Of a DNA stretch of 64,000 nt, positions 1 to 64,000 are shown in pieces. The translations under genes were made by a program, and so were the position numbers. The DNA is taken from positions 1 through 64,000 of the forward strand of contig JAQYVZ010000020.1 in assembly GCA_030145205.1 (NCBI GenBank), read 5' to 3'. This DNA comes from Desulfuromonadales bacterium (GTDB lineage Bacteria; Desulfobacterota; Desulfuromonadia; Desulfuromonadales; BM103). Below the pieces are notes generated by a model, which saw only the letters and a program-made list of their open reading frames with translations, had not been told where the DNA came from and searched no databases. Every line of letters starts with the position of its first letter. Within the stretch, counting starts at the first letter, position 1.

Positions 1-1
1 G

Positions 2-394
2 GGCGGCACCAAAACATCCGCACGTGAGTTGGGTGTTGATGAGCATCAGGTTGTAAAAACACTGGTTATGGAGAATGAGCAAGGCACACCGTTTCTGGTG
101 CTGATGCACGGCGACCGGGAGGTCTCCACCAAGGCTCTGGCGCGTGCGCTCGGGGTCAAATCCGTTCAACCCTGTCCACCGCAAACGGCCGACCGACATT
201 CTGGCTACCAGGTCGGCGGGACGTCGCCCTTCGGCACCCGCAAAGCGATGCCGGTCTACATGGAAGAAACGATCGCGGAGTTCGACACGATTTACATCAA
301 TGGCGGCAAACGGGGGTTTCTGGTTGAAATAGCCCCGCAGGATCTGATCGGGCTATTGAAACCGGCCCTGGTTGCGGTGGCGATTGAGAAGTAG
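2..394 (+). CDS. ybaK: YbaK/EbsC-family aminoacyl-tRNA deacylase (5' end missing)
   Basis: This is the C-terminal part of a YbaK/EbsC-type deacylase, a cytoplasmic quality-control enzyme that removes misloaded amino acids (classically Cys) from tRNA(Pro). The frame is already open at base 2 and reads GGTKTSARELG, which fits the family, so the true start lies upstream of the window and the TTG at 29 is internal. Family signatures are visible: VVKTL, the loop GYQVGGTSPFG, and INGGKRGF followed by EIAPQDLI near the end. About 131 codons are present against a usual length of 155-160. A hairpin followed by a T run at 450-480 probably ends the transcript. The family call is secure; the exact substrate is not. 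Confidence 0.9.
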   Translation, partial: GGTKTSARELGVDEHQVVKTLVMENEQGTPFLVLMHGDREVSTKALARALGVKSVQPCPPQTADRHSGYQVGGTSPFGTRKAMPVYMEETIAEFDTIYINGGKRGFLVEIAPQDLIGLLKPALVAVAIEK

Positions 395-433
395 ACGCCC
401 CCCTGAACAGCGGGGGCCAATATTGCAATAAGT

Positions 434-480
434 TACCCTCACCCCAACCCTCTCCCGTCAAGGGAGAGAGAGTTTTTTTT
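434..480 (+). terminator. Repeat-derived intrinsic terminator after ybaK
   Basis: A CCCTCACCCCAACC block leads into the stem CTCTCCC/GGGAGAG (450-456 with 462-468) and is followed by eight T residues (473-480). The block belongs to an intergenic repeat family that recurs near 27,995, 31,281 and 36,721. Here it has the form of a working intrinsic terminator. Confidence 0.65.
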
Positions 481-585
481 ACACGTAGTGCCTCTTCAGC
501 ATGATCCTCCCTTTGCGCTCATCGCGTCTTTCGGGTAAATTTGTTGTGACAGTTTGCCACCTACAATCGCACCCCGGAGGACACC

Positions 586-1416
586 ATGAGTCTAGACGAC
601 CGCTTCGAAAAAGCCGCCGCTGCCGTTGAAAACGCCCGGGCTATAGTTGTGACAGCCGGTGCCGGCATGGGTGTGGATTCCGGGCTGCCTGATTTTCGCG
701 GCAACCAGGGATTCTGGAATGCCTACCCGATGTACGAGCGGCTTGGCTACAGTTTCATTGATGCTGCCAATCCAGCCAATTTCGAAGGAGATCCGGCCTT
801 TGGCTGGGGGTTCTACGGCCACCGCACCAACCTCTACCGGGAAACCGAGCCGCATCAGGGCTTCCAGATGTTGCAGGACTGGGCCGCACGGTACAACCAG
901 GACAGCTTCGTGGTCACATCCAATGTTGACGGTCATTTCCAGAAAGCCGGTTATCGAGAAGACCAGGTTCTGGAGGTGCACGGCTCCATCAACCACCTGC
1001 AATGTCTGACACCTTGCTGCAACGATATCTGGGACAATGACGAAACCATCCCGGTCAACTTCGACAGCATGCGCGCCGAGCACATCCCCTCCTGTCGTCA
1101 CTGTCACAGCGCAGCACGCCCCAACATCCTGATGTTCGGTGACTACTCTTGGCTACCGAACCGAACCCATGGCCAGGAGATGCGCTTTGACCATTTTCTC
1201 GCCCAGCACCGCGACGCCCCTATGGTGATCGTCGAAATGGGGGCAGGTACGGCAATCTCTACAATCCGGCACATGAGTGAACGGTTGGGGCAGCGTCGCG
1301 ACGCGACGGTGATCCGGATCAATCCGCGTGAAGCACACATTGCCGGTGGGCACATTTCATTGTCCTGTGGTGCGCTGGAGGGGTTGGAGGGGATAGAGGG
1401 CTATTTACTTGACTGA
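586..1416 (+). CDS. Sir2-family NAD-dependent protein deacylase (sirtuin)
   Basis: A 276-residue sirtuin, a cytoplasmic enzyme that removes acyl groups from lysine using NAD. The start is fixed by GGAGG six bases upstream of the ATG. The NAD-binding signature GAGMGVDSGLPDFRG sits at residues 25-39. TSNVD is at 111-115, the catalytic-base motif VHGS has His132, and a zinc knuckle is suggested by Cys140, Cys144/145, Cys170 and Cys173. The first signature is a variant of the usual GAGISxxSGIPDFRG. The gene stands alone, with terminator-like and repeat sequences downstream. Whether it acts as a deacetylase, a desuccinylase or something else cannot be read from the sequence. Confidence 0.92.
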   Translation: MSLDDRFEKAAAAVENARAIVVTAGAGMGVDSGLPDFRGNQGFWNAYPMYERLGYSFIDAANPANFEGDPAFGWGFYGHRTNLYRETEPHQGFQMLQDWAARYNQDSFVVTSNVDGHFQKAGYREDQVLEVHGSINHLQCLTPCCNDIWDNDETIPVNFDSMRAEHIPSCRHCHSAARPNILMFGDYSWLPNRTHGQEMRFDHFLAQHRDAPMVIVEMGAGTAISTIRHMSERLGQRRDATVIRINPREAHIAGGHISLSCGALEGLEGIEGYLLD

Positions 1417-1471
1417 CCGGCAGGTTTCGGCCCGCTTGCCATTTCATCTCTTTGCTGAATTTGATAAAACC

Positions 1472-1545
1472 TTTAAGTCGGCGGGTCGCGTCCCGCCAGC
1501 CGCCATACTTTTGTCCAGGCGGCCACAAAAGTAAGCAAAAAGTCC
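1472..1545 (+). repeat. Left arm of a long inverted-repeat pair
   Basis: This stretch contains the palindrome GGCGGGTCGCGTCCCGCC, then an imperfect hairpin formed by CTTTTGT and ACAAAAG around CCAGGCGGCC, then GTAAGCAAAAAG. The same series of blocks recurs in reverse complement at 1861-1939, with about 315 bases between the arms. No gene lies inside the arms or between them. Confidence 0.75.
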
Positions 1546-1626
1546 TTTTCTCCTGCGGAGGGCAAGGACACAGCTGATTCCGAGCAGACCGTCAAATCTT
1601 GATTGACAGCGCTTCTGTCAGCTTAG

Positions 1627-1652
1627 GGGGGCCTTTCTCCTTCAAGGCCCCC
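1627..1652 (+). terminator. Strong hairpin, probable terminator
   Basis: GGGGGCCTT (1627-1635) pairs with AAGGCCCCC (1644-1652) across an 8-base loop, and TTCTT follows. It lies about 210 bases downstream of the sirtuin gene, between the inverted-repeat arms. A second short hairpin, GTGGGCC/GGCCCAC, lies at 1738-1759. The rest of 1417-1978 shows no coding signal. Confidence 0.5.
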
Positions 1653-1860
1653 TTCTTGCTGCGTCACTGTCGATAGTAGCAAAATCGTTGAAGATTACCC
1701 GAACAGGACAATAAGAAGCAGCTTGCAGCAAGAATAAGTGGGCCCAAGGGATGGCCCACGCTCACCTTTGTTTCCGTAGCAGTACGGCCTTGTACAATCA
1801 GCACTGTGGGGTGGGAACAGTGACCCCTTACAGACCACGCATGCCCCCTGCAAGGAAGAC

Positions 1861-1939
1861 TTTAGGCCTTTTTCTGCTTACTCTTTTGGGCCAGCAAAAG
1901 AGTAAGGCGTCCGGCGGGACGCGACCCGCCGACTTTGCT
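1861..1939 (-). repeat. Right arm of the long inverted-repeat pair
   Basis: Read on the minus strand this matches the arm at 1472-1545: AAGTCGGCGGGTCGCGTCCC, then a CTTACTCTTTT/AAAAGAGTAAG hairpin, then GCAGAAAAAGG. The central hairpin differs in sequence but keeps its pairing. Confidence 0.75.
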
Positions 1940-1978
1940 TTTCAACAACCGGCAAACACCCATTAAACAAACAAAAAA

Positions 1979-2545
1979 CTACAGATCAAGATCCCCAGCA
2001 ATCCCTTGCATCGCCACCAGACAAAGATCACAAAATTCCGCAAGGGGAATCCCCGCAACCTCACATTCACGAATAATGTCGCGGTTCGCCCCGGCAGCAA
2101 AAGCCCTCTCCTTGATACGCTTGCGCACGCTCTTCGGTTTGACGCTGGCCAGCCTTTTGTCAGGGTAGACCAGAGCCGTGGCCACGATCAGGCCGGTGAT
2201 GGTTTCGCCGGCGGCTAACAGATGGTGAAACGGAGTGCTGCGCTTCTCGCCGGGGTGGGCCGTCTCATTATGCAAACGGATCGCTTCGATAATCTCAGCA
2301 TCCAGCCCCCGACCGGTCAGAATACGAGCGGTCTCAATGGTATGTACCGTCAGGTCGGTATGGGTCTCGGCGTCGAGATCGTGCAGCAGACCGGCCAGCC
2401 CCCACTTCTCAGGGTCTTCGCCAAGGTGCTCCGCCAAAGCACGCATTACCGCTTCAGAAGCCAGGCAATGCTTGAGCATATTCGGGGTTTTTACATGGTC
2501 CTGCAGTAGGGCAAACGCTTCCGGTCGGCTAATTCCGTATGCCAT
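1979..2545 (-). CDS. HD-domain (HDIG-type) hydrolase-like protein
   Basis: A 188-residue HD-superfamily protein, probably a metal-dependent phosphohydrolase in the cytoplasm. The open frame extends to 2623, but that would overlap the upstream gene. The ATG at 2545 (MAYGIS) has a GAGG ribosome binding site and starts 7 bases after the stop of the DjlA-like gene, so it is preferred. HD-fold residues include His26 (MLKHCLA), the HD pair in LLHDLDAE (His55-Asp56) and RLHNE further on. The substrate is unknown. It is probably co-transcribed with the J-domain gene before it. Confidence 0.8.
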   Translation of the reverse strand: MAYGISRPEAFALLQDHVKTPNMLKHCLASEAVMRALAEHLGEDPEKWGLAGLLHDLDAETHTDLTVHTIETARILTGRGLDAEIIEAIRLHNETAHPGEKRSTPFHHLLAAGETITGLIVATALVYPDKRLASVKPKSVRKRIKERAFAAGANRDIIRECEVAGIPLAEFCDLCLVAMQGIAGDLDL

Positions 2546-2552
2546 TTCAACC

Positions 2553-3302
2553 TCACTTTTTCGCTTTGGAAATGCTTTCGTACGCTTCATTGATGTCGCG
2601 GAACTTGCTCTCGGCAAATTCAACGAAATCGTCCGGCAGACCCTTGGAAATCACCTTGTCCGGGTGGTATTCGCTGGCCAGCTTGCGATACGCCTTCTTG
2701 ACTTCGGCAAGGTCGGCCCCATTCGACAGACCGAGCATTGCGTAGTGATGCGACAGGTCGCTGACGAACTGGCGCTTGACGGTTTCGTAGACATTACCAT
2801 GCAAACCAAGATGCACTGGTGCGGCGCGCAACAGGCTATCTTCGGCCGGATGCAATTCGCCATCCGCCATGGCCACCGTAAATAGGATTTCATAGAACAT
2901 CATGCGCAACTGGGGGTCATGATTGAAAATCTGTCCGAACTGGCGGGCATAGTCTTCAAAAGGTGTGTTGTTTTCCTTGGCCTGATTGAACAGGCCGATT
3001 GCAAACTGACGCGCGGCTGCATCAAGGTTAAGCCGTTGACGCATGAACTCCTGCACTGCCCGGATTTCATGCTCACACACCTGGCCGTCCGCCTTGGCAA
3101 TTTTGCCGAGCATGGCAAAGGTCGCCGTAAAAAACACCGCCTGGCGCTGCTCCAGGCCAGTCATCGAGCCAGTTTCAGCCCGTCGCACACCCGGCTTGTC
3201 GTCAACCAGGGTATGTCCGAGCGAGGCTCCCACCAAGGCGCCGATCGGTCCACCAATCATGAACCCGACGCCGCCACCCAAAATCTTTCCAAACCAGGAC
3301 AT
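2553..3302 (-). CDS. djlA: DjlA-like TerB/J-domain co-chaperone
   Basis: A 249-residue protein with a glycine-rich hydrophobic N-terminus (residues 8-30, [17 protein letters not shown]) that may insert in or lie on the membrane. A TerB-like all-helical domain follows (about 55-170, with KADG and MADGE acidic turns), then a C-terminal J domain (about 185-249) with the catalytic HPD at 213-215. J domains stimulate DnaK ATPase activity. The order TerB then C-terminal J is that of DjlA. The HD-domain gene follows directly and is probably in the same transcript. Confidence 0.85.
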
Positions 3303-3343
3303 GCCTTCCTCCTGTCAATTGCTTTGTCTTTAAAAGCGGTTAG

Positions 3344-3946
3344 TCATATCGGCTCTGGAAGCGAAAACTTTTCACGATGCCGCGGGGTCACTTGCTGATA
3401 AAGTGCCTGCAGTGCCGCTAAATCTTCCTCCAGGTGGCCGGTCGGCCAGAAGGCCTCCATCATCTCAACCCTGCGTTTACGATAATCGAGAGAGACCGGC
3501 ACCACCGGAATTCCCGTTTGCAGGGCAATAAAGTAAAAACCGGTCTTCCAGCGCCGCACTTTACTGCGGGTTCCCTCGGGAGCGAGGGCCAGCAAGAAGG
3601 GTTTACCGTGCTTGAAGCGAGCTGCTAAATTGCTGATCAAACCGTGCGGAGCAGCACGATTAACGGGAATTCCGTGCAGCCAAAACAAAAAGGGCGCCAG
3701 CGTCCCCTTAAACAGAGTGTGTTTCCCTAGCCAGGAGACATCAAGATTCAAGGCAAGGCGCGTCGCCACACCGATAACAAAGTCCCAATTCGACGTATGT
3801 GGCGCGGCGATTATGACAAACTGCGGCAGGTCTGGCAAGGAGCCAACCACCCGCCATCGCAAAATGTGCAGCATGGTTCGACCCAACCAACGTGTCAGAA
3901 AAGTGCCGCGCCGAGGCACGGCAGGGCCAATCTGCGGCAACTGCAT
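3344..3946 (-). CDS. PlsC-like lysophospholipid acyltransferase
   Basis: A 200-residue acyltransferase of the PlsC/LPLAT superfamily, which transfers acyl groups to lysophospholipids or related acceptors at the inner membrane. Motif I is HTSNWD (His50-Asp55) and motif III is PEGTRS (123-128); a hydrophobic stretch runs from 83 to 90. The open frame extends to 4090, but the extra 48 residues look non-coding (Cys-rich, unlike the family). The ATG at 3946 (MQLPQIG, then PRRGTFLTRWLGR) matches the usual family start, although its ribosome binding site is weak. It may act on a lipid other than lysophosphatidate. Confidence 0.78.
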   Translation of the reverse strand: MQLPQIGPAVPRRGTFLTRWLGRTMLHILRWRVVGSLPDLPQFVIIAAPHTSNWDFVIGVATRLALNLDVSWLGKHTLFKGTLAPFLFWLHGIPVNRAAPHGLISNLAARFKHGKPFLLALAPEGTRSKVRRWKTGFYFIALQTGIPVVPVSLDYRKRRVEMMEAFWPTGHLEEDLAALQALYQQVTPRHREKFSLPEPI

Positions 3947-4312
3947 GCGATGACATCCCGGCTCAAAACAAACCAACAAAGGAAAGGAGCATAATAGCAT
4001 GCTGTCAGAACAACAGCCAGACAGATCAAAGTCATTCTGCATGGGGATGCGACCGGAAGGAACAGGCAAGGACAACCGAACACAAGGCAAACGTAAATCT
4101 GGTGAGAGGGCTTAATTGACTGCGCTAAAACACGTCATCACTCAAGAAAAAACCGTTTCCAGCCTCCATTAAAGAGAAAGAAAACGGCGACATTCCATAG
4201 AGATAACAATTCAGTCCCTCTCCCAGCCCTCGCGACAGGGTGGTTAATGTGCAAGGACCATTCCAAGCAAAAACAACCCCTGTCTTACGCAACAGAAGGG
4301 TCTTTGCCGGGA
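3947..4312. other. Intergenic region without recognisable genes
   Basis: About 366 bases lie between two minus-strand genes. It contains purine-rich tracts and a CCCTCTCCCAGCCC run near 4216 that faintly resembles the intergenic repeat family. I see no convincing promoter, RNA or ORF. If the acyltransferase starts further upstream (up to 4090) the region is shorter. Confidence 0.4.
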
Positions 4313-5503
4313 TCATAAAACAACCAGCTCTTCCGGTGAGAAGGTCATACGTTTCGCCATCAATTCCCGCAATTGGAACGTATTCTCGATGCCAATGGCG
4401 CCAACCCCGGGCAGGACAACCTTCGGCTCAAACGCGAAGGTCATCCCTTCTTTCAGCTCGAAATCGTCAAACCCCCTGGCAATAAACGGGTATTCGTCGA
4501 TCTCGATACCGACACCATGCCCGATAAATGACACCTGGGCACCCTTCGCCCCCATGAAGCTATCCTGGTAACCCAGTTCTGTAGCAAGCTCGCAACAGGC
4601 CCTGTACACGCCGCCCCAACTGGCGCCGGGAACAGCGACCTCCAGCATACGGTGCTGTACCGCCAACATGTCGTCGTAAGCCTTAACCAGCTGGTCAGGC
4701 AAACCGCCAATACAGAAGATCCTGGTCTGGTCGCTCAGATAGCCATCGAAGGCTCCGGCAAAATCAACGCAGATGACTTCATTCGGCCGGATTGATTTGT
4801 AGCTCGCTCCCTGGGCGACCGACGGATTCACCCCCATACCACCGAGCGGGGTGTCCAGGTAGGTGGGAACGGCACTGTCCGAACCGGAGAAGATATGCCC
4901 GTAAAAAAGCTCATTATTGAAGCCACGCATCCGGGTGATCCCCTGGTGCCCTTCCTTGCGGGCAACGAACTCCAACTCGGCTGCCAGCTCCAGGTCAGTC
5001 ATCCCCTCCCGAATGACCTCAAGGGCGCGCTCATACACTTTATTGACCTGGACACCAGCGTCCTTCATGATCCCGATTTCATATTTCGACTTGACCGCAC
5101 GTACGGTACGGATCAATGGTGTCGCATCGCTGATGACGCACGCGCCCAGCAATTGCTGGAACCGCTGATAAATCGCGACCGGCAACACATCTAACTCCAT
5201 GCCGGCCTTTTCCGGCAGAGACATACCGAAGTCTGATAAAACATCCGGAAGAGCCCGAAAGCTACTGAAAGGGACCACGTTTTTCAATCCCGATTCCATC
5301 CGGGCGCGCTGTGCATCTTTGCGCACCATGTAGACCGACTCACCGCTGCAGGGGACAAACAGGACACCCTGCTGAATCGTCCCGGTAAAATAAAACAGGT
5401 CGGCATTTTGCAGAATCAAGACCGCATCCAGATCATGCTGCGCCATTTCTGCCTGCAGCTTTACGATTCGGGCTTCAAGTTCAGTTGCTGGGGTAATTCT
5501 CAC
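4313..5503 (-). CDS. M24-family Xaa-Pro aminopeptidase-like metallopeptidase
   Basis: A 396-residue creatinase/prolidase-fold protein that should cleave N-terminal residues next to proline. The start is a GTG preceded by AAGGAG at good spacing. The N-terminal creatinase-like domain covers about 1-135. The pita-bread catalytic domain keeps all five metal ligands: Asp247 (VDFAG), Asp258 (LSDQTR), His329 (IGHGVG), Glu359 (FEPK) and Glu373 (IENTF). The gene appears to stand alone. Prolidase or another Xaa-Pro peptidase are both possible specificities. Confidence 0.9.
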   Translation of the reverse strand: MRITPATELEARIVKLQAEMAQHDLDAVLILQNADLFYFTGTIQQGVLFVPCSGESVYMVRKDAQRARMESGLKNVVPFSSFRALPDVLSDFGMSLPEKAGMELDVLPVAIYQRFQQLLGACVISDATPLIRTVRAVKSKYEIGIMKDAGVQVNKVYERALEVIREGMTDLELAAELEFVARKEGHQGITRMRGFNNELFYGHIFSGSDSAVPTYLDTPLGGMGVNPSVAQGASYKSIRPNEVICVDFAGAFDGYLSDQTRIFCIGGLPDQLVKAYDDMLAVQHRMLEVAVPGASWGGVYRACCELATELGYQDSFMGAKGAQVSFIGHGVGIEIDEYPFIARGFDDFELKEGMTFAFEPKVVLPGVGAIGIENTFQLRELMAKRMTFSPEELVVL

Positions 5504-5865
5504 GAGAATCTCCTTGGGGTCCTCAAACTTTATCTCAACCAGAAAAAACGTATTTTTTTAAATATTTCAAGAAGATAAACAGATATCAAAGCATAAATAA
5601 ACGGAGCTCATATCGCCATGCGCACATTCTTAATGCAACCATTTCCAGTCATGATTGTTTTCTAGGCAAAAAGCTAAATCTGTTTTTCAAACTGGCGCTT
5701 GAATGCCAACCAACACCTTTTCCACACCTTTTTCCACGACCGACTGTGGACAGAACAACCACCGGTTTTCGAACTTCAACCGGTGCGCAGCAAGGAGTCC
5801 TCACCGACAAGCCAAAGACGACCCAAAGCAAACGGAAGTAAGGGATGGAGATGTCGACGAGGGGT
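5504..5865. other. AT-rich intergenic region
   Basis: This 362-base gap separates the M24 peptidase start from the end of the sensor kinase gene. The part near 5540-5640 is AT-rich and is the likely place for the peptidase promoter, but no clear -35/-10 pair can be defended. Near 5717-5755 there are three weak DnaA-box-like words (TTTTCCACA and variants), judged to be chance. Confidence 0.4.
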
Positions 5866-7575
5866 TCATTGAACCAGCGGCAGATGAACTGAAACACGCG
5901 TCCCATGACCGCGCTGGCTCTGCAGCGCAACCGTACCGTCATGGGCTTCGACCAGGTGTTTGACAATCGTCAACCCCAGGCCTGTGCCTGAAATCGCCGT
6001 ATTGGTCGCATCGGCGCGATAAAATTTCTCAAAAGCCCGTTCCACCTGGTCAGGCAACATACCGAGGCCTGAGTCACTGACAGCCAGATGACACATCGTG
6101 TTTTTGAGTTCTGCCTGCAAGCAAATCGTACCGCCACTGGGGGAGTACTTGACGGCATTGCCGACAAGATTTTCCAGGATCTGAACCAAGGCGTAACGAT
6201 CCGCCTCAATCAGGACCGGATAGTCCGGGAACTCGATCGCAAACTGATGTTTTGTGCAATCCAGAGAAAATTCGGCAACAACTTGTTGACAGACTTTGCC
6301 AAGATCGCAGGGCTCATAAGAGAGCTGCAGCCCTTCGCCGGCTTCGATCCGGCTGATATCGAGCAGGTCACCGACGATCTGGGCGAGATTTTCCGACTTG
6401 TCCTGGATCAGTGTCAAATATTCCCGCCAATTCTCCCGGGTGTGCTCCTCCTGGGTCAGCAACAGGTCCGCATACCCCAGAATGGTTGAAAGCGGGGTGC
6501 GCAGCTCATGCGCAGCGGTTGACACGAAATCGCTCTTCATCCGATCGACTTCGCGTTCACGGGTGACATCATGCAGCAAGGTGATCCGCCCCCGGTAATC
6601 CTGCTCTGAACCGCGAATCACTGCGACCCGGGCCTGGTAGGTCCGTTCGCTGCTATCCTCGGAGCTCAAAGCCACATCCCTGACCAACACCTCGTCATCA
6701 TCCGGGGCCGGGCCACTCAACAGGTTGCTCAACAGCTGACTGGGCAGAATGTCAATGCTCGGTTTCTCGGTCGAACTGGACAGACAAAAACCAAAGAGCT
6801 GCTCCGCCCGTTCATTCATCAGAACAATATGATCGTCAGCGTCCGTCACCAGCAGGCTGTCGGCTGCTGACCGCAAAATACCATGAACCTTGGCGTTGGC
6901 TTCCTGGGTTTCCAAGAGGGATTTCTGCAGGGCACCCTGTGCCTTTTTGTAATCCGTCACATCGCTGTACGCCATAACAACATGGCTGATCTCGCCATCA
7001 TCAGCAAACAGAGGTCGTCCGACCACAGTGAAACTGCGATCACCCAGCGTCCATTCCTGCAGACGCTGTTCACAGCGATGCTGCAACACATCGACAAACG
7101 TGCACCTGGCTTTAACCTGCTCCTCCTGGCAGCACACGGCGTCATGGCAAGGAAGCCCGTAGACGTCTTCATCTTTACAGAGCAGCAGATCCTTGGTTTT
7201 CTGGTTGTAGGCCAAGACCCGGCCGCGGGGGTCGAGGACCAACAGGGCGGCGCCAACCGAATCGAAGATCGCCTGGATCTCGTCGTGAGCAAAACTCAAC
7301 TCATGGTTGAGCTTGCGATGACTCTCCAAGACATGCTGAAAAGTCCGGGTCACGATGCCGATCGGGTCAAAATCAAGCAGACTCTGATCGTCAAGTTCTT
7401 CCGGGCGCAGGGTCTTGGTGCCGACCACGGACAGCATGTCGTTAACTTTGGTGCGGATGTACGCGTAGGCCTCGTTGCGATTGGCTCGCAACCGGGTATT
7501 CTCCTCCCGAAGCTGCTCTAGCTCGGCGGTCAGTTCAGTCAACCTGACATCATTATCAGCAGTCATCTTTGACAT
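5866..7575 (-). CDS. PAS-containing sensor histidine kinase with cysteine-rich first PAS
   Basis: A 569-residue soluble histidine kinase with no membrane segment. An N-terminal coiled coil (about 8-35) precedes PAS 1 (about 97-210). That PAS carries a cysteine cluster at residues 133, 143, 148, 149, 158 and 168. PAS 2 follows (about 228-340), then HisKA with phospho-accepting His356 (AAHELRTPL), then a HATPase domain with NLVGNAVKYSP, SDSGLGM and GTGLGL. No response regulator gene is adjacent. It is the last gene of a minus-strand cluster after a YeeE/YedE transporter and a TusA-like protein, so a signal linked to sulfur or thiols is plausible but only inferred. The cysteines could bind a metal or cluster, or act as a redox switch. 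Confidence 0.9.
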   Translation of the reverse strand: MSKMTADNDVRLTELTAELEQLREENTRLRANRNEAYAYIRTKVNDMLSVVGTKTLRPEELDDQSLLDFDPIGIVTRTFQHVLESHRKLNHELSFAHDEIQAIFDSVGAALLVLDPRGRVLAYNQKTKDLLLCKDEDVYGLPCHDAVCCQEEQVKARCTFVDVLQHRCEQRLQEWTLGDRSFTVVGRPLFADDGEISHVVMAYSDVTDYKKAQGALQKSLLETQEANAKVHGILRSAADSLLVTDADDHIVLMNERAEQLFGFCLSSSTEKPSIDILPSQLLSNLLSGPAPDDDEVLVRDVALSSEDSSERTYQARVAVIRGSEQDYRGRITLLHDVTREREVDRMKSDFVSTAAHELRTPLSTILGYADLLLTQEEHTRENWREYLTLIQDKSENLAQIVGDLLDISRIEAGEGLQLSYEPCDLGKVCQQVVAEFSLDCTKHQFAIEFPDYPVLIEADRYALVQILENLVGNAVKYSPSGGTICLQAELKNTMCHLAVSDSGLGMLPDQVERAFEKFYRADATNTAISGTGLGLTIVKHLVEAHDGTVALQSQRGHGTRVSVHLPLVQ

Positions 7576-7599
7576 GCTTATCCTTGTTGAATATCCCTG

Positions 7600-7845
7600 T
7601 TACTTCTTCACGACAACCCGATAATAACCGGCAATTTTTTCAATTTCGGCATGCAGCCCCATGTTTTCTACGGTTGCCGGAATCGTTCCTGTCGCATCGC
7701 GATTGTCGGTCAGCACGACAATTTCAAGATCACCGGCTTCCAGACGATCAAATTGCTGATTGATCTCACGCAGGGCGAGCAGAAGACTCGACGGACAGAT
7801 CTGACCACGAATATCCTTCTCAATCACCACGGGTTGTTGACTCAT
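7600..7845 (-). CDS. TusA-like sulfur-carrier protein
   Basis: An 81-residue TusA/SirA-fold protein. TusA proteins carry persulfide sulfur on a conserved cysteine. The core reads DIRGQICPSSLLLAL, so the family cysteine is present (Cys17) but the usual CPxP motif is CPSS, as in YeeE/YedE-linked relatives. The open frame reaches a GTG at 7851, but GAGGAG is better spaced for the ATG at 7845. The transporter gene ends 16 bases upstream and the kinase gene begins 24 bases downstream. It probably receives sulfur from the transporter; a role in 2-thiouridine synthesis is less likely in this context. Confidence 0.87.
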   Translation of the reverse strand: MSQQPVVIEKDIRGQICPSSLLLALREINQQFDRLEAGDLEIVVLTDNRDATGTIPATVENMGLHAEIEKIAGYYRVVVKK

Positions 7846-7861
7846 CGTCACGTCTCCTCGT

Positions 7862-9061
7862 TTACACCAGGAACTTCTGAAGCAACCGGCTGCCCACCCA
7901 GGCTCCCGGAAGCAATCCCGCCAGAAACAACAGACTCTGCATGGTCAACAACGGCAGCCCCCCCAAAAGGTGCCAGACGTTGCAGCCAGGTGCCAGGCGC
8001 GACCCAAAGGCCATAATAATCCCACCGCAAAAAACCATCAGCGCCTGACCAACAGGCACTTTCCAATGAGGCTTAAATTCACCAAGACGCAATGCTGAGA
8101 AAAACGCGCCCAGAGGAATCCCGACAATCAACGGATACTGGATCAGGGCGATGACGTCGAACTGAGGCCCGCCGCCACCGGTCAACACACGACCGATCGG
8201 CGGGGGCGCCAATTGAAACGCCCTTGCCGTAAAAAACTCGGTTGCGGCCACATGCTCGGGTACGAACAATTGCTCCACGCCTGCAGCAAATTTGGCGTAT
8301 GAGGTCGTGATACCCATCGGCACGCCGCTCAACAACAGGGCAAGAAGACTCAAAATGGCAATAATACCGGCTGTCAGCCAGAGCGGAACAAACCCTTCCG
8401 GTGTGTAGCCCTGAGACCATTTCCCCTGCTGCCACCAGATCGCGCAGAGCAAAAAGCCAGCCCCAGCCAAACCCAAGGCCCAACCGGTCGGAGAGGTCCC
8501 GGTCAATTGCGGTAGCGTGACCGCCTGTTCATGCCAGCGAGAAGCTTTGGCAAGCGGCTGCCAATATGGGTGAATCTCCGCGTAGAGACCGCTACCGACA
8601 ATCAAGCCCAACAAGCCGACCCCGGCCAAGAGACTGCCGCCACCGAGCTTGTAAAGTACGCCGACGACACAAGCGCCAGTCAAGACCATACCGACGCCAA
8701 AAACAAACCCACCGACCAGGGTGGCCCCGGCTGGAACGCCAAAACCGGGGAAGGGATAATATGGGAGCAGGCCTGTCAGTCTAGCCAGTTCAAACAGAAG
8801 CGCGCTGACAGCCACAGCAAAAACCAGAGGGCGTATCAAACGTGCAGAGCGGAACAGGAACAGATCCCGGAGGGCCCCCGCCAGACAAAAATCCGAGCGG
8901 TGCATAAAAAAACCGGCGGTCAAACCCAGGCAAAACAAACCGCCAAAGACCGTAACAAATTCCGTTTCCACTCCCGTAACCCCATATCCTTCCAACACAT
9001 AGGAAAATACACCAAAACAAAGAGGCCAACAACTGAAAACAGGCAAACCCACACTAGGCAT
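7862..9061 (-). CDS. YeeE/YedE (TsuA-like) sulfur-compound transporter
   Basis: A 399-residue polytopic inner-membrane protein of the YeeE/YedE family, whose characterised member TsuA takes up thiosulfate. The conserved cysteine motifs are present: HRSDFCLAG near residue 58, GMVLTGACVVG near 130, and SRLAPGCNVWHLLGG near 360. The length fits the full two-repeat family. The annotated ATG has no clear ribosome binding site and the first 25 residues may not be native. This is the first gene of a run with tusA-like and sensor kinase genes, with gaps of 10-30 bases. The substrate could be thiosulfate, selenium or another sulfur species. Confidence 0.88.
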   Translation of the reverse strand: MPSVGLPVFSCWPLCFGVFSYVLEGYGVTGVETEFVTVFGGLFCLGLTAGFFMHRSDFCLAGALRDLFLFRSARLIRPLVFAVAVSALLFELARLTGLLPYYPFPGFGVPAGATLVGGFVFGVGMVLTGACVVGVLYKLGGGSLLAGVGLLGLIVGSGLYAEIHPYWQPLAKASRWHEQAVTLPQLTGTSPTGWALGLAGAGFLLCAIWWQQGKWSQGYTPEGFVPLWLTAGIIAILSLLALLLSGVPMGITTSYAKFAAGVEQLFVPEHVAATEFFTARAFQLAPPPIGRVLTGGGGPQFDVIALIQYPLIVGIPLGAFFSALRLGEFKPHWKVPVGQALMVFCGGIIMAFGSRLAPGCNVWHLLGGLPLLTMQSLLFLAGLLPGAWVGSRLLQKFLV

Positions 9062-9109
9062 GTGGGAATAACCAGGCCGGGCATCACAATCTGTCAGTCA
9101 AACACTCGG

Positions 9110-10249
9110 CTAGCAGGCGCGACGCATGATTGCCACCAGCAGTTCGGCCACCCGGGTCATGTCCGCAACGGACACCCGTTCTTGCGTGGTATGAACATCT
9201 GTCATGCCCGTCCCGAGAATGACCACATCGAGACCTTGCGCATTGAACATATTGGCATCACTGCCGCCGCCGCCCGTCTGCAGTTCCATTGGACGGTCGA
9301 GCTCCGCAGAGGCGTCCAGAGCCAGTTGGACGACCTTGGCGCTTTCCGCAACACTCATCTGCGGATAATCGGGTCGCACCTCGAAGTGCACCTCGGGCCG
9401 ACAGAGCCTTCCCTCAATCTCGCAAACCATGCTGTCGGCGGCCTCTTCGAAACAGGTTTGCATATGGGTTGTCTGCTCCTGAAGCCTGTCCGGATCATGG
9501 CTACGCGCCTCGCCCTCGACCCGCACGCTACGAGGAATGATATTACAGGCGACGCCACCTTCGATCCGCCCCATATTCGCCGTGGTTTCAGCATCGATCC
9601 TGCCAAGCCGCATACGCGCCAGGGCACGTCCTACAGTCTGAATGGCCGAGACACCAAGCTCCGGGGCGACACCGGCATGTGCTTCACGGCCTGTCACTTC
9701 AACATTGATCCGGTTGGCCCCAGGAGCCCGCAGGACCATACAATCAACCCCGGTGGTGTCGAGGGCGTAACCGTAGCGTGCTTCAATCAGGCTGAAGTCG
9801 AAACTTTTGGCCCCCACCAGGCCGATCTCCTCGGCGACTGTGACCACCACTTCGATCGGCCCACGTGGTATCTGTTGTTCGCGCATCACCTCCAGGGCTT
9901 CAATCACCTCGGCGATTCCCGCCTTGTCGTCTGCACCCAGAATGGTTTCGCCAGCGCTCGTAAATACGCCATCCTGCAGAAGCGGAACCACACCTTCGCA
10001 CGGTTCGACCGTATCCATATGCAAGGAGAACAGCAGCGGCGGCACATCCAGCCCTGCGGCAGGGAAGCGAGCTACCAGGTTACTGACCTCCCCGGAGGTT
10101 ACGTGCGATGACTGATCAAACCGGACATCTGCACCCAATTGACGCAAGCGCGTCTCCAGATAAGCAGCGATTTCCCCCTCACGCAGGGGAGGACTCGAAA
10201 TGGACGCCAGGGCGGCAAATTCTTCAGCGAGGCGGTTCGGGTTGATCAT
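9110..10249 (-). CDS. M20-family (PepT-like) metallopeptidase
   Basis: A 379-residue di-zinc exopeptidase of the M20 family, closest in motifs to the PepT/tripeptidase-like group. Visible motifs are LHMDTVEP (zinc His and Asp), GADDKAG (bridging Asp), AEEIGLVGAK (catalytic Glu and metal Glu), TGGGGSDANMFNAQG and DVHTTQE (final zinc His). The frame starts at a TTG at 10255, but the ATG two codons in (10249, MINPNR) has AGGA at proper spacing and is preferred. It is cytoplasmic, with no signal peptide. It is divergently oriented from the M23 gene across about 200 bases. The peptide substrate is unknown. Confidence 0.9.
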   Translation of the reverse strand: MINPNRLAEEFAALASISSPPLREGEIAAYLETRLRQLGADVRFDQSSHVTSGEVSNLVARFPAAGLDVPPLLFSLHMDTVEPCEGVVPLLQDGVFTSAGETILGADDKAGIAEVIEALEVMREQQIPRGPIEVVVTVAEEIGLVGAKSFDFSLIEARYGYALDTTGVDCMVLRAPGANRINVEVTGREAHAGVAPELGVSAIQTVGRALARMRLGRIDAETTANMGRIEGGVACNIIPRSVRVEGEARSHDPDRLQEQTTHMQTCFEEAADSMVCEIEGRLCRPEVHFEVRPDYPQMSVAESAKVVQLALDASAELDRPMELQTGGGGSDANMFNAQGLDVVILGTGMTDVHTTQERVSVADMTRVAELLVAIMRRAC

Positions 10250-10456
10250 TGTCAAAATCCTCGGTCATTCCGGGCAGGTATGAACACTCGTGAAACGGGG
10301 CAAATCCCCCAATCAGGCACAGCATTCTTCTTACCGCATCAGGGCTGGCTCTGGCAAGGGAAAGCCGAGATAATCGTAGACAGACCTTCACGACCCTTGC
10401 TAAAATTGTGAGATAATCTAAGGGCAATTCTTTCAACTTTTCTCTACAGGCAGACC

Positions 10457-11779
10457 GTGAACCACGATTACCAGCCACCACTGGAAACACATACCCGACG
10501 CAAGCGTCCCCGAACCAAATGGAGTCGTTGGCTGATCCTCGGGCTGATTATTCTCGCGGCGCTCCCCTTTTTATATCGTCAAACTGCAACCACGACGGAA
10601 GCACACTCCAATACGGAGCAGGCGTCACTGAAACCGGCGATCCCGGAGATCAAACGGGAGACCCTGCTCGGTGAAATTGCACCGGGTGACACCCTGACCG
10701 CCCTGCTCGGCAGCTACTTCTCACCCCAGGCACTTCACCAGCTGGGCAAAGAGAGTAAGGAGATCTTCCCCCTGTCACGCATTTGTGCCGGACAGCCTTA
10801 CAAAATCTGCCTGGCGGACGGGGCCTTCGAACGCTTCGAATACGACATCGACAGCAATGAGCAGCTGTTTATCAGCCAAAACGATGACGGCTTTAAGATC
10901 GAACGTAAGGACATCATCTACGAAGTCACCACGCATACCGTCAGTGGCGTCATTGCGAGTAGCCTCTTTGAAGCGGTGACGGCAACCGGCGAATCGGATG
11001 TTCTGGCGATGAATCTGGCAGATATTTTCGGCTGGGACATTGACTTCATTCTCGACATCCGCCAGGGGGATTCGTTTCAGGTTCTGGTCGAAAAGCGGTT
11101 TCGCGAAGGCAAACCAGCCGGCTACGGCCGCATCCTGGCGGCTGAATTTGTTAACCAGGGCAACCGCTTCGACGCCATCCTGTTTAAAGATGGCGACCGC
11201 CGTCCCGACTACTACTCGTCTGACGGCCAGAGCCTGCGCAAGGCCTTCCTGAAAGCGCCGCTCTCTTTCTCGCGGATCTCATCAGGGTTCACCATGCGCC
11301 GGTTCCACCCAATCGCCAAGACCTGGAGAGCCCACCCGGCAATTGATTATGTCGCGCCCACCGGAACGCCGATCAAGACTGTCGGTGACGGCGTAATCAA
11401 TAAAAAAGGCTACACGAAGGGCAACGGCAACTACATCAAGATCCGCCACAACAACGGCTATGAGACCCTTTACCTGCACATGAGCAAGTTTGGCAGAGGC
11501 ATTCGCCAGGGCGGCCGGGTCAGCCAGGGGCAAGTGATCGGTTATGTTGGCAGCACAGGTCTGGCAACCGGCCCGCATCTCTGTTTCCGGATGCGCAAGC
11601 ATGGTGCGCCAGTCAACCCCCAGCGGGTCAAGTCGCCGTCGGTTGCACCAGTCTCTCAAGCAAATCTGGACAGCTTCCGGACGGAGGCGCAAACCTTGCT
11701 GACCATGCTCGACGATCCGAAGGTCCACCTGGCAATGGACCAGGAGCACACGAAACAACTCAGAAAAGAGGATCAGTAA
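10457..11779 (+). CDS. Membrane-anchored M23 peptidoglycan endopeptidase (MepM-like)
   Basis: A 440-residue envelope protein with a basic N-terminus and one membrane anchor (about 25-41). A LysM/OapA-like and Csd3-like region follows (about 65-260), then a LytM catalytic domain (about 285-395). Such enzymes cut peptidoglycan cross-links in the periplasm. Zinc ligands His293 and Asp297 (HPAIDY) and catalytic His341 (YLHM) are present. The HLH motif of E. coli MepM reads GPHLCF here, so Cys376 replaces the last zinc histidine; cysteine or aspartate at this place also occurs in some relatives. The start is GTG. The stop is one base before the next gene, so the two are translationally linked. Confidence 0.9.
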   Translation: MNHDYQPPLETHTRRKRPRTKWSRWLILGLIILAALPFLYRQTATTTEAHSNTEQASLKPAIPEIKRETLLGEIAPGDTLTALLGSYFSPQALHQLGKESKEIFPLSRICAGQPYKICLADGAFERFEYDIDSNEQLFISQNDDGFKIERKDIIYEVTTHTVSGVIASSLFEAVTATGESDVLAMNLADIFGWDIDFILDIRQGDSFQVLVEKRFREGKPAGYGRILAAEFVNQGNRFDAILFKDGDRRPDYYSSDGQSLRKAFLKAPLSFSRISSGFTMRRFHPIAKTWRAHPAIDYVAPTGTPIKTVGDGVINKKGYTKGNGNYIKIRHNNGYETLYLHMSKFGRGIRQGGRVSQGQVIGYVGSTGLATGPHLCFRMRKHGAPVNPQRVKSPSVAPVSQANLDSFRTEAQTLLTMLDDPKVHLAMDQEHTKQLRKEDQ

Positions 11780-11780
11780 T

Positions 11781-12947
11781 ATGGCCGTCCGACTCGGGGA
11801 ACTTTTAATCCATAATAAGCTGCTCACCAAGGAGCAACTTGATGAAGCTTTGCAGGCGCAGGTTATTTTTGGCGGTAAGCTTGGTACGATTCTGATTGAG
11901 ATGGGACTGATCAGTGAAAGCTTGCTGGCCAAGGCTCTCTCCAAGCTGATGAAAATCCCTTGTGCCAAACCGGGACAGCTCCAGAAAATACCGGGGAACA
12001 TCATCGCCATTCTGAGCGCCGAACTGGCCGAGCAATATAAGGCAATCCCCATGATGCTCAATGGGAAGAACCTCACCCTGGCCATGGCCAATCCGCACGA
12101 TCTGAAGGCAATTGACGACATTTCTTTCCGAACCGGCTACATCGTGCGCCCCGTTCTGGCCTTGGAGGTTCGCCTGGTGCATGCGCTGGAACGTTATTAC
12201 GACATCAAGCGCTCAATGCGGTATATCGCCCCACCGACCCAGGTACGCAAGGAGCTGGATCAACTCGAACAGAAGAGCGCCAAGCAAGAGGAAGAAGAAT
12301 ACCTGGGCGCCCCCGGTTCCGAGCACGTCTACACTCCGGAGACCATCCAGAAAACACCAAACGGGGCCTTTCCCGAAGAAGAAATTGTGGCTCCGCCCGA
12401 AGAGGAAGAGGTTGAGGAACAGCCTCAAGAAGAAGAAATCGAAGAGTTGGTGGAAGAGGAGGTGTCGCTTGAGGAGACCTCCCTGCAACTGGTTGAGGTT
12501 CGTGACCGGGATGATGTCGCCGACGCAATCATCCGCTACCTGTTGACCCATTACCAGCGCGCTGCTCTGTTCATGGTGGTCGGCGGTCAGATCACCGGCT
12601 GGCGTTCAGCCCGTGACGGCGAGCCGATTGCCGGCTTCGACGCTTTTCAACTGCCCGCCACTGAACCCTCCGTCCTGAAAACCGCCATCGACAACCAGAG
12701 TTATTTTCTGGGCCCGGTTCCGAAAAGCGGTGCCAACCTAGCCCTGACCTCACATCTGGGACAACCCGTCCCTACGACCGTCCTGTTGCTCCCTCTCGTC
12801 CTGATGGGGCGCGTGGTCGGACTGATCTACATTGATGACCCGGAAACCAATCTGGCAGAGCATCTGCCGGACCTGCAGGTCCTTGCGACGAAAGGCCTCA
12901 TGGCGTTCGAATTGCTGATCCTGCACAACAAGATCCTACGCAACTGA
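11781..12947 (+). CDS. MshEN (GspE N-terminal) plus GAF-like protein, no ATPase domain
   Basis: A 388-residue cytoplasmic protein. The N-terminal ~130 residues form a MshEN/GspE_N domain starting RLGELLIHNKLLTKEQL, with a second repeat KLGTILIEMGLI. In MshE-type proteins this fold binds c-di-GMP. A long Glu-rich linker runs from about 170 to 235, and the C-terminal part (about 245-388, ending near GRVVGLIYIDD) resembles a GAF domain. The ATPase of true GspE/PilB proteins is absent. In the first repeat Asn replaces the usual Gly of RLGxxLxxxG, so binding is not certain. It starts one base after the M23 gene stop (GAGGA ribosome binding site) and may regulate it or act as a scaffold. Confidence 0.8.
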   Translation: MAVRLGELLIHNKLLTKEQLDEALQAQVIFGGKLGTILIEMGLISESLLAKALSKLMKIPCAKPGQLQKIPGNIIAILSAELAEQYKAIPMMLNGKNLTLAMANPHDLKAIDDISFRTGYIVRPVLALEVRLVHALERYYDIKRSMRYIAPPTQVRKELDQLEQKSAKQEEEEYLGAPGSEHVYTPETIQKTPNGAFPEEEIVAPPEEEEVEEQPQEEEIEELVEEEVSLEETSLQLVEVRDRDDVADAIIRYLLTHYQRAALFMVVGGQITGWRSARDGEPIAGFDAFQLPATEPSVLKTAIDNQSYFLGPVPKSGANLALTSHLGQPVPTTVLLLPLVLMGRVVGLIYIDDPETNLAEHLPDLQVLATKGLMAFELLILHNKILRN

Positions 12948-12959
12948 CCTCCGACCCCC

Positions 12960-13529
12960 GTGAACTATCTCGTCCACCTCTATCTGGTCGGCAACGACCC
13001 GGAGCTCCAGCTTGGCAGCATGATGGGAGACTTTGTCAAGGGCTCCATCCCGGAGCATTTGCCTGACAATATCCGTCTGGGGCTGCGGCATCATCGGCAA
13101 CTGGATGCTCTCGCCAACACCAGCTCTCATTGTCGCGCCAGCCGACGCCGGCTGGACGAACGCTTTGGCCACGTCCGCAGCGTGATGGTCGACATTTTCT
13201 ACGATCACTTTCTGGCCGTCCACTGGGCCAACTACCACTCCCTCTCCCTGGAAGAATTCGCCGCCCGCTTCTATCAAACCTTGCAAACACACGCACAATG
13301 GCTGCCCGACGGGCTGACCTTGATTGCGCCCCGCATGCAGGAACGCAACTGGCTGGTCGCCTATCGACAGAAGGCTGTGGTCGAACGGGCGCTGCAACAT
13401 CTCGCCACGCGGCTGAGCCGGCCCACGCCACTCGGCGAAGGCCTCGCCGAACTGGAGCACAATGAAGCCGATTTATTTGCGGATTTTCAAGGGTTTATGG
13501 AAGAGGCAACAGATCTGCTGAGTATCTAA
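12960..13529 (+). CDS. AcpH-like acyl carrier protein phosphodiesterase
   Basis: A 189-residue member of the ACP phosphodiesterase (DUF479/AcpH) family, an HD-like fold that in E. coli removes phosphopantetheine from acyl carrier protein. The N-terminus MNYLVHLYL, the GDFVKG segment near residues 23-28, RHHRQLD, and VDIFYDHFLA are typical. The start is a GTG 13 bases after the stop of the MshEN gene, consistent with one transcript for the M23, MshEN and AcpH genes. The functional link to the upstream envelope genes is unclear, and some family members may have other substrates. Confidence 0.87.
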   Translation: MNYLVHLYLVGNDPELQLGSMMGDFVKGSIPEHLPDNIRLGLRHHRQLDALANTSSHCRASRRRLDERFGHVRSVMVDIFYDHFLAVHWANYHSLSLEEFAARFYQTLQTHAQWLPDGLTLIAPRMQERNWLVAYRQKAVVERALQHLATRLSRPTPLGEGLAELEHNEADLFADFQGFMEEATDLLSI

Positions 13530-13572
13530 CACATGAAGCAACCATTCCGTGGCAGACCGCCAGCGCGCACAT

Positions 13573-14670
13573 TTACTGAAATTTCCTCATGAATTTCCGA
13601 TCAATGCGATCTTTCAGTCGGAAGACCCAGCGGCCAGCCAGGACATGACCGCGCCAGTGCAGCACTCCCCGGCCATCGCCGGTATTCAGGATCAACAGAT
13701 AGTGTCGTTGGGGGTTGAACGGCTGCAACGGCTGCCCCGCCAGAGTCGCCAGCAAGTTTTCGAGCAAAAGAGGGTTCTGACGCACAGCGTAAACACCGAC
13801 CTTGGCGAGCGGTCTCTCCTTAAAGCAGAGACAATCACCACCGGCAAACAGTTCCGGAGTGTCAACCGATTGCAACATCCGATTGACCAGCAGCCCGTCA
13901 TCCTCACCGACACTCAACCCGGACTTACGGAACAACGCCGGAGGCCGGACACCCCACGCTAAAAAAACGCCGTCCGTCTCCAGCTCGGAGCCATCGTCGA
14001 GCAAGACACGTCCTCCCGCATAACCAGCCAAGTGGCTCTGTTCACGTATATCGATCTGCCGGCGGGCAAACTGTTTGAGGACGTGCGCTCGCATCCGATC
14101 GGGAAAGTTGGCTAGCAGGCGGTGGCCGGCAATTTGGAGAATCTCTCCATGCCGACCAGTGCATTCCAGCAAACGTCGCAGATTACCAGCAACCTCGGTT
14201 CCGGCTGGCCCTCCTCCGACAACCACCAGCCGCAGCTTTTGCCCGGCCGGAGTGACGAGCAAACGCTGGCGGGCCGTTTCCAGGTTGACGATCGGCTTGA
14301 CTGGGAACAGGGCCTCGTCCGGCTCGACCTCCGGGGGGATCACGACCTCACTGCCGACATTAAAAGATGCTGTGTCGTACGTCAGAGTTTGCCCCGAAGA
14401 CAGCATAAGCCGCTTTTTCGCAGGCTGGATGTTTGTCACGGAATCGTGAAGAAACGTAGCACCGCGCGAAACAGCCATATTCTGAATGTCAAAACGGATT
14501 TGCTGCGGGAGGTAGGTATTGCCGAGCAGGCCCGGCCCCATACCGGAGTAATAGTGATAACGATCCGGGCTGACAACGGTCACGGTGTGACCGCGTCGAA
14601 AGAACTCGTCCAGACGTTGCAGAAGCGTGAGGTGAGCGTGACCGCCACCAACCAGAATCAGATGACTCAT
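13573..14670 (-). CDS. FAD-dependent pyridine nucleotide-disulfide oxidoreductase (NDH-2/SelD-associated type)
   Basis: A 365-residue two-dinucleotide-fold flavoprotein. The N-terminal FAD motif is VGGGHAHL (residues 7-14), a variant seen in NDH-2-like proteins and in flavin domains fused to selenophosphate synthase. The NAD(P)-binding motif is VVVGGGPAGTEVAGNL in the middle, and a third motif AGGDCL lies near residue 283. There is no CxxC redox pair and no membrane segment. It could be a type II NADH:quinone reductase-like or sulfide:quinone-like enzyme; the acceptor cannot be told. It converges with the AcpH-like gene and is followed upstream by the PilZ gene on the same strand. Confidence 0.82.
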   Translation of the reverse strand: MSHLILVGGGHAHLTLLQRLDEFFRRGHTVTVVSPDRYHYYSGMGPGLLGNTYLPQQIRFDIQNMAVSRGATFLHDSVTNIQPAKKRLMLSSGQTLTYDTASFNVGSEVVIPPEVEPDEALFPVKPIVNLETARQRLLVTPAGQKLRLVVVGGGPAGTEVAGNLRRLLECTGRHGEILQIAGHRLLANFPDRMRAHVLKQFARRQIDIREQSHLAGYAGGRVLLDDGSELETDGVFLAWGVRPPALFRKSGLSVGEDDGLLVNRMLQSVDTPELFAGGDCLCFKERPLAKVGVYAVRQNPLLLENLLATLAGQPLQPFNPQRHYLLILNTGDGRGVLHWRGHVLAGRWVFRLKDRIDRKFMRKFQ

Positions 14671-14679
14671 CCCTGCAGA

Positions 14680-15033
14680 TCACTCCTCGGGCAGGTAGCT
14701 GCGGAAAATATCTTCCCCTTCAAGAAATTCGGTGATCAAGATGCCCATACCTGCCTTGATTTTGCGCAGCAATTGCGGAGGAACTTTTTTTGCCCAGCGG
14801 ACTTGCCCGTTCAGCAGAATTATCTCGCCACTGCTGGTTTTCAACTGGATTTGCAGTCGTGTCCCCGGCTTGAGCACGGCAGCGGCCTGGATGAAAATCC
14901 CACCGGGGGAGATATCCTCCGTATAGCCCATGTATTGGAGCTTTTCCGTACCAAAGCGCGCGGTCATCCGCCTTCTGCTACGATTAATCTGCCGTTTTCC
15001 CACTGTCCCCCCTTCCTGTGCTGGCACCAGCAT
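14680..15033 (-). CDS. PilZ-domain protein
   Basis: A single PilZ domain of about 117 residues, expected to bind c-di-GMP in the cytoplasm. The arginine-rich motif (RSRRRMTARF) and the second motif DISPGGI are both present with normal spacing, followed by LNGQVRWAKK. Three starts are possible: TTG 15057, ATG 15033 (AGGA six bases upstream) and GTG 15003 (AAGGGG upstream). I chose 15033, but 15003 would put the arginine motif close to the N-terminus as in many stand-alone PilZ proteins. It lies between the SLC12-like permease and the FAD oxidoreductase on the same strand. Confidence 0.85.
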   Translation of the reverse strand: MLVPAQEGGTVGKRQINRSRRRMTARFGTEKLQYMGYTEDISPGGIFIQAAAVLKPGTRLQIQLKTSSGEIILLNGQVRWAKKVPPQLLRKIKAGMGILITEFLEGEDIFRSYLPEE

Positions 15034-15079
15034 GGCCGTTCCTGCTCCGCAAGTCAATCTCTCCGGGCATCAACCGGTA

Positions 15080-17368
15080 TCACTCTTCCCCGGTACCGGT
15101 AGAAGCCTCGGCGTCGTCCGCCATCGGCACATTTTCCGGCGTCACCAGGTCACCGATGAACAGACTGCCGTTGTGGACGAAAAAGCAGGTCGGCATGCCA
15201 TCGACCAGCTCCCGCAGGCGTTCGGCATGCTTCTCCTCGTCCCCCTCCTCCGGCGTCGCCAGGCCGAGCAGGACGACATCCGCAGAGGCGCTCTCCCGAT
15301 GCATGATCTCCATCACGCTTTCTTCCTCGCTTCGCAGCATGACGTCAACTTCCGCCTTGATCCTGATTTCGGGAATCAGTTCTGCCAGAAAACGCTCCGT
15401 CTGCCCTTTCATCAGCTCATTCGAGGCGACACTGAGGATACGGATGCGGGCATCACGCCATTCGGGGTTACGGGTCAACAAGTAAGCGAGCAGCAGCATC
15501 AGATCGCCATTGCGCTTCAAACCGCCCCACCAGACATGGACCTGATGCTGATGACCCTCCCGGAACCGCATCACCGGCTTGACATCACCGATAATCAGGC
15601 TGCGGTTCAAGTGTTTCAGACGACGGATAACCCGCAAAAAGCCGATCAAGCGGGCCTCTTCGTCGGGCCAGCCAACCAGGATGGTATTGCTCTCCACCCC
15701 GGCCAGGCCATCAGCCTGGGCAACTGCCAGGATGCCTCGTTCCAGGTTCTGCACAACATTGACTTCGCCAAAGGCGACGATCCCTTCACGACGCAGTACC
15801 TCGTTAATCTCACGCTCACGTGCCGGTGTATCCATCTCCAGTTCAAGGATATCGCCATGCACCAGCTCACACACGGAAACCACTCCCCGGTTTTCAGAAA
15901 ACCAGGCAGCGTAGCGGACCAGGTCCAGTCGACGTTCGACGTTGCTGACAAATACCAGCATATGCGGTCGCCAGTTGCGTGCCGTCATCGGCAGGTCGGC
16001 CAGTTTGACCAGGGCCCAGCGGATGACCGCTTCGAACAGATCGCGGCGCACATCCCCCCAGGCCTCCTTGCGGATACGTCGTTTCAAGAGCAACCAGATG
16101 CCCAGCTCGACGCTCAGTGCGAACAGGGTGGCCGGCCAGTGAATCAGGACCATGACACCGAAACAGCCCAGCGCCCCAAGCAGCCCCAGGTACCAGGGCA
16201 GACGCAGAGTCGGGCGCCAGGAGGGGTTGCCGGAAAGAGCCTCCAGAGCCGCGACCAAGTTGACAATGCCGTAGACACTCAAAAAGAACATGGTCGCGAC
16301 AGTCGCCACCCGGTTCAGGTCGCCGAGAAATACGGCTATCAAGCTCAAACCAAGGGTAATCAGCAGACCGATGCGCGGTTCCTCACCCGGCCGGTTTGCA
16401 CCGGCCAACCACTTCGGTACCAGGCGGTCGGTGGCCATCGCCTGCAAGGTGCGCGGTGCGCCGAGCATTGAGCCAACTGCCGAGGAAAAGATGGCACCCC
16501 ACAGGCCTGGCAGGATCAACCAGGGACCGAGCAGGGCGATTTTGGTCCAGATCAGCGGGTCGCCAAGCAGGCTGTCTCGATCAGCGCCGAGCGTCAGTAG
16601 AACCGGGACAATCAGGTAGACCGCAAGGCCAACCAGAGTTGCCAACACGGAGCCAAGTGGAATAGCGCGACGGGGCTCAGCGAGGTCGCCGGACAAGCTG
16701 AGCCCGGCCATGATTCCGGTGACGGCGGGGAAGAATACGGCAAATACGACCCAGAAGCCGACGATCGGCATGTTCGCCATATCGAGCGCAACGGTCGGCG
16801 CGCTGATGGCCGTGCCGTCAAATGCGCCGCCGGCCAGGGCCAGCAGAGACACGACAATCAGGGCCATCACCGGGATCTGCATTTTCAGGGCGAACCCTGC
16901 GCCCTTCAGGGACAAAGCCGCAACCATCAGAATAATCAGGAAGGCCGCGACTGACACCGGGATACCGGGCCAGACAAACTTGAGGGATTCTGCCAGACCG
17001 AAGGCATAGAGGGTCACTGACAGCGCCTGGGACAAGAACAGCGGCAGACCGATTGCTCCGCCGATCTCCAGGCCGAGGCTGCGCGAAATCATGTAATAAG
17101 CGCCGCCGACACCGACCTTGGAGTTGGTGGCGATCGCCGACAGGCTGAAAGCGGTCAACAGGGTGAGCGCATTGGCCAGAACAACAATCAGCAGCGTCGG
17201 CCACAGGCCGACCTGACCGACCACCCAGCCGAAACGCAGATACATGATCACGCCGAGGATCGTCAGGATTGTCGGCGTGAAGACACCAAGAAAGGTGCCG
17301 AGTTGTCCACCTGAGGGGGCTTTACCCAGACCCAGGCGGGGGCCGTTGGCGGCAGGAGCTTCAGACAT
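15080..17368 (-). CDS. SLC12-like cation-chloride/amino-acid permease (APC superfamily)
   Basis: A 762-residue inner-membrane protein. About 12 transmembrane helices occupy residues 25-440, with the first segment TFLGVFTPTILTILGVIMYLRFGW characteristic of bacterial relatives of eukaryotic Na-K-Cl cotransporters. The cytosolic C-terminal ~300 residues resemble the SLC12 tail and may contain a USP-like fold. The usual annotation is amino acid permease or Na-K-Cl cotransporter. The ATG has GGGAG about eight bases upstream. It is probably transcribed with the PilZ gene, which starts 46 bases downstream. The transported ion or solute is not known. Confidence 0.85.
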   Translation of the reverse strand: MSEAPAANGPRLGLGKAPSGGQLGTFLGVFTPTILTILGVIMYLRFGWVVGQVGLWPTLLIVVLANALTLLTAFSLSAIATNSKVGVGGAYYMISRSLGLEIGGAIGLPLFLSQALSVTLYAFGLAESLKFVWPGIPVSVAAFLIILMVAALSLKGAGFALKMQIPVMALIVVSLLALAGGAFDGTAISAPTVALDMANMPIVGFWVVFAVFFPAVTGIMAGLSLSGDLAEPRRAIPLGSVLATLVGLAVYLIVPVLLTLGADRDSLLGDPLIWTKIALLGPWLILPGLWGAIFSSAVGSMLGAPRTLQAMATDRLVPKWLAGANRPGEEPRIGLLITLGLSLIAVFLGDLNRVATVATMFFLSVYGIVNLVAALEALSGNPSWRPTLRLPWYLGLLGALGCFGVMVLIHWPATLFALSVELGIWLLLKRRIRKEAWGDVRRDLFEAVIRWALVKLADLPMTARNWRPHMLVFVSNVERRLDLVRYAAWFSENRGVVSVCELVHGDILELEMDTPAREREINEVLRREGIVAFGEVNVVQNLERGILAVAQADGLAGVESNTILVGWPDEEARLIGFLRVIRRLKHLNRSLIIGDVKPVMRFREGHQHQVHVWWGGLKRNGDLMLLLAYLLTRNPEWRDARIRILSVASNELMKGQTERFLAELIPEIRIKAEVDVMLRSEEESVMEIMHRESASADVVLLGLATPEEGDEEKHAERLRELVDGMPTCFFVHNGSLFIGDLVTPENVPMADDAEASTGTGEE

Positions 17369-17426
17369 TCATGGTCTCCCGGGGGGAAACATCCACTGAA
17401 AGATCTCGTCCCTCAGCAGAACAACA

Positions 17427-18755
17427 TCAAACGATCGGCCAGTCCGTTGCGTAACCGGGCGGAAAGAAAGTTTCCCGGGTCCGGTTGAAATACCCGTATT
17501 GCAGTTCAGGGAAACGACCCTTGAGCTGCTGTAGCATCGTCAACATACCGAGGCCCTGACCCTTGAAACCGAGCGCCTGCTGATACATGGTCGGATCAAT
17601 GCTCAGATTGCGCATCTGAATCATGTCGATGCCGATCTCGTCAATCAACTCGCATAAAGCATCCATCTCTTCGCGCCGGTCACTCACCCCGGGGAACACC
17701 AGGTAGTTCAGCATGGTGTAAAGCCCCGCCCGCCGGGCCCGGCGCAGCGACTCCAGGACATCTTCAAACGTGTACACCTGGGGACGGTAGTAGGCGTTGT
17801 AGGTCTCTGGCAGAACTGAGTTGAGCGAGACACGGATCGATTCGACGCCGGCGTCGGCCAGGCGATCGATTGCGTCGGGGATACTGGCATTGCTGTTGAA
17901 GTTGATGGTACCGCGCTCGGTCTGGCGCCGCATTTCACGCACCGCCTCGCAGATTAGGTCCGCCTGCAGAATCGGGTCGCCCTCACACCCCTGTCCGAAA
18001 GAAACAATGGCGTTATCGGCGCTTTTGAGATGAGGAACAGCCACTTCGCAGAGTTCTTCAACTGTCGGCACAAAGGTCAAGCGATCCTGACTGGCCGGAC
18101 AGCAATCGGACTCCTGGTAAGAGATACAGCCCAGGCAGTGAGCATTGCACGTCGGCGAGGTCGGCAGAGGCGCTTCCCAACGACTGAAGAACAAGTTCTT
18201 GGCTGCAAAACAGTGGTAATCGAGGGCACAGCGCGCCAGCTGCTCATAGAGTCGGTTGTTCGGATATTCGGTCAACCGCTGCCGCACCAGAGGGTCCAGT
18301 TTGCGGTCGTCGAAATGCTCCGGCTGCCACTGCGGGTTGCGATCAACCTGCACAGCCGCCGCGTAGAAACGCTCTTCTTCGACGCACCAGCCGACCGCCG
18401 TATAGGACCAGAGCGGCAGCGTGGTCTGCTTGCGGGCGTAATCGGCCGCCGGCAGAAGGGTGCGGGTATAGCCCGGGGTCAGGAAAGCTGAGACGCTCTG
18501 AATGGCGCCCCCGCCCAGCGTGCGCGGCAAGTGGTCACAGGTGATCTGCCGGCCACTGCGACGATCGAAACCGACCGGCGGAGTCCCCGGAATCGTGAAC
18601 AGACGGCTGCCTTCCGGCAACGGAATCAGTTCGGCATCCTCTGGCGTGACGATACAAGTGCCGTTCATGCCGGCCAGCAACAGGTCGGGGTGCTCGAACA
18701 CTTCGCCCTGTTCATCCGCGACAACAGCCAATATGGTTTTCTTGCGATTATTCAT
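17427..18755 (-). CDS. Radical SAM protein with long N-terminal domain
   Basis: A 442-residue radical SAM protein. The cluster motif is C203NAHC207LGC210, preceded by a ~195-residue N-terminal region without a recognised family and followed by a TIM-barrel part (FGQGCEGDP, FNSNASIPDAI, SVLPETYNAYYRP). A second Cys group, SDCCPASQ, lies just after the cluster motif. The protein ends with a short C-terminal tail and lacks an obvious SPASM domain. It is divergent from the second radical SAM gene, with about 120 bases between them. The reaction is unknown; the protein is conserved among related delta-proteobacteria as far as I recognise it. Confidence 0.85.
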   Translation of the reverse strand: MNNRKKTILAVVADEQGEVFEHPDLLLAGMNGTCIVTPEDAELIPLPEGSRLFTIPGTPPVGFDRRSGRQITCDHLPRTLGGGAIQSVSAFLTPGYTRTLLPAADYARKQTTLPLWSYTAVGWCVEEERFYAAAVQVDRNPQWQPEHFDDRKLDPLVRQRLTEYPNNRLYEQLARCALDYHCFAAKNLFFSRWEAPLPTSPTCNAHCLGCISYQESDCCPASQDRLTFVPTVEELCEVAVPHLKSADNAIVSFGQGCEGDPILQADLICEAVREMRRQTERGTINFNSNASIPDAIDRLADAGVESIRVSLNSVLPETYNAYYRPQVYTFEDVLESLRRARRAGLYTMLNYLVFPGVSDRREEMDALCELIDEIGIDMIQMRNLSIDPTMYQQALGFKGQGLGMLTMLQQLKGRFPELQYGYFNRTRETFFPPGYATDWPIV

Positions 18756-18876
18756 GGCCCGTAGAATACCGAATCTCTCAAACAGAAGACAACAGCTTTA
18801 AACATACAGTCTACCGCGTGAAACTTACAGCTGTTTTTCCCTTTATACCACTGCAAACATTGGCTATCCTTGCGCC

Positions 18877-20589
18877 ATGCGTACCATTCTGACCAGCTTG
18901 CACAGCAAGTACATCCATAACAGTCTGGCCCTGCCCTGCCTGGCTGCCTATTGCGGTGACGACTGCGGTGAGCTGCTGATCCGCGAATTCACCGTCCATG
19001 AACCGCGCGAATCGGTGTTGGCTTTATTACTGGCCGAGCAACCGGACGTGATCGCTTTTTCAGTTTACATCTGGAATCGCCTGGAGACCCTCGCCCTGGT
19101 CGATGCCCTGGCAGTGGCTCGACCGGAGCTGCGCATTCTGCTCGGCGGACCGGAGGTTTCTTTCGAAGGAGCGGAATTCTTCGTCCAGCACCCCGGGGTC
19201 ACCGCTCTGATCCATGGTGAGGGCGAGATGCCGATCAAGGCGCTGCTGCACGCCTGGCACCTGCAACAACCGCCCGGAGAGATCCCCCGCCTGTCTCGAC
19301 GCGAAGGCGATACTGTGGTTGGCGAGACGGATGGTCCGGTTCTGGCTGATCTGGATGACATTCCCTCGCCGTTCCAGTCCGGCTTGGTCGACCTGAGCCG
19401 AGGCTTTGTCTATCTGGAAACCAGCCGCGGTTGCCCCTATCGCTGCAGCTTCTGCATGAGCTCACGGGATGACCAGGTTCGGTCTTTTTCGATGCCGCGT
19501 ATTCAGGATGATCTCCGCTGCCTGATGGACCAGCGTGTGGCCAAGATCAAACTGGTCGACCGGACCTTCAACTACAACCCGCAGCGGGCACGCGAGATTT
19601 TCCAGTTCATCCTCGATCACAACCGCGCCAGCCATTTCCACTTCGAGATCGGCGCCCACCTGCTCGATTCCGAGACCATTGCACTGCTCAAGATGGTCCC
19701 TGCCGGTATGTTCCAGTTCGAGATCGGCGTGCAGTCCACCTTCGACAAGACCCTCGGCAACATCAATCGACATGTCTCCCTGGAACAGCTCGAACAAAAT
19801 GTCAGACAACTGCAGGCAGACGGTCGCATCCACCTGCATCTCGACCTGGTCGCCGGTCTGCCGGGAGAGAGCTATATCGATTTCCTGACGTCTATCAACC
19901 GGGTCGCGGCACTGCGGCCTGACCATCTGCAAATCGAACCGGTCAAACTCCTGCCGGGAGCTCCCTTGCGAACCGATGCCGACAAACTCGGTCTGCGCTT
20001 TGATCCGACCCCGCCCTACACAATTCTCGGCACTCCCGAGATGACCTTTGCAGAGATCGAGCAGTTGCGCGGCATGAGCCGCCTGATGGACCTGACCTGG
20101 AACAGCGGCCACTTCGGGACCTTTATCGAGCAATTGTCGCAAGCCTGCGGCTCACCAGCAAGCGGGCTCGAACAGATGACCCGTTACTGGCACGACAAGG
20201 GTCTGTTCCGCTTTCCCATGTCCCGCCACGATCTTTTTCTGCGCTGCTGGGATTTTGTATGTGACAGCTGGCCGTGGGATGAGCTCACCAGCCTGAAGGA
20301 TGCGCTCGCCTACGATTACGCTTTTTGCGAACGGGTCAACCCGAAAAAAATTCCGGCCTTTTTCGATGCGAAGATGACTGCAGCAGAACAAACCTGGGTT
20401 GACGAGCAGGTGCAACAGGAAATAGCCGCCGTCAAAGGCAAAGGAATCAAGCTGCAATATTTTGCCGCTGTCTTCACAACACTGCCGGAGACTGATGACC
20501 GAACCCCTTTGCTCTTCCTGTACAGGACAAAATCAGGGGAAGGACGGGTCACTGATGTCTTGAAAAGGGAAGTGAGCAGCCCTGAGTAG
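18877..20589 (+). CDS. B12-binding-domain radical SAM protein (DUF4080 type)
   Basis: A 570-residue protein with an N-terminal cobalamin-binding-like Rossmann domain (about 1-140, LLGGPEVS near 90) and a radical SAM core whose cluster motif is C186PYRC190SFC193. The C-terminal ~170 residues fit DUF4080 (LTSLKDALAYDYAFCERVNPKKIP). The N-terminal domain lacks a clear DxHxxG cobalamin ligand, so B12 binding is uncertain. Related enzymes are often annotated as anaerobic Mg-protoporphyrin cyclase-like or methyltransferases, but the substrate here is unknown. It is transcribed away from the other radical SAM gene. Confidence 0.87.
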   Translation: MRTILTSLHSKYIHNSLALPCLAAYCGDDCGELLIREFTVHEPRESVLALLLAEQPDVIAFSVYIWNRLETLALVDALAVARPELRILLGGPEVSFEGAEFFVQHPGVTALIHGEGEMPIKALLHAWHLQQPPGEIPRLSRREGDTVVGETDGPVLADLDDIPSPFQSGLVDLSRGFVYLETSRGCPYRCSFCMSSRDDQVRSFSMPRIQDDLRCLMDQRVAKIKLVDRTFNYNPQRAREIFQFILDHNRASHFHFEIGAHLLDSETIALLKMVPAGMFQFEIGVQSTFDKTLGNINRHVSLEQLEQNVRQLQADGRIHLHLDLVAGLPGESYIDFLTSINRVAALRPDHLQIEPVKLLPGAPLRTDADKLGLRFDPTPPYTILGTPEMTFAEIEQLRGMSRLMDLTWNSGHFGTFIEQLSQACGSPASGLEQMTRYWHDKGLFRFPMSRHDLFLRCWDFVCDSWPWDELTSLKDALAYDYAFCERVNPKKIPAFFDAKMTAAEQTWVDEQVQQEIAAVKGKGIKLQYFAAVFTTLPETDDRTPLLFLYRTKSGEGRVTDVLKREVSSPE

Positions 20590-20610
20590 AGAGGCCCATG
20601 GCTGACTTTC

Positions 20611-21243
20611 CTACAGCTGGAATACTCCGGAAACGTCCGGATTAATGATCAGACCCTCCAGGACCAGCCCTTCCAGCAGCTTATTGCCGCTATCATACGA
20701 TTCCACAATTCTCGGTAGTTTTAGCGAAGGATCCATCCAGAGCACATACCGGTGGACATCTCCAACCTGTACATCGGGGTGTCCGGAAATTTCAAGGACA
20801 TCAAGGGAGAGCCCCAGGCGCTCTTCTTCACCTCGCTGCGTGAACGTTCCCCGATCTGCCAGTTTCTGCGCATTCTGCAGCAACACCCCGAGATCCGATT
20901 CATCGGCCCTGTGGCCTGAAGGGCTGCGCACCAGTTTGGCCGTAGGCTTCAGACTCAAAACCAGGGGTTTCATGATCCCGAACGGTCGCAGTTGTACCTT
21001 ACCGGTGTCCGGCCGATAAACCAGTGCCGCACCCTTGTGCGGCTTGACGAAATCCATGCGGACAAAACCCGGCTTCTGGTATTGGTAGTGAATGATCTGC
21101 TCCGTGTTGCCGTAAGACCGCATGGTTGCTGCATAGCTGGAAAGGGAATCAAACGTCCGGATGGCCTCTTGCAACAGGTTTTCTGATGCAAAACCCGGCG
21201 ACAAAAACATGGACAAAAAAAAGAAGACGCTAAAGAGACGCAT
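20611..21243 (-). CDS. Periplasmic LolA-like outer-membrane carrier protein
   Basis: A 210-residue exported protein with an N-terminal signal peptide (MRLFSVFFFLSMFLSPGFA). The mature part reads like the LolA/LolB fold: QKPGFVRMDFVKPHKGAALVYRPDTGKVQLRP in short strands and a final LEGLVLEGLIINPDVSGVFQL. Such proteins bind lipoproteins or other acylated molecules in the periplasm. Its start overlaps the end of the SRPBCC gene by 14 bases, so the two form a unit. It is shorter and more divergent than true LolA, so a different lipid ligand is likely. Confidence 0.7.
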   Translation of the reverse strand: MRLFSVFFFLSMFLSPGFASENLLQEAIRTFDSLSSYAATMRSYGNTEQIIHYQYQKPGFVRMDFVKPHKGAALVYRPDTGKVQLRPFGIMKPLVLSLKPTAKLVRSPSGHRADESDLGVLLQNAQKLADRGTFTQRGEEERLGLSLDVLEISGHPDVQVGDVHRYVLWMDPSLKLPRIVESYDSGNKLLEGLVLEGLIINPDVSGVFQL

Positions 21244-21718
21244 GCTCTACCCGTGCTTTCAAATTTCTGATCGCGTGCCGCATGGTGAAATCGTGGTTCC
21301 AAGCAAAAAGTTTTCTGAACAACCACCACTTGCACAACTTTCTCAGAAACGGAGACATAATCTCTACATTCCACCGGAATGTCGCCAAAGTGCGGTCGCC
21401 CTGTCCCTCAAGGGTCGAAATACCGACCCCCTTGAGATCACCACTCGCCGTCATTTCAATTCTGGAGAAAGGCTGACACTGCGTCACGACTGTTTGGAAC
21501 TGCAGGGTGTGAGGTAAAAACCCCCGAATAATGTAACTGACCTCAGACCCCTCCTGCAGGCAAGGTTCCTTACCGTGAATTGTGACGTTTTTCATATCAG
21601 GCCACCATTCCGGATAGGCCGTAACATTGACGGTCTCCCGCCAAATAGCGGAGACCGGGGCGTTAATAGTACAGCATGTAATCAGATCAAAGGCATTATC
21701 CATGGGGGGATTATACAT
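21230..21718 (-). CDS. SRPBCC/START-like hydrophobic-ligand protein
   Basis: A 162-residue protein of the SRPBCC superfamily (polyketide cyclase/START-like). The N-terminal strand ITCCTINAPVSAIWRETVNVTAYPEWWPDMKNV in segments, followed by a series of beta strands, and the C-terminal helix (WLFRKLFAWNHDFTMRHAIRNLK) are typical. There is no signal peptide. The start may be the ATG at 21718 or the one five codons later (MDNAFD); neither has a good ribosome binding site. It overlaps the LolA-like gene, which suggests both handle a lipid or isoprenoid-like ligand, one in the cytoplasm and one in the periplasm. That link is inferred. Confidence 0.72.
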   Translation of the reverse strand: MYNPPMDNAFDLITCCTINAPVSAIWRETVNVTAYPEWWPDMKNVTIHGKEPCLQEGSEVSYIIRGFLPHTLQFQTVVTQCQPFSRIEMTASGDLKGVGISTLEGQGDRTLATFRWNVEIMSPFLRKLCKWWLFRKLFAWNHDFTMRHAIRNLKARVEHASL

Positions 21719-21883
21719 GATACGAGAGTCAGTGCAGTTCTTTTACGCGTCGTGAGGAAGACAAGGAGCGGGCTTCTTTACAAAGAAAACAAGCTGATAC
21801 AGCAACACGAGGCACTTATGGACGACCGGCAAACATGGCTCCAGAGCAATGCACACCAAACTGGTAGTATTTGAGTGTTAAGT

Positions 21884-21912
21884 TTGCACAATTATTGCAT
21901 AAGGAATAAATT
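21884..21912 (+). promoter_or_regulatory. Candidate sigma-70 promoter for the PstS-like gene
   Basis: TTGCAC (21884-21889) and TAAATT (21907-21912) are 17 bases apart in an AT-rich stretch about 90 bases upstream of the PstS-like start. The -10 match is weak. Confidence 0.35.
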
Positions 21913-21999
21913 GATTTATTGTATAGTTGTGTAGTGAGTTAATAGGACCCTCAGGACGGGGCTTGATATGTACTCCGGTCACCACAACAGGAGAGAACA

Positions 22000-22797
22000 A
22001 TGCCGCCGATTCGACTTTGCTGCCTGACGCTCCTGATCTTGCTGGCCTGCACCTTCGGGAGCTGGGCTCAAGAAGCATTGAGCTATGCCGGGGCAACAAC
22101 CCTGCAACGATTTTTCATGCCGGAGGCAGCTCTGATCTTCCATCAGAACACCGGTCATGTTGTTAAAATCAGAGGCGGCAACACCACCCCGGGAATCTGC
22201 GCCCTTCTCAGGCATGAGGTCGACATGGCCGGTGCCGGACGACACCTGACGGAGGCTGAAAAGCAGCAGGGGCTGGTTGAACATTTTCTCGGCTGGGACA
22301 TTTTGGCCGTCATCCTGCACACGTCGAACCCGGTTGAAACCCTGGCCGAAGAGCAGCTTCAAGGGATTTTTTCCGGAAGGATCAAGAACTGGCAGGAGGT
22401 GGGTGGGTCAAACCAGCCGATCGCTGTGATCAACCCCCCGGAAGGTTCCGGGATGAGGCAGGCCGTACACCATCTTGTTTTGAAGCAGGAGGCGTTTCTC
22501 CCACAGGAAATCATCTCACCGAGTGTCGCTGACTGCGACCAGCTGGTCGCCCTCTTCCCTTCCGGAATTACGGCCTTGAGCCGCAGTATGCTCGACAGCC
22601 CTCAAGTCAAGAGCATTCAACTTGGCGGCAAAGAGCCGACTCCCAAAGCCCTCAAAGATGGCTCTTACGCCTACGCAAAACCCTTGATCTTGGTAACCAA
22701 CGGCCCCCCCGAAGGCGCCCTGGCCAACTTTATTTCTCTGGCAACCGGGAATACCGGTCAGAACATTCTGGACACGCATTTCGTTTCAAAGCGCTGA
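22000..22797 (+). CDS. PstS-like periplasmic phosphate/anion-binding protein
   Basis: A 265-residue secreted solute-binding protein of the PstS type. A signal peptide covers residues 1-23 (cleavage after GSWAQ). Mature motifs include YAGATTLQRFF at the N-terminus, RGGNTTPGICALLRHEVDMAGAGR, a GIFSGRIKNWQEVGG segment characteristic of the family, and NPPEGSGMRQ. AGGAG precedes the ATG. No Pst permease or ATPase genes follow, so it may act as a stand-alone sensor or auxiliary binding protein. It converges with a GGDEF-EAL gene that has its own sensory Cache region; a partnership is possible but unproven. Confidence 0.85.
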   Translation: MPPIRLCCLTLLILLACTFGSWAQEALSYAGATTLQRFFMPEAALIFHQNTGHVVKIRGGNTTPGICALLRHEVDMAGAGRHLTEAEKQQGLVEHFLGWDILAVILHTSNPVETLAEEQLQGIFSGRIKNWQEVGGSNQPIAVINPPEGSGMRQAVHHLVLKQEAFLPQEIISPSVADCDQLVALFPSGITALSRSMLDSPQVKSIQLGGKEPTPKALKDGSYAYAKPLILVTNGPPEGALANFISLATGNTGQNILDTHFVSKR

Positions 22798-22814
22798 CCG
22801 CTACGAGAACAGTC

Positions 22815-25800
22815 CTACCTCAACAGGTCACAACTGCTCTGTTCCAGCAGAGGCGCCAATGCATCGACTGTCATCGGCCGGCCGGTGAGATACCCCTGGA
22901 CATAGTCGCAGTCCACATTTCCGAGGAAGATCAGCTGCGATTGTGTCTCAAGCCCCTCGGCAACAACCTTAAGCCCCAGATCATGAGCCAGGTTGACCAC
23001 CGCTGTAAAGACCTTGGCCGAGGTGCCGACAGAATCAACATTCTGGGTCATTGAACGATCCATTTTTATCAGGTCAACGTTGAACTGGTTCAGGTAAGAC
23101 AAAGAGGAGTAGCCCGTTCCAAAATCGTCAATCGCGATTTGCAGCCCCAGCGCTTTCAGTGCATTGAGACGCCGTGCTGCCACGATCGGGTCTTCCATAA
23201 TTGCCGTTTCAGTGATTTCCAGGCAGATTTCACCAGGATCAATATCATGTTCAACAAGGGTTGCATGGACCTCGTCCACCAGATCAACCGTCATCAGGTG
23301 TTGGGGAGACAGGTTCACAGAGACCCGGAAACCATCTTCCAGCAAATCTGGATACTGATCATGCCAACCCCTGAGATCACGACAGGCGATGTGCAGAACG
23401 ATTTTACCCAGGGCGACAATCAAGCCTCCCTCTTCAGCCTGAGGGATAAACTCATCCGGGAAAACCAGCCCCCGGGTCGGGTGGTTCCAACGAATTAACG
23501 CTTCGACTCCCTTCAAACCACCATCGGTCCTGTTCCAGATCGGCTGATAATATAGCTGGAACTGCTCCGGGGCAGTAATCGCCGCCTGAATATCGTTTTC
23601 CAACTTCTGCCGTCCCCGAATCGCCTCCTCAATCTGATCATTGTAAACTTGAATGCCGCCGGTCAGTTGACTCCGTTTGACCTGGTACATGGCGAGATCG
23701 GCCCGCCGCAGCACCTCCGACGCGCTCTCCCCGGTCACCGCCGTGAGGCCAATACTGACTTGCACCTGCAAGAGAAGATCGTTGCATTCGATCGGGAGGC
23801 TGATTTCCAGACACACCTTTTCAGCAAACCGGCTCGCCGCATCCGCATCTTCAAACGAGGCCACAATCACGAACTCGTCGCCGCTGAGCCGTGCTGTCAG
23901 GCCATGCTCCGGACAGATCTTCTGCAAACGTTCACCGACTTCTTTGAGGAAAATATCCCCAACCGCATGCCCGTAATTGTCATTGATGTTCTTGAAACGA
24001 TCCAGGTCGGCAAGCAACAGCCAGCAGACATCTCCTCCGTCTTTCACATCTTTCTTTGACAGAACAGTCTCAACGAGATACATGACCTTGGCACGGTTTG
24101 CCAAGCCGGTCAGGTCGTCATGCATTCCCAACCACTCCAACCGCTTTTCATGCTGGCACCGATCAGTGATGTCTTTCGCCATCATCATCACATACTTGAC
24201 GCTGCCCTCTGCATCAAAGATGGGCGCCAGGGACTGGTCAACATCCAGGGTGTGACCCCCATGAGTGACAAAGTTACTATCAAGACGACTCACACTCTGC
24301 CTGCCCGAGCCAACCTGATCAAGACAATCCCGTACAACATTTTTCTTTTGCGGAGCGACAATCTCGAGGAAAGGCTTTTCCAGCAACTCCTCCAAAGGAA
24401 AGCCGGTCGCTTGAGACATCTGTACATTCACAAAAAGCGGCATTCCCTCTGGATTAAGCAGCGCAACCATCAAAGGAGCATTGTCGAACATGGTGCGAAA
24501 ACGTTCTTCACTCTCATGCAATGCTCGCGACGCTATCTGTCTTTCTTGCAGCATCCGGTTGGCGGATTCAGCGATATGGACAAATTCCTCAAACTCGATC
24601 TGGCTGGTATCGACCAGCACATCCTCTGCAGCCGCCTTGTCGAGCGAGGTCTCCAGCACACGGATATTCCGGTTGATCCGTTTCGAAAGCCAGCGCCCCG
24701 CCAACAAAAAGAAGGCGGCAACAAAGGGGATGAGTACGGCCGTTTCGACAACCTGTTTAAACAGCAGCGACAACATCTGCGCTTGGGCACGCTGCAGCTC
24801 CATGTCGAGATGGTCCAGATTGACCCCCGCACCGATGTAGCTGTCCCAACCGGGAATCGGCTTGCTGTAGCTCAGCTTCGGGTACTGCTGTTTATCAACA
24901 GAGGCCGGCATATGATAGCGAACAAAACCGCCACCACGCTTGGCCGCAGCAATCAACTCCTGCACCACCTTGACACCATTGCGATCAGTGGCCCCGATCA
25001 TATTCCGGCCCTGACCGGGGCCGAACAGCTCGGTACCATCGTAGCTGACCCCAAAAATGGTCAATGATCCAGAGAACTGCAAAGCTTCAAGGCGAACACT
25101 GATTTCCTGGCGAATTTCGGCATCAAAGACATCCAGCGACGCGCTGGTCCCAACGAAACAGTCAAGCGGCTCGACGTGGCGCACATAAAATAATTTTCCA
25201 TGCCCGTTGGCCGGAGCGCCCAATTCGTTGATCCGGCAGGAAACAAAACCACGCCCCTCGTCACGGCTGACACGGATCATCTCCTGGACATAATAGACAC
25301 CATCCTGATCCTTGCTGGCCAAAGTGTATCGGTCTTCGCATTCCGGTTGGTCGGGGGAGAACAGGTCGGTACCATCCATACGTTTCACGAACAGGTCAGA
25401 ATGTTGATTCTGGTCCTGCACTTTACGCAGGGCCTCCATCATCAGAGCCGTCTGCTCTTTTAATGATGGTGCCCCATCCGTTTCTGCCAGCAGGGACAAA
25501 GCTTTGTCATGCGCCTGATCCACCGACACTTTCAAGGAATCCTTGAAACGCTGTTCAGCATATTTTCTTTCTTCCTCGATAAAATCGATGATGAAATCAA
25601 CACGCTGCTTGATAAGTTCTTGAGAATGTTCGAGAAAATGCTGTTGAACTTGGTGCGAATTACGTTGATATTCCTGCGCGTAGTTAACAGCGTTGATTAC
25701 CAAAAGCAGCAGGACGAGGCTGAAGACGAAGAGGATGTTCCAGCTGAGAGAGTTTTTCTGGAAGGAGCCCTTCCCTTTCCAGAGCCGCCAGACCAGCCAG

Positions 25801-26072
25801 CCCGTCAGGAACAGCAAAAGAGCGATCGGCAGCCACCACCAGCCCAGTTGTTGCCAAAGAGCGTGTAAGGAGTTCATGGAGAGGAATGATGAGACAGGTT
25901 GATCCGTTGGTAGAAATTGATCTTCAGCCATGACACCGATCGGCCAGAGCACCCATGAGAGGGTCACAAGGAAAGCCGCAAAAGCATTTTTTATCGACAG
26001 AAATGGCGACAAACTGGGAGACCCCTCCGGCAAGAAAGTTCTACGTGAACGACGATATGTCGTCATAGACAA
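22815..26072 (-). CDS. Cache-PAS-GGDEF-EAL membrane protein (c-di-GMP turnover)
   Basis: A 1085-residue inner-membrane signalling protein. After a hydrophobic N-terminus and two membrane segments (about 28-48, 75-97 and 108-128) comes a periplasmic Cache region (about 135-440), a membrane helix (about 440-462) and a HAMP-like linker. A PAS domain (about 520-640), GGDEF (about 650-815) and EAL (about 825-1075) follow. The cyclase signature is SGDEF near residue 730. The base-contacting residues in NINDNYGHAVGD keep the canonical Asn and Asp, so a c-di-GMP cyclase is expected rather than a cGAMP-making Hypr enzyme. EAL motifs EALIRW, EITETAIMED, DDFGTGYSSL and AEGLE look catalytically complete. 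The net activity cannot be predicted. Confidence 0.92.
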   Translation of the reverse strand: MSMTTYRRSRRTFLPEGSPSLSPFLSIKNAFAAFLVTLSWVLWPIGVMAEDQFLPTDQPVSSFLSMNSLHALWQQLGWWWLPIALLLFLTGWLVWRLWKGKGSFQKNSLSWNILFVFSLVLLLLVINAVNYAQEYQRNSHQVQQHFLEHSQELIKQRVDFIIDFIEEERKYAEQRFKDSLKVSVDQAHDKALSLLAETDGAPSLKEQTALMMEALRKVQDQNQHSDLFVKRMDGTDLFSPDQPECEDRYTLASKDQDGVYYVQEMIRVSRDEGRGFVSCRINELGAPANGHGKLFYVRHVEPLDCFVGTSASLDVFDAEIRQEISVRLEALQFSGSLTIFGVSYDGTELFGPGQGRNMIGATDRNGVKVVQELIAAAKRGGGFVRYHMPASVDKQQYPKLSYSKPIPGWDSYIGAGVNLDHLDMELQRAQAQMLSLLFKQVVETAVLIPFVAAFFLLAGRWLSKRINRNIRVLETSLDKAAAEDVLVDTSQIEFEEFVHIAESANRMLQERQIASRALHESEERFRTMFDNAPLMVALLNPEGMPLFVNVQMSQATGFPLEELLEKPFLEIVAPQKKNVVRDCLDQVGSGRQSVSRLDSNFVTHGGHTLDVDQSLAPIFDAEGSVKYVMMMAKDITDRCQHEKRLEWLGMHDDLTGLANRAKVMYLVETVLSKKDVKDGGDVCWLLLADLDRFKNINDNYGHAVGDIFLKEVGERLQKICPEHGLTARLSGDEFVIVASFEDADAASRFAEKVCLEISLPIECNDLLLQVQVSIGLTAVTGESASEVLRRADLAMYQVKRSQLTGGIQVYNDQIEEAIRGRQKLENDIQAAITAPEQFQLYYQPIWNRTDGGLKGVEALIRWNHPTRGLVFPDEFIPQAEEGGLIVALGKIVLHIACRDLRGWHDQYPDLLEDGFRVSVNLSPQHLMTVDLVDEVHATLVEHDIDPGEICLEITETAIMEDPIVAARRLNALKALGLQIAIDDFGTGYSSLSYLNQFNVDLIKMDRSMTQNVDSVGTSAKVFTAVVNLAHDLGLKVVAEGLETQSQLIFLGNVDCDYVQGYLTGRPMTVDALAPLLEQSSCDLLR

Positions 26073-26179
26073 CAGGGCATCGGATCAACCTGAGAATAAA
26101 TCACCTTTCTGTATTCTAGCAGAAACACCCCGATCGTCCAGAGCTCAGGGCACACGAACCTGCTCTGAGCGCCGGGCAA

Positions 26180-27835
26180 TCAGCGTTGGATCAGAATTCC
26201 GCCTACAAACCGGGGGTCGAGGTCTTCAGGGGTGATGTTGCAGAACGCCTCCTGCCAGAATTCCAGACAGTACTCAGCAAAGGTGCCGCCGCCTTCCTCG
26301 AGCGTTTCCAGCCAGGCCGCTGTTTCTTCAACCAATTCCGGGGCCACCTGTCCGGATCGACACACCCGTTGATGCAAAACCACCAGATCGTCGACAGCGA
26401 CCGGCTCCGGCTGGAAGGACCGATCCAGCAGCCGGTTAGCGAGAGCAGTCAGGAAAATTTCTGACAGGGACAGGTCATCGACCGTTTCCAGCAGAACAGA
26501 CTCCAGGTCAAACTCCTCTGGCGGCAGCAAAGCAAAGTCGAAATGTTCCTCGAACAGGCGCCGCTGGATTTCCAGCAGACCAAGCCACTCTTCGCAGAGT
26601 TGGACCTGGTGCAGACGGGCAAACAAATCGGCCTCCTCCACACCATCTTCTGCCAGGCCTTGGTAAAACTGCGGGCAGCTCTCCAGTAACGGATCGAGCA
26701 TGGCCCGGAACGGCCGATCCAGATAAGCGCCGACTGTTGATTCCACAAGAGCTTTGGCGCGTCGCTGCAGACGCAGAGTCAGGCTGAAGCCGAGTCGGAA
26801 GAGGTGCTCGCAATAAACAGTCTTAAACAGCCCAGAGGCTTTACTAACATCCGTCCCCGCCAGAGACTCCAGGCCAATCTCCAGCAGACCGTAAATCTTC
26901 CGAATGCACGCCTGTACCTGGTCCAGATCGCCAACGTCGACCCCGTCAGCCATGGTCACTTTGTTAATCAGACAGGTCAGCTCCCAGGCAGTTGTTTCAT
27001 CGACCCCGGCGGCAAGAATTTCCCCCAGCAGGCCCTCCGGCTGGAACAGGGCCAACGCGAAGCCGGGCGCCAGGCTGCCATCAGCGAGTCCCATCGCCAG
27101 CTTCTGCTCATCGTCAGCCCTAAAGCTGTCCGGGTCGAGCCAGGCATACACCAGACGCGCCTCGAACGGATCTGGGAACCCGAGATCCTGCAACCGACCG
27201 GTCCGCTGTTGGTAGACACTTTCCTCGATCAGGCTTTCCCCTTCGGCACAAACCGCGTCCAGCAGGTAGCGAAAAAATTCAGGGACAACTTCGAACAGCC
27301 GTTTGAACAAGGCTCCGTAGAGCTGGGCACCGGCATCGTCATGATATTCAATGTGGTAACCACCGTCCCGCTGCTGTGCTTCGGCCCGAACCTCTTCATC
27401 GTCAATCATCTCAGGACCGACCAGCACCGCAGTTTCTTTTTTCAGGATCAGGACCAACAGCTCGAAATTGACCTGCTGTAGTTTCTCCACCACCTGGAGA
27501 TCTTCGCCCTTCAATAGCAAGGTGATCCAGGTCCGCGCCCGTACCGGGTCGATCTGATCACCCGACCAGCATTCGAAATCGAAAAAAGCCGTCCATTGCG
27601 CCGGGCTGACCAGACCGAGCAGATCAGAGCATTGTTCAGGGTCCAGAGCCTTGACCATCTGGTAGACTTCTTGCGCCGGCAGGGCCGTCATCAAATCGGC
27701 CCCCTGATCCGAATCAAGCAGCAACTCCATTTTCTGTTGAGGGTCCATTCGGCGCAGCCGCTCCAATTGCACTGGGCGCGATAGGGATTGGAACTCCTGA
27801 GGGGTGAGGTCTGATCCGTTTGAAGCTGATTTCAT
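26180..27835 (-). CDS. Conserved delta-proteobacterial protein of unknown function (DUF6178-like)
   Basis: A 551-residue, acidic, mostly helical cytoplasmic protein without a signal peptide or membrane segment. It begins with a pattern of short helices (LTPQEFQSLSRPVQLERLRRMDPQQKMELLLDS) resembling MgtE-N-type repeats, with recurring ALDPEQCSDLLGLVSPAQW-like units. I recognise it only as a long conserved hypothetical protein of Geobacter relatives, probably DUF6178. It is probably monocistronic, with about 100 bases to the GGDEF-EAL gene on the same strand downstream of its own start side. No function is offered. Confidence 0.7.
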   Translation of the reverse strand: MKSASNGSDLTPQEFQSLSRPVQLERLRRMDPQQKMELLLDSDQGADLMTALPAQEVYQMVKALDPEQCSDLLGLVSPAQWTAFFDFECWSGDQIDPVRARTWITLLLKGEDLQVVEKLQQVNFELLVLILKKETAVLVGPEMIDDEEVRAEAQQRDGGYHIEYHDDAGAQLYGALFKRLFEVVPEFFRYLLDAVCAEGESLIEESVYQQRTGRLQDLGFPDPFEARLVYAWLDPDSFRADDEQKLAMGLADGSLAPGFALALFQPEGLLGEILAAGVDETTAWELTCLINKVTMADGVDVGDLDQVQACIRKIYGLLEIGLESLAGTDVSKASGLFKTVYCEHLFRLGFSLTLRLQRRAKALVESTVGAYLDRPFRAMLDPLLESCPQFYQGLAEDGVEEADLFARLHQVQLCEEWLGLLEIQRRLFEEHFDFALLPPEEFDLESVLLETVDDLSLSEIFLTALANRLLDRSFQPEPVAVDDLVVLHQRVCRSGQVAPELVEETAAWLETLEEGGGTFAEYCLEFWQEAFCNITPEDLDPRFVGGILIQR

Positions 27836-27928
27836 GCGTGTTTCTCCTGTTGGTGTGAAGGCAATGTAATGTGTGTCGCGGCACAGGTCAAGTCTGGAAA
27901 AATATGCCTTGACGGGCTCACAAAAATC

Positions 27929-27975
27929 TCACCACGGAGGCACAGAGATCACAGAGATAAACGAGGAGAAATCTT
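27929..27975. repeat. Dispersed intergenic repeat of the CACGGAGGCACAGAG type
   Basis: The stretch contains CTCACCACGGAGGCACAGAG followed by ATCACAGAGATAAACGAGG. This resembles a common bacterial intergenic repeat whose minus-strand translation gives CDLCASVV, often mistaken for a small gene. Only one copy is seen in this window. Confidence 0.5.
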
Positions 27976-27994
27976 TGTGTTATCATAAGAAAAG

Positions 27995-28035
27995 CTCCCT
28001 CTCCCTTAAGGGGAGAGGTTTGAGGTGAGGGTGAC
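27995..28035 (+). repeat. CCCTCTCCC hairpin repeat overlapping a ribosome binding site
   Basis: CCCTCTCCCTTAAGGGGAGAGG forms a hairpin and is followed by GAGGTGAGGGTGA, the reverse complement of the family's CCCTCACC end. This tail ends just before the ATG at 28039, so GTGAGGG serves as the likely ribosome binding site of the next gene. Confidence 0.6.
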
Positions 28036-28038
28036 TCA

Positions 28039-28803
28039 ATGAAAACAAAAACCATGCGCTTTTTGAGCAAGTCCATCCTTCTACTGCTTGCCTGCAGCCT
28101 GTTCGCCCTCCCACCCGCTACGGCGGACACCCTTGACCTGCAAGCCCTGATCAAGGATGTTGAGCAGCAGTACATGGGACTATCGTCTCACGCCATCACC
28201 ATGATGCGGGTCAAGACCGCCCACTGGGATCGGACCCTGGAGATGGAAGCTTGGTCGCTCGAACGCGATTACTATTTGATACAGATTCTCGAACCGGCCA
28301 AGGAGCGCGGTGTCGCCACGCTCAAGCGCGACCGTGAGATTTGGAATTACCTGCCGAAAGTCGATCGCATCATCAAGGTACCGCCGTCAATGATGGGCGG
28401 CAGCTGGATGGGTAGCCACATCACCAATGATGACCTGGTCAAGGCGAGCCATGTCGATGAAGACTACACCTTCACTCTGCTGGAGGAGACCGACGACGAA
28501 TGGCGCATCGAATGTCTGCCGAGAGAAGATGCCGCGGTGGTCTGGGGCAAGATCATCTACCGAATCGGCAAGCAGCCGCGGGTTCCTCTGGATGTTGACT
28601 ATTTTGACGAAGAAATGATCCGGGTTCGCCAGATTTTATTTGAGGATGTCCGGACAATCGGCGAGCGGATCGTGCCGATGCGCCTGACCGTCCTACCCCT
28701 GGAGAAACCGGAGGAAATGACCGTGTTCGAATATCGGGATCTGGTCTTTGACCTGGGTCTCGATGAAAACTTCTTTTCCCTGCGTCGACTCAAACAGCGC
28801 TGA
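28039..28803 (+). CDS. Outer-membrane lipoprotein-sorting (LolA-like) protein
   Basis: A 254-residue exported protein with a signal peptide (about 1-29, ending PPATADT). The mature part fits the outer-membrane lipoprotein-sorting family with a LolA-like half-barrel: EMEAWSLERDYYLIQILEPAKERGVATLKRDREIWNYLPKVDRIIKVPPSMM. The GGSWMGSHITNDDLVK segment is a hallmark of this family. It begins a tightly spaced operon (2-base gap to the next gene) with two FtsX-type permeases, an ATPase and an outer-membrane protein. It probably carries the exported lipid or lipoprotein across the periplasm. Its start sits inside a dispersed repeat. Confidence 0.85.
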   Translation: MKTKTMRFLSKSILLLLACSLFALPPATADTLDLQALIKDVEQQYMGLSSHAITMMRVKTAHWDRTLEMEAWSLERDYYLIQILEPAKERGVATLKRDREIWNYLPKVDRIIKVPPSMMGGSWMGSHITNDDLVKASHVDEDYTFTLLEETDDEWRIECLPREDAAVVWGKIIYRIGKQPRVPLDVDYFDEEMIRVRQILFEDVRTIGERIVPMRLTVLPLEKPEEMTVFEYRDLVFDLGLDENFFSLRRLKQR

Positions 28804-28805
28804 CA

Positions 28806-30029
28806 ATGCTCTTTCGACTCGCCTCCAGAAACCTGTGGCGCAACCGCCGCCGCACTTTGCTGACCCTGTCGGCCATGGTGATCTCCGCCAGCCTGTTGAT
28901 TCTCGCCCTTGGCGTCTTTTCCGGCATGTTCGAGGACATGCTGGCCTCGGCCACGGAACAATATTCCGGGCACATGGTGCTGGCCAACCCTGAATACCAC
29001 AAACGTCGTGACATGTTCGCGGCCCTGCCGGAGCAGGTCGCCGAAAACCCAGCCCTGCTGCAGGCCACCGCGATCAAGGGACGCTCTCCCCGTTTGCGCA
29101 GCTTTGGCCTGCTCTCCCGCGACGACAGCAGCCAACCTGCTGAAGTGATGGGAATCCGGCCCGAGCTTGAACGGCAGGTCACGGCACTGCATACCAAGAT
29201 TGTCGACGGCAGCTACCTGGTGGACGATGATCCGCACGGCATCGTGCTGGGCGAAGGGCTGGCCCGCAAGCTTAAACTGGCCATCGGAGACGAGGTCGTG
29301 TTCGTAACCCAGGCGGCCGACGGGTCGATTGGCAATGACCTTTTGTATGTGCGTGGCATCTTTGCAACCGGCGACAGCCGCAACGACAACAGCCTGGTTC
29401 TGGCTGACCTGCTCTGGCTGCAAACAACCCTGGTTATGGATGGGAAAATACATGAAGTTGCTATGTCCGTCGGTGATCCAATGCAGGCCGCCGCTATCGC
29501 CGACAAGTTGAACCGGCAGCTGCCGGCAGAGACCGAAGTCCTCGACTGGGGGGATCTGCTGCCGGAAATGCGGGAAGTCATTGCCACCTATGATGTCAGC
29601 CGGATGATTTTCGTCAGCATCCTTTACATGGCAACCGGGCTGGGCATTCTCAACACCTTCTTCATGTCGGTCATGGAGCGGACTCGCGAGTTTGGCATTC
29701 TCATGGCCCAGGGCATGCGACCCTGGACCGTGCGCTGGCTGGTCATGCTGGAAACCCTGCTGATGGGCTGCATCGCCTTGCTGATCGGCCTGGCGCTCGG
29801 CGTCCTGATGACACTGTTCATGGCTACGGTTGGCATCGATCTCTCCGGGCACATTACACCGGTCACCTATGCTGGCGGCACCATCCTGCCGCGTCTGCAT
29901 GCTGTGTTCGAGATGAGCAACTTTACGGTGCCGGCGTTCATGCTGCTGCTGGTCTGCCTGGTCGCCGGCTTTTTGCCGGCCAACCGCGCGGCGCGACTCG
30001 ACCCGGTCGTCGCGATTCGGGAGGAGTAA
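28806..30029 (+). CDS. FtsX/LolC-type ABC permease (first)
   Basis: A 407-residue MacB/FtsX-family permease: one N-terminal membrane helix (about 20-42) with the preceding NLWRNRRRTLLTL, a large periplasmic domain (about 45-265), and three C-terminal helices ending SNFTVPAFMLLLVCLVAGFLPA. The C-terminal PANRAARLDPVVAIREE is the usual family ending. It starts two bases after the LolA-like gene and is followed after five bases by its partner permease. With the ATPase at 31,349 the two would form a heterodimeric LolCDE-like transporter that extracts lipid-linked cargo from the inner membrane rather than pumping solutes. Confidence 0.88.
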   Translation: MLFRLASRNLWRNRRRTLLTLSAMVISASLLILALGVFSGMFEDMLASATEQYSGHMVLANPEYHKRRDMFAALPEQVAENPALLQATAIKGRSPRLRSFGLLSRDDSSQPAEVMGIRPELERQVTALHTKIVDGSYLVDDDPHGIVLGEGLARKLKLAIGDEVVFVTQAADGSIGNDLLYVRGIFATGDSRNDNSLVLADLLWLQTTLVMDGKIHEVAMSVGDPMQAAAIADKLNRQLPAETEVLDWGDLLPEMREVIATYDVSRMIFVSILYMATGLGILNTFFMSVMERTREFGILMAQGMRPWTVRWLVMLETLLMGCIALLIGLALGVLMTLFMATVGIDLSGHITPVTYAGGTILPRLHAVFEMSNFTVPAFMLLLVCLVAGFLPANRAARLDPVVAIREE

Positions 30030-30034
30030 CCGTC

Positions 30035-31267
30035 ATGGACGCTCTTCGCCTGGCCTGGAGAAATCTCTGGCGCAACCGTCGCCGTACCTTGATTACCCTG
30101 TCGGCGATCGCCTTCAGCATTATGCTGCTGCAAATGAGTCACAACTTGTCGTTCGGCGTCTACGAGCAAATGGTCGACAGCGGCGTGCGTGCCGGTGCCG
30201 GGCACATGGCGATCTACCGAAACGGCTATCTCAACAGCCGCGACGAAAACCTGGACTTTGACACCGGCACGCTGGTTGAACAGATCGAAGCCCTGGAAGG
30301 CGTCAGCCAGGTTCTGCCGCGCCTCTACATTCCGGGTTTGGCACAATCGAGCCGGGAAAGCCGCGGCATCCTGCTGATCGGTGTTGACCCGGACCGGGAA
30401 CGCCAGGCCAACCCGTTTCTGCGCAACATGGTCGATACTGATATGCTCCGCGGTTCATCGTCACGTGACGCCATTATCGGCTGGCGGCTTATGGATGAGC
30501 TGCAGATCAAGCCGGGCCAGAAATTCGTGGTCACGGCCCAGCACACGGATGGCACGCTGCATGCGGAACTGTTGCGGGTTCGCAGCGTGGTCAAGTCGGG
30601 AATCAAGGATATCGATAGCTCGTTGATCATGGTCGGCCGGGACCGGGCAGCCCTGCTCAGCGGACAGATCGGTAAGGTCCATGAACTGGCCATCATACTG
30701 CAGAAGGCGAAACTGGACCGCCAGGTTTTCCCGGCGGTCGCAGCTATAGCGAAGCAACAGCCCAACATCCGGACCGTCGGCTGGGAAGAGGCCATGCCGA
30801 ATCTCGCCAACGCGATCAAGCTCGATTACACCAGCTCCAAATTTGTGTTCCTGATCATTCTCGCCATCGTGACGATCGGAGTTGTAAACACCTTGCTGAT
30901 GTCGGTGATGGAACGCATGCGTGAGTTCGGCGTTATTCTCGCTCTCGGCAGCACTCCGATGAAACTTCGTGGGATTATCCTGGTCGAAGCCGGTCTGCTC
31001 GGCATCAGCGCCGCAGCCCTGGGGTGCCTCTTCGGCAGCCTGGCAACCTGGTACCTGTGGGCGGTCGGCATCAACCTGGAAACCTTTATCTCGGGGACGC
31101 TCGAGTTTGGCGGGGTGGTCTTCGACCCAGTCATGCGCGCCATCTGGGATATCAACTGGATGATAAAAATCGCTCTCTACGTGATCGGCTTGACCCTTCT
31201 GGCCGGGCTCTACCCAGCCATCAAGGCGGGCCGAATTACCCCGGTTGAAGCGATGCGGCACCATTAA
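30035..31267 (+). CDS. FtsX/LolE-type ABC permease (second)
   Basis: A 410-residue partner of the preceding permease with the same layout: N-terminal LAWRNLWRNRRRTLITLSA helix, periplasmic domain, then three helices (about 275-300, 320-345 and 370-395) and the tail AIKAGRITPVEAMRHH. The two permeases are clearly paralogous (both begin NLWRNRRRTL), implying an old duplication and a heterodimer. An 81-base gap holding a dispersed hairpin repeat separates it from the ATPase gene. The cargo is unknown. Confidence 0.88.
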   Translation: MDALRLAWRNLWRNRRRTLITLSAIAFSIMLLQMSHNLSFGVYEQMVDSGVRAGAGHMAIYRNGYLNSRDENLDFDTGTLVEQIEALEGVSQVLPRLYIPGLAQSSRESRGILLIGVDPDRERQANPFLRNMVDTDMLRGSSSRDAIIGWRLMDELQIKPGQKFVVTAQHTDGTLHAELLRVRSVVKSGIKDIDSSLIMVGRDRAALLSGQIGKVHELAIILQKAKLDRQVFPAVAAIAKQQPNIRTVGWEEAMPNLANAIKLDYTSSKFVFLIILAIVTIGVVNTLLMSVMERMREFGVILALGSTPMKLRGIILVEAGLLGISAAALGCLFGSLATWYLWAVGINLETFISGTLEFGGVVFDPVMRAIWDINWMIKIALYVIGLTLLAGLYPAIKAGRITPVEAMRHH

Positions 31268-31280
31268 ATTTAGAAAGAAA

Positions 31281-31304
31281 TCCTCTCTCCCGCCAAGGGA
31301 GAGG
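31281..31304 (+). repeat. Short copy of the CTCTCCC hairpin repeat inside an operon
   Basis: CCTCTCTCCC and GGGAGAGG pair across the loop GCCAA. It lies between the second permease and the ATPase gene. No T run follows on the plus strand, so it is unlikely to stop transcription. Confidence 0.6.
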
Positions 31305-31348
31305 AAGAAAAAGCAAAAGGTTCTCGCATTTCGCACTCCGAGGTTGAT

Positions 31349-32038
31349 ATGTCCTTAATTGAACTGAGAAACGTCTCAAAAATTTATCGGACCGGCAATC
31401 TGGAGGTTGCGGCCCTGTCGGACCTATCTCTGACGTTCGCGGCTGGCGAGTTTGCCGTACTGGCCGGGCCTTCCGGGTCGGGTAAGACCACGGCGCTGAA
31501 CCTGATCGGCTGTCTCGACCAGCCGACCTCCGGCCAGGTTTTGCTCGAAGGTCGGGACATGGGCGAAGCGAAACCGAAGGAGCTTGCCGACTTCCGGCTA
31601 CAGCACATCGGATTCATCTTCCAGTCCTACAACCTGATTCCGGTTCTGACCGCTGCGGAGAATGCAGAATTTACCCTGATGCTTAAGGGCGTTCCCCACG
31701 TCAAAAGACGGCAGCGGGTTGAACAGCTTTTCGAGGAACTGGGCATCAGCGGCCTCGAAGACAGGAAACCGGCGGACCTCTCAGGCGGCCAGCAACAACG
31801 CGTGGCAATTGCCAGGGCTATGGCGGCCGAACCACACGTTATTCTGGCAGATGAACCGACCGCCAACCTCGATTCGCGGACAGCCGAAGAGTTACTGGCG
31901 CTGATGCGCGACCTGAACAACCGACGCGGCACCACTTTCCTGTTCAGCTCACACGATGATCGGGTGATTGCCCAGGCCCGTCGCGTTATCCGCCTGGAGG
32001 ATGGCTGCCTGCACGATGACACAGGGCCGTTGTCATGA
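31349..32038 (+). CDS. LolD/MacB-type ABC ATPase
   Basis: A 229-residue nucleotide-binding subunit. Walker A is GPSGSGKTT (residues 40-48), the Q loop is FQSYNLIP (91-98), the signature is LSGGQQQRVAIARAM (144-158), Walker B is VILADEPTANLD (164-175), and the switch His lies in FSSHDDR. The short length and ANLDSRTA sequence are typical of LolD/MacB/FtsE subunits that work with FtsX-type permeases. Its last four bases (ATGA) overlap the start of the next gene, so the outer-membrane protein is translationally coupled to it. Confidence 0.92.
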   Translation: MSLIELRNVSKIYRTGNLEVAALSDLSLTFAAGEFAVLAGPSGSGKTTALNLIGCLDQPTSGQVLLEGRDMGEAKPKELADFRLQHIGFIFQSYNLIPVLTAAENAEFTLMLKGVPHVKRRQRVEQLFEELGISGLEDRKPADLSGGQQQRVAIARAMAAEPHVILADEPTANLDSRTAEELLALMRDLNNRRGTTFLFSSHDDRVIAQARRVIRLEDGCLHDDTGPLS

Positions 32039-33261
32039 GAGACCGATTGTCCCGGTGGCCCCTTTGCCTGCTACTGCCCGGTCTGATCCTGGCCTGGTTT
32101 AATCCCGGACAGTCTCTGGCCCTGACAGCGCCGGAATGGTCCGGATCACTCAAAACCCTGAACATTATTAGCGAAAAGGATCCAACCGGGGCCATTCCCG
32201 ATTCACAGTTGTCGAGCAATCGTTTCCGCCTCGAACTGGGCTGGGCATTGAACCAGCATCTCCGCCTGGAAGCGGCTCTTGATCATCAGCTCCTCTGGGC
32301 GGACCCGGCCGACCTTCTGGAGCTGTCCACCGACGGAGTCAATCGCCGCCTCGACCTTGAAACCACCTGGCACCACAGCGACGCATGGCGCAGCCGTCTG
32401 CAGCTTGATCATTTCAACCTCCGCCTGACCTTAAATAACCTGGATGCCGTAATCGGCCGGCAGGCGATCGGCTTCGGGCGCATCGTGATCTTCTCACCTC
32501 TGGATATCATCGCGCCCTTCCCACCCGACGCTCTGGATACGAATGTCCGGCCGGGTGTCGATGCCATCCAGATGTCGACTTACTACGACCTCAACGGGCA
32601 GCTTGGTGGAGCCTACGTCTTTGGAGATGTGCAACGCCACAACTCCTGGCTGCTGACATGGTCGGACAATCGCGGGGGAATTGACCTGCTGGCGATTGGT
32701 GGCCGCTTACGGAAACGACCAATGTTCGGCTTCGGCCTGGCCGGGAACCTCGGAACTTTGGGCCTCAAGGCGGAGGCCGCACATTATGAAGGACAGCGAA
32801 CGAATGAACCTGGGGGCGACCTGCATCACTCCTTCACAATCGGCGCATTGGAGGCCTGGTACCGTTTTGACAACGGTCTGACCCTGATCAGCCAGTATCT
32901 CTACAACGGGGCCGGGTCCGACAACCCGGCTGAATATCTCAATGTCGCCGCCTCAGCCCCAGTGCAAGAAGGGTTGACCGCCCTGCTCGGCCGGAGCTAC
33001 CTGCTCGTGGCCCCCTCTTATGAACTACACCCCCTCGTAACACTGAATGGGCTGTTGATCTGGAATCTTGACGACGATTCAGTGTTGATCCGGCCAAGCC
33101 TGCAATTCGAACCGCTCGATTCCCTCTCACTGGAACTCTTTTTAACCCTGCACAGCGGTGCGCACCCTACCTCTAGCTCATCAATTTTGTTTCCCATTCC
33201 CCGCAGCGAATTCGGTCTTCGTGGCGCCAGCGGCGGTCTTTTCGTCACCTTTTATTTCTAA
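32035..33261 (+). CDS. Outer-membrane beta-barrel protein of the export operon
   Basis: A 408-residue protein with a signal peptide (cleavage near LALTAPEW, residues 25-35) and many amphipathic strands (HLRLEAALDHQLLW, WRSRLQLDHFNLRLTL, FGFGLAGNLGTLGLKAEAAHYEG). It ends GGLFVTFYF, a good outer-membrane assembly signal with a C-terminal Phe. I do not recognise a named family; it resembles uncharacterised porin-like proteins found next to LolA-like/FtsX operons. Overlap with the ATPase gene ties it to the transporter, so it is likely to receive or insert the exported cargo at the outer membrane. Confidence 0.8.
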   Translation: MRDRLSRWPLCLLLPGLILAWFNPGQSLALTAPEWSGSLKTLNIISEKDPTGAIPDSQLSSNRFRLELGWALNQHLRLEAALDHQLLWADPADLLELSTDGVNRRLDLETTWHHSDAWRSRLQLDHFNLRLTLNNLDAVIGRQAIGFGRIVIFSPLDIIAPFPPDALDTNVRPGVDAIQMSTYYDLNGQLGGAYVFGDVQRHNSWLLTWSDNRGGIDLLAIGGRLRKRPMFGFGLAGNLGTLGLKAEAAHYEGQRTNEPGGDLHHSFTIGALEAWYRFDNGLTLISQYLYNGAGSDNPAEYLNVAASAPVQEGLTALLGRSYLLVAPSYELHPLVTLNGLLIWNLDDDSVLIRPSLQFEPLDSLSLELFLTLHSGAHPTSSSSILFPIPRSEFGLRGASGGLFVTFYF

Positions 33262-33392
33262 ATTTTTCATTCAATGTTTTTTTAATTCCCTGAAAATGCA
33301 GGCTGACATTGCAGATTTGGAAAGGCTTGGTATGCTTTTGCCATGGGTTTTATGATGCCTTTTCATCCGATTCCACCCGAAGGAGACCGCCT

Positions 33393-34586
33393 ATGAGAAG
33401 CCTCATTCGCAATCTGTTCCTGCTGGCTATCCTGATCCCCGGCATGGCCGTCATGAGCCAGGCCGGCCAACGACAGGGAGCGCTGAGCATTAGCCCTTCC
33501 ATCGGCTACCACATATTTGACAGCGACCAGAACCTGGATGATGCCGCGGCATACGGGTTTTCGCTCGGATATAACCTGACCAAACACTGGTCGGTTGAGC
33601 TCGATGGCCGCTTCACATCCACCGAAACTGATTTTGACAGTAGAGAGATTAGCAATGAAGATGTCGATGTCTGGGATTACTCCCTGAACGCACTCTACCA
33701 TTTCAATCCGGACGGACCATTCGTCCCCTATGTGACCGCAGGCTTCGGCAATACTGTCTACACGATGGACACCTACAAGGATGACGAAGACTTCATGTTG
33801 AACTGGGGGATCGGCGCCAAGTACTTCTTTAATGAAGACACGGCTTTGCGCCTCGAAGCCCGGCACATCGGTGCATTCTGGTCAGATGATCGCTGGGACA
33901 TCGACGGGAGCGGCCATGAAACGACCGAGAATCATTTCATCGTCTCTGCCGGTCTCTATTTCCAGTTCGGCGGAGTCGTCGCCCCGCTGCCCCCGCCACC
34001 AGACGACGATCTGGATGGCATTCCAAACCTGCGAGACAAGTGCCCTGACACGCCCTACGGCACGCTGGTCGATGCCGTCGGTTGCGAGCCGCAACCCCGG
34101 ATAGCACCTCCGCCGCCACCCAAAAAACCGGTTGATCGCGATTCGGATGGAGATGGTGTGCTGGACAGCCGTGACAAATGCCCCGGGACGCCCAAGGGCG
34201 TGATTGTCGATGAAGATGGCTGCCCGATCAAGTTCACCCTGCAGATCGAATTTGATTTCGACAAAGCGGCAGTGCGGCCGCAATATCATGCACGCCTCAA
34301 AGAGGCTGCCGAATTCATCAACAAATATCCCGAGACCAAGTTCCTGCTGGCCGGCCATACCGACAGCCGCGGTTCAGACGCCTATAACAAGACCCTGTCC
34401 ATGCGTCGGGCTGCTGCTGTGAAAAAATACCTGGTCGAGGAGTTCGGTATCGGTGCCCAGCTTCTGTATCCGCGCGGCTATGGTGAAAAACAGCCCATCG
34501 CAACAAACGATACAGATGATGGTCGTCAGAAAAACCGTCGGGTTGAAGTGATCTGTTGCGTGATTATCCCGCCTGAAGGGGAGTGA
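33393..34586 (+). CDS. OmpA-family protein with thrombospondin type 3 repeats
   Basis: A 397-residue outer-membrane protein starting at the ATG preceded by AAGGAG; the longer frame from 33309 adds 28 non-native residues. A signal peptide ends near MSQAGQ. An eight-strand-type OmpA barrel covers about 25-195. Two calcium-binding thrombospondin type 3 units (DDDLDGIPNLRDKCPDTPYG and DSDGDGVLDSRDKCPGTPKG) act as a spacer, and an OmpA-like peptidoglycan-binding domain covers about 285-395 (GHTDSRGSDAYNKTLSMRRA, KNRRVEV). It anchors the outer membrane to the cell wall. A strong terminator follows. Confidence 0.93.
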   Translation: MRSLIRNLFLLAILIPGMAVMSQAGQRQGALSISPSIGYHIFDSDQNLDDAAAYGFSLGYNLTKHWSVELDGRFTSTETDFDSREISNEDVDVWDYSLNALYHFNPDGPFVPYVTAGFGNTVYTMDTYKDDEDFMLNWGIGAKYFFNEDTALRLEARHIGAFWSDDRWDIDGSGHETTENHFIVSAGLYFQFGGVVAPLPPPPDDDLDGIPNLRDKCPDTPYGTLVDAVGCEPQPRIAPPPPPKKPVDRDSDGDGVLDSRDKCPGTPKGVIVDEDGCPIKFTLQIEFDFDKAAVRPQYHARLKEAAEFINKYPETKFLLAGHTDSRGSDAYNKTLSMRRAAAVKKYLVEEFGIGAQLLYPRGYGEKQPIATNDTDDGRQKNRRVEVICCVIIPPEGE

Positions 34587-34627
34587 GTTGCGTCAGTAAC
34601 GTCTGACAATGCCACCATGGGGGAAGA

Positions 34628-34663
34628 AAGGGGAGCGGTTGTACCGCTCCCCTTTCACTTTTT
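34628..34663 (+). terminator. Intrinsic terminator after the OmpA-family gene
   Basis: GGGGAGCGGT (34630-34639) pairs with ACCGCTCCCC (34643-34652) over a TGT loop; the flanking AA/TT extends the stem. TTTCACTTTTT follows. Confidence 0.85.
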
Positions 34664-34722
34664 GGTATTTTGCAATTTTTTACGGAGGGTGAGGGGGAAG
34701 CTTAAGAAATTAAGTTCGCTGC

Positions 34723-35319
34723 TCATTTCTTTTCCACCGCAAGCAAATACGGAGCCTCGGCATGATTGGTCACCGTGACCTGCAACACCTGCCAATCGGC
34801 GCTTGGCAGGGCGGTAAAAAGCTGCTGAACTGCCTCGCCCTCTTCAGCACCACCGGGGTGCCCCGGGTAAACGGTAACCAGCAGGCGTCCACCTTTCTGC
34901 AGGAGAGGCAAAACCTGTTCCAGGGCAGCGATGGTTGAACTGGCAGACGTTGTTATCGCGGTGTCCCCGCCGGGGAGATAGCCCAGGTTTGCCACGGCAA
35001 CCTTGATCGGGTCTTGAACCAGCTCCCCGATTGCCGTGTGACAGGCGTGAACCAGTGTCACGCCGGCCGTTGCGGGCAGCGGCTGTCCGGCAGCACCGTC
35101 AGCAACCGGATAGCCTGCATCGGTCAGGTTCTGGCGGGTGTGAAGTAAAGCTTCCGTCTGGATATCAAAGGAAACCACGCGACCATCCGGGCCAACCGCA
35201 GCTGCAAGCATGCAGGTATCCCGGCCCTTTCCTGCGGTCAGATCGATGGCCAGATCACCCGACTTGAGGGCTTCTTGAGCGAGCAAATGACTCCAGGTAA
35301 CAATATGTGTGAGGGACAT
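34723..35319 (-). CDS. YtqB/MnmM-like SAM-dependent methyltransferase
   Basis: A 198-residue class I methyltransferase of the YtqB family, whose Bacillus member (MnmM) methylates the 5-aminomethyl-2-thiouridine of tRNA wobble positions. SAM-binding motif I is DLTAGKGRDT (residues 26-35), motif II FDIQTEAL, and the family motif NLGYLPGGD with downstream T residues is intact, followed by LLVTVYPGHPGG. It is cytoplasmic. It is the last gene on the minus strand after TerB, DUF190 and CrcB genes, with a 50-base gap to TerB, so it may have its own promoter. Confidence 0.85.
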   Translation of the reverse strand: MSLTHIVTWSHLLAQEALKSGDLAIDLTAGKGRDTCMLAAAVGPDGRVVSFDIQTEALLHTRQNLTDAGYPVADGAAGQPLPATAGVTLVHACHTAIGELVQDPIKVAVANLGYLPGGDTAITTSASSTIAALEQVLPLLQKGGRLLVTVYPGHPGGAEEGEAVQQLFTALPSADWQVLQVTVTNHAEAPYLLAVEKK

Positions 35320-35371
35320 GGATACCGTAAGACAAGCGGGGTGGCAGATTAACCAGGCACGTTTTAAAAAC

Positions 35372-35830
35372 TCACCCTGAAGAGCGCATTTCGTTGATGA
35401 CTTTGACTTTGCGGTCGATCACATCTTTATGCGAAAGGCGCAGCAACTGCGCGAGCTGCCGAGCCAGAGCATCTTCATGCTTGTCCATCTTGCCATCAGC
35501 ATAAATCACCTGCCAGAAACCTTCCATGACGTCCAACTTCTCTTCGCGTGAGAAGTGTGCGTTGATTTCCCGGGCAAACTGAAACAGGTCCAGGCTTTCA
35601 GTCCGCTCCTCATGCGCATAATCCACCAGCTCGGCAACCATTTCTGCAGACATCTTGAATTTATCGGCGAGCAAGTCGTGAACCACGCGGGCTTCAACGG
35701 CATGATAATGCCCATCACTGTGAGCAATCTCCAGCAACAGAGCACAGATCGCGACCTGAGCTCGCTCGAAGCGCTCGGCCTTGTTGGCTGGCTGTTCCGT
35801 CTGAAGCAAGTTTTTGATCAGACCGATCAC
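35372..35830 (-). CDS. TerB-family protein
   Basis: A 152-residue all-helical TerB-like protein. It has the paired acidic motifs of the fold: EIAHSDGHYHAVE (about residues 34-46) and VIYADGKMDKHED (about 107-119), which in TerB bind metal. The GTG start overlaps the TGA stop of the DUF190 gene (GTGA), giving tight coupling. TerB-like proteins occur far beyond tellurite resistance, and no other ter genes are here, so its role in this fluoride-export cluster is unknown. Confidence 0.85.
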   Translation of the reverse strand: MIGLIKNLLQTEQPANKAERFERAQVAICALLLEIAHSDGHYHAVEARVVHDLLADKFKMSAEMVAELVDYAHEERTESLDLFQFAREINAHFSREEKLDVMEGFWQVIYADGKMDKHEDALARQLAQLLRLSHKDVIDRKVKVINEMRSSG

Positions 35831-36171
35831 GACTCAGTCCTTTCACCAAACCGGATAACCCGGGCCTTCTCCAGAGTAATCAGGCCTCCCTGGAACATCC
35901 CCTCAATGCGTGGCAGGATTTCTTCAATCCGGTCCTCTTGTTCGACGACTTCGACCACAACCGGCAGGTTCTGGCTAAGCCGCAGGAGCCGGTCCGTATG
36001 CTTGACGCTGCTGGCACCAAACCCCATCGCCCCCTTGAGAACCGTCGCACCGGAGAAACCTTCCTCAATCAACAGGTCGACCAGAGCTTCGTACAAGGGT
36101 TTATTCTCATAACGGTCAGTCTCGCAGATAAAGATCCGCATCAAGGTCATTTCTTGCTGTTCGGGCATCAT
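35827..36171 (-). CDS. DUF190 (PII-like fold) protein
   Basis: A ~114-residue DUF190 protein, a small PII/CutA-like alpha-beta fold commonly encoded beside crcB. The sequence MTLMRIFICETDRYENKPLYEALVDLLIEEGFSGATVLKGAMGFG in segments is typical, with RLSQNLPVVVEVVE and ARVIRFG further on. The frame is open to 36234, but AGGAAGG lies just before two adjacent ATG codons at 36171 and 36168, so the start is one of these. The overlap with terB and close spacing to crcB indicate one transcript. A regulatory role on the fluoride channel is plausible. Confidence 0.88.
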   Translation of the reverse strand: MMPEQQEMTLMRIFICETDRYENKPLYEALVDLLIEEGFSGATVLKGAMGFGASSVKHTDRLLRLSQNLPVVVEVVEQEDRIEEILPRIEGMFQGGLITLEKARVIRFGERTES

Positions 36172-36193
36172 CTTTCCTTCCTCAATGCTGTCT

Positions 36194-36565
36194 TCAGATT
36201 TGTCGAGCGACAAAAATACCCAGCGCGGCAGCACTTACGCAAACCAGCACGTTCAGCAGGATGTTAGCGCCCGCCGAAGTGAAACTGCCCTCCTCCAACA
36301 GCCGGATTGTTTCGTAGGAGAAGGTCGAAAAGGTCGTAAACCCTCCCATAAAACCAACCGTGATGCCAAGGCGCACCTCTGGGCTCAACAAGGTACTGTG
36401 CTGACTTCCCTCCATGATCAGACCAAGCAGAAAAGAACCAATCACATTGACGGCCAGGGTCCCGAAAGGCAGAGCAGTGCCCGTCGCCTTCAGCACCCAG
36501 CCGGAGACCAGGTAGCGCGACAAACAACCGCACGCACCAAAAATTCCAATATAAAAAAATTGCAT
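36194..36565 (-). CDS. crcB: CrcB/Fluc fluoride channel
   Basis: A 123-residue inner-membrane protein with four hydrophobic helices. It is the single-subunit type that dimerises as a dual-topology fluoride channel. Family motifs are GACGCLSRYLVSGW near the N-terminus, FGTLAVNVIGSFLLG, and GFMGGFTTFSTFSYE with the central sodium-binding turn and phenylalanine box. AGGGA precedes the ATG. DUF190 and terB genes follow. I looked upstream for a fluoride riboswitch and saw none, so the control mechanism is open. Confidence 0.94.
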   Translation of the reverse strand: MQFFYIGIFGACGCLSRYLVSGWVLKATGTALPFGTLAVNVIGSFLLGLIMEGSQHSTLLSPEVRLGITVGFMGGFTTFSTFSYETIRLLEEGSFTSAGANILLNVLVCVSAAALGIFVARQI

Positions 36566-36720
36566 GATTTTGTCCCTGTTCTGACTGAACTCCGGCCATT
36601 ATGCGAGGACACATTCATGCTGTCAACTTAACTTCATTTTCATTGAGACAGTGCTGAGTACCAGGAGATGAGTACTGAGTTAAACATTGGCAACATTGTA
36701 AATTCAATGAGGTACAAATC

Positions 36721-36808
36721 CACCCTCATCCTAACCTTCTCCCGTCAAGGGAGAAGGAGTAAAAATGAGTCCCCTCTCCCCTGGAGGGAGAGGGCTAGGG
36801 TGAGGGGG
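36721..36808. repeat. Head-to-head pair of CCCTCACCC/CTTCTCCC repeats
   Basis: The first copy (36721-36758) runs CACCCTCATCCTAACC then CTTCTCCC-GTCAA-GGGAGAAG. The second (36769-36808) is inverted: CCCTCTCCCCTGGAGGGAGAGG then CTAGGGTGAGGGGG. The region between crcB and rpoH holds this pair and nothing coding. Confidence 0.75.
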
Positions 36809-36847
36809 ACGACACAATGCTCATTACTCAATCTCTTCGTAAAAAAC

Positions 36848-36876
36848 TTGCAAACAAACATTCGTTTTGCTATATA
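36848..36876 (+). promoter_or_regulatory. Sigma-70 promoter of rpoH
   Basis: TTGCAA (36848-36853) and TATATA (36871-36876) are separated by exactly 17 bases. The CIRCE operator begins at the very next base, covering the expected transcription start. Confidence 0.75.
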
Positions 36877-36903
36877 TTAGCACTCTCAATCAGAGAGTGC
36901 CAA
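36877..36903 (+). promoter_or_regulatory. CIRCE operator (HrcA binding site)
   Basis: The inverted repeat reads TTAGCACTC, nine bases, GAGTGCCAA. It differs from the CIRCE consensus TTAGCACTC-N9-GAGTGCTAA at a single base. It lies directly downstream of the -10 element and 44 bases before the rpoH start, so the HrcA repressor should block transcription of this sigma factor gene in the absence of heat stress. Confidence 0.9.
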
Positions 36904-36947
36904 GAGCACCATTACAACCAGTAAAACCGTAGGAAACGGACCACATC

Positions 36948-37814
36948 ATGAGTACGATCAGCTTACCAGTTGTCACTGAAACATTTGAACACTACATGAC
37001 CCAGGTCAACCGCTTTAACCTGCTTACGGACAAAGAAGAGAAACGTCTGGCGCGCCGCCTGCGTGACCAGGACGACCTGGACGCAGCTCATCGCCTGGTC
37101 TGCGCCAACCTGCGCTTTGTCGTCAAAGTCGCCTACGAATACAAAGGTTACGGAATCCGCCTGCTTGACCTGGTTCAGGAAGGCAATATCGGCTTGATGA
37201 AAGCGGTCAAGAAATTTGATCCCGACCGCGGCATCCGCCTGATTACCTATGCCGTCTGGTGGATTCGTGCCTACATGCAGAATTTCATCATGCGCAGCTG
37301 GTCGCTGGTCAAAATCGGCACGACCCAGGCACAGCGCAAGCTCTTCTTCAAACTCGGCCAGACCCGCACCGCGCTACGCAACCTGACCGGGAGCGAAGAC
37401 TACGCAGAAATTGCCAACGAACTGGACGTCAATCAGGAGGTCGTGCTCGAAATGAGTCAACGCCTCGGGCAGCGCGACGCGTCTCTCGATCTGCACCTCA
37501 GCGATGATAGCGACTTCAGTCTGATGGACACCCTCGCTGACGAGCGTGACAACCAGGAAACCTCACTGATCGACGCACAATCGCGCACACGGGCGACGGA
37601 GCAGATCGGCGAGGCCATGGCGACGCTCAAACCGCGCGAGCGGGAGATCATCGAGCAGCGTCTGCTCACTGAGACACCCCGAACTTTACAGGACTTGGCC
37701 GACGAATTTGGCATCAGCCGCGAGCGCGTCCGCCAAGTCGAGCAAAAAGCCCTGCAAAAGCTGAAAGGCTCACTGGGCGAATTAGCACCGGACAATTATG
37801 TGATTAACGATTGA
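36948..37814 (+). CDS. rpoH: Heat-shock sigma factor RpoH (sigma-32)
   Basis: A 288-residue sigma-70-family factor. Region 2 shows LVCANLRFVVKVAYEYKGYG, LLDLVQEGNIGLMKAVKKFDPDRG and ITYAVWWIRAYMQNFIM in segments; the RpoH box QRKLFFKL lies near residue 126, and region 4 ends with FGISRERVRQVEQKALQKLK. It directs RNA polymerase to heat-shock promoters. The presence of the RpoH box separates it from RpoD and RpoS. The gene has its own promoter with a CIRCE site, so HrcA repression sits above the sigma-32 regulon here. It is followed by bamD after 78 bases. Confidence 0.95.
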   Translation: MSTISLPVVTETFEHYMTQVNRFNLLTDKEEKRLARRLRDQDDLDAAHRLVCANLRFVVKVAYEYKGYGIRLLDLVQEGNIGLMKAVKKFDPDRGIRLITYAVWWIRAYMQNFIMRSWSLVKIGTTQAQRKLFFKLGQTRTALRNLTGSEDYAEIANELDVNQEVVLEMSQRLGQRDASLDLHLSDDSDFSLMDTLADERDNQETSLIDAQSRTRATEQIGEAMATLKPREREIIEQRLLTETPRTLQDLADEFGISRERVRQVEQKALQKLKGSLGELAPDNYVIND

Positions 37815-37892
37815 CAAACGGGACAACTTGCCGTTATTTAATGAGTTCACCGAATTCATCCGGCCAACCACAACCAACCAGGGCAATTCATT

Positions 37893-38633
37893 ATGTTCCG
37901 TGCTTTAGCCATTCTCTGCCTGCTTCTGCTGGCGGCATGCTCTTCAAAAACCGTTGATCAAACCGAACTCGACCCAGCCGTCATCAATTTCCAGGAAGGC
38001 GAAGCAGCCTTTGAAAGCGGCTTGTACCAGGACGCCATTGCTTCGTGGGAGAAAGTTCGGGAAAGTTACTATTCCCCCGAGTTGACCACCCTGGCCGAGT
38101 TCAAGATCGCCGAAGCCTATTTCCTCGGAGAAGATTACGTGGAAGCCTCGGTGGCCTTTGAAGAGTTCTTGAAAAACTATCCGGGCCACGCCCGCAGTGC
38201 TGATGTCCTGTACCAGCTCGGCATTGCGTATACGCACCAGATGCGTAGCCATGACCAGGACCAGGGGCCGACCCGCCGTGCATTGAACACCTTTCGCATG
38301 CTCAAACAAAGCTTCCCAGACGATCCGCGCAATGTTGAAGCGCAAGGCTACATCGCGAGCGGCCTGAGCGAACTCGCCGCCAGTGAAATGTCCGTTGCCC
38401 GCTTCTACTACAAAACCAAACATTACGGTGCCGCGGTCTTACGTCTGGAAGGTCTTTTACGGAGCTATCCCGATTACGACATGCAAGACGAAGTGTACCT
38501 CTACCTTGGCCAGGCACACCTGAAGAACGGCAACCGTGACAAGGCCTCTGAGGCTTTCAACACCCTGTTCAAGCAATTCAGCGGCAGTGAGTATATTGAG
38601 ACTGCCCAGGAGTTTATTGACGAGAACTTTTAA
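37893..38633 (+). CDS. bamD: Outer-membrane assembly lipoprotein BamD
   Basis: A 246-residue lipoprotein with a signal peptide and lipobox LLAAC (acylated Cys16). The mature protein is made of TPR-like repeats (about 30-245): NFQEGEAAFESGLYQDAIASWEKV, AEFKIAEAYFLGEDYVEASVAFEEFLKNYPGH and so on, ending YIETAQEFIDENF. BamD links the BAM complex for folding of outer-membrane proteins. The length matches the family. It probably lies in the rpoH transcript or has its own promoter in the 78-base gap. It would be needed to insert the barrel proteins encoded in this window. Confidence 0.9.
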   Translation: MFRALAILCLLLLAACSSKTVDQTELDPAVINFQEGEAAFESGLYQDAIASWEKVRESYYSPELTTLAEFKIAEAYFLGEDYVEASVAFEEFLKNYPGHARSADVLYQLGIAYTHQMRSHDQDQGPTRRALNTFRMLKQSFPDDPRNVEAQGYIASGLSELAASEMSVARFYYKTKHYGAAVLRLEGLLRSYPDYDMQDEVYLYLGQAHLKNGNRDKASEAFNTLFKQFSGSEYIETAQEFIDENF

Positions 38634-38662
38634 GCCCGCACCTCTGACCTGACGACTTCCAA

Positions 38663-38691
38663 GGACCTGGCCGTAATCGCCAGGTCCTTTT
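38663..38691 (+). terminator. Intrinsic terminator after bamD
   Basis: GGACCTGGC (38663-38671) pairs with GCCAGGTCC (38679-38687) across a 7-base loop, followed by TTTT. Confidence 0.85.
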
Positions 38692-39161
38692 GCGTTGCAG
38701 GAAACTGGTTATCGTTGCATGTTCTATCGACGTGTCGCCCGCATCATCGCCTGATCAATTCAGCACAGCTCAGCATCACACCAATCAAAAACATCAACAA
38801 TATCAGATAAATAAAAAAAACAGGCCAGCGGTTTCATGTTCACTCAGACAGAACCGCAACGAAGTCATTCTCCCACGCAAAGTGTATATTGCATACAGCC
38901 TTTTCACTTGACTTGCCCGATGCTCCATACTATAAAATCTCCTGAACATTTATAACGTGATTTTATCCGCTTCAGCTCCAAAGGCGTTTACACCGCCGTC
39001 AGAGCTCCTTTCCTTTCAGGAAAGACCGCGGTTTAGGGCTTTTTCGCCCGAAAAAAACATTAGAAACCACTCAAGCACGATGTTCTAATTTTCAGGCCTG
39101 GTCCAACAAGGTCGTCAGTACATTCGGGAGTTGTCCCGAAAAATTCCATAGGAGGAGAGAG
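38692..39161 (+). other. Long upstream region and structured leader of the CoA-transferase gene
   Basis: About 470 bases without a gene. The first 210 bases are AT-rich with no clear feature. From the promoter at 38908-38936 the transcript would have a leader of roughly 215 bases. That leader contains several short stems: CTTTCCT/AGGAAAG near 39008, GGGC/GCCC near 39035, and TTCGGGA/TCCCGAA (39123-39140) followed by AAATT just before the ribosome binding site AGGAGG. It matches no riboswitch class that I recognise. Confidence 0.5.
38908..38936 (+). promoter_or_regulatory. Sigma-70 promoter of the CoA-transferase gene
   Basis: TTGACT (38908-38913) and TATAAA (38931-38936) are 17 bases apart. 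Both hexamers are near consensus, as expected for a strongly expressed central-metabolism gene. Confidence 0.8.
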
Positions 39162-40748
39162 ATGTCCGATTACGGTACACTAGAAAGTCGCGTTCGTCGC
39201 AAGTCCCTGCTCAACAAAGTCATGAAGGCTGAAGATACCATTCAGTACTTCTCATCTGGCCAGAACCTTCTCTGGTCCGGTTTCACCCCGGCCGGTTACC
39301 CTAAAGCTGTCCCTATTGCTTTGGCTGATCATGTTGAGGCCAACAACCTGCAAGGCAAGATGAAGTTCAACCTGTTCATTGGTGCTTCTGTTGGCGCCGA
39401 AACTGAAGACCGCTGGGCGACCCTCGACATGATCGATCGTCGTTGGCCTTACCAGACCGGCAAAAACATCGCCAAAGGCATCAACGCCGGCCGCATCCGC
39501 ATGGGCGACAAGCACCTTGGCCTGTTTGCTCAGGACATCAGCTACGGTTTCTACACCGAAAATGGCCGCTACGATGTTGGTATCATCGAAGTCTCCGCCA
39601 TCACCGAAGACTGTGGCCTGGCCCTGACCTCCTCTTGTGGTATCGTTGCCGAAGCAATCAACCTGTGCGACAAGATCATTATCGAAGTCAACACCGGGCA
39701 GCCTTCCTTCGAAGGCCTGCACGATATCGCAATGCAGCAGAAACCACCAAATCGTGCACCGTTCCTGATCACCGAAGCCCACACCCGCATCGGCACTCCC
39801 TATGTTCCTTGCGATCCGGACAAAATTATCGCTGTCGTCGAATCCAAGCATCGCGATAAAGGTCGTGCATTTGCAGGTCAGGATGACACTTCCGACGCAA
39901 TCGCCGGTCACCTCATGGAGTTCTTTTCCCACGAGGTAAAGATGGGTCGCTTGCCAGAGAACCTGCTGCCGCTGCAGTCCGGTGTCGGTTCCATCGCTAA
40001 CGCCGTTGTTGGCGGTCTCGCGAATGGCCCGTTCACTAACCTCAGCGTCTTCACCGAGGTTCTGCAGGACACCATGCTCGACTTCTTCGACTCCGGCAAA
40101 CTGAACTTCGCTTCGGCCTGTTCGCTGTCACTCTCAGAAGACCCGGGCTTCCCACGTTTCTTCGAAAACTGGGACAAGTATTTCGACAAGTGCATTCTGC
40201 GTCCCCTGTCGATCTCCAACGCTCCCGAGCCGATCCGTCGTCTCGGTTGTATCGCCATGAACACCCCAGTCGAATTTGACATCTATGCTCACGCCAACTC
40301 AACTCTGGTTGGTGGTACCCGGATGATCAACGGCCTCGGCGGTTCCGGTGACTACCTGCGTAACGGTTACCTGAAGATCATGCACAGCCCGTCAACCCGT
40401 CCGAGCAAGACCGATCCACACGGTATCACTTGCGTGGTTCCGAAGGCTCCGCACATTGACCACACTGAGCACGATCTCGATGTTCTGGTGACCGAGCAGG
40501 GCCTGGCTGACCTTCGTGGCGTTGCCCCGAAAGAGCGTGCCAAGCTGATCATCGAAAAATGTGGTCACCCTGAGTACAAGCCGATTCTCAATGATTACCT
40601 CGAGATGGCATCCAAAGATTGCCTCGCACGTGGCGTCGGTCATGAGCCGCAACTGTTCGACCGTGCCTTCAAAATGCAGCAGAACCTTGCTGAGAACGGC
40701 ACCATGCGCATCAAAAACTGGGACATCAAAATCGATCTCTGCGAATAA
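39162..40748 (+). CDS. Acetyl-CoA hydrolase/transferase family enzyme (succinyl-CoA:acetate CoA-transferase)
   Basis: A 528-residue class I CoA-transferase of the acetyl-CoA hydrolase/transferase family. In Geobacter relatives this enzyme moves CoA from succinyl-CoA to acetate, activating acetate while completing the citric acid cycle. The catalytic Glu lies in SVFTEVLQD (near residue 301); the GLGGSGDYLRNGYLKIMHSPSTRPSKTDP region and LVTEQGLADLRG are conserved. AGGAGG precedes the ATG at good spacing. It has its own near-consensus promoter, a long structured leader and a strong terminator, so it is a monocistronic, highly expressed gene. 4-hydroxybutyrate or propionate CoA-transferase is less likely. 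Confidence 0.93.
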   Translation: MSDYGTLESRVRRKSLLNKVMKAEDTIQYFSSGQNLLWSGFTPAGYPKAVPIALADHVEANNLQGKMKFNLFIGASVGAETEDRWATLDMIDRRWPYQTGKNIAKGINAGRIRMGDKHLGLFAQDISYGFYTENGRYDVGIIEVSAITEDCGLALTSSCGIVAEAINLCDKIIIEVNTGQPSFEGLHDIAMQQKPPNRAPFLITEAHTRIGTPYVPCDPDKIIAVVESKHRDKGRAFAGQDDTSDAIAGHLMEFFSHEVKMGRLPENLLPLQSGVGSIANAVVGGLANGPFTNLSVFTEVLQDTMLDFFDSGKLNFASACSLSLSEDPGFPRFFENWDKYFDKCILRPLSISNAPEPIRRLGCIAMNTPVEFDIYAHANSTLVGGTRMINGLGGSGDYLRNGYLKIMHSPSTRPSKTDPHGITCVVPKAPHIDHTEHDLDVLVTEQGLADLRGVAPKERAKLIIEKCGHPEYKPILNDYLEMASKDCLARGVGHEPQLFDRAFKMQQNLAENGTMRIKNWDIKIDLCE

Positions 40749-40773
40749 GCAGAATAGACCGTTTGCAGTCTCT

Positions 40774-40804
40774 AAGCCCCTCCGGAAACGGAGGGGCTTT
40801 TTTT
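40774..40804 (+). terminator. Intrinsic terminator after the CoA-transferase gene
   Basis: AAGCCCCTCC (40774-40783) pairs with GGAGGGGCTT (40790-40799) over GGAAAC; seven T residues end at 40804. Confidence 0.92.
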
Positions 40805-40928
40805 GTTCAGATGGGCCGAATAACCCGTGAACAATCGCATAAAAAAAACCGTCTCAAATCCATTTTTAAATCCTTCATTTTCTTGACAGCTTCTTCTTGC
40901 ATTTCCACATGAAGCAAACAGGTATAAC

Positions 40929-40945
40929 TTGGCATAACTTCTGCA
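40929..40945 (+). promoter_or_regulatory. Sigma-54 (RpoN) promoter candidate, operon 1
   Basis: TTGGCATAACTTCTGCA matches the -24/-12 consensus YTGGCACGRNNNTTGCW at most defined positions and has the strict GG-N10-GC spacing. It lies about 110 bases before the riboswitch. A better match occurs at the same relative place before the second riboswitch (57219), which strengthens both calls. Confidence 0.7.
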
Positions 40946-41055
40946 TTTTTCATGTGCGTTTTGCTTGATCCAAACTGCGCCATTTTATCTCGACATGGCA
41001 AAACCGACAGGAGGCCTAACCGCGGGGACAAAATTGACCTAACAAACAACGTTGA

Positions 41056-41153
41056 CTTCTCCGACAAGAGCAAAACCGGAGCAATCCGATGACGCAGAGC
41101 CAAGGACCCGAAAGCATTGATGTTTATTGGGAAGCCTGGCCGCCGAAGAGAAG
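41056..41153 (+). promoter_or_regulatory. GEMM-I riboswitch 1, predicted cGAMP type
   Basis: The RNA shows the GEMM-I core: P1 CTTCTC (41056-41061) with GAGAAG (41148-41153), AGCAAAACC, a small P2 hairpin, GACGCAGAGCC, then the P3 arm closed by CCTGG. In Vc2 numbering position 20 (two bases before CAAA) is A, and A47 and C46 are kept. A at position 20 marks the Geobacter GEMM-Ib variants that sense 3',3'-cGAMP rather than c-di-GMP. A terminator follows at 41197. Confidence 0.87.
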
Positions 41154-41196
41154 GTGTAAACCAGACGACAGCCGTGACTAATTACGCTGGCAAAGG

Positions 41197-41239
41197 TAGC
41201 GCCGCATTTCGGCTTCACGAAGGACGGCGCTATTTTTTT
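41197..41239 (+). terminator. Riboswitch expression-platform terminator, operon 1
   Basis: TAGCGCCG (41197-41204) pairs with CGGCGCTA (41225-41232), with an inner TTCG/CGAA stem, and seven T residues follow (41233-41239). Its place between the aptamer and the first gene indicates transcriptional control. Confidence 0.88.
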
Positions 41240-41300
41240 GCCAAGCATGGTGACCATAATTGGCCAAGGGAGTAGTGCGCCCTGACAAATTATGGCGTTT

Positions 41301-41326
41301 TGACATCACCCTTTAGGGTGATGTCA
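41301..41326 (+). promoter_or_regulatory. Conserved leader hairpin before the operon 1 start codon
   Basis: TGACATCACCC pairs perfectly with GGGTGATGTCA over a TTTA loop, 24 bases before the preferred start codon. The same hairpin occurs at 57594-57619, including one compensatory base-pair change (G-C to C-G), which supports a conserved RNA structure. No T run follows, so it is not a terminator. Confidence 0.7.
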
Positions 41327-41350
41327 CGGAATCGCAACGAACCACGTGCT

Positions 41351-44300
41351 ATGATTTTTTCGTTTTCACAGATTTCAACGATTATTTTCAGATACCTTCT
41401 GACCCGGGTGAGATTAATTTCTTGCCTGTGTCTGATCGCACTTCTGTCGCTTGTGGTCGCTCCTTCACAGGTCTGGGCCTGGCCAACTGACAGCCAGTGG
41501 CTTGAGTTGGTCAAGAACGATGCTCCAATCCAAGATGATGAAGGTGATGCCAACGGTGGAGTCAACATCGTACCGGACGACGGCACCCATGCCGCGGCCT
41601 ACATCTACAACGACGGCGCCTACCTCTACTACCGAATCCGTATCGACAGCGACCCTACCGGCAACAACGGCGTCTTCGACCAGTTCGGTTGGGGCTTCGA
41701 AATTGACACCGACCAGAATGCCGCCGACTACGAATGGCTGATCATGTGCGACGGCATCACCAGCCCCGAGGTCATCTCACTTCGAGAAAACACTGAAAAA
41801 ACCGCCTTGGGCGACCCTTCCGACAAAGCTGAATACATCGCAGCTGAATATCCCCTGGTCGGCAACCATCAGCTCTCAGCGGCCGACACCTCGATCAACG
41901 GCGACCAAGACTACTTCATCGACTTCCGGATGCCTTTCGCGGTCTTCAAGGCCGCCACCGGCATTACTGACGACACCCTGATCCGCTACTTCGTTGGCAG
42001 TTCCCGTTCTGCCAGCAACCTGACCAACACCGGGGCAGACCTGGTCGCTGGCTCAAGCTTGTACGACATGGCCTCCGACTACATAACCCCGTTTGGCACC
42101 CTGCCTTCGGATCTAAACTTCTACGACGGCACCGTAAACTTTACGGAAGACCTGGCTGGCCTAGTTGATGACAACCTCGCCGCTCCCGGTGAGCCGCTCT
42201 ACCTCAAGGTTGAAGACCTTGACCTGGACAGCACGACCAACCCCCTCGGCACACTGCGGGTGGAGTTGACCTCACCCACCGGTGACAGCGAAATTCTGAT
42301 CTTGACGGCCACTGGGGTTCAGGGCAAATACACCGGGACGATCCCGACCTCATCAACCAGCAACTCCGCCGGCACCCTCTACGTACTTGATGGCCAGACC
42401 GTCACAGTGACTTACCTGGAGGCAGTTGCAGCCAACCGCTCTCAGAGCGTGTCGCGTACCGACACCATCCTGTTTGCCGCCACCGGCACCGATGTCGGCA
42501 TCACCAAGAGTGTCGATAAGGCCGTTGCGAACATCGGCGAAACGGTCACCTTCACCGTCACGGCGACCAACAACGGCCCGAGCGCCATTACCAGCCTGAG
42601 TATTACCGAAACACTGCCAACGGGCATGACACCGGTCCTGATCACCCCGAGCCAGGGTAGTTATACCGGCAGCACCTGGGCAGTTGGCGGCCTGGCTAAC
42701 GGCAGCAGTGCCACACTGACCCTGCAGATGACGGTCGATACCGGAACCAGCGGCACAACCCAGACCAACACGGCAGCTCTGGCCAGCAGCACACCAACCG
42801 ACCGCTACAGCGCCAACAACACTGCCAGCGCCAGCGTCGTCATCGGCGGCACCGACCTGCGCGTCACCAAGGACGTCACCGATCCGCTACCAACAGAGGG
42901 AGACACAATCACTTACCGGGTTCGCGTCCTGAACCTCGGCCCTAATCCGGCCACTGGCGTGCAGATTAAAGACAGCCTGCCTTTGGACGTCACCCACGTT
43001 TCCGACAACAGCGGCGGCAGCTACGACCCTTCGAGCGGAATCTGGACTGTCGGCAGCCTGGCCGTGGGCGGCGGCGCCTTACTGCGCATTGACGTCAACG
43101 TGAATAGCGGCACATCAGGCCAAACGATCACCAATACGGCGTCGGTCTTTGCACTTGACCAACTCGACCCCGACTCTAGCAACGATACGGCCAGCGCCGA
43201 CATTCAGGTTGACTATCTCGATCTGGAACTGTCCAAGTCGGTCAGCGATGATACCCCGGATGAAGGTGACACCATCACCTACACCATCACGGTCGACAAC
43301 AACGGCCCACACGATGCCACCGGCATCGAAGTCACCGACCTTCTGCCGACCGGCGTGACCTACAGCGGCTATACCGCCAGCCAGGGGACCTATGTCTCCG
43401 GAACAGGGGTCTGGACTGTAGGCGACATCGACGACAAGGACGACGCCACCCTGACCATCACAGCAACCGTTGACAGCGGCACTGCGGGACAGTCGGTCCT
43501 TAACGAAGCGGAAATCACCGATGCTGTTCAATCGGACAGCAACCCCGGCAACGAATATGCCTCAGCAGTCATCAGCGTCGCCGGTACCGACCTGCAGGTC
43601 AGCAAGAGCGTCAACGATGCCACCCCCACGGAAGGGGACAGCATTACCTGGACCATCACGGTCACGAACAACGGCCCAAATACGGCCAGCGGCATTGAGG
43701 TCAGCGATATCCTGCCAGCGGGTGTCAGCTACTCGAGCTACTCCGCCAGCCAAGGCAGCTACGATAACAAGAAGACCATGGTCTGGTCGGTCGGCACCCT
43801 GGCCGCCGCCGCCAGTGCCACCCTGCAACTCGTCAGCACAGTCGATGGCGGCACCAGCGGCCAGACCATCGTCAACGTCGCCTTCATCACCGCATCTGAT
43901 CAGAGCGACCCAGACGCCTTCAACAATACGGCCAGCGCAACCATCGCGGTGGATGGTGCTGATCTTGGCATCATCAAAAGCGTTAGTAACGCGACGCCGA
44001 TCATCGGCGAAACAATCACCTATACCCTGACCTTGACCAACGGCGGTCCGAACAATGCGACCAATATCGCTGTGACCGACCTGCTGCCGCCGGACCTCTC
44101 CTACCAGGGAAGCACACCGAGCCAAGGCAGCTATGCGTCTGCAACGGGAATCTGGACGGTCGGCAGCCTCAACAACGGCGCAACCGCCACCCTGACGCTG
44201 TCGGCCCTGGTTCTCGACCAGCGCGACAACCTGACCATCACCAACACGGCAACCATCAGCGCCGCCGATCAGGCCGACGCCAACACGGCCAACAACAGTT

Positions 44301-45097
44301 CCAGTGCCGATATCACCATCGCGGCCACCGACCTGGAGGTCACAAAGATCGTGGACAACGTCACCCCGAGTGTCGGCGGCACCGTCATCTACACAGTCAC
44401 GGTTGAAAACCTCGGTGCGAATACAGCGACCACCGTCGAGATCGACGACATTCTGCCGACTGGCGTCACCTACGCGAGCCATGTTGCCGATCAGGGGATT
44501 TACGCCGCAGGCCTGTGGTTGCTCGGTGACCTGAATGCCACAAGCAGCGTCAACCTCTACATAACGGCTACAGTCGACTCCGGCACCGGCGGCAGCACCA
44601 TCACCAACACGGCGAGCGTCCTCAGTCTCGATCAGATCGATACCAACTCGGCAAACGATTCCGACAGCGTCGATATTGTGCCGGTGTTCGTCATCCAACC
44701 CACGCTGTTAATCATGAAGTCTGCGGACGTAGCCACTGTCGATCCGGGTGGCACGATTACCTACACCGTTCAGGTCAGTAACTCCGGGGCAGGAGCAGCT
44801 ACCTCCGTCGTTTTGACCGACGTACTCAGTCCTTACGCGGCCTGGGGAATCGACTGGCTGAATGACGGTGCCCCTTACAACCCGTTTTTTGAGAACCTGA
44901 GCAGCATCGGCCTGAGTATCGCCAGCCTGACCTTCTCAGACAATGACGGCGCCGACTTTACGTACACTCCCACAGACGGCGGCGGCGGTGCCCCCGCCGG
45001 TTATGACGGCAATGTCACCAACTGGAAATTAACATTGAGCGGCTCAATGAACTCAGGAACCAGCTTCTCCCTGCAGTATAGAGCCAGTGCAAAATAA
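41351..45097 (+). CDS. Large secreted DUF11-repeat surface protein, operon 1
   Basis: About 1248 residues. The ATG at 41351 is chosen because it aligns with the start of the paralogous operon; the frame is open from a TTG at 41300 inside the leader hairpin. A long signal peptide ends near SQVWA. An N-terminal domain of about 300 residues (WPTDSQWLELVKND, QFGWGFEIDTDQN) looks like an all-beta, perhaps carbohydrate-binding, module. A Ca-binding-like region precedes seven DUF11 repeats of about 121-126 residues, beginning near 42484, 42846, 43210, 43580, 43953, 44319 and 44696. Each starts with a strand such as TDLxVSKSV and contains EGDTITYTITVxNNGP. There is no LPxTG, lipobox or barrel, so attachment to the cell must depend on partners. 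It is probably a rod-like adhesin or matrix protein. Confidence 0.88.
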   Translation: MIFSFSQISTIIFRYLLTRVRLISCLCLIALLSLVVAPSQVWAWPTDSQWLELVKNDAPIQDDEGDANGGVNIVPDDGTHAAAYIYNDGAYLYYRIRIDSDPTGNNGVFDQFGWGFEIDTDQNAADYEWLIMCDGITSPEVISLRENTEKTALGDPSDKAEYIAAEYPLVGNHQLSAADTSINGDQDYFIDFRMPFAVFKAATGITDDTLIRYFVGSSRSASNLTNTGADLVAGSSLYDMASDYITPFGTLPSDLNFYDGTVNFTEDLAGLVDDNLAAPGEPLYLKVEDLDLDSTTNPLGTLRVELTSPTGDSEILILTATGVQGKYTGTIPTSSTSNSAGTLYVLDGQTVTVTYLEAVAANRSQSVSRTDTILFAATGTDVGITKSVDKAVANIGETVTFTVTATNNGPSAITSLSITETLPTGMTPVLITPSQGSYTGSTWAVGGLANGSSATLTLQMTVDTGTSGTTQTNTAALASSTPTDRYSANNTASASVVIGGTDLRVTKDVTDPLPTEGDTITYRVRVLNLGPNPATGVQIKDSLPLDVTHVSDNSGGSYDPSSGIWTVGSLAVGGGALLRIDVNVNSGTSGQTITNTASVFALDQLDPDSSNDTASADIQVDYLDLELSKSVSDDTPDEGDTITYTITVDNNGPHDATGIEVTDLLPTGVTYSGYTASQGTYVSGTGVWTVGDIDDKDDATLTITATVDSGTAGQSVLNEAEITDAVQSDSNPGNEYASAVISVAGTDLQVSKSVNDATPTEGDSITWTITVTNNGPNTASGIEVSDILPAGVSYSSYSASQGSYDNKKTMVWSVGTLAAAASATLQLVSTVDGGTSGQTIVNVAFITASDQSDPDAFNNTASATIAVDGADLGIIKSVSNATPIIGETITYTLTLTNGGPNNATNIAVTDLLPPDLSYQGSTPSQGSYASATGIWTVGSLNNGATATLTLSALVLDQRDNLTITNTATISAADQADANTANNSSSADITIAATDLEVTKIVDNVTPSVGGTVIYTVTVENLGANTATTVEIDDILPTGVTYASHVADQGIYAAGLWLLGDLNATSSVNLYITATVDSGTGGSTITNTASVLSLDQIDTNSANDSDSVDIVPVFVIQPTLLIMKSADVATVDPGGTITYTVQVSNSGAGAATSVVLTDVLSPYAAWGIDWLNDGAPYNPFFENLSSIGLSIASLTFSDNDGADFTYTPTDGGGGAPAGYDGNVTNWKLTLSGSMNSGTSFSLQYRASAK

Positions 45098-45142
45098 ACA
45101 GCTCTCGCAAGAGGTCTTACCCCGAAAGGAACGGAGGTCCAC

Positions 45143-45637
45143 ATGAAAAACCGAAACCTGATTACTGCAGTACTGTTCATCCTGCTGGCCTTGCCAACTC
45201 TGGCATTGGCCAAGCCGGCCGTAGAAGTCAGCATGATCGTCGAAAAAGAGCTCGTTGTCGTCGAAGACGGCAAGGAAGTGACCAAGATGGTTACTGCCGA
45301 AGAGATCATTCCGAGTGAAGTTCTCTTCTACACCATCACTTTCACCAACAACGGCGACGAAGCAGCCACCAACGCAGTCATCAACAACCCGGTTCCGGAA
45401 GGCACGGCCTACCTGCCGAATACAGCCTCCGATGAAGCGGGTAACGTCAGTTTTTCAATCGACGGTGGTCAGACATACAAAAAGCCAACCCTGCTGACCT
45501 ACGAAGTGACTCTACCGGACGGCTCCAAAGAGCAACGGACTGCTTCACCGGAGCAGTACACGCATATCCGCTGGCAGGTTGAGAAGATTGAGGTCGGCCA
45601 AACCGGAAAGATTTCGTTTCAGGTGCGCGTCAAATAG
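45143..45637 (+). CDS. Small secreted single-DUF11-domain protein, operon 1
   Basis: A 164-residue protein with a clear signal peptide (MKNRNLITAVLFILLALPTLALA) and one DUF11-like domain (EVLFYTITFTNNGDEAATNAVINNPVPEGTAYL). It ends QYTHIRWQVEKIEVGQTGKISFQVRVK. GGAGG precedes the ATG. Its paralogue in operon 2 (60489) has the same length, the same NPVP and YTHIRWQ motifs and the same place after the large DUF11 gene. It could be a structural subunit, cap or chaperone of the assembly. No catalytic residues are apparent. Confidence 0.87.
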   Translation: MKNRNLITAVLFILLALPTLALAKPAVEVSMIVEKELVVVEDGKEVTKMVTAEEIIPSEVLFYTITFTNNGDEAATNAVINNPVPEGTAYLPNTASDEAGNVSFSIDGGQTYKKPTLLTYEVTLPDGSKEQRTASPEQYTHIRWQVEKIEVGQTGKISFQVRVK

Positions 45638-45900
45638 GCGCATCAACGTTTCCATAAGGCATTTTTTCATTCACAACAACGAGGAGAGTCACCATGTATC
45701 CAGCACGCAATCTTAAACCACGGCTGTCGGACCAACCGGCAGCCAGAGACGATCCCAACCTTCACCCTGACTATGGAGGATTTTATGACCTGTTTTCAAA
45801 ATGGGCACCCCGCCCACGCACACCCGGCGCGGGCCGCCCCACAACATGTATTGATGGCAAAACCTGCAAACCAAGTAGCACTAACAGAAAGGAAAGTATC

Positions 45901-47277
45901 ATGAACATGCTCAGACTCAGAGGCACATCCTGCCTGACCGTCTGCGCCATGGTCCTCTTGGCCATAGTTGCGTTCGGTTGGACGTCAACTGCCGAGGCGA
46001 ATTCGAGTGAAGGGGCAACGATCCTCAACGTTGTCCAGGTCGACTTCGCAGACGCCAGCGGCACAGTCACCTACACGGCCACAGCATCCTCGACCGTCAC
46101 GATCAACCTGGTCGAGCAGGCCGTCACGCTCAGTGGCGCACCCACTGCAGGCAGCCCCGGTGATACGGCCGCGGCTCCCGGCAACCAGACGGTCGCCTCG
46201 GGCGCAACAGCCAGCTATGTCTACGCCATCACCGGCAACGCCAACGGCGAAGACACCATTGACCTGTCGCATACCGTCAACTCGGCAACCGATGTTGCTG
46301 CCGGCTATACCGTGACCTACAGCACAATTGATCACGATGGCAGTACCGTGATCACATCTGGAGATCCGGCAAGCATCACCTTGGGTGGCGCAGTAGCCAT
46401 TGGCGCAGTCGATGCCGACACGGTCCAGTTCCCCGGTGGAGCACTGTCCGGCTTCAGCGTAGGCGATATCGTCGTCATTGACGGCGTTGACTACGAAGTT
46501 TCTGGTGTAACCGTCGGCAGCGCAGCAAGCCATGACAACCTTGGTGCGGTTGCACATTCGGATCAGGGAACCACAACTAATGAAGTCCTTGGCACCCTCG
46601 ATCTGATCGCCAATGCCAATCCCAACGGCAGCAACACGGCGCCGGCTCTTGCGGCTCTTGCTGCCGGTACCGTCGTTGCGGAGCAGATCCTGGTCCAGGT
46701 GGATGTTACGGCAACCGCCAACAACCCAACAACAGATGGTGTTGTGGTCCATACCCTGAACACGGACTACAACAATGATGCCACGGATGACACAACCATC
46801 TCCAACACCACGACCTTCTCGACAGTCGGCCTGACCATTCAGAAAGATGTACAGAATGTGACGGCAGGTGGTGGCTATGGTGCCAGCGGCACTGGCGACC
46901 CGGGCGACATTCTCGAATATCGTCTGACCATTGCCAACACAAGTGGCGATGCAACTGATGTCACGATCACTGACATCGTCCCTGACTACACCACTTTGGT
47001 GGTTTTCAGCGACAGCTACGACGGCACAGTTTCGGGTGGTTTCAGCGCCACTGATCTTTTTGCCTATGCCGACGATGGGACCAACACAACCGACCTGACA
47101 GTCCAAGCGACTGACGATGAGGACACGACCGTCGCAGCCGGCAATGCTTCCGCACAAGCAGCGGGATCAACGCTGACAATCTTCGTCGGATCGGGAGCTG
47201 CCGACACGACCGATACAGGTGGCACTGTCACAAGCAGTGACACAATTTACGTCTACTATCAGGTCCAGATCGACTAA
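45901..47277 (+). CDS. Secreted beta-sandwich/DUF11 protein A, operon 1
   Basis: A 458-residue exported protein. GAAAGGAAA precedes the ATG at 45901, which opens a normal signal peptide (cleavage after TAEA). The same frame is open back to an ATG at 45694 that has an even better ribosome binding site (GAGGAG), so a 69-codon N-terminal extension may be translated. The mature N-terminus (ILNVVQVDFADASG) shares an I-x-N pattern with all proteins of the two operons. A C-terminal DUF11-like domain begins LTIQKDVQNVTAG with DPGDILEYRLTIAN. It is Thr/Ala/Asp-rich and nearly free of Cys and Lys. It is paralogous to the next gene. Confidence 0.82.
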   Translation: MNMLRLRGTSCLTVCAMVLLAIVAFGWTSTAEANSSEGATILNVVQVDFADASGTVTYTATASSTVTINLVEQAVTLSGAPTAGSPGDTAAAPGNQTVASGATASYVYAITGNANGEDTIDLSHTVNSATDVAAGYTVTYSTIDHDGSTVITSGDPASITLGGAVAIGAVDADTVQFPGGALSGFSVGDIVVIDGVDYEVSGVTVGSAASHDNLGAVAHSDQGTTTNEVLGTLDLIANANPNGSNTAPALAALAAGTVVAEQILVQVDVTATANNPTTDGVVVHTLNTDYNNDATDDTTISNTTTFSTVGLTIQKDVQNVTAGGGYGASGTGDPGDILEYRLTIANTSGDATDVTITDIVPDYTTLVVFSDSYDGTVSGGFSATDLFAYADDGTNTTDLTVQATDDEDTTVAAGNASAQAAGSTLTIFVGSGAADTTDTGGTVTSSDTIYVYYQVQID

Positions 47278-47290
47278 TTAACCCAACCCC

Positions 47291-47347
47291 CCTCCCGCCC
47301 AACAGGGGCGGGAGGAACTCATTTCCAACCGGCAGATGATCTGCCGG
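47291..47347 (+). promoter_or_regulatory. Two strong hairpins between operon genes
   Basis: CCTCCCGCCC/GGGCGGGAGG (47291-47300 with 47306-47315) and CCGGCAGA/TCTGCCGG (47329-47336 with 47340-47347). Neither is followed by a T run. They may stabilise or process the long mRNA. Confidence 0.6.
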
Positions 47348-47372
47348 TACATCGACACAAAGGAGAACATCG

Positions 47373-48599
47373 ATGAAGAAAAACTTTTTCCGTTTACTGA
47401 TCATGGCAGCCATGGTCATCGGAATGACCGCCCAGGCAAACAACGCTCTGGCGGCCGTCGCTGCTAACGCACCGATCATCAACCAGGCAACCATGTGGTA
47501 TGACGACGGCACTGGCCTACAGTCCGTCACAGCCGAAGTCACCGTCACCGTCACCCTCGTACCGGCAGCACCGGTCCTGGACTGCCCGGTTGACCAGACC
47601 AGCCCCTACACCAACCCGGACACCCAGCACACCTATGACTACACCCTCACCGCGGCCAGCAACGGCCCCGATGACTACACGGTTGACGCGGCAGTCACCG
47701 GATCGACCAACACCACGCTGACCATTCCTGGCACCAGCGAGCCGCTTGTAAATCTGGCCCCGAACCCGATTCGTCTTGGCGCCACGATCACCACGAGTGG
47801 CAGCACCGCGACAATCATCGCCGTCCCTGGTGACAGCGGCACACCTAACGGCAGCATCAACGACATCGCGGTCAATGACTATGTCCTGATCGGCACCGAA
47901 GTCCGTCAGGTTGTTGCCATTACCGAAGATGCAACCGCCACCAACTACATCGAACTTGATGTTGCCCTGCCTGCCGCACCGCTGGCTGGTGTCGGCGTTT
48001 ACGAACAAGTCACCTTTACTGTTGACGTCTTCTCCGGTCTTCTGACCGCAGCCGGCACCGACGTCACCGTTGATTTCGACGTCACCGCCGAGAACACCAA
48101 CGCCGATTCCACGTCCTGCTCGGCCACCAGCACCTTCACCAGCGGTGTTGCCGTGCTGACCAAGTTCGTGCGCAACCTGACCGACGCTGCCGCCAACACG
48201 ACCGGCACCGGCGGCCAGAACTTCACCATCGACGGCAACGGCGGCCTGACCTACTACACCGGCGGTGTCACGGCAGCACCGAGTGATGTACTCGAATACG
48301 TGCTCGTTGCCCAGAACACCGGCTCAGCACCGCTGACCAGCAGCCAGGTCAACGACGTTCTGCCGATCGACTATGTCGACTTCCTGGGTGGCCAGTACAC
48401 GGGCGCAACCGACATCGTTTACCAGAACGATCTCGCTGTGGAGTCTTACTACACCCAGGCAACTGGCGATGACAACGGCCAGCTTTCCGGCGCAGCCCTG
48501 ACGGTTTGGGTTGGCACCGGCGCAGCGTTCAACACCGGCGGCTCCATCCCGGCAACTTCGAACGTCAAGGCCATTTATCAGGTTACGGTCAAGCCCTAA
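47373..48599 (+). CDS. Secreted beta-sandwich/DUF11 protein B, operon 1
   Basis: A 408-residue paralogue of protein A. AAGGAG precedes the ATG and the signal peptide ends after NALAAVA. The mature protein starts with the shared pattern IINQATMWYDDG and ends with a DUF11-like part (VLTKFVRNLTD, PSDVLEYVLVAQNTGSAPLTSSQVNDVLPIDY). Both paralogues contain a short inserted segment of the type VNDYVLIGTEVRQV or VGDIVVIDGVDYEV. Operon 2 has only one such gene, so a duplication happened in operon 1 or a loss in operon 2. The function is probably structural. Confidence 0.82.
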   Translation: MKKNFFRLLIMAAMVIGMTAQANNALAAVAANAPIINQATMWYDDGTGLQSVTAEVTVTVTLVPAAPVLDCPVDQTSPYTNPDTQHTYDYTLTAASNGPDDYTVDAAVTGSTNTTLTIPGTSEPLVNLAPNPIRLGATITTSGSTATIIAVPGDSGTPNGSINDIAVNDYVLIGTEVRQVVAITEDATATNYIELDVALPAAPLAGVGVYEQVTFTVDVFSGLLTAAGTDVTVDFDVTAENTNADSTSCSATSTFTSGVAVLTKFVRNLTDAAANTTGTGGQNFTIDGNGGLTYYTGGVTAAPSDVLEYVLVAQNTGSAPLTSSQVNDVLPIDYVDFLGGQYTGATDIVYQNDLAVESYYTQATGDDNGQLSGAALTVWVGTGAAFNTGGSIPATSNVKAIYQVTVKP

Positions 48600-48629
48600 C
48601 CCTGAACTGAGACTTAATGCCTGAATGAT

Positions 48630-51600
48630 ATGACAGAAACACTGTTGAAATACCGCCGTCGGCTTCCCGGGGTTCGCCCCGGGGGGTCGGCTGCGGCCCT
48701 TTTTCGAATGAAGGGCCAGACTGGTGCGCATAGCGCGGACCGGAGCGGTGCAGTGCGCCTGTCAACCTTGCTACTGACAACAACCTGGCAGCTGCTACTC
48801 TGCCTGTGTCTGCTGACCAGCCTGATTCTGCCCGGCAACACACTGGCCGCCACGCCGCAATTTGGTGACGAGATTGTTAACTTCGTCGAGCTGATCGCAG
48901 ACGGTCAGCCACCGACCACTTACTCTGTCACGGTTACGGTGAAAGGCCGTTCGCCTTCCGTCATCGAGTTCCTGCATTACGCCCCACCGGGAACTCCGGG
49001 AGCTGAACCGCCCATCACCGTAGGTGTGACCGAATACAGCACAACCGGCGACCCGGCCGGACCCTTCGCCGTTGTCCCGAACCCGCGTGAATTCCCGAAC
49101 AACGCGCTGATCAACATCAACAGCGTCGCGCTGGTGCCGGCCGACCAGTACAGTATGGGCGCAGCCACCTTCATCCGCCTGACCGATCTCGAGAAGAACG
49201 AAAACCCAACCGCCTGGGAAACGGTGCTGGTCACTGTCACCTCGCCCGACACCGGCGACACTGAACTGCTGCGCCTCCGGGAAACCGGCATCGACACCGG
49301 CGTCTTCGTCGGCTACCTGCAGACCCGCGACGCCAGCCTGCCGCCAAGCACCCGGCCTTACCTGGATGTCGTCGTGATGAGCCAGATCGAGGCGAGCTAC
49401 ATCGACGCCACCGACGCCACCGACACCTCGCTAGACACCGCGCTGATTTCGCCACACGCGACCCTGTTCAACAGTTTGAGTGGTGAGGCGCTGGATGGCG
49501 CCATCGTCACCCTGCTCAATCCTGACCTGAGCGACGCCACCGTTTATGCGGATGATGCGATCACGCCCGTTTCCAACGTGGTCACGACCGGCGATGTCGC
49601 GCTCGGTCTGCCGACCGGCGGTTACCGATTCCCCTACGTCCCTCCGGGCGACTATATCCTCGCAGTGCAACCGCCACTCGGCTTCACCGCGCCTTCGGCG
49701 ATCCTGCCTGCCGACCTGCCGGCTGGTTTCAGCATCGACGCCAATGGCTCTTACAGCACCGCCTTCACCATTTATCCGGGTCCTCCGGCCGTGGTCGATA
49801 TCCCGGTCGATCCGATCGCCGTGGAACCGACGCCATCGACCGTCGAGTTCCTGCACTTTGCCCCGCCTGGCACACCCGGTGCGGAACCGGCGATTGATGT
49901 CGCCGTGACCCAATACAGTACCAGTGGTGATCCCATTGGACCTTTCGCAGCCCTGCCGGCACCGACCCGCTTCCCGGACGGCACGCCGATCGACCTGAGC
50001 AGTGTGGAGCTGGTCCCGACCGAACTCTACCTCGTCAACGAACCGCTCTTTGTCCGCCTGTCCGACCAGGACCAGAATCTCAGCCCGGTGGTGCGCGAGA
50101 CCGTCCTGGTGACAGTCACCTCGCCGGACACCGGCGAAACTGTCTTGCTACGGATCACGGAAACCGCGCCGGATAGCGGCGTGTTTGTCGGCTACCTGCA
50201 GTCGCGTGATGCAACCACGCCGCCCGAAGCATTCCCGACCCTGGCGGTTGAATTGGGAAGCCAGATCGAGACGAGCTATGTCGATGACGCCGACGCCACC
50301 GACACATCGACCGATACGGCCCTGATTTCACCGCACGCGACTGTCTTCAGCAGTGCGAACGGCACCCCCGTAGACGGCGCCATCGTCACCCTGCTCAACT
50401 CCGACCTGAGCGATGCGACGGTCTACGCCGTGGACGGTGTGACCCCAATCTCCAACGTGGTTACTACCGGTGACGTGGTGCTCGGTCTGCCGACAGGCGG
50501 CTTCCGCTTCCCCTACATACCGCCGGGCGATTACATCCTCTCGGTGCAGCCGCCCACCGGCTACACCTGGGCCTCGACGGTGCCGCCGGCAAGTCTGCCG
50601 GCTGGCTTCAGCATTAACGTCAACGGTTCTTACGGCAATGTCTTCAGCATCGCCCCAGGACCGCCGGCTGTTATCGACATTCCGGTCGACCCGTTCGTGG
50701 TGGTGCGCACACCATCCACCATCGAGTTCCTGCATTTTGCCCCGCCCGGCACTCCGGGTGCCGAGCCGGCAATCGATGTGGCGATTACCGATTACAGCAC
50801 CAGCGGCGATGCGGCCGGCCCCTTCGCAGCCCTGCCGGTGCCGACCCACTTCCCGGACGGCACGCCGATCGACCTGAGCAGCGTGGAACTGGTCCCGACT
50901 GACTACTACCACATCGGAGAGCCTCTCTTCGTTCGGCTGATCGACCTTGACCAGAACCTCAACCCGACCATCCGGGAGACGGTGCTGATGACCCTCGTAT
51001 GTGCAGCGACCGGTGACACCATCCTGCTGCGCATTACCGAAACGGAAGTGAACTCCGGCATCTTTGTCGGCTACATCCAGTCACGGAACGTCATCGCGCC
51101 TCCGGAAGTCTTCCCGACTCTGGCAGTTGAACCGGAATGTCATATTGAAGCGCATTACACAGACATCTCTGACGGCACTGACGTCTCAACGGCAGCCGCC
51201 CTGGTCGACCCTTACGGCATCGTCTTCGACAGCCAGACAGGTGAACCGGTCGATGGCGCAACGGTACGCATCTTGTTCGCTGATGACACCGTCCCGCCCG
51301 TTTTCGCAGATGACGGCGTGACCCCCTTCCCCAACGAGGTGATCAGCGGCGATACAGCACTCGGCTTCCCGGAGGGTGGCTTCCGCTTCCCGTATGTCGC
51401 ACCGGGCGACTATAAACTGATTGTCGAACCGCCAGCCGGCTACACCTGGGCATCCCGTGTTACCCCCACCGACCTGCCGGAGGGTTTCAGTATCGACCCA
51501 GACGGTTCCTACGGTCAGGCCTTCACTCTCTACCCGGGACCACCGGTACGAATCGACATCCCGGTTGACCCGGAAGTCACCGGCCTCTGGCTGCAGAAGA

Positions 51601-54600
51601 GTGTCAACCGGACGACCGTCGCGGTAGGCGACTATGTCCAGTACCGCCTGACCCTGCAGAACATCAGCGAAACCGCGCTGGCTGTTGACGTACACATCAC
51701 CGACCAGCTGCCGCCAGGCTTCCGGTATCAATCCGGTTCAGCGGAGCGTGACGATATCAAGCTGACCCCGACGATCTCGGGGGACGGCCGCACCCTGGTC
51801 TTTGCGATTGGCGACCTGCCCGCCGGCGAGACGGCAACAGTGACCTATGTCACTGAAATTACGGCGGGCGCACGCCTCGGCAACGCCGTCAACACCGCTC
51901 AGGCGGTCGACACCTCCGGCACCCTCTCCAACCTGGCCAAGGAGAGCGTCGAGGTTCGTGAAGACCTGTTCCGAAGCAAGGCCTTGGTCGCCGGTCGCGT
52001 CATCGACGGCCCCTGCGAAACTCCGGACACCGAAAAGCCGGGGCTGGGTGACGTCCGTATCCTGCTCGAAGACGGCACCATGGCACTGACCGACGAGAAC
52101 GGCATGTTCCACTTCGAGGGTATCGACCCGGGTGTGCACGTGGTCCAGCTTGATCATGAAAGCCTGCCGGAGAATTACCAACTGCTCGCCTGCGAGGAGA
52201 ACACCCGCTTCGGCGGCCGCGACTTCTCCCAATTCGTCGACATCCAGGGGGGCACCCTCTGGCGCACCGATTTCTACGTTGCGCCGAAACCACCGCCTAC
52301 CGGCGAAGTCGGCGTGGAGTTGATCAGCAGTCTCGAGGATGGGCAACTCCTGTATCAGGCAGAATTGTCGGGAACCGAGGTTCCGCTGGAGAATCTCCGC
52401 CTGATCATGACCCTGCCGGCGGGTGCGAGTTACACCCCCGATACAGCCCGTTTCGATGATGGTACCCGCAAGGAGCCGACTATCAACGAGCAGGTCCTGA
52501 CCTTTGAGCTCGGCGACTCTGACGGGGACTGGCAGCGGACTCTGCAGTTCCGGGCGACGCTTGATCCGGATATTGAAACGGGTGAACTGGCCACAGTAGC
52601 CGTGCTGGGATTTGATGCACCACAGGCTGCAGCACAGAAGACTCCGGAGGCGGAGACCCGCTTCCAGGTCACCGGCGGCGAGCCGATCCTGTCGCGCAAG
52701 TTCCTGGTCCGTTCGCACTTTGACAGCTTCGAATCGACCCTCGACACTGCTGACCGGGATATCCTCGACAACCTGGCGGAACAGCTCGACGAATGGGATA
52801 TCCTGCACGTGTTCGTGGTCGGCCATACCGATAGTGTCCGCATTGCGCCGCGCAGCCGGCACATTCATGCCGATAACCAGGCGCTCTCCATCACCCGGGC
52901 GCGCAGCGTCAGCAGCTACCTTGACCGCGTCCTCGATCTCGCTCCGGGGCAAATCAGCCTCGACGGCGTAGCGGAGACGGAACCGGTCGCCGACAACCGG
53001 ACGGCTGAAGGACGCGCCAAAAACCGCCGCGTTGAAGTCCTCGGACTGGCCAAGCAAGGCGATGTCACGTTGACAAAGCATGAGCCGGCCCTTGCTGCTG
53101 TCATCATTCCGGAGGCGCCAATCCCGGTCGTTACCGAGCAACAGCCAGAGGTAAAGCAAGACTCCCGCGTTTACCGGCACCCGATGATTACGGTACCAGC
53201 CCGCAGCCGGCCGAATCAGATAGTTCCCGGCGTTCCGGCCGAGGAGATCAAAACTCGACCCGAACCTGTCCAGGAGACGCCGCTTGCGGTTCAACCACCA
53301 AGTCTACCTGCGGTTGATTCGGAGAGGATGACGCCGGCACTCCAAGCTCCTCAAGAGCCGGAAATCGTCACCGCACCGCAACCAACCCGCCAGCAATTTG
53401 CCCTGTGGCCGAATTTCAGCGGACGCACTGCCGAGTTGACGGCTGAAGCAATTGCTCCGATCAAACGTCTGGTGCAGCAGTTGAAACTTCAGAATGTCCA
53501 GCGGCTGAATGTCACCAGCCACTCCGGATATCGTGACCTGTCGCGGCAACGAGCCCGCAAGATCGCTGAAATCCTCAGCAGCGCGCTCGCCCTGCAGCCG
53601 GACCAGATCAAGGTGTTCGCCATGGGCCAGACCGGTCCTGTTCCCGAACAAGGTCCGGCCCCGGACAACCGGGTCGAAATTGAGGTTGTCTCCTCAACCT
53701 CCGCACTGTCGGAACAATCGACGAATGTCAGGGAGACATCCTCCACGGTATCAACCCCGCCGAACGTATCAACGGCAGGACAAACCGGCTCTCCCCTTCA
53801 GGCCCGCACGACGGCAACGATCACAGCAGCCGAGGCAGCTACATTGCACGCTTTTGCCGCTGAGCAGCGCCAATCCGTCGAAACCAGCATGGAACAAACG
53901 CAGCAAGTGGGTCGACAGCAGCCGAAGGTGGATCTGACCAAGCCACGCAGCGGTCGCCAGGCAACGGCAACCAAGGGTCTGGTGCCTGGAGCCCCGACGA
54001 CCCCGCTAACAGAAGAGGAGGTCGTCGAAGACACCCGTGAAGGCATCCTCTCCTTCAGCGACGGCGATCTGCTGATCCATCGCCACAACGCGATCCGGCT
54101 ACGCGCCAACGGCAAACTGAAGATCGTTCTGATGCTGGATGGTGTTGAAGTCCCATCGGACCGGATCGGCTTCCGGATGAGGGAAGAATCCGGATCCGTG
54201 CTGATGACCTACATCGGTGTCGACTTTGGAGATCCTGGCCCGCATACCCTGCAACTACTCGGCAAGGACCCCTTTGGTATTACCCGTTATGAGCAGACAC
54301 TCAACCTGATCCGAACCGGCGAGATCACCGACCTGAGGCTGATCGACGCAACCGGCAACATTGCAGATGGCAAGACCCCGATCCGCCTGCGTCTGGAGTT
54401 GAAAGACAGCAATGGCCAAGTCGTTCCGGTGGGCACCGAACTGCGCCTGATGGAGGGCACTCTGCGGCCCTATGCAGACAAATCCCTGGTTCCGGAAGAT
54501 CCGACCGGCCAGGTGACAGTTGACATTGCCAAGGACGGTACGATCCTGTTCCAACCGGTCAACACTGCCGGACCTTACCGCGTCGAGCTTGCCTACAACG

Positions 54601-57071
54601 ATGTCACAATCGAGGTGGAAACCTACGTCAAACCTTACCTGCGTGACTGGATTCTGGTCGGTTTCGCTGAAGGGACCGTCGGCTACCGAACGATCGACAG
54701 TCATATAGAAGAGACGCCTGACGACCTGGATGAACACTACTTCAGCGATGGCCAAGTCAAGTTCTACGCCAAGGGCCGTGTCAAGGGCGACTGGCTGATG
54801 ACCCTCGCCTATGATTCCGACAAACCAGACCTCGATGGCGAGAGTTTGCACCAGACGATCGACCCGGGCAGCTACTACACAGTCTATGGCGACACATCAC
54901 AGCAGTACTACGATTCGGCCAGCGCCCGCGATCTCTATGTACGCATGGACAAAGACCAATTCTACGCCCTGTTCGGCGACTTCGACACCGGCTTGAGCAC
55001 GACGGAACTGTCACGCTACAGCCGGAGCCTGAGCGGCCTGAAAACATCGATGGAACATGAAGACTTTACCTTTACCGCGTTTGCCAGCGACACGCGTCAA
55101 GTCTTCGTCAAGGATGAGATTCAGGGCGATGGCACCTCCGGACTCTATCGTCTCTCCAACGAGCCGATTGTCACGAACTCGGAGAAGATCACCATCGAAA
55201 CCCGCGGCCGGCTGCACAGCGAACAGGTCATCGAATCAATCGACCTGGCTCGTCACACTGATTACGATATCGACTACGATGCTGGCACTCTCTTCTTCAG
55301 GCGGCCGATCCCGAGCCGGGATGCAGATTTCAACCCGGTCTTTATCGTAATCCGCTACGAAGTCGAGGGCAGCGACACCCAGCATTTGACGTACGGCGGC
55401 AGAGGTGCGGTCCGATTGCTGGATCGCCGCCTGGAGATTGGGGCCAGCCACATCCATGAAGACCAGGGTGAAGACCAGGGAGACCTCTACGGCGTTGACG
55501 CCACCTACGAATTCACCGAAGAGACCCGTCTGCGTGCTGAGTGGGCGACCACCGACGTCGAAGACGCTGGAGAGACGCGGCGTGGCGACGCCACGCTGGT
55601 CGAATTCGAACATGAAGGCGAGACGCTCTCGGGACGAGCCTATTTCCGTGAGCAGCAAAGCAAGTTCGGTCTTGGACAACAGAACGGCAGCGAAACGGGT
55701 ACCCGCAAAACCGGCATTGAGGCAGAGGCCAAATTCCTTGAGAGCTTCAAACTCAGGGGACAGGTTTACCGGGAAGACAACCTGGCCACCGACGCGCAAC
55801 GCGACGTGATTGAGTCTGACATCCAATACGACCAGGAAGTCTACAGTCTCAGCCTAGGCTATCGTGAAGCGACCGACCGCTTCTCCGATGGGGACCGCGA
55901 ACAATCCCGCCAGTTGCTGAGTGGCGCCGACGTGCGCCTGTTCAATGAGAAGTTAACTCTGCGGGTCGATCATGAACAGTCGCTCGGCAGCGACAATGAT
56001 AACAGCGACTACCCGACCCGTACCGTTCTTGGCGCTGACCTTGGCGTCACCAATGGCGTGACCCTGTTTGCCGAACAGGAGTTTACCCATGGCAGTGAAA
56101 AAGAGACCGAGAGCACCCGGCTCGGCATGCGGGCGACCCCCTGGCAGGGCGGCGAGCTGAACACGGCCCTGCAGCAGGAATTCGATGAGAACGGCCAGCG
56201 TGTCTTCGCCCTGATGGGCCTGCTGCAGACCTGGGAGATGAACGAGGAATGGAGTTTTGACGCGGCCCTGGATCGCTCACAGACACTCAAGGACGATCCG
56301 GTGCGGCGTGTTAATGAAAACGTTACGGCCGCCTCCGGCAGCTCGGACGACTTCACGGCCATCTCACTCGGCGCCACCTATCGTCAAGAGCGCTGGGAAT
56401 GGTGGAACCGCCTTGAGATGCGCCAGTCGGACAGTGAAGACAAGTACGGCGTGACCAGCGGCATCCTCAGCGAACCCTGGCAGGGGACGGCCTTCAGTGC
56501 CGACACCCAGCTGTTCATCACAGATTCGACCATCGGCAGCCGCAGCACCAACTTCGATCTGCGCTTGGGAGCCGCCTATCGTCCAGCCCGTAGCCGCTGG
56601 ATGTTGCTCGACCGCTTCGACTTCGAATTCGACCGGCTGGACGGACTGAACACCTGGCGTCTGATCAACAATCTCAACGCCAACTACAAGCCACATCGCC
56701 GCATGCAGATTTCCTTGCAGCATGGCATCAAGTACGTTCAGGACAACATCGGTGACGACACCTACTCCGGCGTCACCGACCTGTTCGGTCTGGAGACCCG
56801 CTACGACCTCTCCCGCCGTTGGGATGTCGGTCTGCACGGCAGCGTGCTGCACTCTTGGAACGGCGGTCAGTTCGATTACAGCCTGGGTGCATCACTCGGC
56901 TACCTGGTCATGAAGAACGCCTGGGTCAGCCTCGGCTACAACCTGCTCGGCTTCCATGACGAAGATTTCTCCAAGGCGAACTTCACCGCTCAGGGTCCGT
57001 TTGTGCGCTTCCGCTTCAAGTTTGATCAGCAGTCGGTTCGCGAAGCTGTGGGGTGGGTCAACAGCCAATAG
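48630..57071 (+). CDS. Giant outer-membrane protein: repeats, DUF11, two OmpA-like domains, C-terminal barrel (operon 1)
   Basis: A 2813-codon frame. The ATG at 48630 lacks a ribosome binding site; a GTG at 48753 with GGAG gives a compact signal peptide and is a strong alternative. Three repeats of exactly 293 residues (about 107-985) are followed by a DUF11 domain (about 985-1110). A Cna-B/SdrD-like segment follows (VRILLEDGTMALTDENGMFHFEGI, about 1145-1225). OmpA-like domain 1 (about 1350-1475) has DNQALSITRARSV and KNRRVEV. A second, degenerate OmpA-like domain covers about 1590-1690. An Ig-like part leads into a C-terminal barrel (about 2003-2805) of alternating strands ending GPFVRFRFKF. 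The OmpA domains should be periplasmic and bind peptidoglycan. Two related surface operons carry such a gene last. Confidence 0.85.
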   Translation: MTETLLKYRRRLPGVRPGGSAAALFRMKGQTGAHSADRSGAVRLSTLLLTTTWQLLLCLCLLTSLILPGNTLAATPQFGDEIVNFVELIADGQPPTTYSVTVTVKGRSPSVIEFLHYAPPGTPGAEPPITVGVTEYSTTGDPAGPFAVVPNPREFPNNALININSVALVPADQYSMGAATFIRLTDLEKNENPTAWETVLVTVTSPDTGDTELLRLRETGIDTGVFVGYLQTRDASLPPSTRPYLDVVVMSQIEASYIDATDATDTSLDTALISPHATLFNSLSGEALDGAIVTLLNPDLSDATVYADDAITPVSNVVTTGDVALGLPTGGYRFPYVPPGDYILAVQPPLGFTAPSAILPADLPAGFSIDANGSYSTAFTIYPGPPAVVDIPVDPIAVEPTPSTVEFLHFAPPGTPGAEPAIDVAVTQYSTSGDPIGPFAALPAPTRFPDGTPIDLSSVELVPTELYLVNEPLFVRLSDQDQNLSPVVRETVLVTVTSPDTGETVLLRITETAPDSGVFVGYLQSRDATTPPEAFPTLAVELGSQIETSYVDDADATDTSTDTALISPHATVFSSANGTPVDGAIVTLLNSDLSDATVYAVDGVTPISNVVTTGDVVLGLPTGGFRFPYIPPGDYILSVQPPTGYTWASTVPPASLPAGFSINVNGSYGNVFSIAPGPPAVIDIPVDPFVVVRTPSTIEFLHFAPPGTPGAEPAIDVAITDYSTSGDAAGPFAALPVPTHFPDGTPIDLSSVELVPTDYYHIGEPLFVRLIDLDQNLNPTIRETVLMTLVCAATGDTILLRITETEVNSGIFVGYIQSRNVIAPPEVFPTLAVEPECHIEAHYTDISDGTDVSTAAALVDPYGIVFDSQTGEPVDGATVRILFADDTVPPVFADDGVTPFPNEVISGDTALGFPEGGFRFPYVAPGDYKLIVEPPAGYTWASRVTPTDLPEGFSIDPDGSYGQAFTLYPGPPVRIDIPVDPEVTGLWLQKSVNRTTVAVGDYVQYRLTLQNISETALAVDVHITDQLPPGFRYQSGSAERDDIKLTPTISGDGRTLVFAIGDLPAGETATVTYVTEITAGARLGNAVNTAQAVDTSGTLSNLAKESVEVREDLFRSKALVAGRVIDGPCETPDTEKPGLGDVRILLEDGTMALTDENGMFHFEGIDPGVHVVQLDHESLPENYQLLACEENTRFGGRDFSQFVDIQGGTLWRTDFYVAPKPPPTGEVGVELISSLEDGQLLYQAELSGTEVPLENLRLIMTLPAGASYTPDTARFDDGTRKEPTINEQVLTFELGDSDGDWQRTLQFRATLDPDIETGELATVAVLGFDAPQAAAQKTPEAETRFQVTGGEPILSRKFLVRSHFDSFESTLDTADRDILDNLAEQLDEWDILHVFVVGHTDSVRIAPRSRHIHADNQALSITRARSVSSYLDRVLDLAPGQISLDGVAETEPVADNRTAEGRAKNRRVEVLGLAKQGDVTLTKHEPALAAVIIPEAPIPVVTEQQPEVKQDSRVYRHPMITVPARSRPNQIVPGVPAEEIKTRPEPVQETPLAVQPPSLPAVDSERMTPALQAPQEPEIVTAPQPTRQQFALWPNFSGRTAELTAEAIAPIKRLVQQLKLQNVQRLNVTSHSGYRDLSRQRARKIAEILSSALALQPDQIKVFAMGQTGPVPEQGPAPDNRVEIEVVSSTSALSEQSTNVRETSSTVSTPPNVSTAGQTGSPLQARTTATITAAEAATLHAFAAEQRQSVETSMEQTQQVGRQQPKVDLTKPRSGRQATATKGLVPGAPTTPLTEEEVVEDTREGILSFSDGDLLIHRHNAIRLRANGKLKIVLMLDGVEVPSDRIGFRMREESGSVLMTYIGVDFGDPGPHTLQLLGKDPFGITRYEQTLNLIRTGEITDLRLIDATGNIADGKTPIRLRLELKDSNGQVVPVGTELRLMEGTLRPYADKSLVPEDPTGQVTVDIAKDGTILFQPVNTAGPYRVELAYNDVTIEVETYVKPYLRDWILVGFAEGTVGYRTIDSHIEETPDDLDEHYFSDGQVKFYAKGRVKGDWLMTLAYDSDKPDLDGESLHQTIDPGSYYTVYGDTSQQYYDSASARDLYVRMDKDQFYALFGDFDTGLSTTELSRYSRSLSGLKTSMEHEDFTFTAFASDTRQVFVKDEIQGDGTSGLYRLSNEPIVTNSEKITIETRGRLHSEQVIESIDLARHTDYDIDYDAGTLFFRRPIPSRDADFNPVFIVIRYEVEGSDTQHLTYGGRGAVRLLDRRLEIGASHIHEDQGEDQGDLYGVDATYEFTEETRLRAEWATTDVEDAGETRRGDATLVEFEHEGETLSGRAYFREQQSKFGLGQQNGSETGTRKTGIEAEAKFLESFKLRGQVYREDNLATDAQRDVIESDIQYDQEVYSLSLGYREATDRFSDGDREQSRQLLSGADVRLFNEKLTLRVDHEQSLGSDNDNSDYPTRTVLGADLGVTNGVTLFAEQEFTHGSEKETESTRLGMRATPWQGGELNTALQQEFDENGQRVFALMGLLQTWEMNEEWSFDAALDRSQTLKDDPVRRVNENVTAASGSSDDFTAISLGATYRQERWEWWNRLEMRQSDSEDKYGVTSGILSEPWQGTAFSADTQLFITDSTIGSRSTNFDLRLGAAYRPARSRWMLLDRFDFEFDRLDGLNTWRLINNLNANYKPHRRMQISLQHGIKYVQDNIGDDTYSGVTDLFGLETRYDLSRRWDVGLHGSVLHSWNGGQFDYSLGASLGYLVMKNAWVSLGYNLLGFHDEDFSKANFTAQGPFVRFRFKFDQQSVREAVGWVNSQ
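48945..51581 (+). repeat. Three tandem 879-bp repeats within the giant gene
   Basis: The anchor word GAGTTCCTGCA of the motif EFLHxAPPGTPGAEP occurs at 48966, 49845 and 50724, exactly 879 bases (293 codons) apart each time. The second and third copies share long identical stretches, for example around FPDGTPIDLSSVELVPT. The third copy loses about one codon near its end. The paralogous gene at 62410 has a single, more diverged unit. Confidence 0.92.
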
Positions 57072-57218
57072 CTTCCACCTTATTTTTCGACTAAAAATCA
57101 GTTCGATTTGCCACCATTTTCACATCTAAAGTTGGCATTTTCCCCTTTGTAAAATCTGCTCCAGCCTGCTCAATCTGAGCCTTCACCAGTGGACCCAAGT
57201 TACTGTTTTTTTTTAAAT
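57072..57218. other. Gap between the two operons
   Basis: AT-rich sequence between the end of the giant gene and the sigma-54 site at 57219. I see no clear intrinsic terminator for operon 1, so read-through into operon 2 cannot be excluded. Confidence 0.4.
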
Positions 57219-57235
57219 TTGGCACAATGAGTGCA
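57219..57235 (+). promoter_or_regulatory. Sigma-54 (RpoN) promoter candidate, operon 2
   Basis: TTGGCACAATGAGTGCA fits the -24/-12 consensus with exact GG-N10-GC spacing and only two mismatches to the defined positions. It lies about 110 bases upstream of the riboswitch, as in operon 1. Confidence 0.8.
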
Positions 57236-57346
57236 TTGATTACTAGATGCGTTTTATTTTATACTGTCAAAAGACTACTAAAGGGGGACAAAAAACAAAC
57301 AAAGTTTCACGGAAAATCTCGGACTCGAGATGTGATTAATTTGCAG

Positions 57347-57443
57347 CCTCTCCGACAATAGCAAACCCGGGGCAACCCGGGGACGCAGAGCCAAGGATCC
57401 GTAATCATTATGGTTTACGGACAGCCTGGCCGCCGAAGAGAAG
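57347..57443 (+). promoter_or_regulatory. GEMM-I riboswitch 2, predicted cGAMP type
   Basis: P1 CCTCTC (57347-57352) with GAGAAG (57438-57443), then AGCAAACC, a P2 hairpin CCGGG/CCCGG with a GCAA tetraloop, GACGCAGAGCC, a P3 arm (ATCCGTAA with TTACGGA) and CCTGGCCGCCGAA. Position 20 (Vc2 numbering) is A, as in Geobacter cGAMP riboswitches. The core is nearly the same as at 41056, while the P2 and P3 stems differ in sequence but keep their pairing. Confidence 0.9.
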
Positions 57444-57491
57444 GTGTTGACCATGTATTGTTATGCTCTTGGTCCACCTTAATAAGCGGGG

Positions 57492-57534
57492 GAAAGCCCG
57501 ACTTCGGCCTTACGAAGTCGGGCTTTCTCATTTT
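57492..57534 (+). terminator. Riboswitch expression-platform terminator, operon 2
   Basis: GAAAGCCCGACTTCG (57492-57506) and CGAAGTCGGGCTTTC (57513-57527) form a perfect 15-bp stem over GCCTTA, followed by TCATTTT. The T run is shorter than in operon 1. Confidence 0.82.
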
Positions 57535-57593
57535 ACGAATTTTGCATACGAAATTTGTCAGGGTGACGTGTACCCTGGCAAATTGTGGCGTTT

Positions 57594-57619
57594 TCACATC
57601 ACCCTTTAGGGTGAGGTGA
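57594..57619 (+). promoter_or_regulatory. Conserved leader hairpin before the operon 2 start codon
   Basis: TCACATCACCC pairs with GGGTGAGGTGA over TTTA with a single A/G mismatch. It is the counterpart of the hairpin at 41301-41326; the second base pair has changed from G-C to C-G. The preceding CAAATTGTGGCGTTTT is also shared. Confidence 0.7.
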
Positions 57620-57637
57620 CCACAACCTAACCACGAA

Positions 57638-60445
57638 ATGCTTATGACGCACACAATCAGCAAAATAAAATCCTTTTTTTCGCGACTTTTTTCGGGAACA
57701 CCTGTGGCCAGTTTTCTATTGGCAGCCGTCCTGCTGTCCAGCTCGTCATCCGCGCTCGCCTTTGGTGTGACCGACTGTGCAGCCACACGAAAAGGGTCCG
57801 ATCTGGGCTGCACCGCTGGCGACGTCAAAATTACCGGTCTTGCGGTTGCCCCCGGCACTCCGACCTCCTGCGTAGGTGGCACAACCTTTACGGCGGACCT
57901 CGACATCACAGTTAACTTTGCCGTCCCTGATCGCTGGGACGTCGGCATTTTCCTTTCAAGAGACGGCAAAGACCCTCAAACGTTGCCTGCAAACGGGGGT
58001 GCCAGTTCATGCAGCGTAGGTATTCTCCCGACCAGCTATCCATTCCTCGACCTGGATCCAAACGGTGGTCTTGACACTTGCGGCGACGGCAATGGCTCAA
58101 TTAACGGGGGGACAGGTTCTGGTGTTTTGAGGATGGAAGATGTAGAGGTTCCCTGCCAGGCCGTCGGCCTGAGCGGCGGCAACCTCTACATCCCCTTTGT
58201 CGTCAGTTGGGACAATCAGTCGAGCCCAAGCGGCTCAGATTGCACTTCGATCGCGGACCCCGTCCCGAATACCGTCTCGAAATGCAACGCACCAGACACC
58301 ACCGTACAAACAGACGTCGACTACGGAACAGTCGATGCGGTCGTTTTGCCCGACATCACTAAAACGGATGGCACCACCGCTGTTAACCCGGGTCAAGCAA
58401 TTACCTACACGGTAACGATTACCAACACGACCGGGGTACCGCTGAGCAATGCCGTCTTCACCGACCCCGCCACAGCCAACGTCACGGTCAACACCGTCAG
58501 TTGCAGCCCGACCGGTGCGGCAACCTGCCCGGCAACAGTAACGAAAACCGCCATGCAAAGTGCGACGGGAATTACCATTCCCACCATGCCGATCGGCGAC
58601 AGCGTTATCTTTACCATCGGCGCAACCGTAGCCAGTACCATCGTACCCACGTACGCGCACGTCATCACCAACACCGCCAACGTGACCGTATTGACAGAAA
58701 CCAACTCAGCCACAGATACCGATTCGATCATTGGCGCGGTTTACTCCGATCTCTCCACCTCGACCAAGACGGTTGTCGACCAAAATGGCGGCGAGGCGGA
58801 CCCGAACGACGTGCTGCGCTACACCATCACCCTCACGGAAACAGCGGGGAATGCGGTGACCGGTGCCAGCGTCACGGATCACATCCCTCCTTATGTCAGC
58901 AACTTCACCGTTATCAGCGTTCCTTCCGGCGCGACCGACAATACGACAGGAACCGTCTTGGGCGACAATGGGACCGGCTATCTCAACGTCACGGACATCA
59001 ACATCCCGGCCAATGGTACAGCGACAATCGTGTTCGATGTCACCATCGCAGCTGGCACCCCGGCAGGGACCACAATTGACAACCTGGCGACTGTGACCAA
59101 CCCGAGCGGACCGGGTGGCTCTCCAACCGCCCTCACGGTGACCGTTTCCCCCTCGGCGGTACCCGCTACTGACAACAAGAAGCTCTACATCTACAACGGG
59201 ACGTCGTCACCCTACTCCATGTCGCGCATTCCACCGACGGGAACACCTGCAAGCATTTCTCTCGGCAATAAGGGAATCGTCCTCTGGAACGGCAACTCGC
59301 CGGTCCCGTTGCAACTCGACAACACCGTTGCCTCGGTGTATGTCTCGCTCTTTCTCACGGCCGACACGACTCAGGCCCGCATTGTCGAAACACGTCTCTA
59401 CTGTTCGTCGACACCTGCTATCTACGCCTCCTCCGGAGCGTACAACCTGGGCACGGTTCCAGCAACAACGCCCTCGCAATACAATTTCAGCCTGACCAAC
59501 TTGCTTGGCGGTTTCACCTTCCCGGCGACCTGCACCGCCCCCAATTACTGGGTTCTTTCTGTCAACAACACCACCAACCAGAACACTTTCGTGCACCCGG
59601 TCAGTGGTGCCGACTACTCACGGGTGAATCTTGACTCCAGCAACGTCATTTACGTTGAGAGCCTTGATTTCTACAACGCCCCCTACTCGGGCGGCACGAC
59701 AGTCGCCTCGGTTGCGCCAGGAACGATCATCTACGCCCGCACCGTTATCAGTGACCCTTTCGGCAGCTTCGACATCAGTTCCGCAACGATTGACATCGCC
59801 GATCCAGACGGAACTCTGTTGGTCTCAGGCCAGGACATGGGCACTGCGGTTGCTTCTGATGCTTCGACAAAAACCTTTGAATATGCCTACACGGTTCCTC
59901 TCGGAGCACCGACCGGCAACTGGACAGCGACAGTCACGGCCAACGAGGGAACGGAAGGGACAGTCACCGACGACCAGACCTCCTCTTATGAGGTGTTTGC
60001 TTTCCCCAGTCTCACCTATCTCAAAACGGTTGAGACCCAGTGGGATCCGGTGAACGGCAACACCAACCCGAAAGCGGTCCCCGGCGCGGAGCTTCTTTAC
60101 ACCATAAAATTTATCAACTCCGGCTTCGGCAGCCCCGATAGCGACTCTCTGGTGGTCACCGACCCGATCCCGGCCAGCACCAGCCTGTATGTCGGCGATC
60201 TCGGCCAAGGAACTCCCATTTTCTTCAGGGACCTCGCTTCGAGTGGACTGACCGCGTCAGATGTGAATGTCAGCTACTCGGAAGATGCCAGCTGCACAAC
60301 CTACTCTTATTCGCCAAGCCCTGACACAGACGGCTACGATCCGAATGTATGTGAGATCAAGGCCCAGATGGACGGAGCCTTCAACCCTTCGGATGGCACA
60401 ACCAACTCGAGCTTCAGTTTGGAATTCAAAGTACGCATCGACTGA
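57638..60445 (+). CDS. Large secreted DUF11-containing surface protein, operon 2
   Basis: A 935-residue exported protein; the start is 57638 or the ATG two codons later (57644), which aligns with the operon 1 start. The signal peptide ends near SSALA. The N-terminal domain (about 45-230) is Cys-containing (CAATRKGSDLGC, SCSVG, DTCGDGNG) and all-beta. DUF11-like domains begin near LPDITKTDGTTAVNPGQAITYTVTITN, STSTKTVVDQNGG and LTYLKTVETQWDPVNGNTNPKAVPGAELLYTI. The last contains a WDPxNGxTNPKAxPGA module shared with the 61185 product. A middle part (KKLYIYNGTSSPY, about 510-700) resembles no family I know. It fills the same position as the 41351 product but has a different domain make-up. Confidence 0.85.
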   Translation: MLMTHTISKIKSFFSRLFSGTPVASFLLAAVLLSSSSSALAFGVTDCAATRKGSDLGCTAGDVKITGLAVAPGTPTSCVGGTTFTADLDITVNFAVPDRWDVGIFLSRDGKDPQTLPANGGASSCSVGILPTSYPFLDLDPNGGLDTCGDGNGSINGGTGSGVLRMEDVEVPCQAVGLSGGNLYIPFVVSWDNQSSPSGSDCTSIADPVPNTVSKCNAPDTTVQTDVDYGTVDAVVLPDITKTDGTTAVNPGQAITYTVTITNTTGVPLSNAVFTDPATANVTVNTVSCSPTGAATCPATVTKTAMQSATGITIPTMPIGDSVIFTIGATVASTIVPTYAHVITNTANVTVLTETNSATDTDSIIGAVYSDLSTSTKTVVDQNGGEADPNDVLRYTITLTETAGNAVTGASVTDHIPPYVSNFTVISVPSGATDNTTGTVLGDNGTGYLNVTDINIPANGTATIVFDVTIAAGTPAGTTIDNLATVTNPSGPGGSPTALTVTVSPSAVPATDNKKLYIYNGTSSPYSMSRIPPTGTPASISLGNKGIVLWNGNSPVPLQLDNTVASVYVSLFLTADTTQARIVETRLYCSSTPAIYASSGAYNLGTVPATTPSQYNFSLTNLLGGFTFPATCTAPNYWVLSVNNTTNQNTFVHPVSGADYSRVNLDSSNVIYVESLDFYNAPYSGGTTVASVAPGTIIYARTVISDPFGSFDISSATIDIADPDGTLLVSGQDMGTAVASDASTKTFEYAYTVPLGAPTGNWTATVTANEGTEGTVTDDQTSSYEVFAFPSLTYLKTVETQWDPVNGNTNPKAVPGAELLYTIKFINSGFGSPDSDSLVVTDPIPASTSLYVGDLGQGTPIFFRDLASSGLTASDVNVSYSEDASCTTYSYSPSPDTDGYDPNVCEIKAQMDGAFNPSDGTTNSSFSLEFKVRID

Positions 60446-60488
60446 AAACCTTTCAGACCAGTTTTTGTAACGGACCAAGGAGGTCACT

Positions 60489-60977
60489 ATGAACATCAAG
60501 AAAGCTCTTATTCTCATGACCCTGTTGCTGCTTCTGCCGCTGACGGCTTTCGCCCAACAGGAGACCATCAAGTTCGACTCGATTGCCGAAATTGAAGTGG
60601 AAGTGATCAACGAACAGGGGGAAAAAGTCCTGGTCCGGAAAGCAGCTGACCGGGTCATCCCCGGAACCATTGTCATTTACACCAACTCGCTGATCAACCA
60701 GGGCGCTGCTGCCATCGAGGGTCCGGTGATCGACAACCCGGTCCCGGCCAATACCGAATATCTGAGAGGCAGCGCCATGGGCGCCGATGCGACCATCATT
60801 TTTTCCGTTGACGGCGGTGCAAACTACGACGTCCCGGCAAAATTGATGGTCACAGATGCAAGCGGCCAAGCGGTCCCGGCCGAAGCGAAAGACTATACCC
60901 ATATCCGCTGGCAACTCGCCAACGACCTCCCGCCGGGAGGCACCACCAAGGTCGAGTTCCGCGCCAAAGTTAAATAA
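60489..60977 (+). CDS. Small secreted single-DUF11-domain protein, operon 2
   Basis: A 162-residue paralogue of the 45143 product. AAGGAGG precedes the ATG, and the signal peptide MNIKKALILMTLLLLLPLTAFA is followed by QQETIKFDSIAEIEVEV. Shared motifs are PGTIVIYTNSLINQG, IDNPVPANTEYL, FSVDGGANY and YTHIRWQLAN, ending VEFRAKVK. The conservation of one such small gene per operon suggests a fixed structural or assembly role. Confidence 0.87.
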   Translation: MNIKKALILMTLLLLLPLTAFAQQETIKFDSIAEIEVEVINEQGEKVLVRKAADRVIPGTIVIYTNSLINQGAAAIEGPVIDNPVPANTEYLRGSAMGADATIIFSVDGGANYDVPAKLMVTDASGQAVPAEAKDYTHIRWQLANDLPPGGTTKVEFRAKVK

Positions 60978-61086
60978 GAACCGAAACAGATCGTTAACCT
61001 AATGGAACGGAGAAATGACATGCGAACACATCAAGGGAAACCACCACCCGTTAACAATCACACAACGACCCAAGAGGAGAAAGCTT

Positions 61087-61122
61087 ATGAACGACCACCC
61101 TGAACGGGAAAAACCGACATGA
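61087..61122 (+). CDS. Mini-ORF with strong ribosome binding site, coupled to the next start
   Basis: ATG at 61087 follows GAGGAG with 7-base spacing and encodes MNDHPEREKPT, ending in TGA. This stop overlaps the ATG at 61119 (ATGA), which runs in frame into the signal-peptide protein at 61185. A further small frame starts at 61020. They may be leader peptides, translational couplers, or remnants of an N-terminal extension like that at 45694. Translation is not proven. Confidence 0.35.
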   Translation: MNDHPEREKPT

Positions 61123-61184
61123 CAAACAACCATAAACAGAACAACACAGAACATTTATTCGCAGAACAACCAAGGAGAAACATC

Positions 61185-62402
61185 ATGAAAAACACGTTCA
61201 GATCAAGCATCATCCTGGTGATGAGCCTGGTGCTGACCGGGCTCCTCGCCTCGACCGCCCTGGCGGCTGATGTCGGGACCGACGCAGGCACCAACATTGG
61301 CAACACCGCCGCGATTACTTACTCGATCGGCGGCATCTCGCAAGGCCCGGAGAATTCCACCACGGCCACCATCGTGGTCGACAACCTGGTCGACCTGTCG
61401 ATGACCGGTACCGACACCGCCAATGTCAGCGGTACGGACCAGGCGGTGCTCTTCACCATCTCAAACGATGGTAACGAGGATCAACGTTACCAGGTGACCT
61501 TCTACGCTGAGACGACATCAGACAACACGGACATGACCTTCGCTAGCGCCAACTCCGGTCTCTACATCGACGTCGATGCCAGCGGCGACCTGAGCGCAGG
61601 GGATACCACGATCCAGCTCAACCCGGTCAGTGGCACCTACTATCCAGTCATCCTCGATGTCGCTCCTGACGCAACATTGGACATCCTGTTGGTCGGCGAC
61701 ACCCCCGCCGGTGTGACTTCCGGCCAGACAGCGGAGTACACGCTGGTTGCCCAGACTCTCGACGCAGGGACCACCACTGTGACCCAAGAGGACGACACAA
61801 CGCTCGACGATCAAGCCGCAATTGATGTGGTCTTTGCTGACGGCGAAGCCCAGACCACTGATGCCGTCGACGGCGTCCCCGCCAGCACCGATATTGATGA
61901 AGACGGTAAGATCCTGGCTTCGGCCACCTATACCTTCCAGGGCTCCGGCGTCACCGTCACCAAGACCTACGCCGTCCTGTGGGACCCGATTAACGGCGCC
62001 ACCAACCCGAAAGCGATCCCGGGCGCCTACGTCAAGTACACCTTGGTTGTCGCTAACGCACTCGGCAGCCCGACCGCGATCCTCAACCAGGTCACTGACA
62101 GCCTGGATGGAGCTCTGGCGTTCGACATCGACCTGATCGACGGAAGTGACGACAACTTCCCGGCGGTTGGTGACCCGGAAAGTGCAGCAGGCTCCGGCTT
62201 CAAGGTCGTGCATGCGACGAGCCGTCCCACCACAGCGGTCACTCAGTACTTCACGTCCGCCACCGCGGATGGCGTGGTGCATTCAGGCGGTCTGGTCACC
62301 GCCAGCTTCGCCAATATCCTGGCCGGTGATGCTGGCTATACCGATGGCGAACTGAAGCCGGATGAAAGCGTAACCCTGTACTTCAACGCAATCATCCAGT
62401 AA
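61185..62402 (+). CDS. Secreted beta-sandwich/DUF11 protein, operon 2
   Basis: A 405-residue exported protein, counterpart of proteins A and B of operon 1. The start at 61185 has AAGGAG and a clean signal peptide (cleavage after STALA); the frame extends back to 61119. The mature N-terminus (IGNTAAITYSIGG) follows the shared I-x-N-x-A pattern. The C-terminal domain (VTVTKTYAVLWDPINGATNPKAIPGAYVKYTLVVAN) repeats the WDPxNGxTNPKA module of the 57638 product. It is Asp/Thr/Ala-rich and almost without Cys. The next gene starts seven bases after its stop. Confidence 0.84.
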   Translation: MKNTFRSSIILVMSLVLTGLLASTALAADVGTDAGTNIGNTAAITYSIGGISQGPENSTTATIVVDNLVDLSMTGTDTANVSGTDQAVLFTISNDGNEDQRYQVTFYAETTSDNTDMTFASANSGLYIDVDASGDLSAGDTTIQLNPVSGTYYPVILDVAPDATLDILLVGDTPAGVTSGQTAEYTLVAQTLDAGTTTVTQEDDTTLDDQAAIDVVFADGEAQTTDAVDGVPASTDIDEDGKILASATYTFQGSGVTVTKTYAVLWDPINGATNPKAIPGAYVKYTLVVANALGSPTAILNQVTDSLDGALAFDIDLIDGSDDNFPAVGDPESAAGSGFKVVHATSRPTTAVTQYFTSATADGVVHSGGLVTASFANILAGDAGYTDGELKPDESVTLYFNAIIQ

Positions 62403-62409
62403 GGGACTT

Positions 62410-64000
62410 ATGACCGTTCGCCTGATCCATATGCTGCACGTAACGAGGTGTCTCAGCCTCGGCCTTTTGGCCGTGGTCTGTGCCCTCGTGCGCGCAGTTG
62501 CGGGTCGGGCAAAACAGATTTTCAACCATCAACCTGATTGGTCGACCGACAGCTCCGGCAGTCGGTCGACCCGTCGGCCTCTGTTCGCGTCCTTCACCGG
62601 ACGCGGCCAGAGGCTGGCGCTGCTGCTCCTGCTTGGACTCCTATGGACTCCGCAGACCACGATTGCCGCGACGGAGCCCGGCACCCGTATCGACAATATT
62701 GCGACCGTCACCGTGAATGACCAGGGCGTCATGATCCCGATCGACTCGAACTTGACGAGCTTCGTCACCCGCAGCCCGGCTGTGATCGAGTTCCTGCAAT
62801 ATGCGCCATCAGTTCCCACGGCAGAGTTGCTACCCGTCGCTGACACCTTCTTCGATGACGGCGGCAGTTTCCAATTGGTGCCGCCGCCGACCGAAACTGC
62901 GACCCAACCGGTGCCGCTGGTACCGGCCGAAGTCTATTACGGTGGAGAGTCTATTTTCCTGCGTCTGACCGACCTCGACCAGAACATCGACCCCTTTGTG
63001 GCAGAGACCATCCTGATCACGGTCAGCGCAACTGAAAGCAGCGACAGTGAAACGCTCAGGCTCACGGAAACCGGCCCAAACACCGGTGTCTTTACCGGCT
63101 ACCTGCCGATGACCCTGACCGGAACACCAGCCGCCGACGGTCGCCTGCTGGTCACTGAAGACAGTCATCTGAACGCCCACTACACCGACCCTGTCGATAA
63201 CACCGACACAACCACCGACGCGGCTCTGGTGGACCCCTTTGGCTATGTGTTTGACAGCACCACCGGCGAGCTGATCAATGGCGCGACCATCACCCTCTGG
63301 GATGTGGAAGCCGATGCCTTAGCCACGGTCTTCGGTAATGACGGGGTGAGCAGTTTCCCCGCCACTGTGGTGACCGGCGATACGGTTATTGATGGCGGTG
63401 GTACCAGCTATACGTTCACGCAAGGTGGCTTCCGCTTCCCGTTTATCAACCCCGGCACCTATCGCCTGTTGATCACGCCGCCGGCGGGCTACACCGCCCC
63501 CTCGGTCGTGGCTGATGCAACTTTGCAGACCCTGCCCGGAGCGCCCTTTGCGTTGGTGGTTGGTTCACGCGGCGAAGATTTCCCGATCAATCCTGGTCCG
63601 GCCATCCGTATCGACATCCCGATCGATCCGGCGACCGGCGGCAACCTGTTGTTGCAGAAAGATGCGAGCAAGAAAACTGCGGCCATCGGCGACTTCCTCC
63701 AGTACCAGTTGTCCCTGGAGAACACCAGTGCCAACGCAACTATTCCGGCCGTCACCCTGGAGGACATTCTGCCGCCAGGGTTCCGCTACCAGTCGGGATC
63801 ACTGACCATCGATGACGTTAACGCCGCCGACCCGATCATCTCGAATGACGGCCGCACCCTGCAGGTCAGCTTGGGCAACCTTTCTCCGGAGGCGTCTCGT
63901 GAGATTCGCTACGTGGTTGAAATTGCCGCCGGGGCCAAATTGGGCAAGGCGGTCAACCGGGCAACGGCGACAGATGCGCTGGGTTATGCCAGCAACCAGG
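62410..64000 (+). CDS. Giant surface protein of operon 2 (3' end beyond window)
   Basis: An open frame from ATG 62410 (AAGGGA just upstream) to the last base, 530 codons without a stop, homologous to the N-terminal third of the 48630 product. The N-terminus has two hydrophobic segments (LSLGLLAVVCALVRAVA and LALLLLLGLLW), the second being the likely signal sequence with cleavage near TTIAA. IDNIATVTVND then follows the shared mature-start pattern. One repeat unit (AVIEFLQYAPS, FLRLTDLDQNIDPFVAETILITV, GGFRFPFINPGTYRLLITPPAGY) is followed directly by DUF11 (LLLQKDASKKTAAIGDFLQYQLSLEN). It has one unit where operon 1 has three. OmpA-like and barrel domains are expected beyond the window. Confidence 0.87.
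   Translation, partial: MTVRLIHMLHVTRCLSLGLLAVVCALVRAVAGRAKQIFNHQPDWSTDSSGSRSTRRPLFASFTGRGQRLALLLLLGLLWTPQTTIAATEPGTRIDNIATVTVNDQGVMIPIDSNLTSFVTRSPAVIEFLQYAPSVPTAELLPVADTFFDDGGSFQLVPPPTETATQPVPLVPAEVYYGGESIFLRLTDLDQNIDPFVAETILITVSATESSDSETLRLTETGPNTGVFTGYLPMTLTGTPAADGRLLVTEDSHLNAHYTDPVDNTDTTTDAALVDPFGYVFDSTTGELINGATITLWDVEADALATVFGNDGVSSFPATVVTGDTVIDGGGTSYTFTQGGFRFPFINPGTYRLLITPPAGYTAPSVVADATLQTLPGAPFALVVGSRGEDFPINPGPAIRIDIPIDPATGGNLLLQKDASKKTAAIGDFLQYQLSLENTSANATIPAVTLEDILPPGFRYQSGSLTIDDVNAADPIISNDGRTLQVSLGNLSPEASREIRYVVEIAAGAKLGKAVNRATATDALGYASNQ

Follow-up and report, generated by a model that had tools for sequence, protein, structure and literature searches.

Based on the covariance-model, comparative and folding evidence presented here, positions 41056-41153 of the window (the whole 64,000-nucleotide stretch of DNA analysed, from a Desulfuromonadales bacterium; coordinates refer to its plus strand unless stated otherwise) are, judged by their sequence, a real GEMM-I riboswitch with an adenine at the ligand-selecting position. 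According to a folding model and comparative sequence, the riboswitch together with its expression platform (41056-41239) looks like an OFF-type switch, and its ligand is likely 3',3'-cGAMP, as suggested by the effect of an adenine at position 20 (A20) and by two Hypr-type GGDEF proteins of the same genome. The riboswitch class is a known one; the OFF sign and the pairing with a sigma-54 promoter appear to be the new parts.

Identity and fold of the aptamer

A preceding sequence-only reading had recognised a GEMM-I riboswitch with P1 strands CTTCTC and GAGAAG and had proposed a covariance-model scan as a check; class and stem are both borne out. The Rfam model RF01051 (c-di-GMP-I) matches 41059-41147 with 50.8 bits against a gathering cut-off of 35 (E 5.6e-7 for 4227 families over the 64 kb; a search of the genome, in which this is one of 11 copies, gives E 7.4e-9), and P1 consists of six pairs between CUUCUC (41056-41061) and GAGAAG (41148-41153). 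The base preceding GCAAA, A41069, is the equivalent of Vc2 G20 in the Rfam alignment, as had also been read. The match further contains a P2 hairpin with a GNRA-type loop (ACCGGA-GCAA-UCCGAU, 41075-41090, delimited by the Rfam alignment, pairing and covariation) and the G21-C46/C22-G45 base, A47 and the pocket C, and a plausible expression platform with terminator and antiterminator lies between aptamer and gene.

One detail of the earlier reading, an extra A in the CAAACC box, has to be abandoned. The segment GCAAAACC aligns to the Rfam model without a gap, and the fourth A of the CAAAACC box (41075) begins P2, with U41090 as its partner. In a set of 56 distinct A20 aptamers from the family, the first P2 pair is C-G in 26, A-U in 11, G-U in 10, G-C in five and something else in four, with a U opposite every A. 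The box is thus CAAA followed by a covarying pair, and an insertion is ruled out. The real weak spot of P2 is C41076, which stands opposite A41089.

Several other GEMM-I copies of the genome differ from this one. An A20 aptamer on contig C312 (L110, 2666 onward) is followed by an ON platform of the pilM type and lies in front of a gene for a 707-aa Cytochrome_C7 protein with 29 CxxCH motifs. Three copies (L002, 1501-1580; L007, 1501-1586; L010, 230-309) have G20 and a 21-46 pair swapped to C-G (GCCA.../...CGGAAA), and two (L009 and L011) have U-A in place of C22-G45; these five are possibly further ligand variants.

cGAMP or c-di-GMP as ligand

The case for cGAMP starts from the base at position 20. 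Replacing A20 by G makes a cGAMP switch of Geobacter respond to c-di-GMP instead (PMC6456294), and a GEMM-I aptamer with G20A binds cGAMP in the crystal structure 4YB1 (PMC6274999). Like the Geobacter GEMM-Ib riboswitches (Gmet_0970/pilM and GSU1761/pgcA), the window aptamer combines the GEMM-I fold with A at the ligand-selecting position, A47 and the pocket C, and its genome encodes a GacA orthologue. The Hypr signature of GGDEF proteins is a Ser in GHLVGS together with GGDEF (PMC6456294). Many of the 19 GGDEF matches in the genome are ordinary GGDEF proteins, and two carry the Ser-type GHLVGS...GGDEF signature; both have Geobacter GacA (6d9m) as their best PDB match (4e-54 and 1e-46), so that a cGAMP synthase in the same cell is predicted. 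A strong match to the GacA domain occurs in 259 of the 277 genomes of the class, the Ser having been checked in the aptamer's own genome only. The window itself encodes, on the minus strand (22818-26072), a 1085-aa Cache-PAS-GGDEF-EAL protein, possibly an enzyme of cyclic-dinucleotide turnover.

The pocket differs from that of Geobacter, where the sequence is ACUAAA/GNCGGAAAG with C21-G46 and U22-G45, whereas the window aptamer has AGCAAA/GACGCA with G21-C46 and C22-G45. The C21-G46 reading of the Geobacter pocket agrees with C15-G40 as the limits of P2 in 4YAZ (PMC6274999), and this scaffold is common in Geobacter and not a known requirement of GEMM-Ib. The window type of pocket is present in 129 of the 277 genomes of the class and in 17 of the 22 of the family; the Geobacter type occurs in 140 of the 277, mostly outside this order, and a search for it in the aptamer's own genome returned none. 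A close structural precedent is the Vc2 G20A mutant (4YB1, PMC6274999), which likewise places A20 on the canonical G21-C46 scaffold and binds cGAMP in the crystal, but which was engineered from a c-di-GMP switch, whereas the window aptamer is natural and has G at position 48.

It is conceivable, though in our judgement unlikely, that c-di-GMP is the main ligand, or that both ligands act equally well, which would make the element an OFF switch for c-di-GMP whose pocket is relaxed (A20 on G21-C46). G20 aptamers of the family (L026, L028, L031) share its scaffold and its OFF-type platform, ordinary GGDEF proteins are numerous in the genome, base 20 is a selectivity factor and no hard filter, and true cGAMP riboswitches retain some c-di-GMP binding (both PMC9262584). 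Against this stand the Hypr-type GGDEF proteins, the binding of cGAMP by the G20A aptamer in 4YB1, and the presence of A20 in every DUF11 leader found; as the search pattern itself required A20, only the operons that were identified separately, by protein, lend this conservation weight. The cGAMP selectivity that the sequence-only reading had predicted from A20 thus holds in part: cGAMP as a ligand gains indirect support from the two Hypr proteins and the effect of base 20, and 'selectivity' goes too far, given a base that is no hard filter and sits here on a G21-C46 scaffold.

Expression platform and direction of switching

With cGAMP as the likely ligand, the sign of the response is suggested by the region downstream of the aptamer, an expression platform on which the sequence-only reading had made no remark. 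An intrinsic terminator (41197-41239) is formed by UAGCGCCG (41197-41204) and CGGCGCUA (41225-41232), followed by U7 (41233-41239); the segment 41192-41242 folds with -24.2 kcal/mol (z -4.9). A strand in the 5' half of this terminator, T (UUUCGGC, 41207-41213), can alternatively form seven antiterminator pairs with strand A (GCCGAAG, 41142-41148), which comprises the start of the 3' side of P1 and C41143, the putative ligand-pairing C by analogy with C75 of the pilM riboswitch, which pairs with the ligand (PMC9262584). In a nearest-neighbour model that leaves ligand, tertiary contacts and kinetics aside, the antiterminator is favoured over the aptamer fold by about 9-10 kcal/mol (about 10 at 41217) while T has emerged and H, its partner in the terminator, has not (41213-41222); once H has emerged, the terminator wins in both operons of the window and is compatible with the aptamer.

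Comparison of related leaders is consistent with this arrangement. The complementarity of A and T exceeds that with shuffled T (p <= 0.005) in eight of the nine related leaders with a correctly found terminator, and two further leaders were read by eye. The automatic ON/OFF script misassigned some leaders, with a wrong hairpin in L071, L075 and L131, among others; those of them cited here were read by eye. Within strand T the motif YUUYGG is mostly kept across the related leaders and the remaining terminator sequence varies. The GG after YUUC is retained by 9 of the 11 leaders, mostly within the terminator loop, so that terminator pairing alone fails to explain it; two of the 11 (G010, G011) have no clear CUUCGG in strand T.

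The logic resembles that of the C. difficile Cd1 c-di-GMP-I riboswitch, an OFF switch in which T and H form the terminator and A and T an antiterminator that captures the ligand-pairing C (PMC9262584). In the thermodynamic model the window element likewise has a terminator separate from P1 and an A:T antiterminator that captures this C; it differs in having A20 and a six-pair P1, where Cd1 carries G at the selecting position and forms no stable P1.

An ON logic like that of Geobacter pilM and pgcA is quite improbable here, even though precedent favours it: deletion of gacA in G. sulfurreducens lowered all genes behind GEMM-Ib riboswitches (PMC6456294), the characterised cGAMP riboswitches in the cited literature are ON switches, and the A20 copy on contig C312 of the same genome is of the ON type. 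The pilM terminator, however, includes the 3' strand of P1 (PMC9262584), as do those of the Geobacter GEMM-Ib ON switches, whereas the window terminator begins at 41192-41197, well apart from the P1 3' strand that ends at 41153, and is compatible with P1. A pilM-like mechanism is rejected for 41056-41239, where the terminator makes no use of the P1 strand, and Geobacter-type aptamers read in the same way as a control do show the pilM plan (L197). Literature searches on Desulfuromonas cGAMP riboswitches and on GEMM-Ib with OFF logic gave no title or abstract describing a cGAMP riboswitch of the OFF type; the 2015 papers that defined GEMM-Ib were outside this literature scope, and an earlier description of OFF-type A20 aptamers is thus possible.

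Promoters, operons and relatives

The riboswitch, predicted to be of the OFF type, lies in the leader of a putative surface-protein operon. Upstream is a predicted sigma-54 type -24/-12 promoter, TGGCATAACTTCTGCA (40930-40945), with a predicted start at about 40956, and a second promoter of this type precedes operon 2 (57221-57235). Of 13 DUF11 leaders, 10 have an element GGCAY-N6-TGCW at a distance of 118-139 nt upstream of the A20 core; in the window its two copies span 40931-40945 and 57221-57235. The element is present in one of the 46 other A20 leaders, and the background rate in random stretches of 220 nt is 0.4%. In the window the motif itself is common (three observed vs 2.9 expected), and by this sequence comparison only its fixed place before DUF11 leaders is significant. 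The genome encodes rpoN; a scan for sigma-70 promoters gave a sole match, on the minus strand, which was taken as chance. In several related leaders (L105, L102 and L131) runs of 9-10 G separate the sigma-54 promoter from the aptamer; the window copies have GGGGACAAAA and GGGGGACAAAA.

Operon 1 begins with a gene for a secreted DUF11-repeat protein (41351-45097; likely ATG at 41351; seven Pfam DUF11 stretches, E 3e-195). It continues with a 164-aa single-DUF11 protein assigned by Pfam (45143-45637), which has relatives in eight other genomes of the family (E < 1e-20), with two putatively exported proteins without Pfam match (527 aa, 45694-47277; 408 aa, 47373-48599) and with a 2813-aa surface protein carrying OmpA, DUF11 and SdrD_B/SpaA-like domains (48630-57071). 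Between terminator and start codon, the leader of each operon contains two strong hairpins (z -3.5 for 41243-41345 and -4.7 for 57531-57630), those of operon 1 lying at about 41254-41295 and 41301-41326 (41254-41326 together). A similar layout is seen in several related leaders, and the two regions match no Rfam family.

Operon 2 is a second copy of this aptamer-operon arrangement. Its A20 GEMM-I aptamer (57350-57438) is followed by a terminator (57490-57529; -33.2 kcal/mol, z -7.8) and by genes for a 935-aa DUF11 protein, proteins of 162 and 427 aa and a giant surface protein that runs past the window end (57638-64000). Strand A is again GCCGAAG (57432-57438) and strand T CUUCGGC (57502-57508), and before H emerges they pair about 10 kcal/mol more favourably than the aptamer folds, as in operon 1. 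By two bits Rfam prefers for this aptamer RF03167 (c-di-GMP-I-GGC; 59.4 bits), a family of the same clan, over RF01051 (57.4 bits). At the position of the pocket A47 of both window aptamers the RF03167 consensus shows a G, which makes the label look accidental; with the marking G replaced by A, and with A20 in addition, a true subclass is doubted, and the assignment is probably a subclass misassignment.

The arrangement recurs in related genomes. Strong matches to the small DUF11 gene identify 10 operons, two of them in the window and the other eight in as many further genomes of the family. Upstream of each, at a distance of 3-8 kb and in the same orientation, lies an A20 aptamer with GACGCAGAGCC. 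Where records carrying this aptamer are named, they come from Desulfuromonadales or 'Deltaproteobacteria', and almost all are MAGs; the same pattern was seen on a contig deposited under a Longimicrobiales MAG (L147), by contamination or transfer. That 41059-41147 is a chance or decayed GEMM-like sequence without function, as the C-A mismatch in P2 and a misfolded 5' half in the ligand-free MFE might suggest, is exceedingly improbable and, to the extent that sequence can decide, already refuted by a score 16 bits above cut-off, P2 covariation, conservation at orthologous operons and a matched terminator.

Proposed mechanism and biological meaning

We propose that transcription would start at the sigma-54 promoter near 40930 and that the nascent leader would fold the GEMM-I aptamer, whose A20 pocket would bind a cyclic dinucleotide; the likeliest one is 3',3'-cGAMP from the Hypr GGDEF enzymes of the cell. 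When the ligand is lacking, strand A would pair with strand T, the terminator would come too late and the DUF11 surface operon would be transcribed. When the ligand is bound, A would be held in P1 and the pocket, leaving T free to pair with H, and the resulting terminator would stop RNA polymerase. This is the behaviour expected of a kinetic OFF switch on the plan of Cd1 from C. difficile, and we consider the whole scheme, in which ligand, affinity and in vivo direction are inferred, to be reasonably probable.

We suggest more tentatively, as a prospect of nearly even weight, that this is a natural cGAMP OFF switch, through which the messenger that activates cytochrome genes would repress a surface-protein operon driven by sigma-54. 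With an ON-type A20 aptamer before a gene with 29 haem motifs and OFF-type A20 aptamers before DUF11 operons in the same genome, cGAMP would swap surface programmes. Whereas the targets of the Geobacter riboswitches are cytochromes and pili, those in the window are DUF11 surface proteins. If the ligand is cGAMP, its regulon would reach past the ON-controlled cytochromes and pili of Geobacter to repressed secreted repeat proteins in Desulfuromonadales, and A20 on the G21-C46 scaffold would be a natural test of how GEMM-I chooses between cGAMP and c-di-GMP. The riboswitch would also offer a first way into the regulation of the DUF11/OmpA surface operon, which is conserved and uncharacterised.
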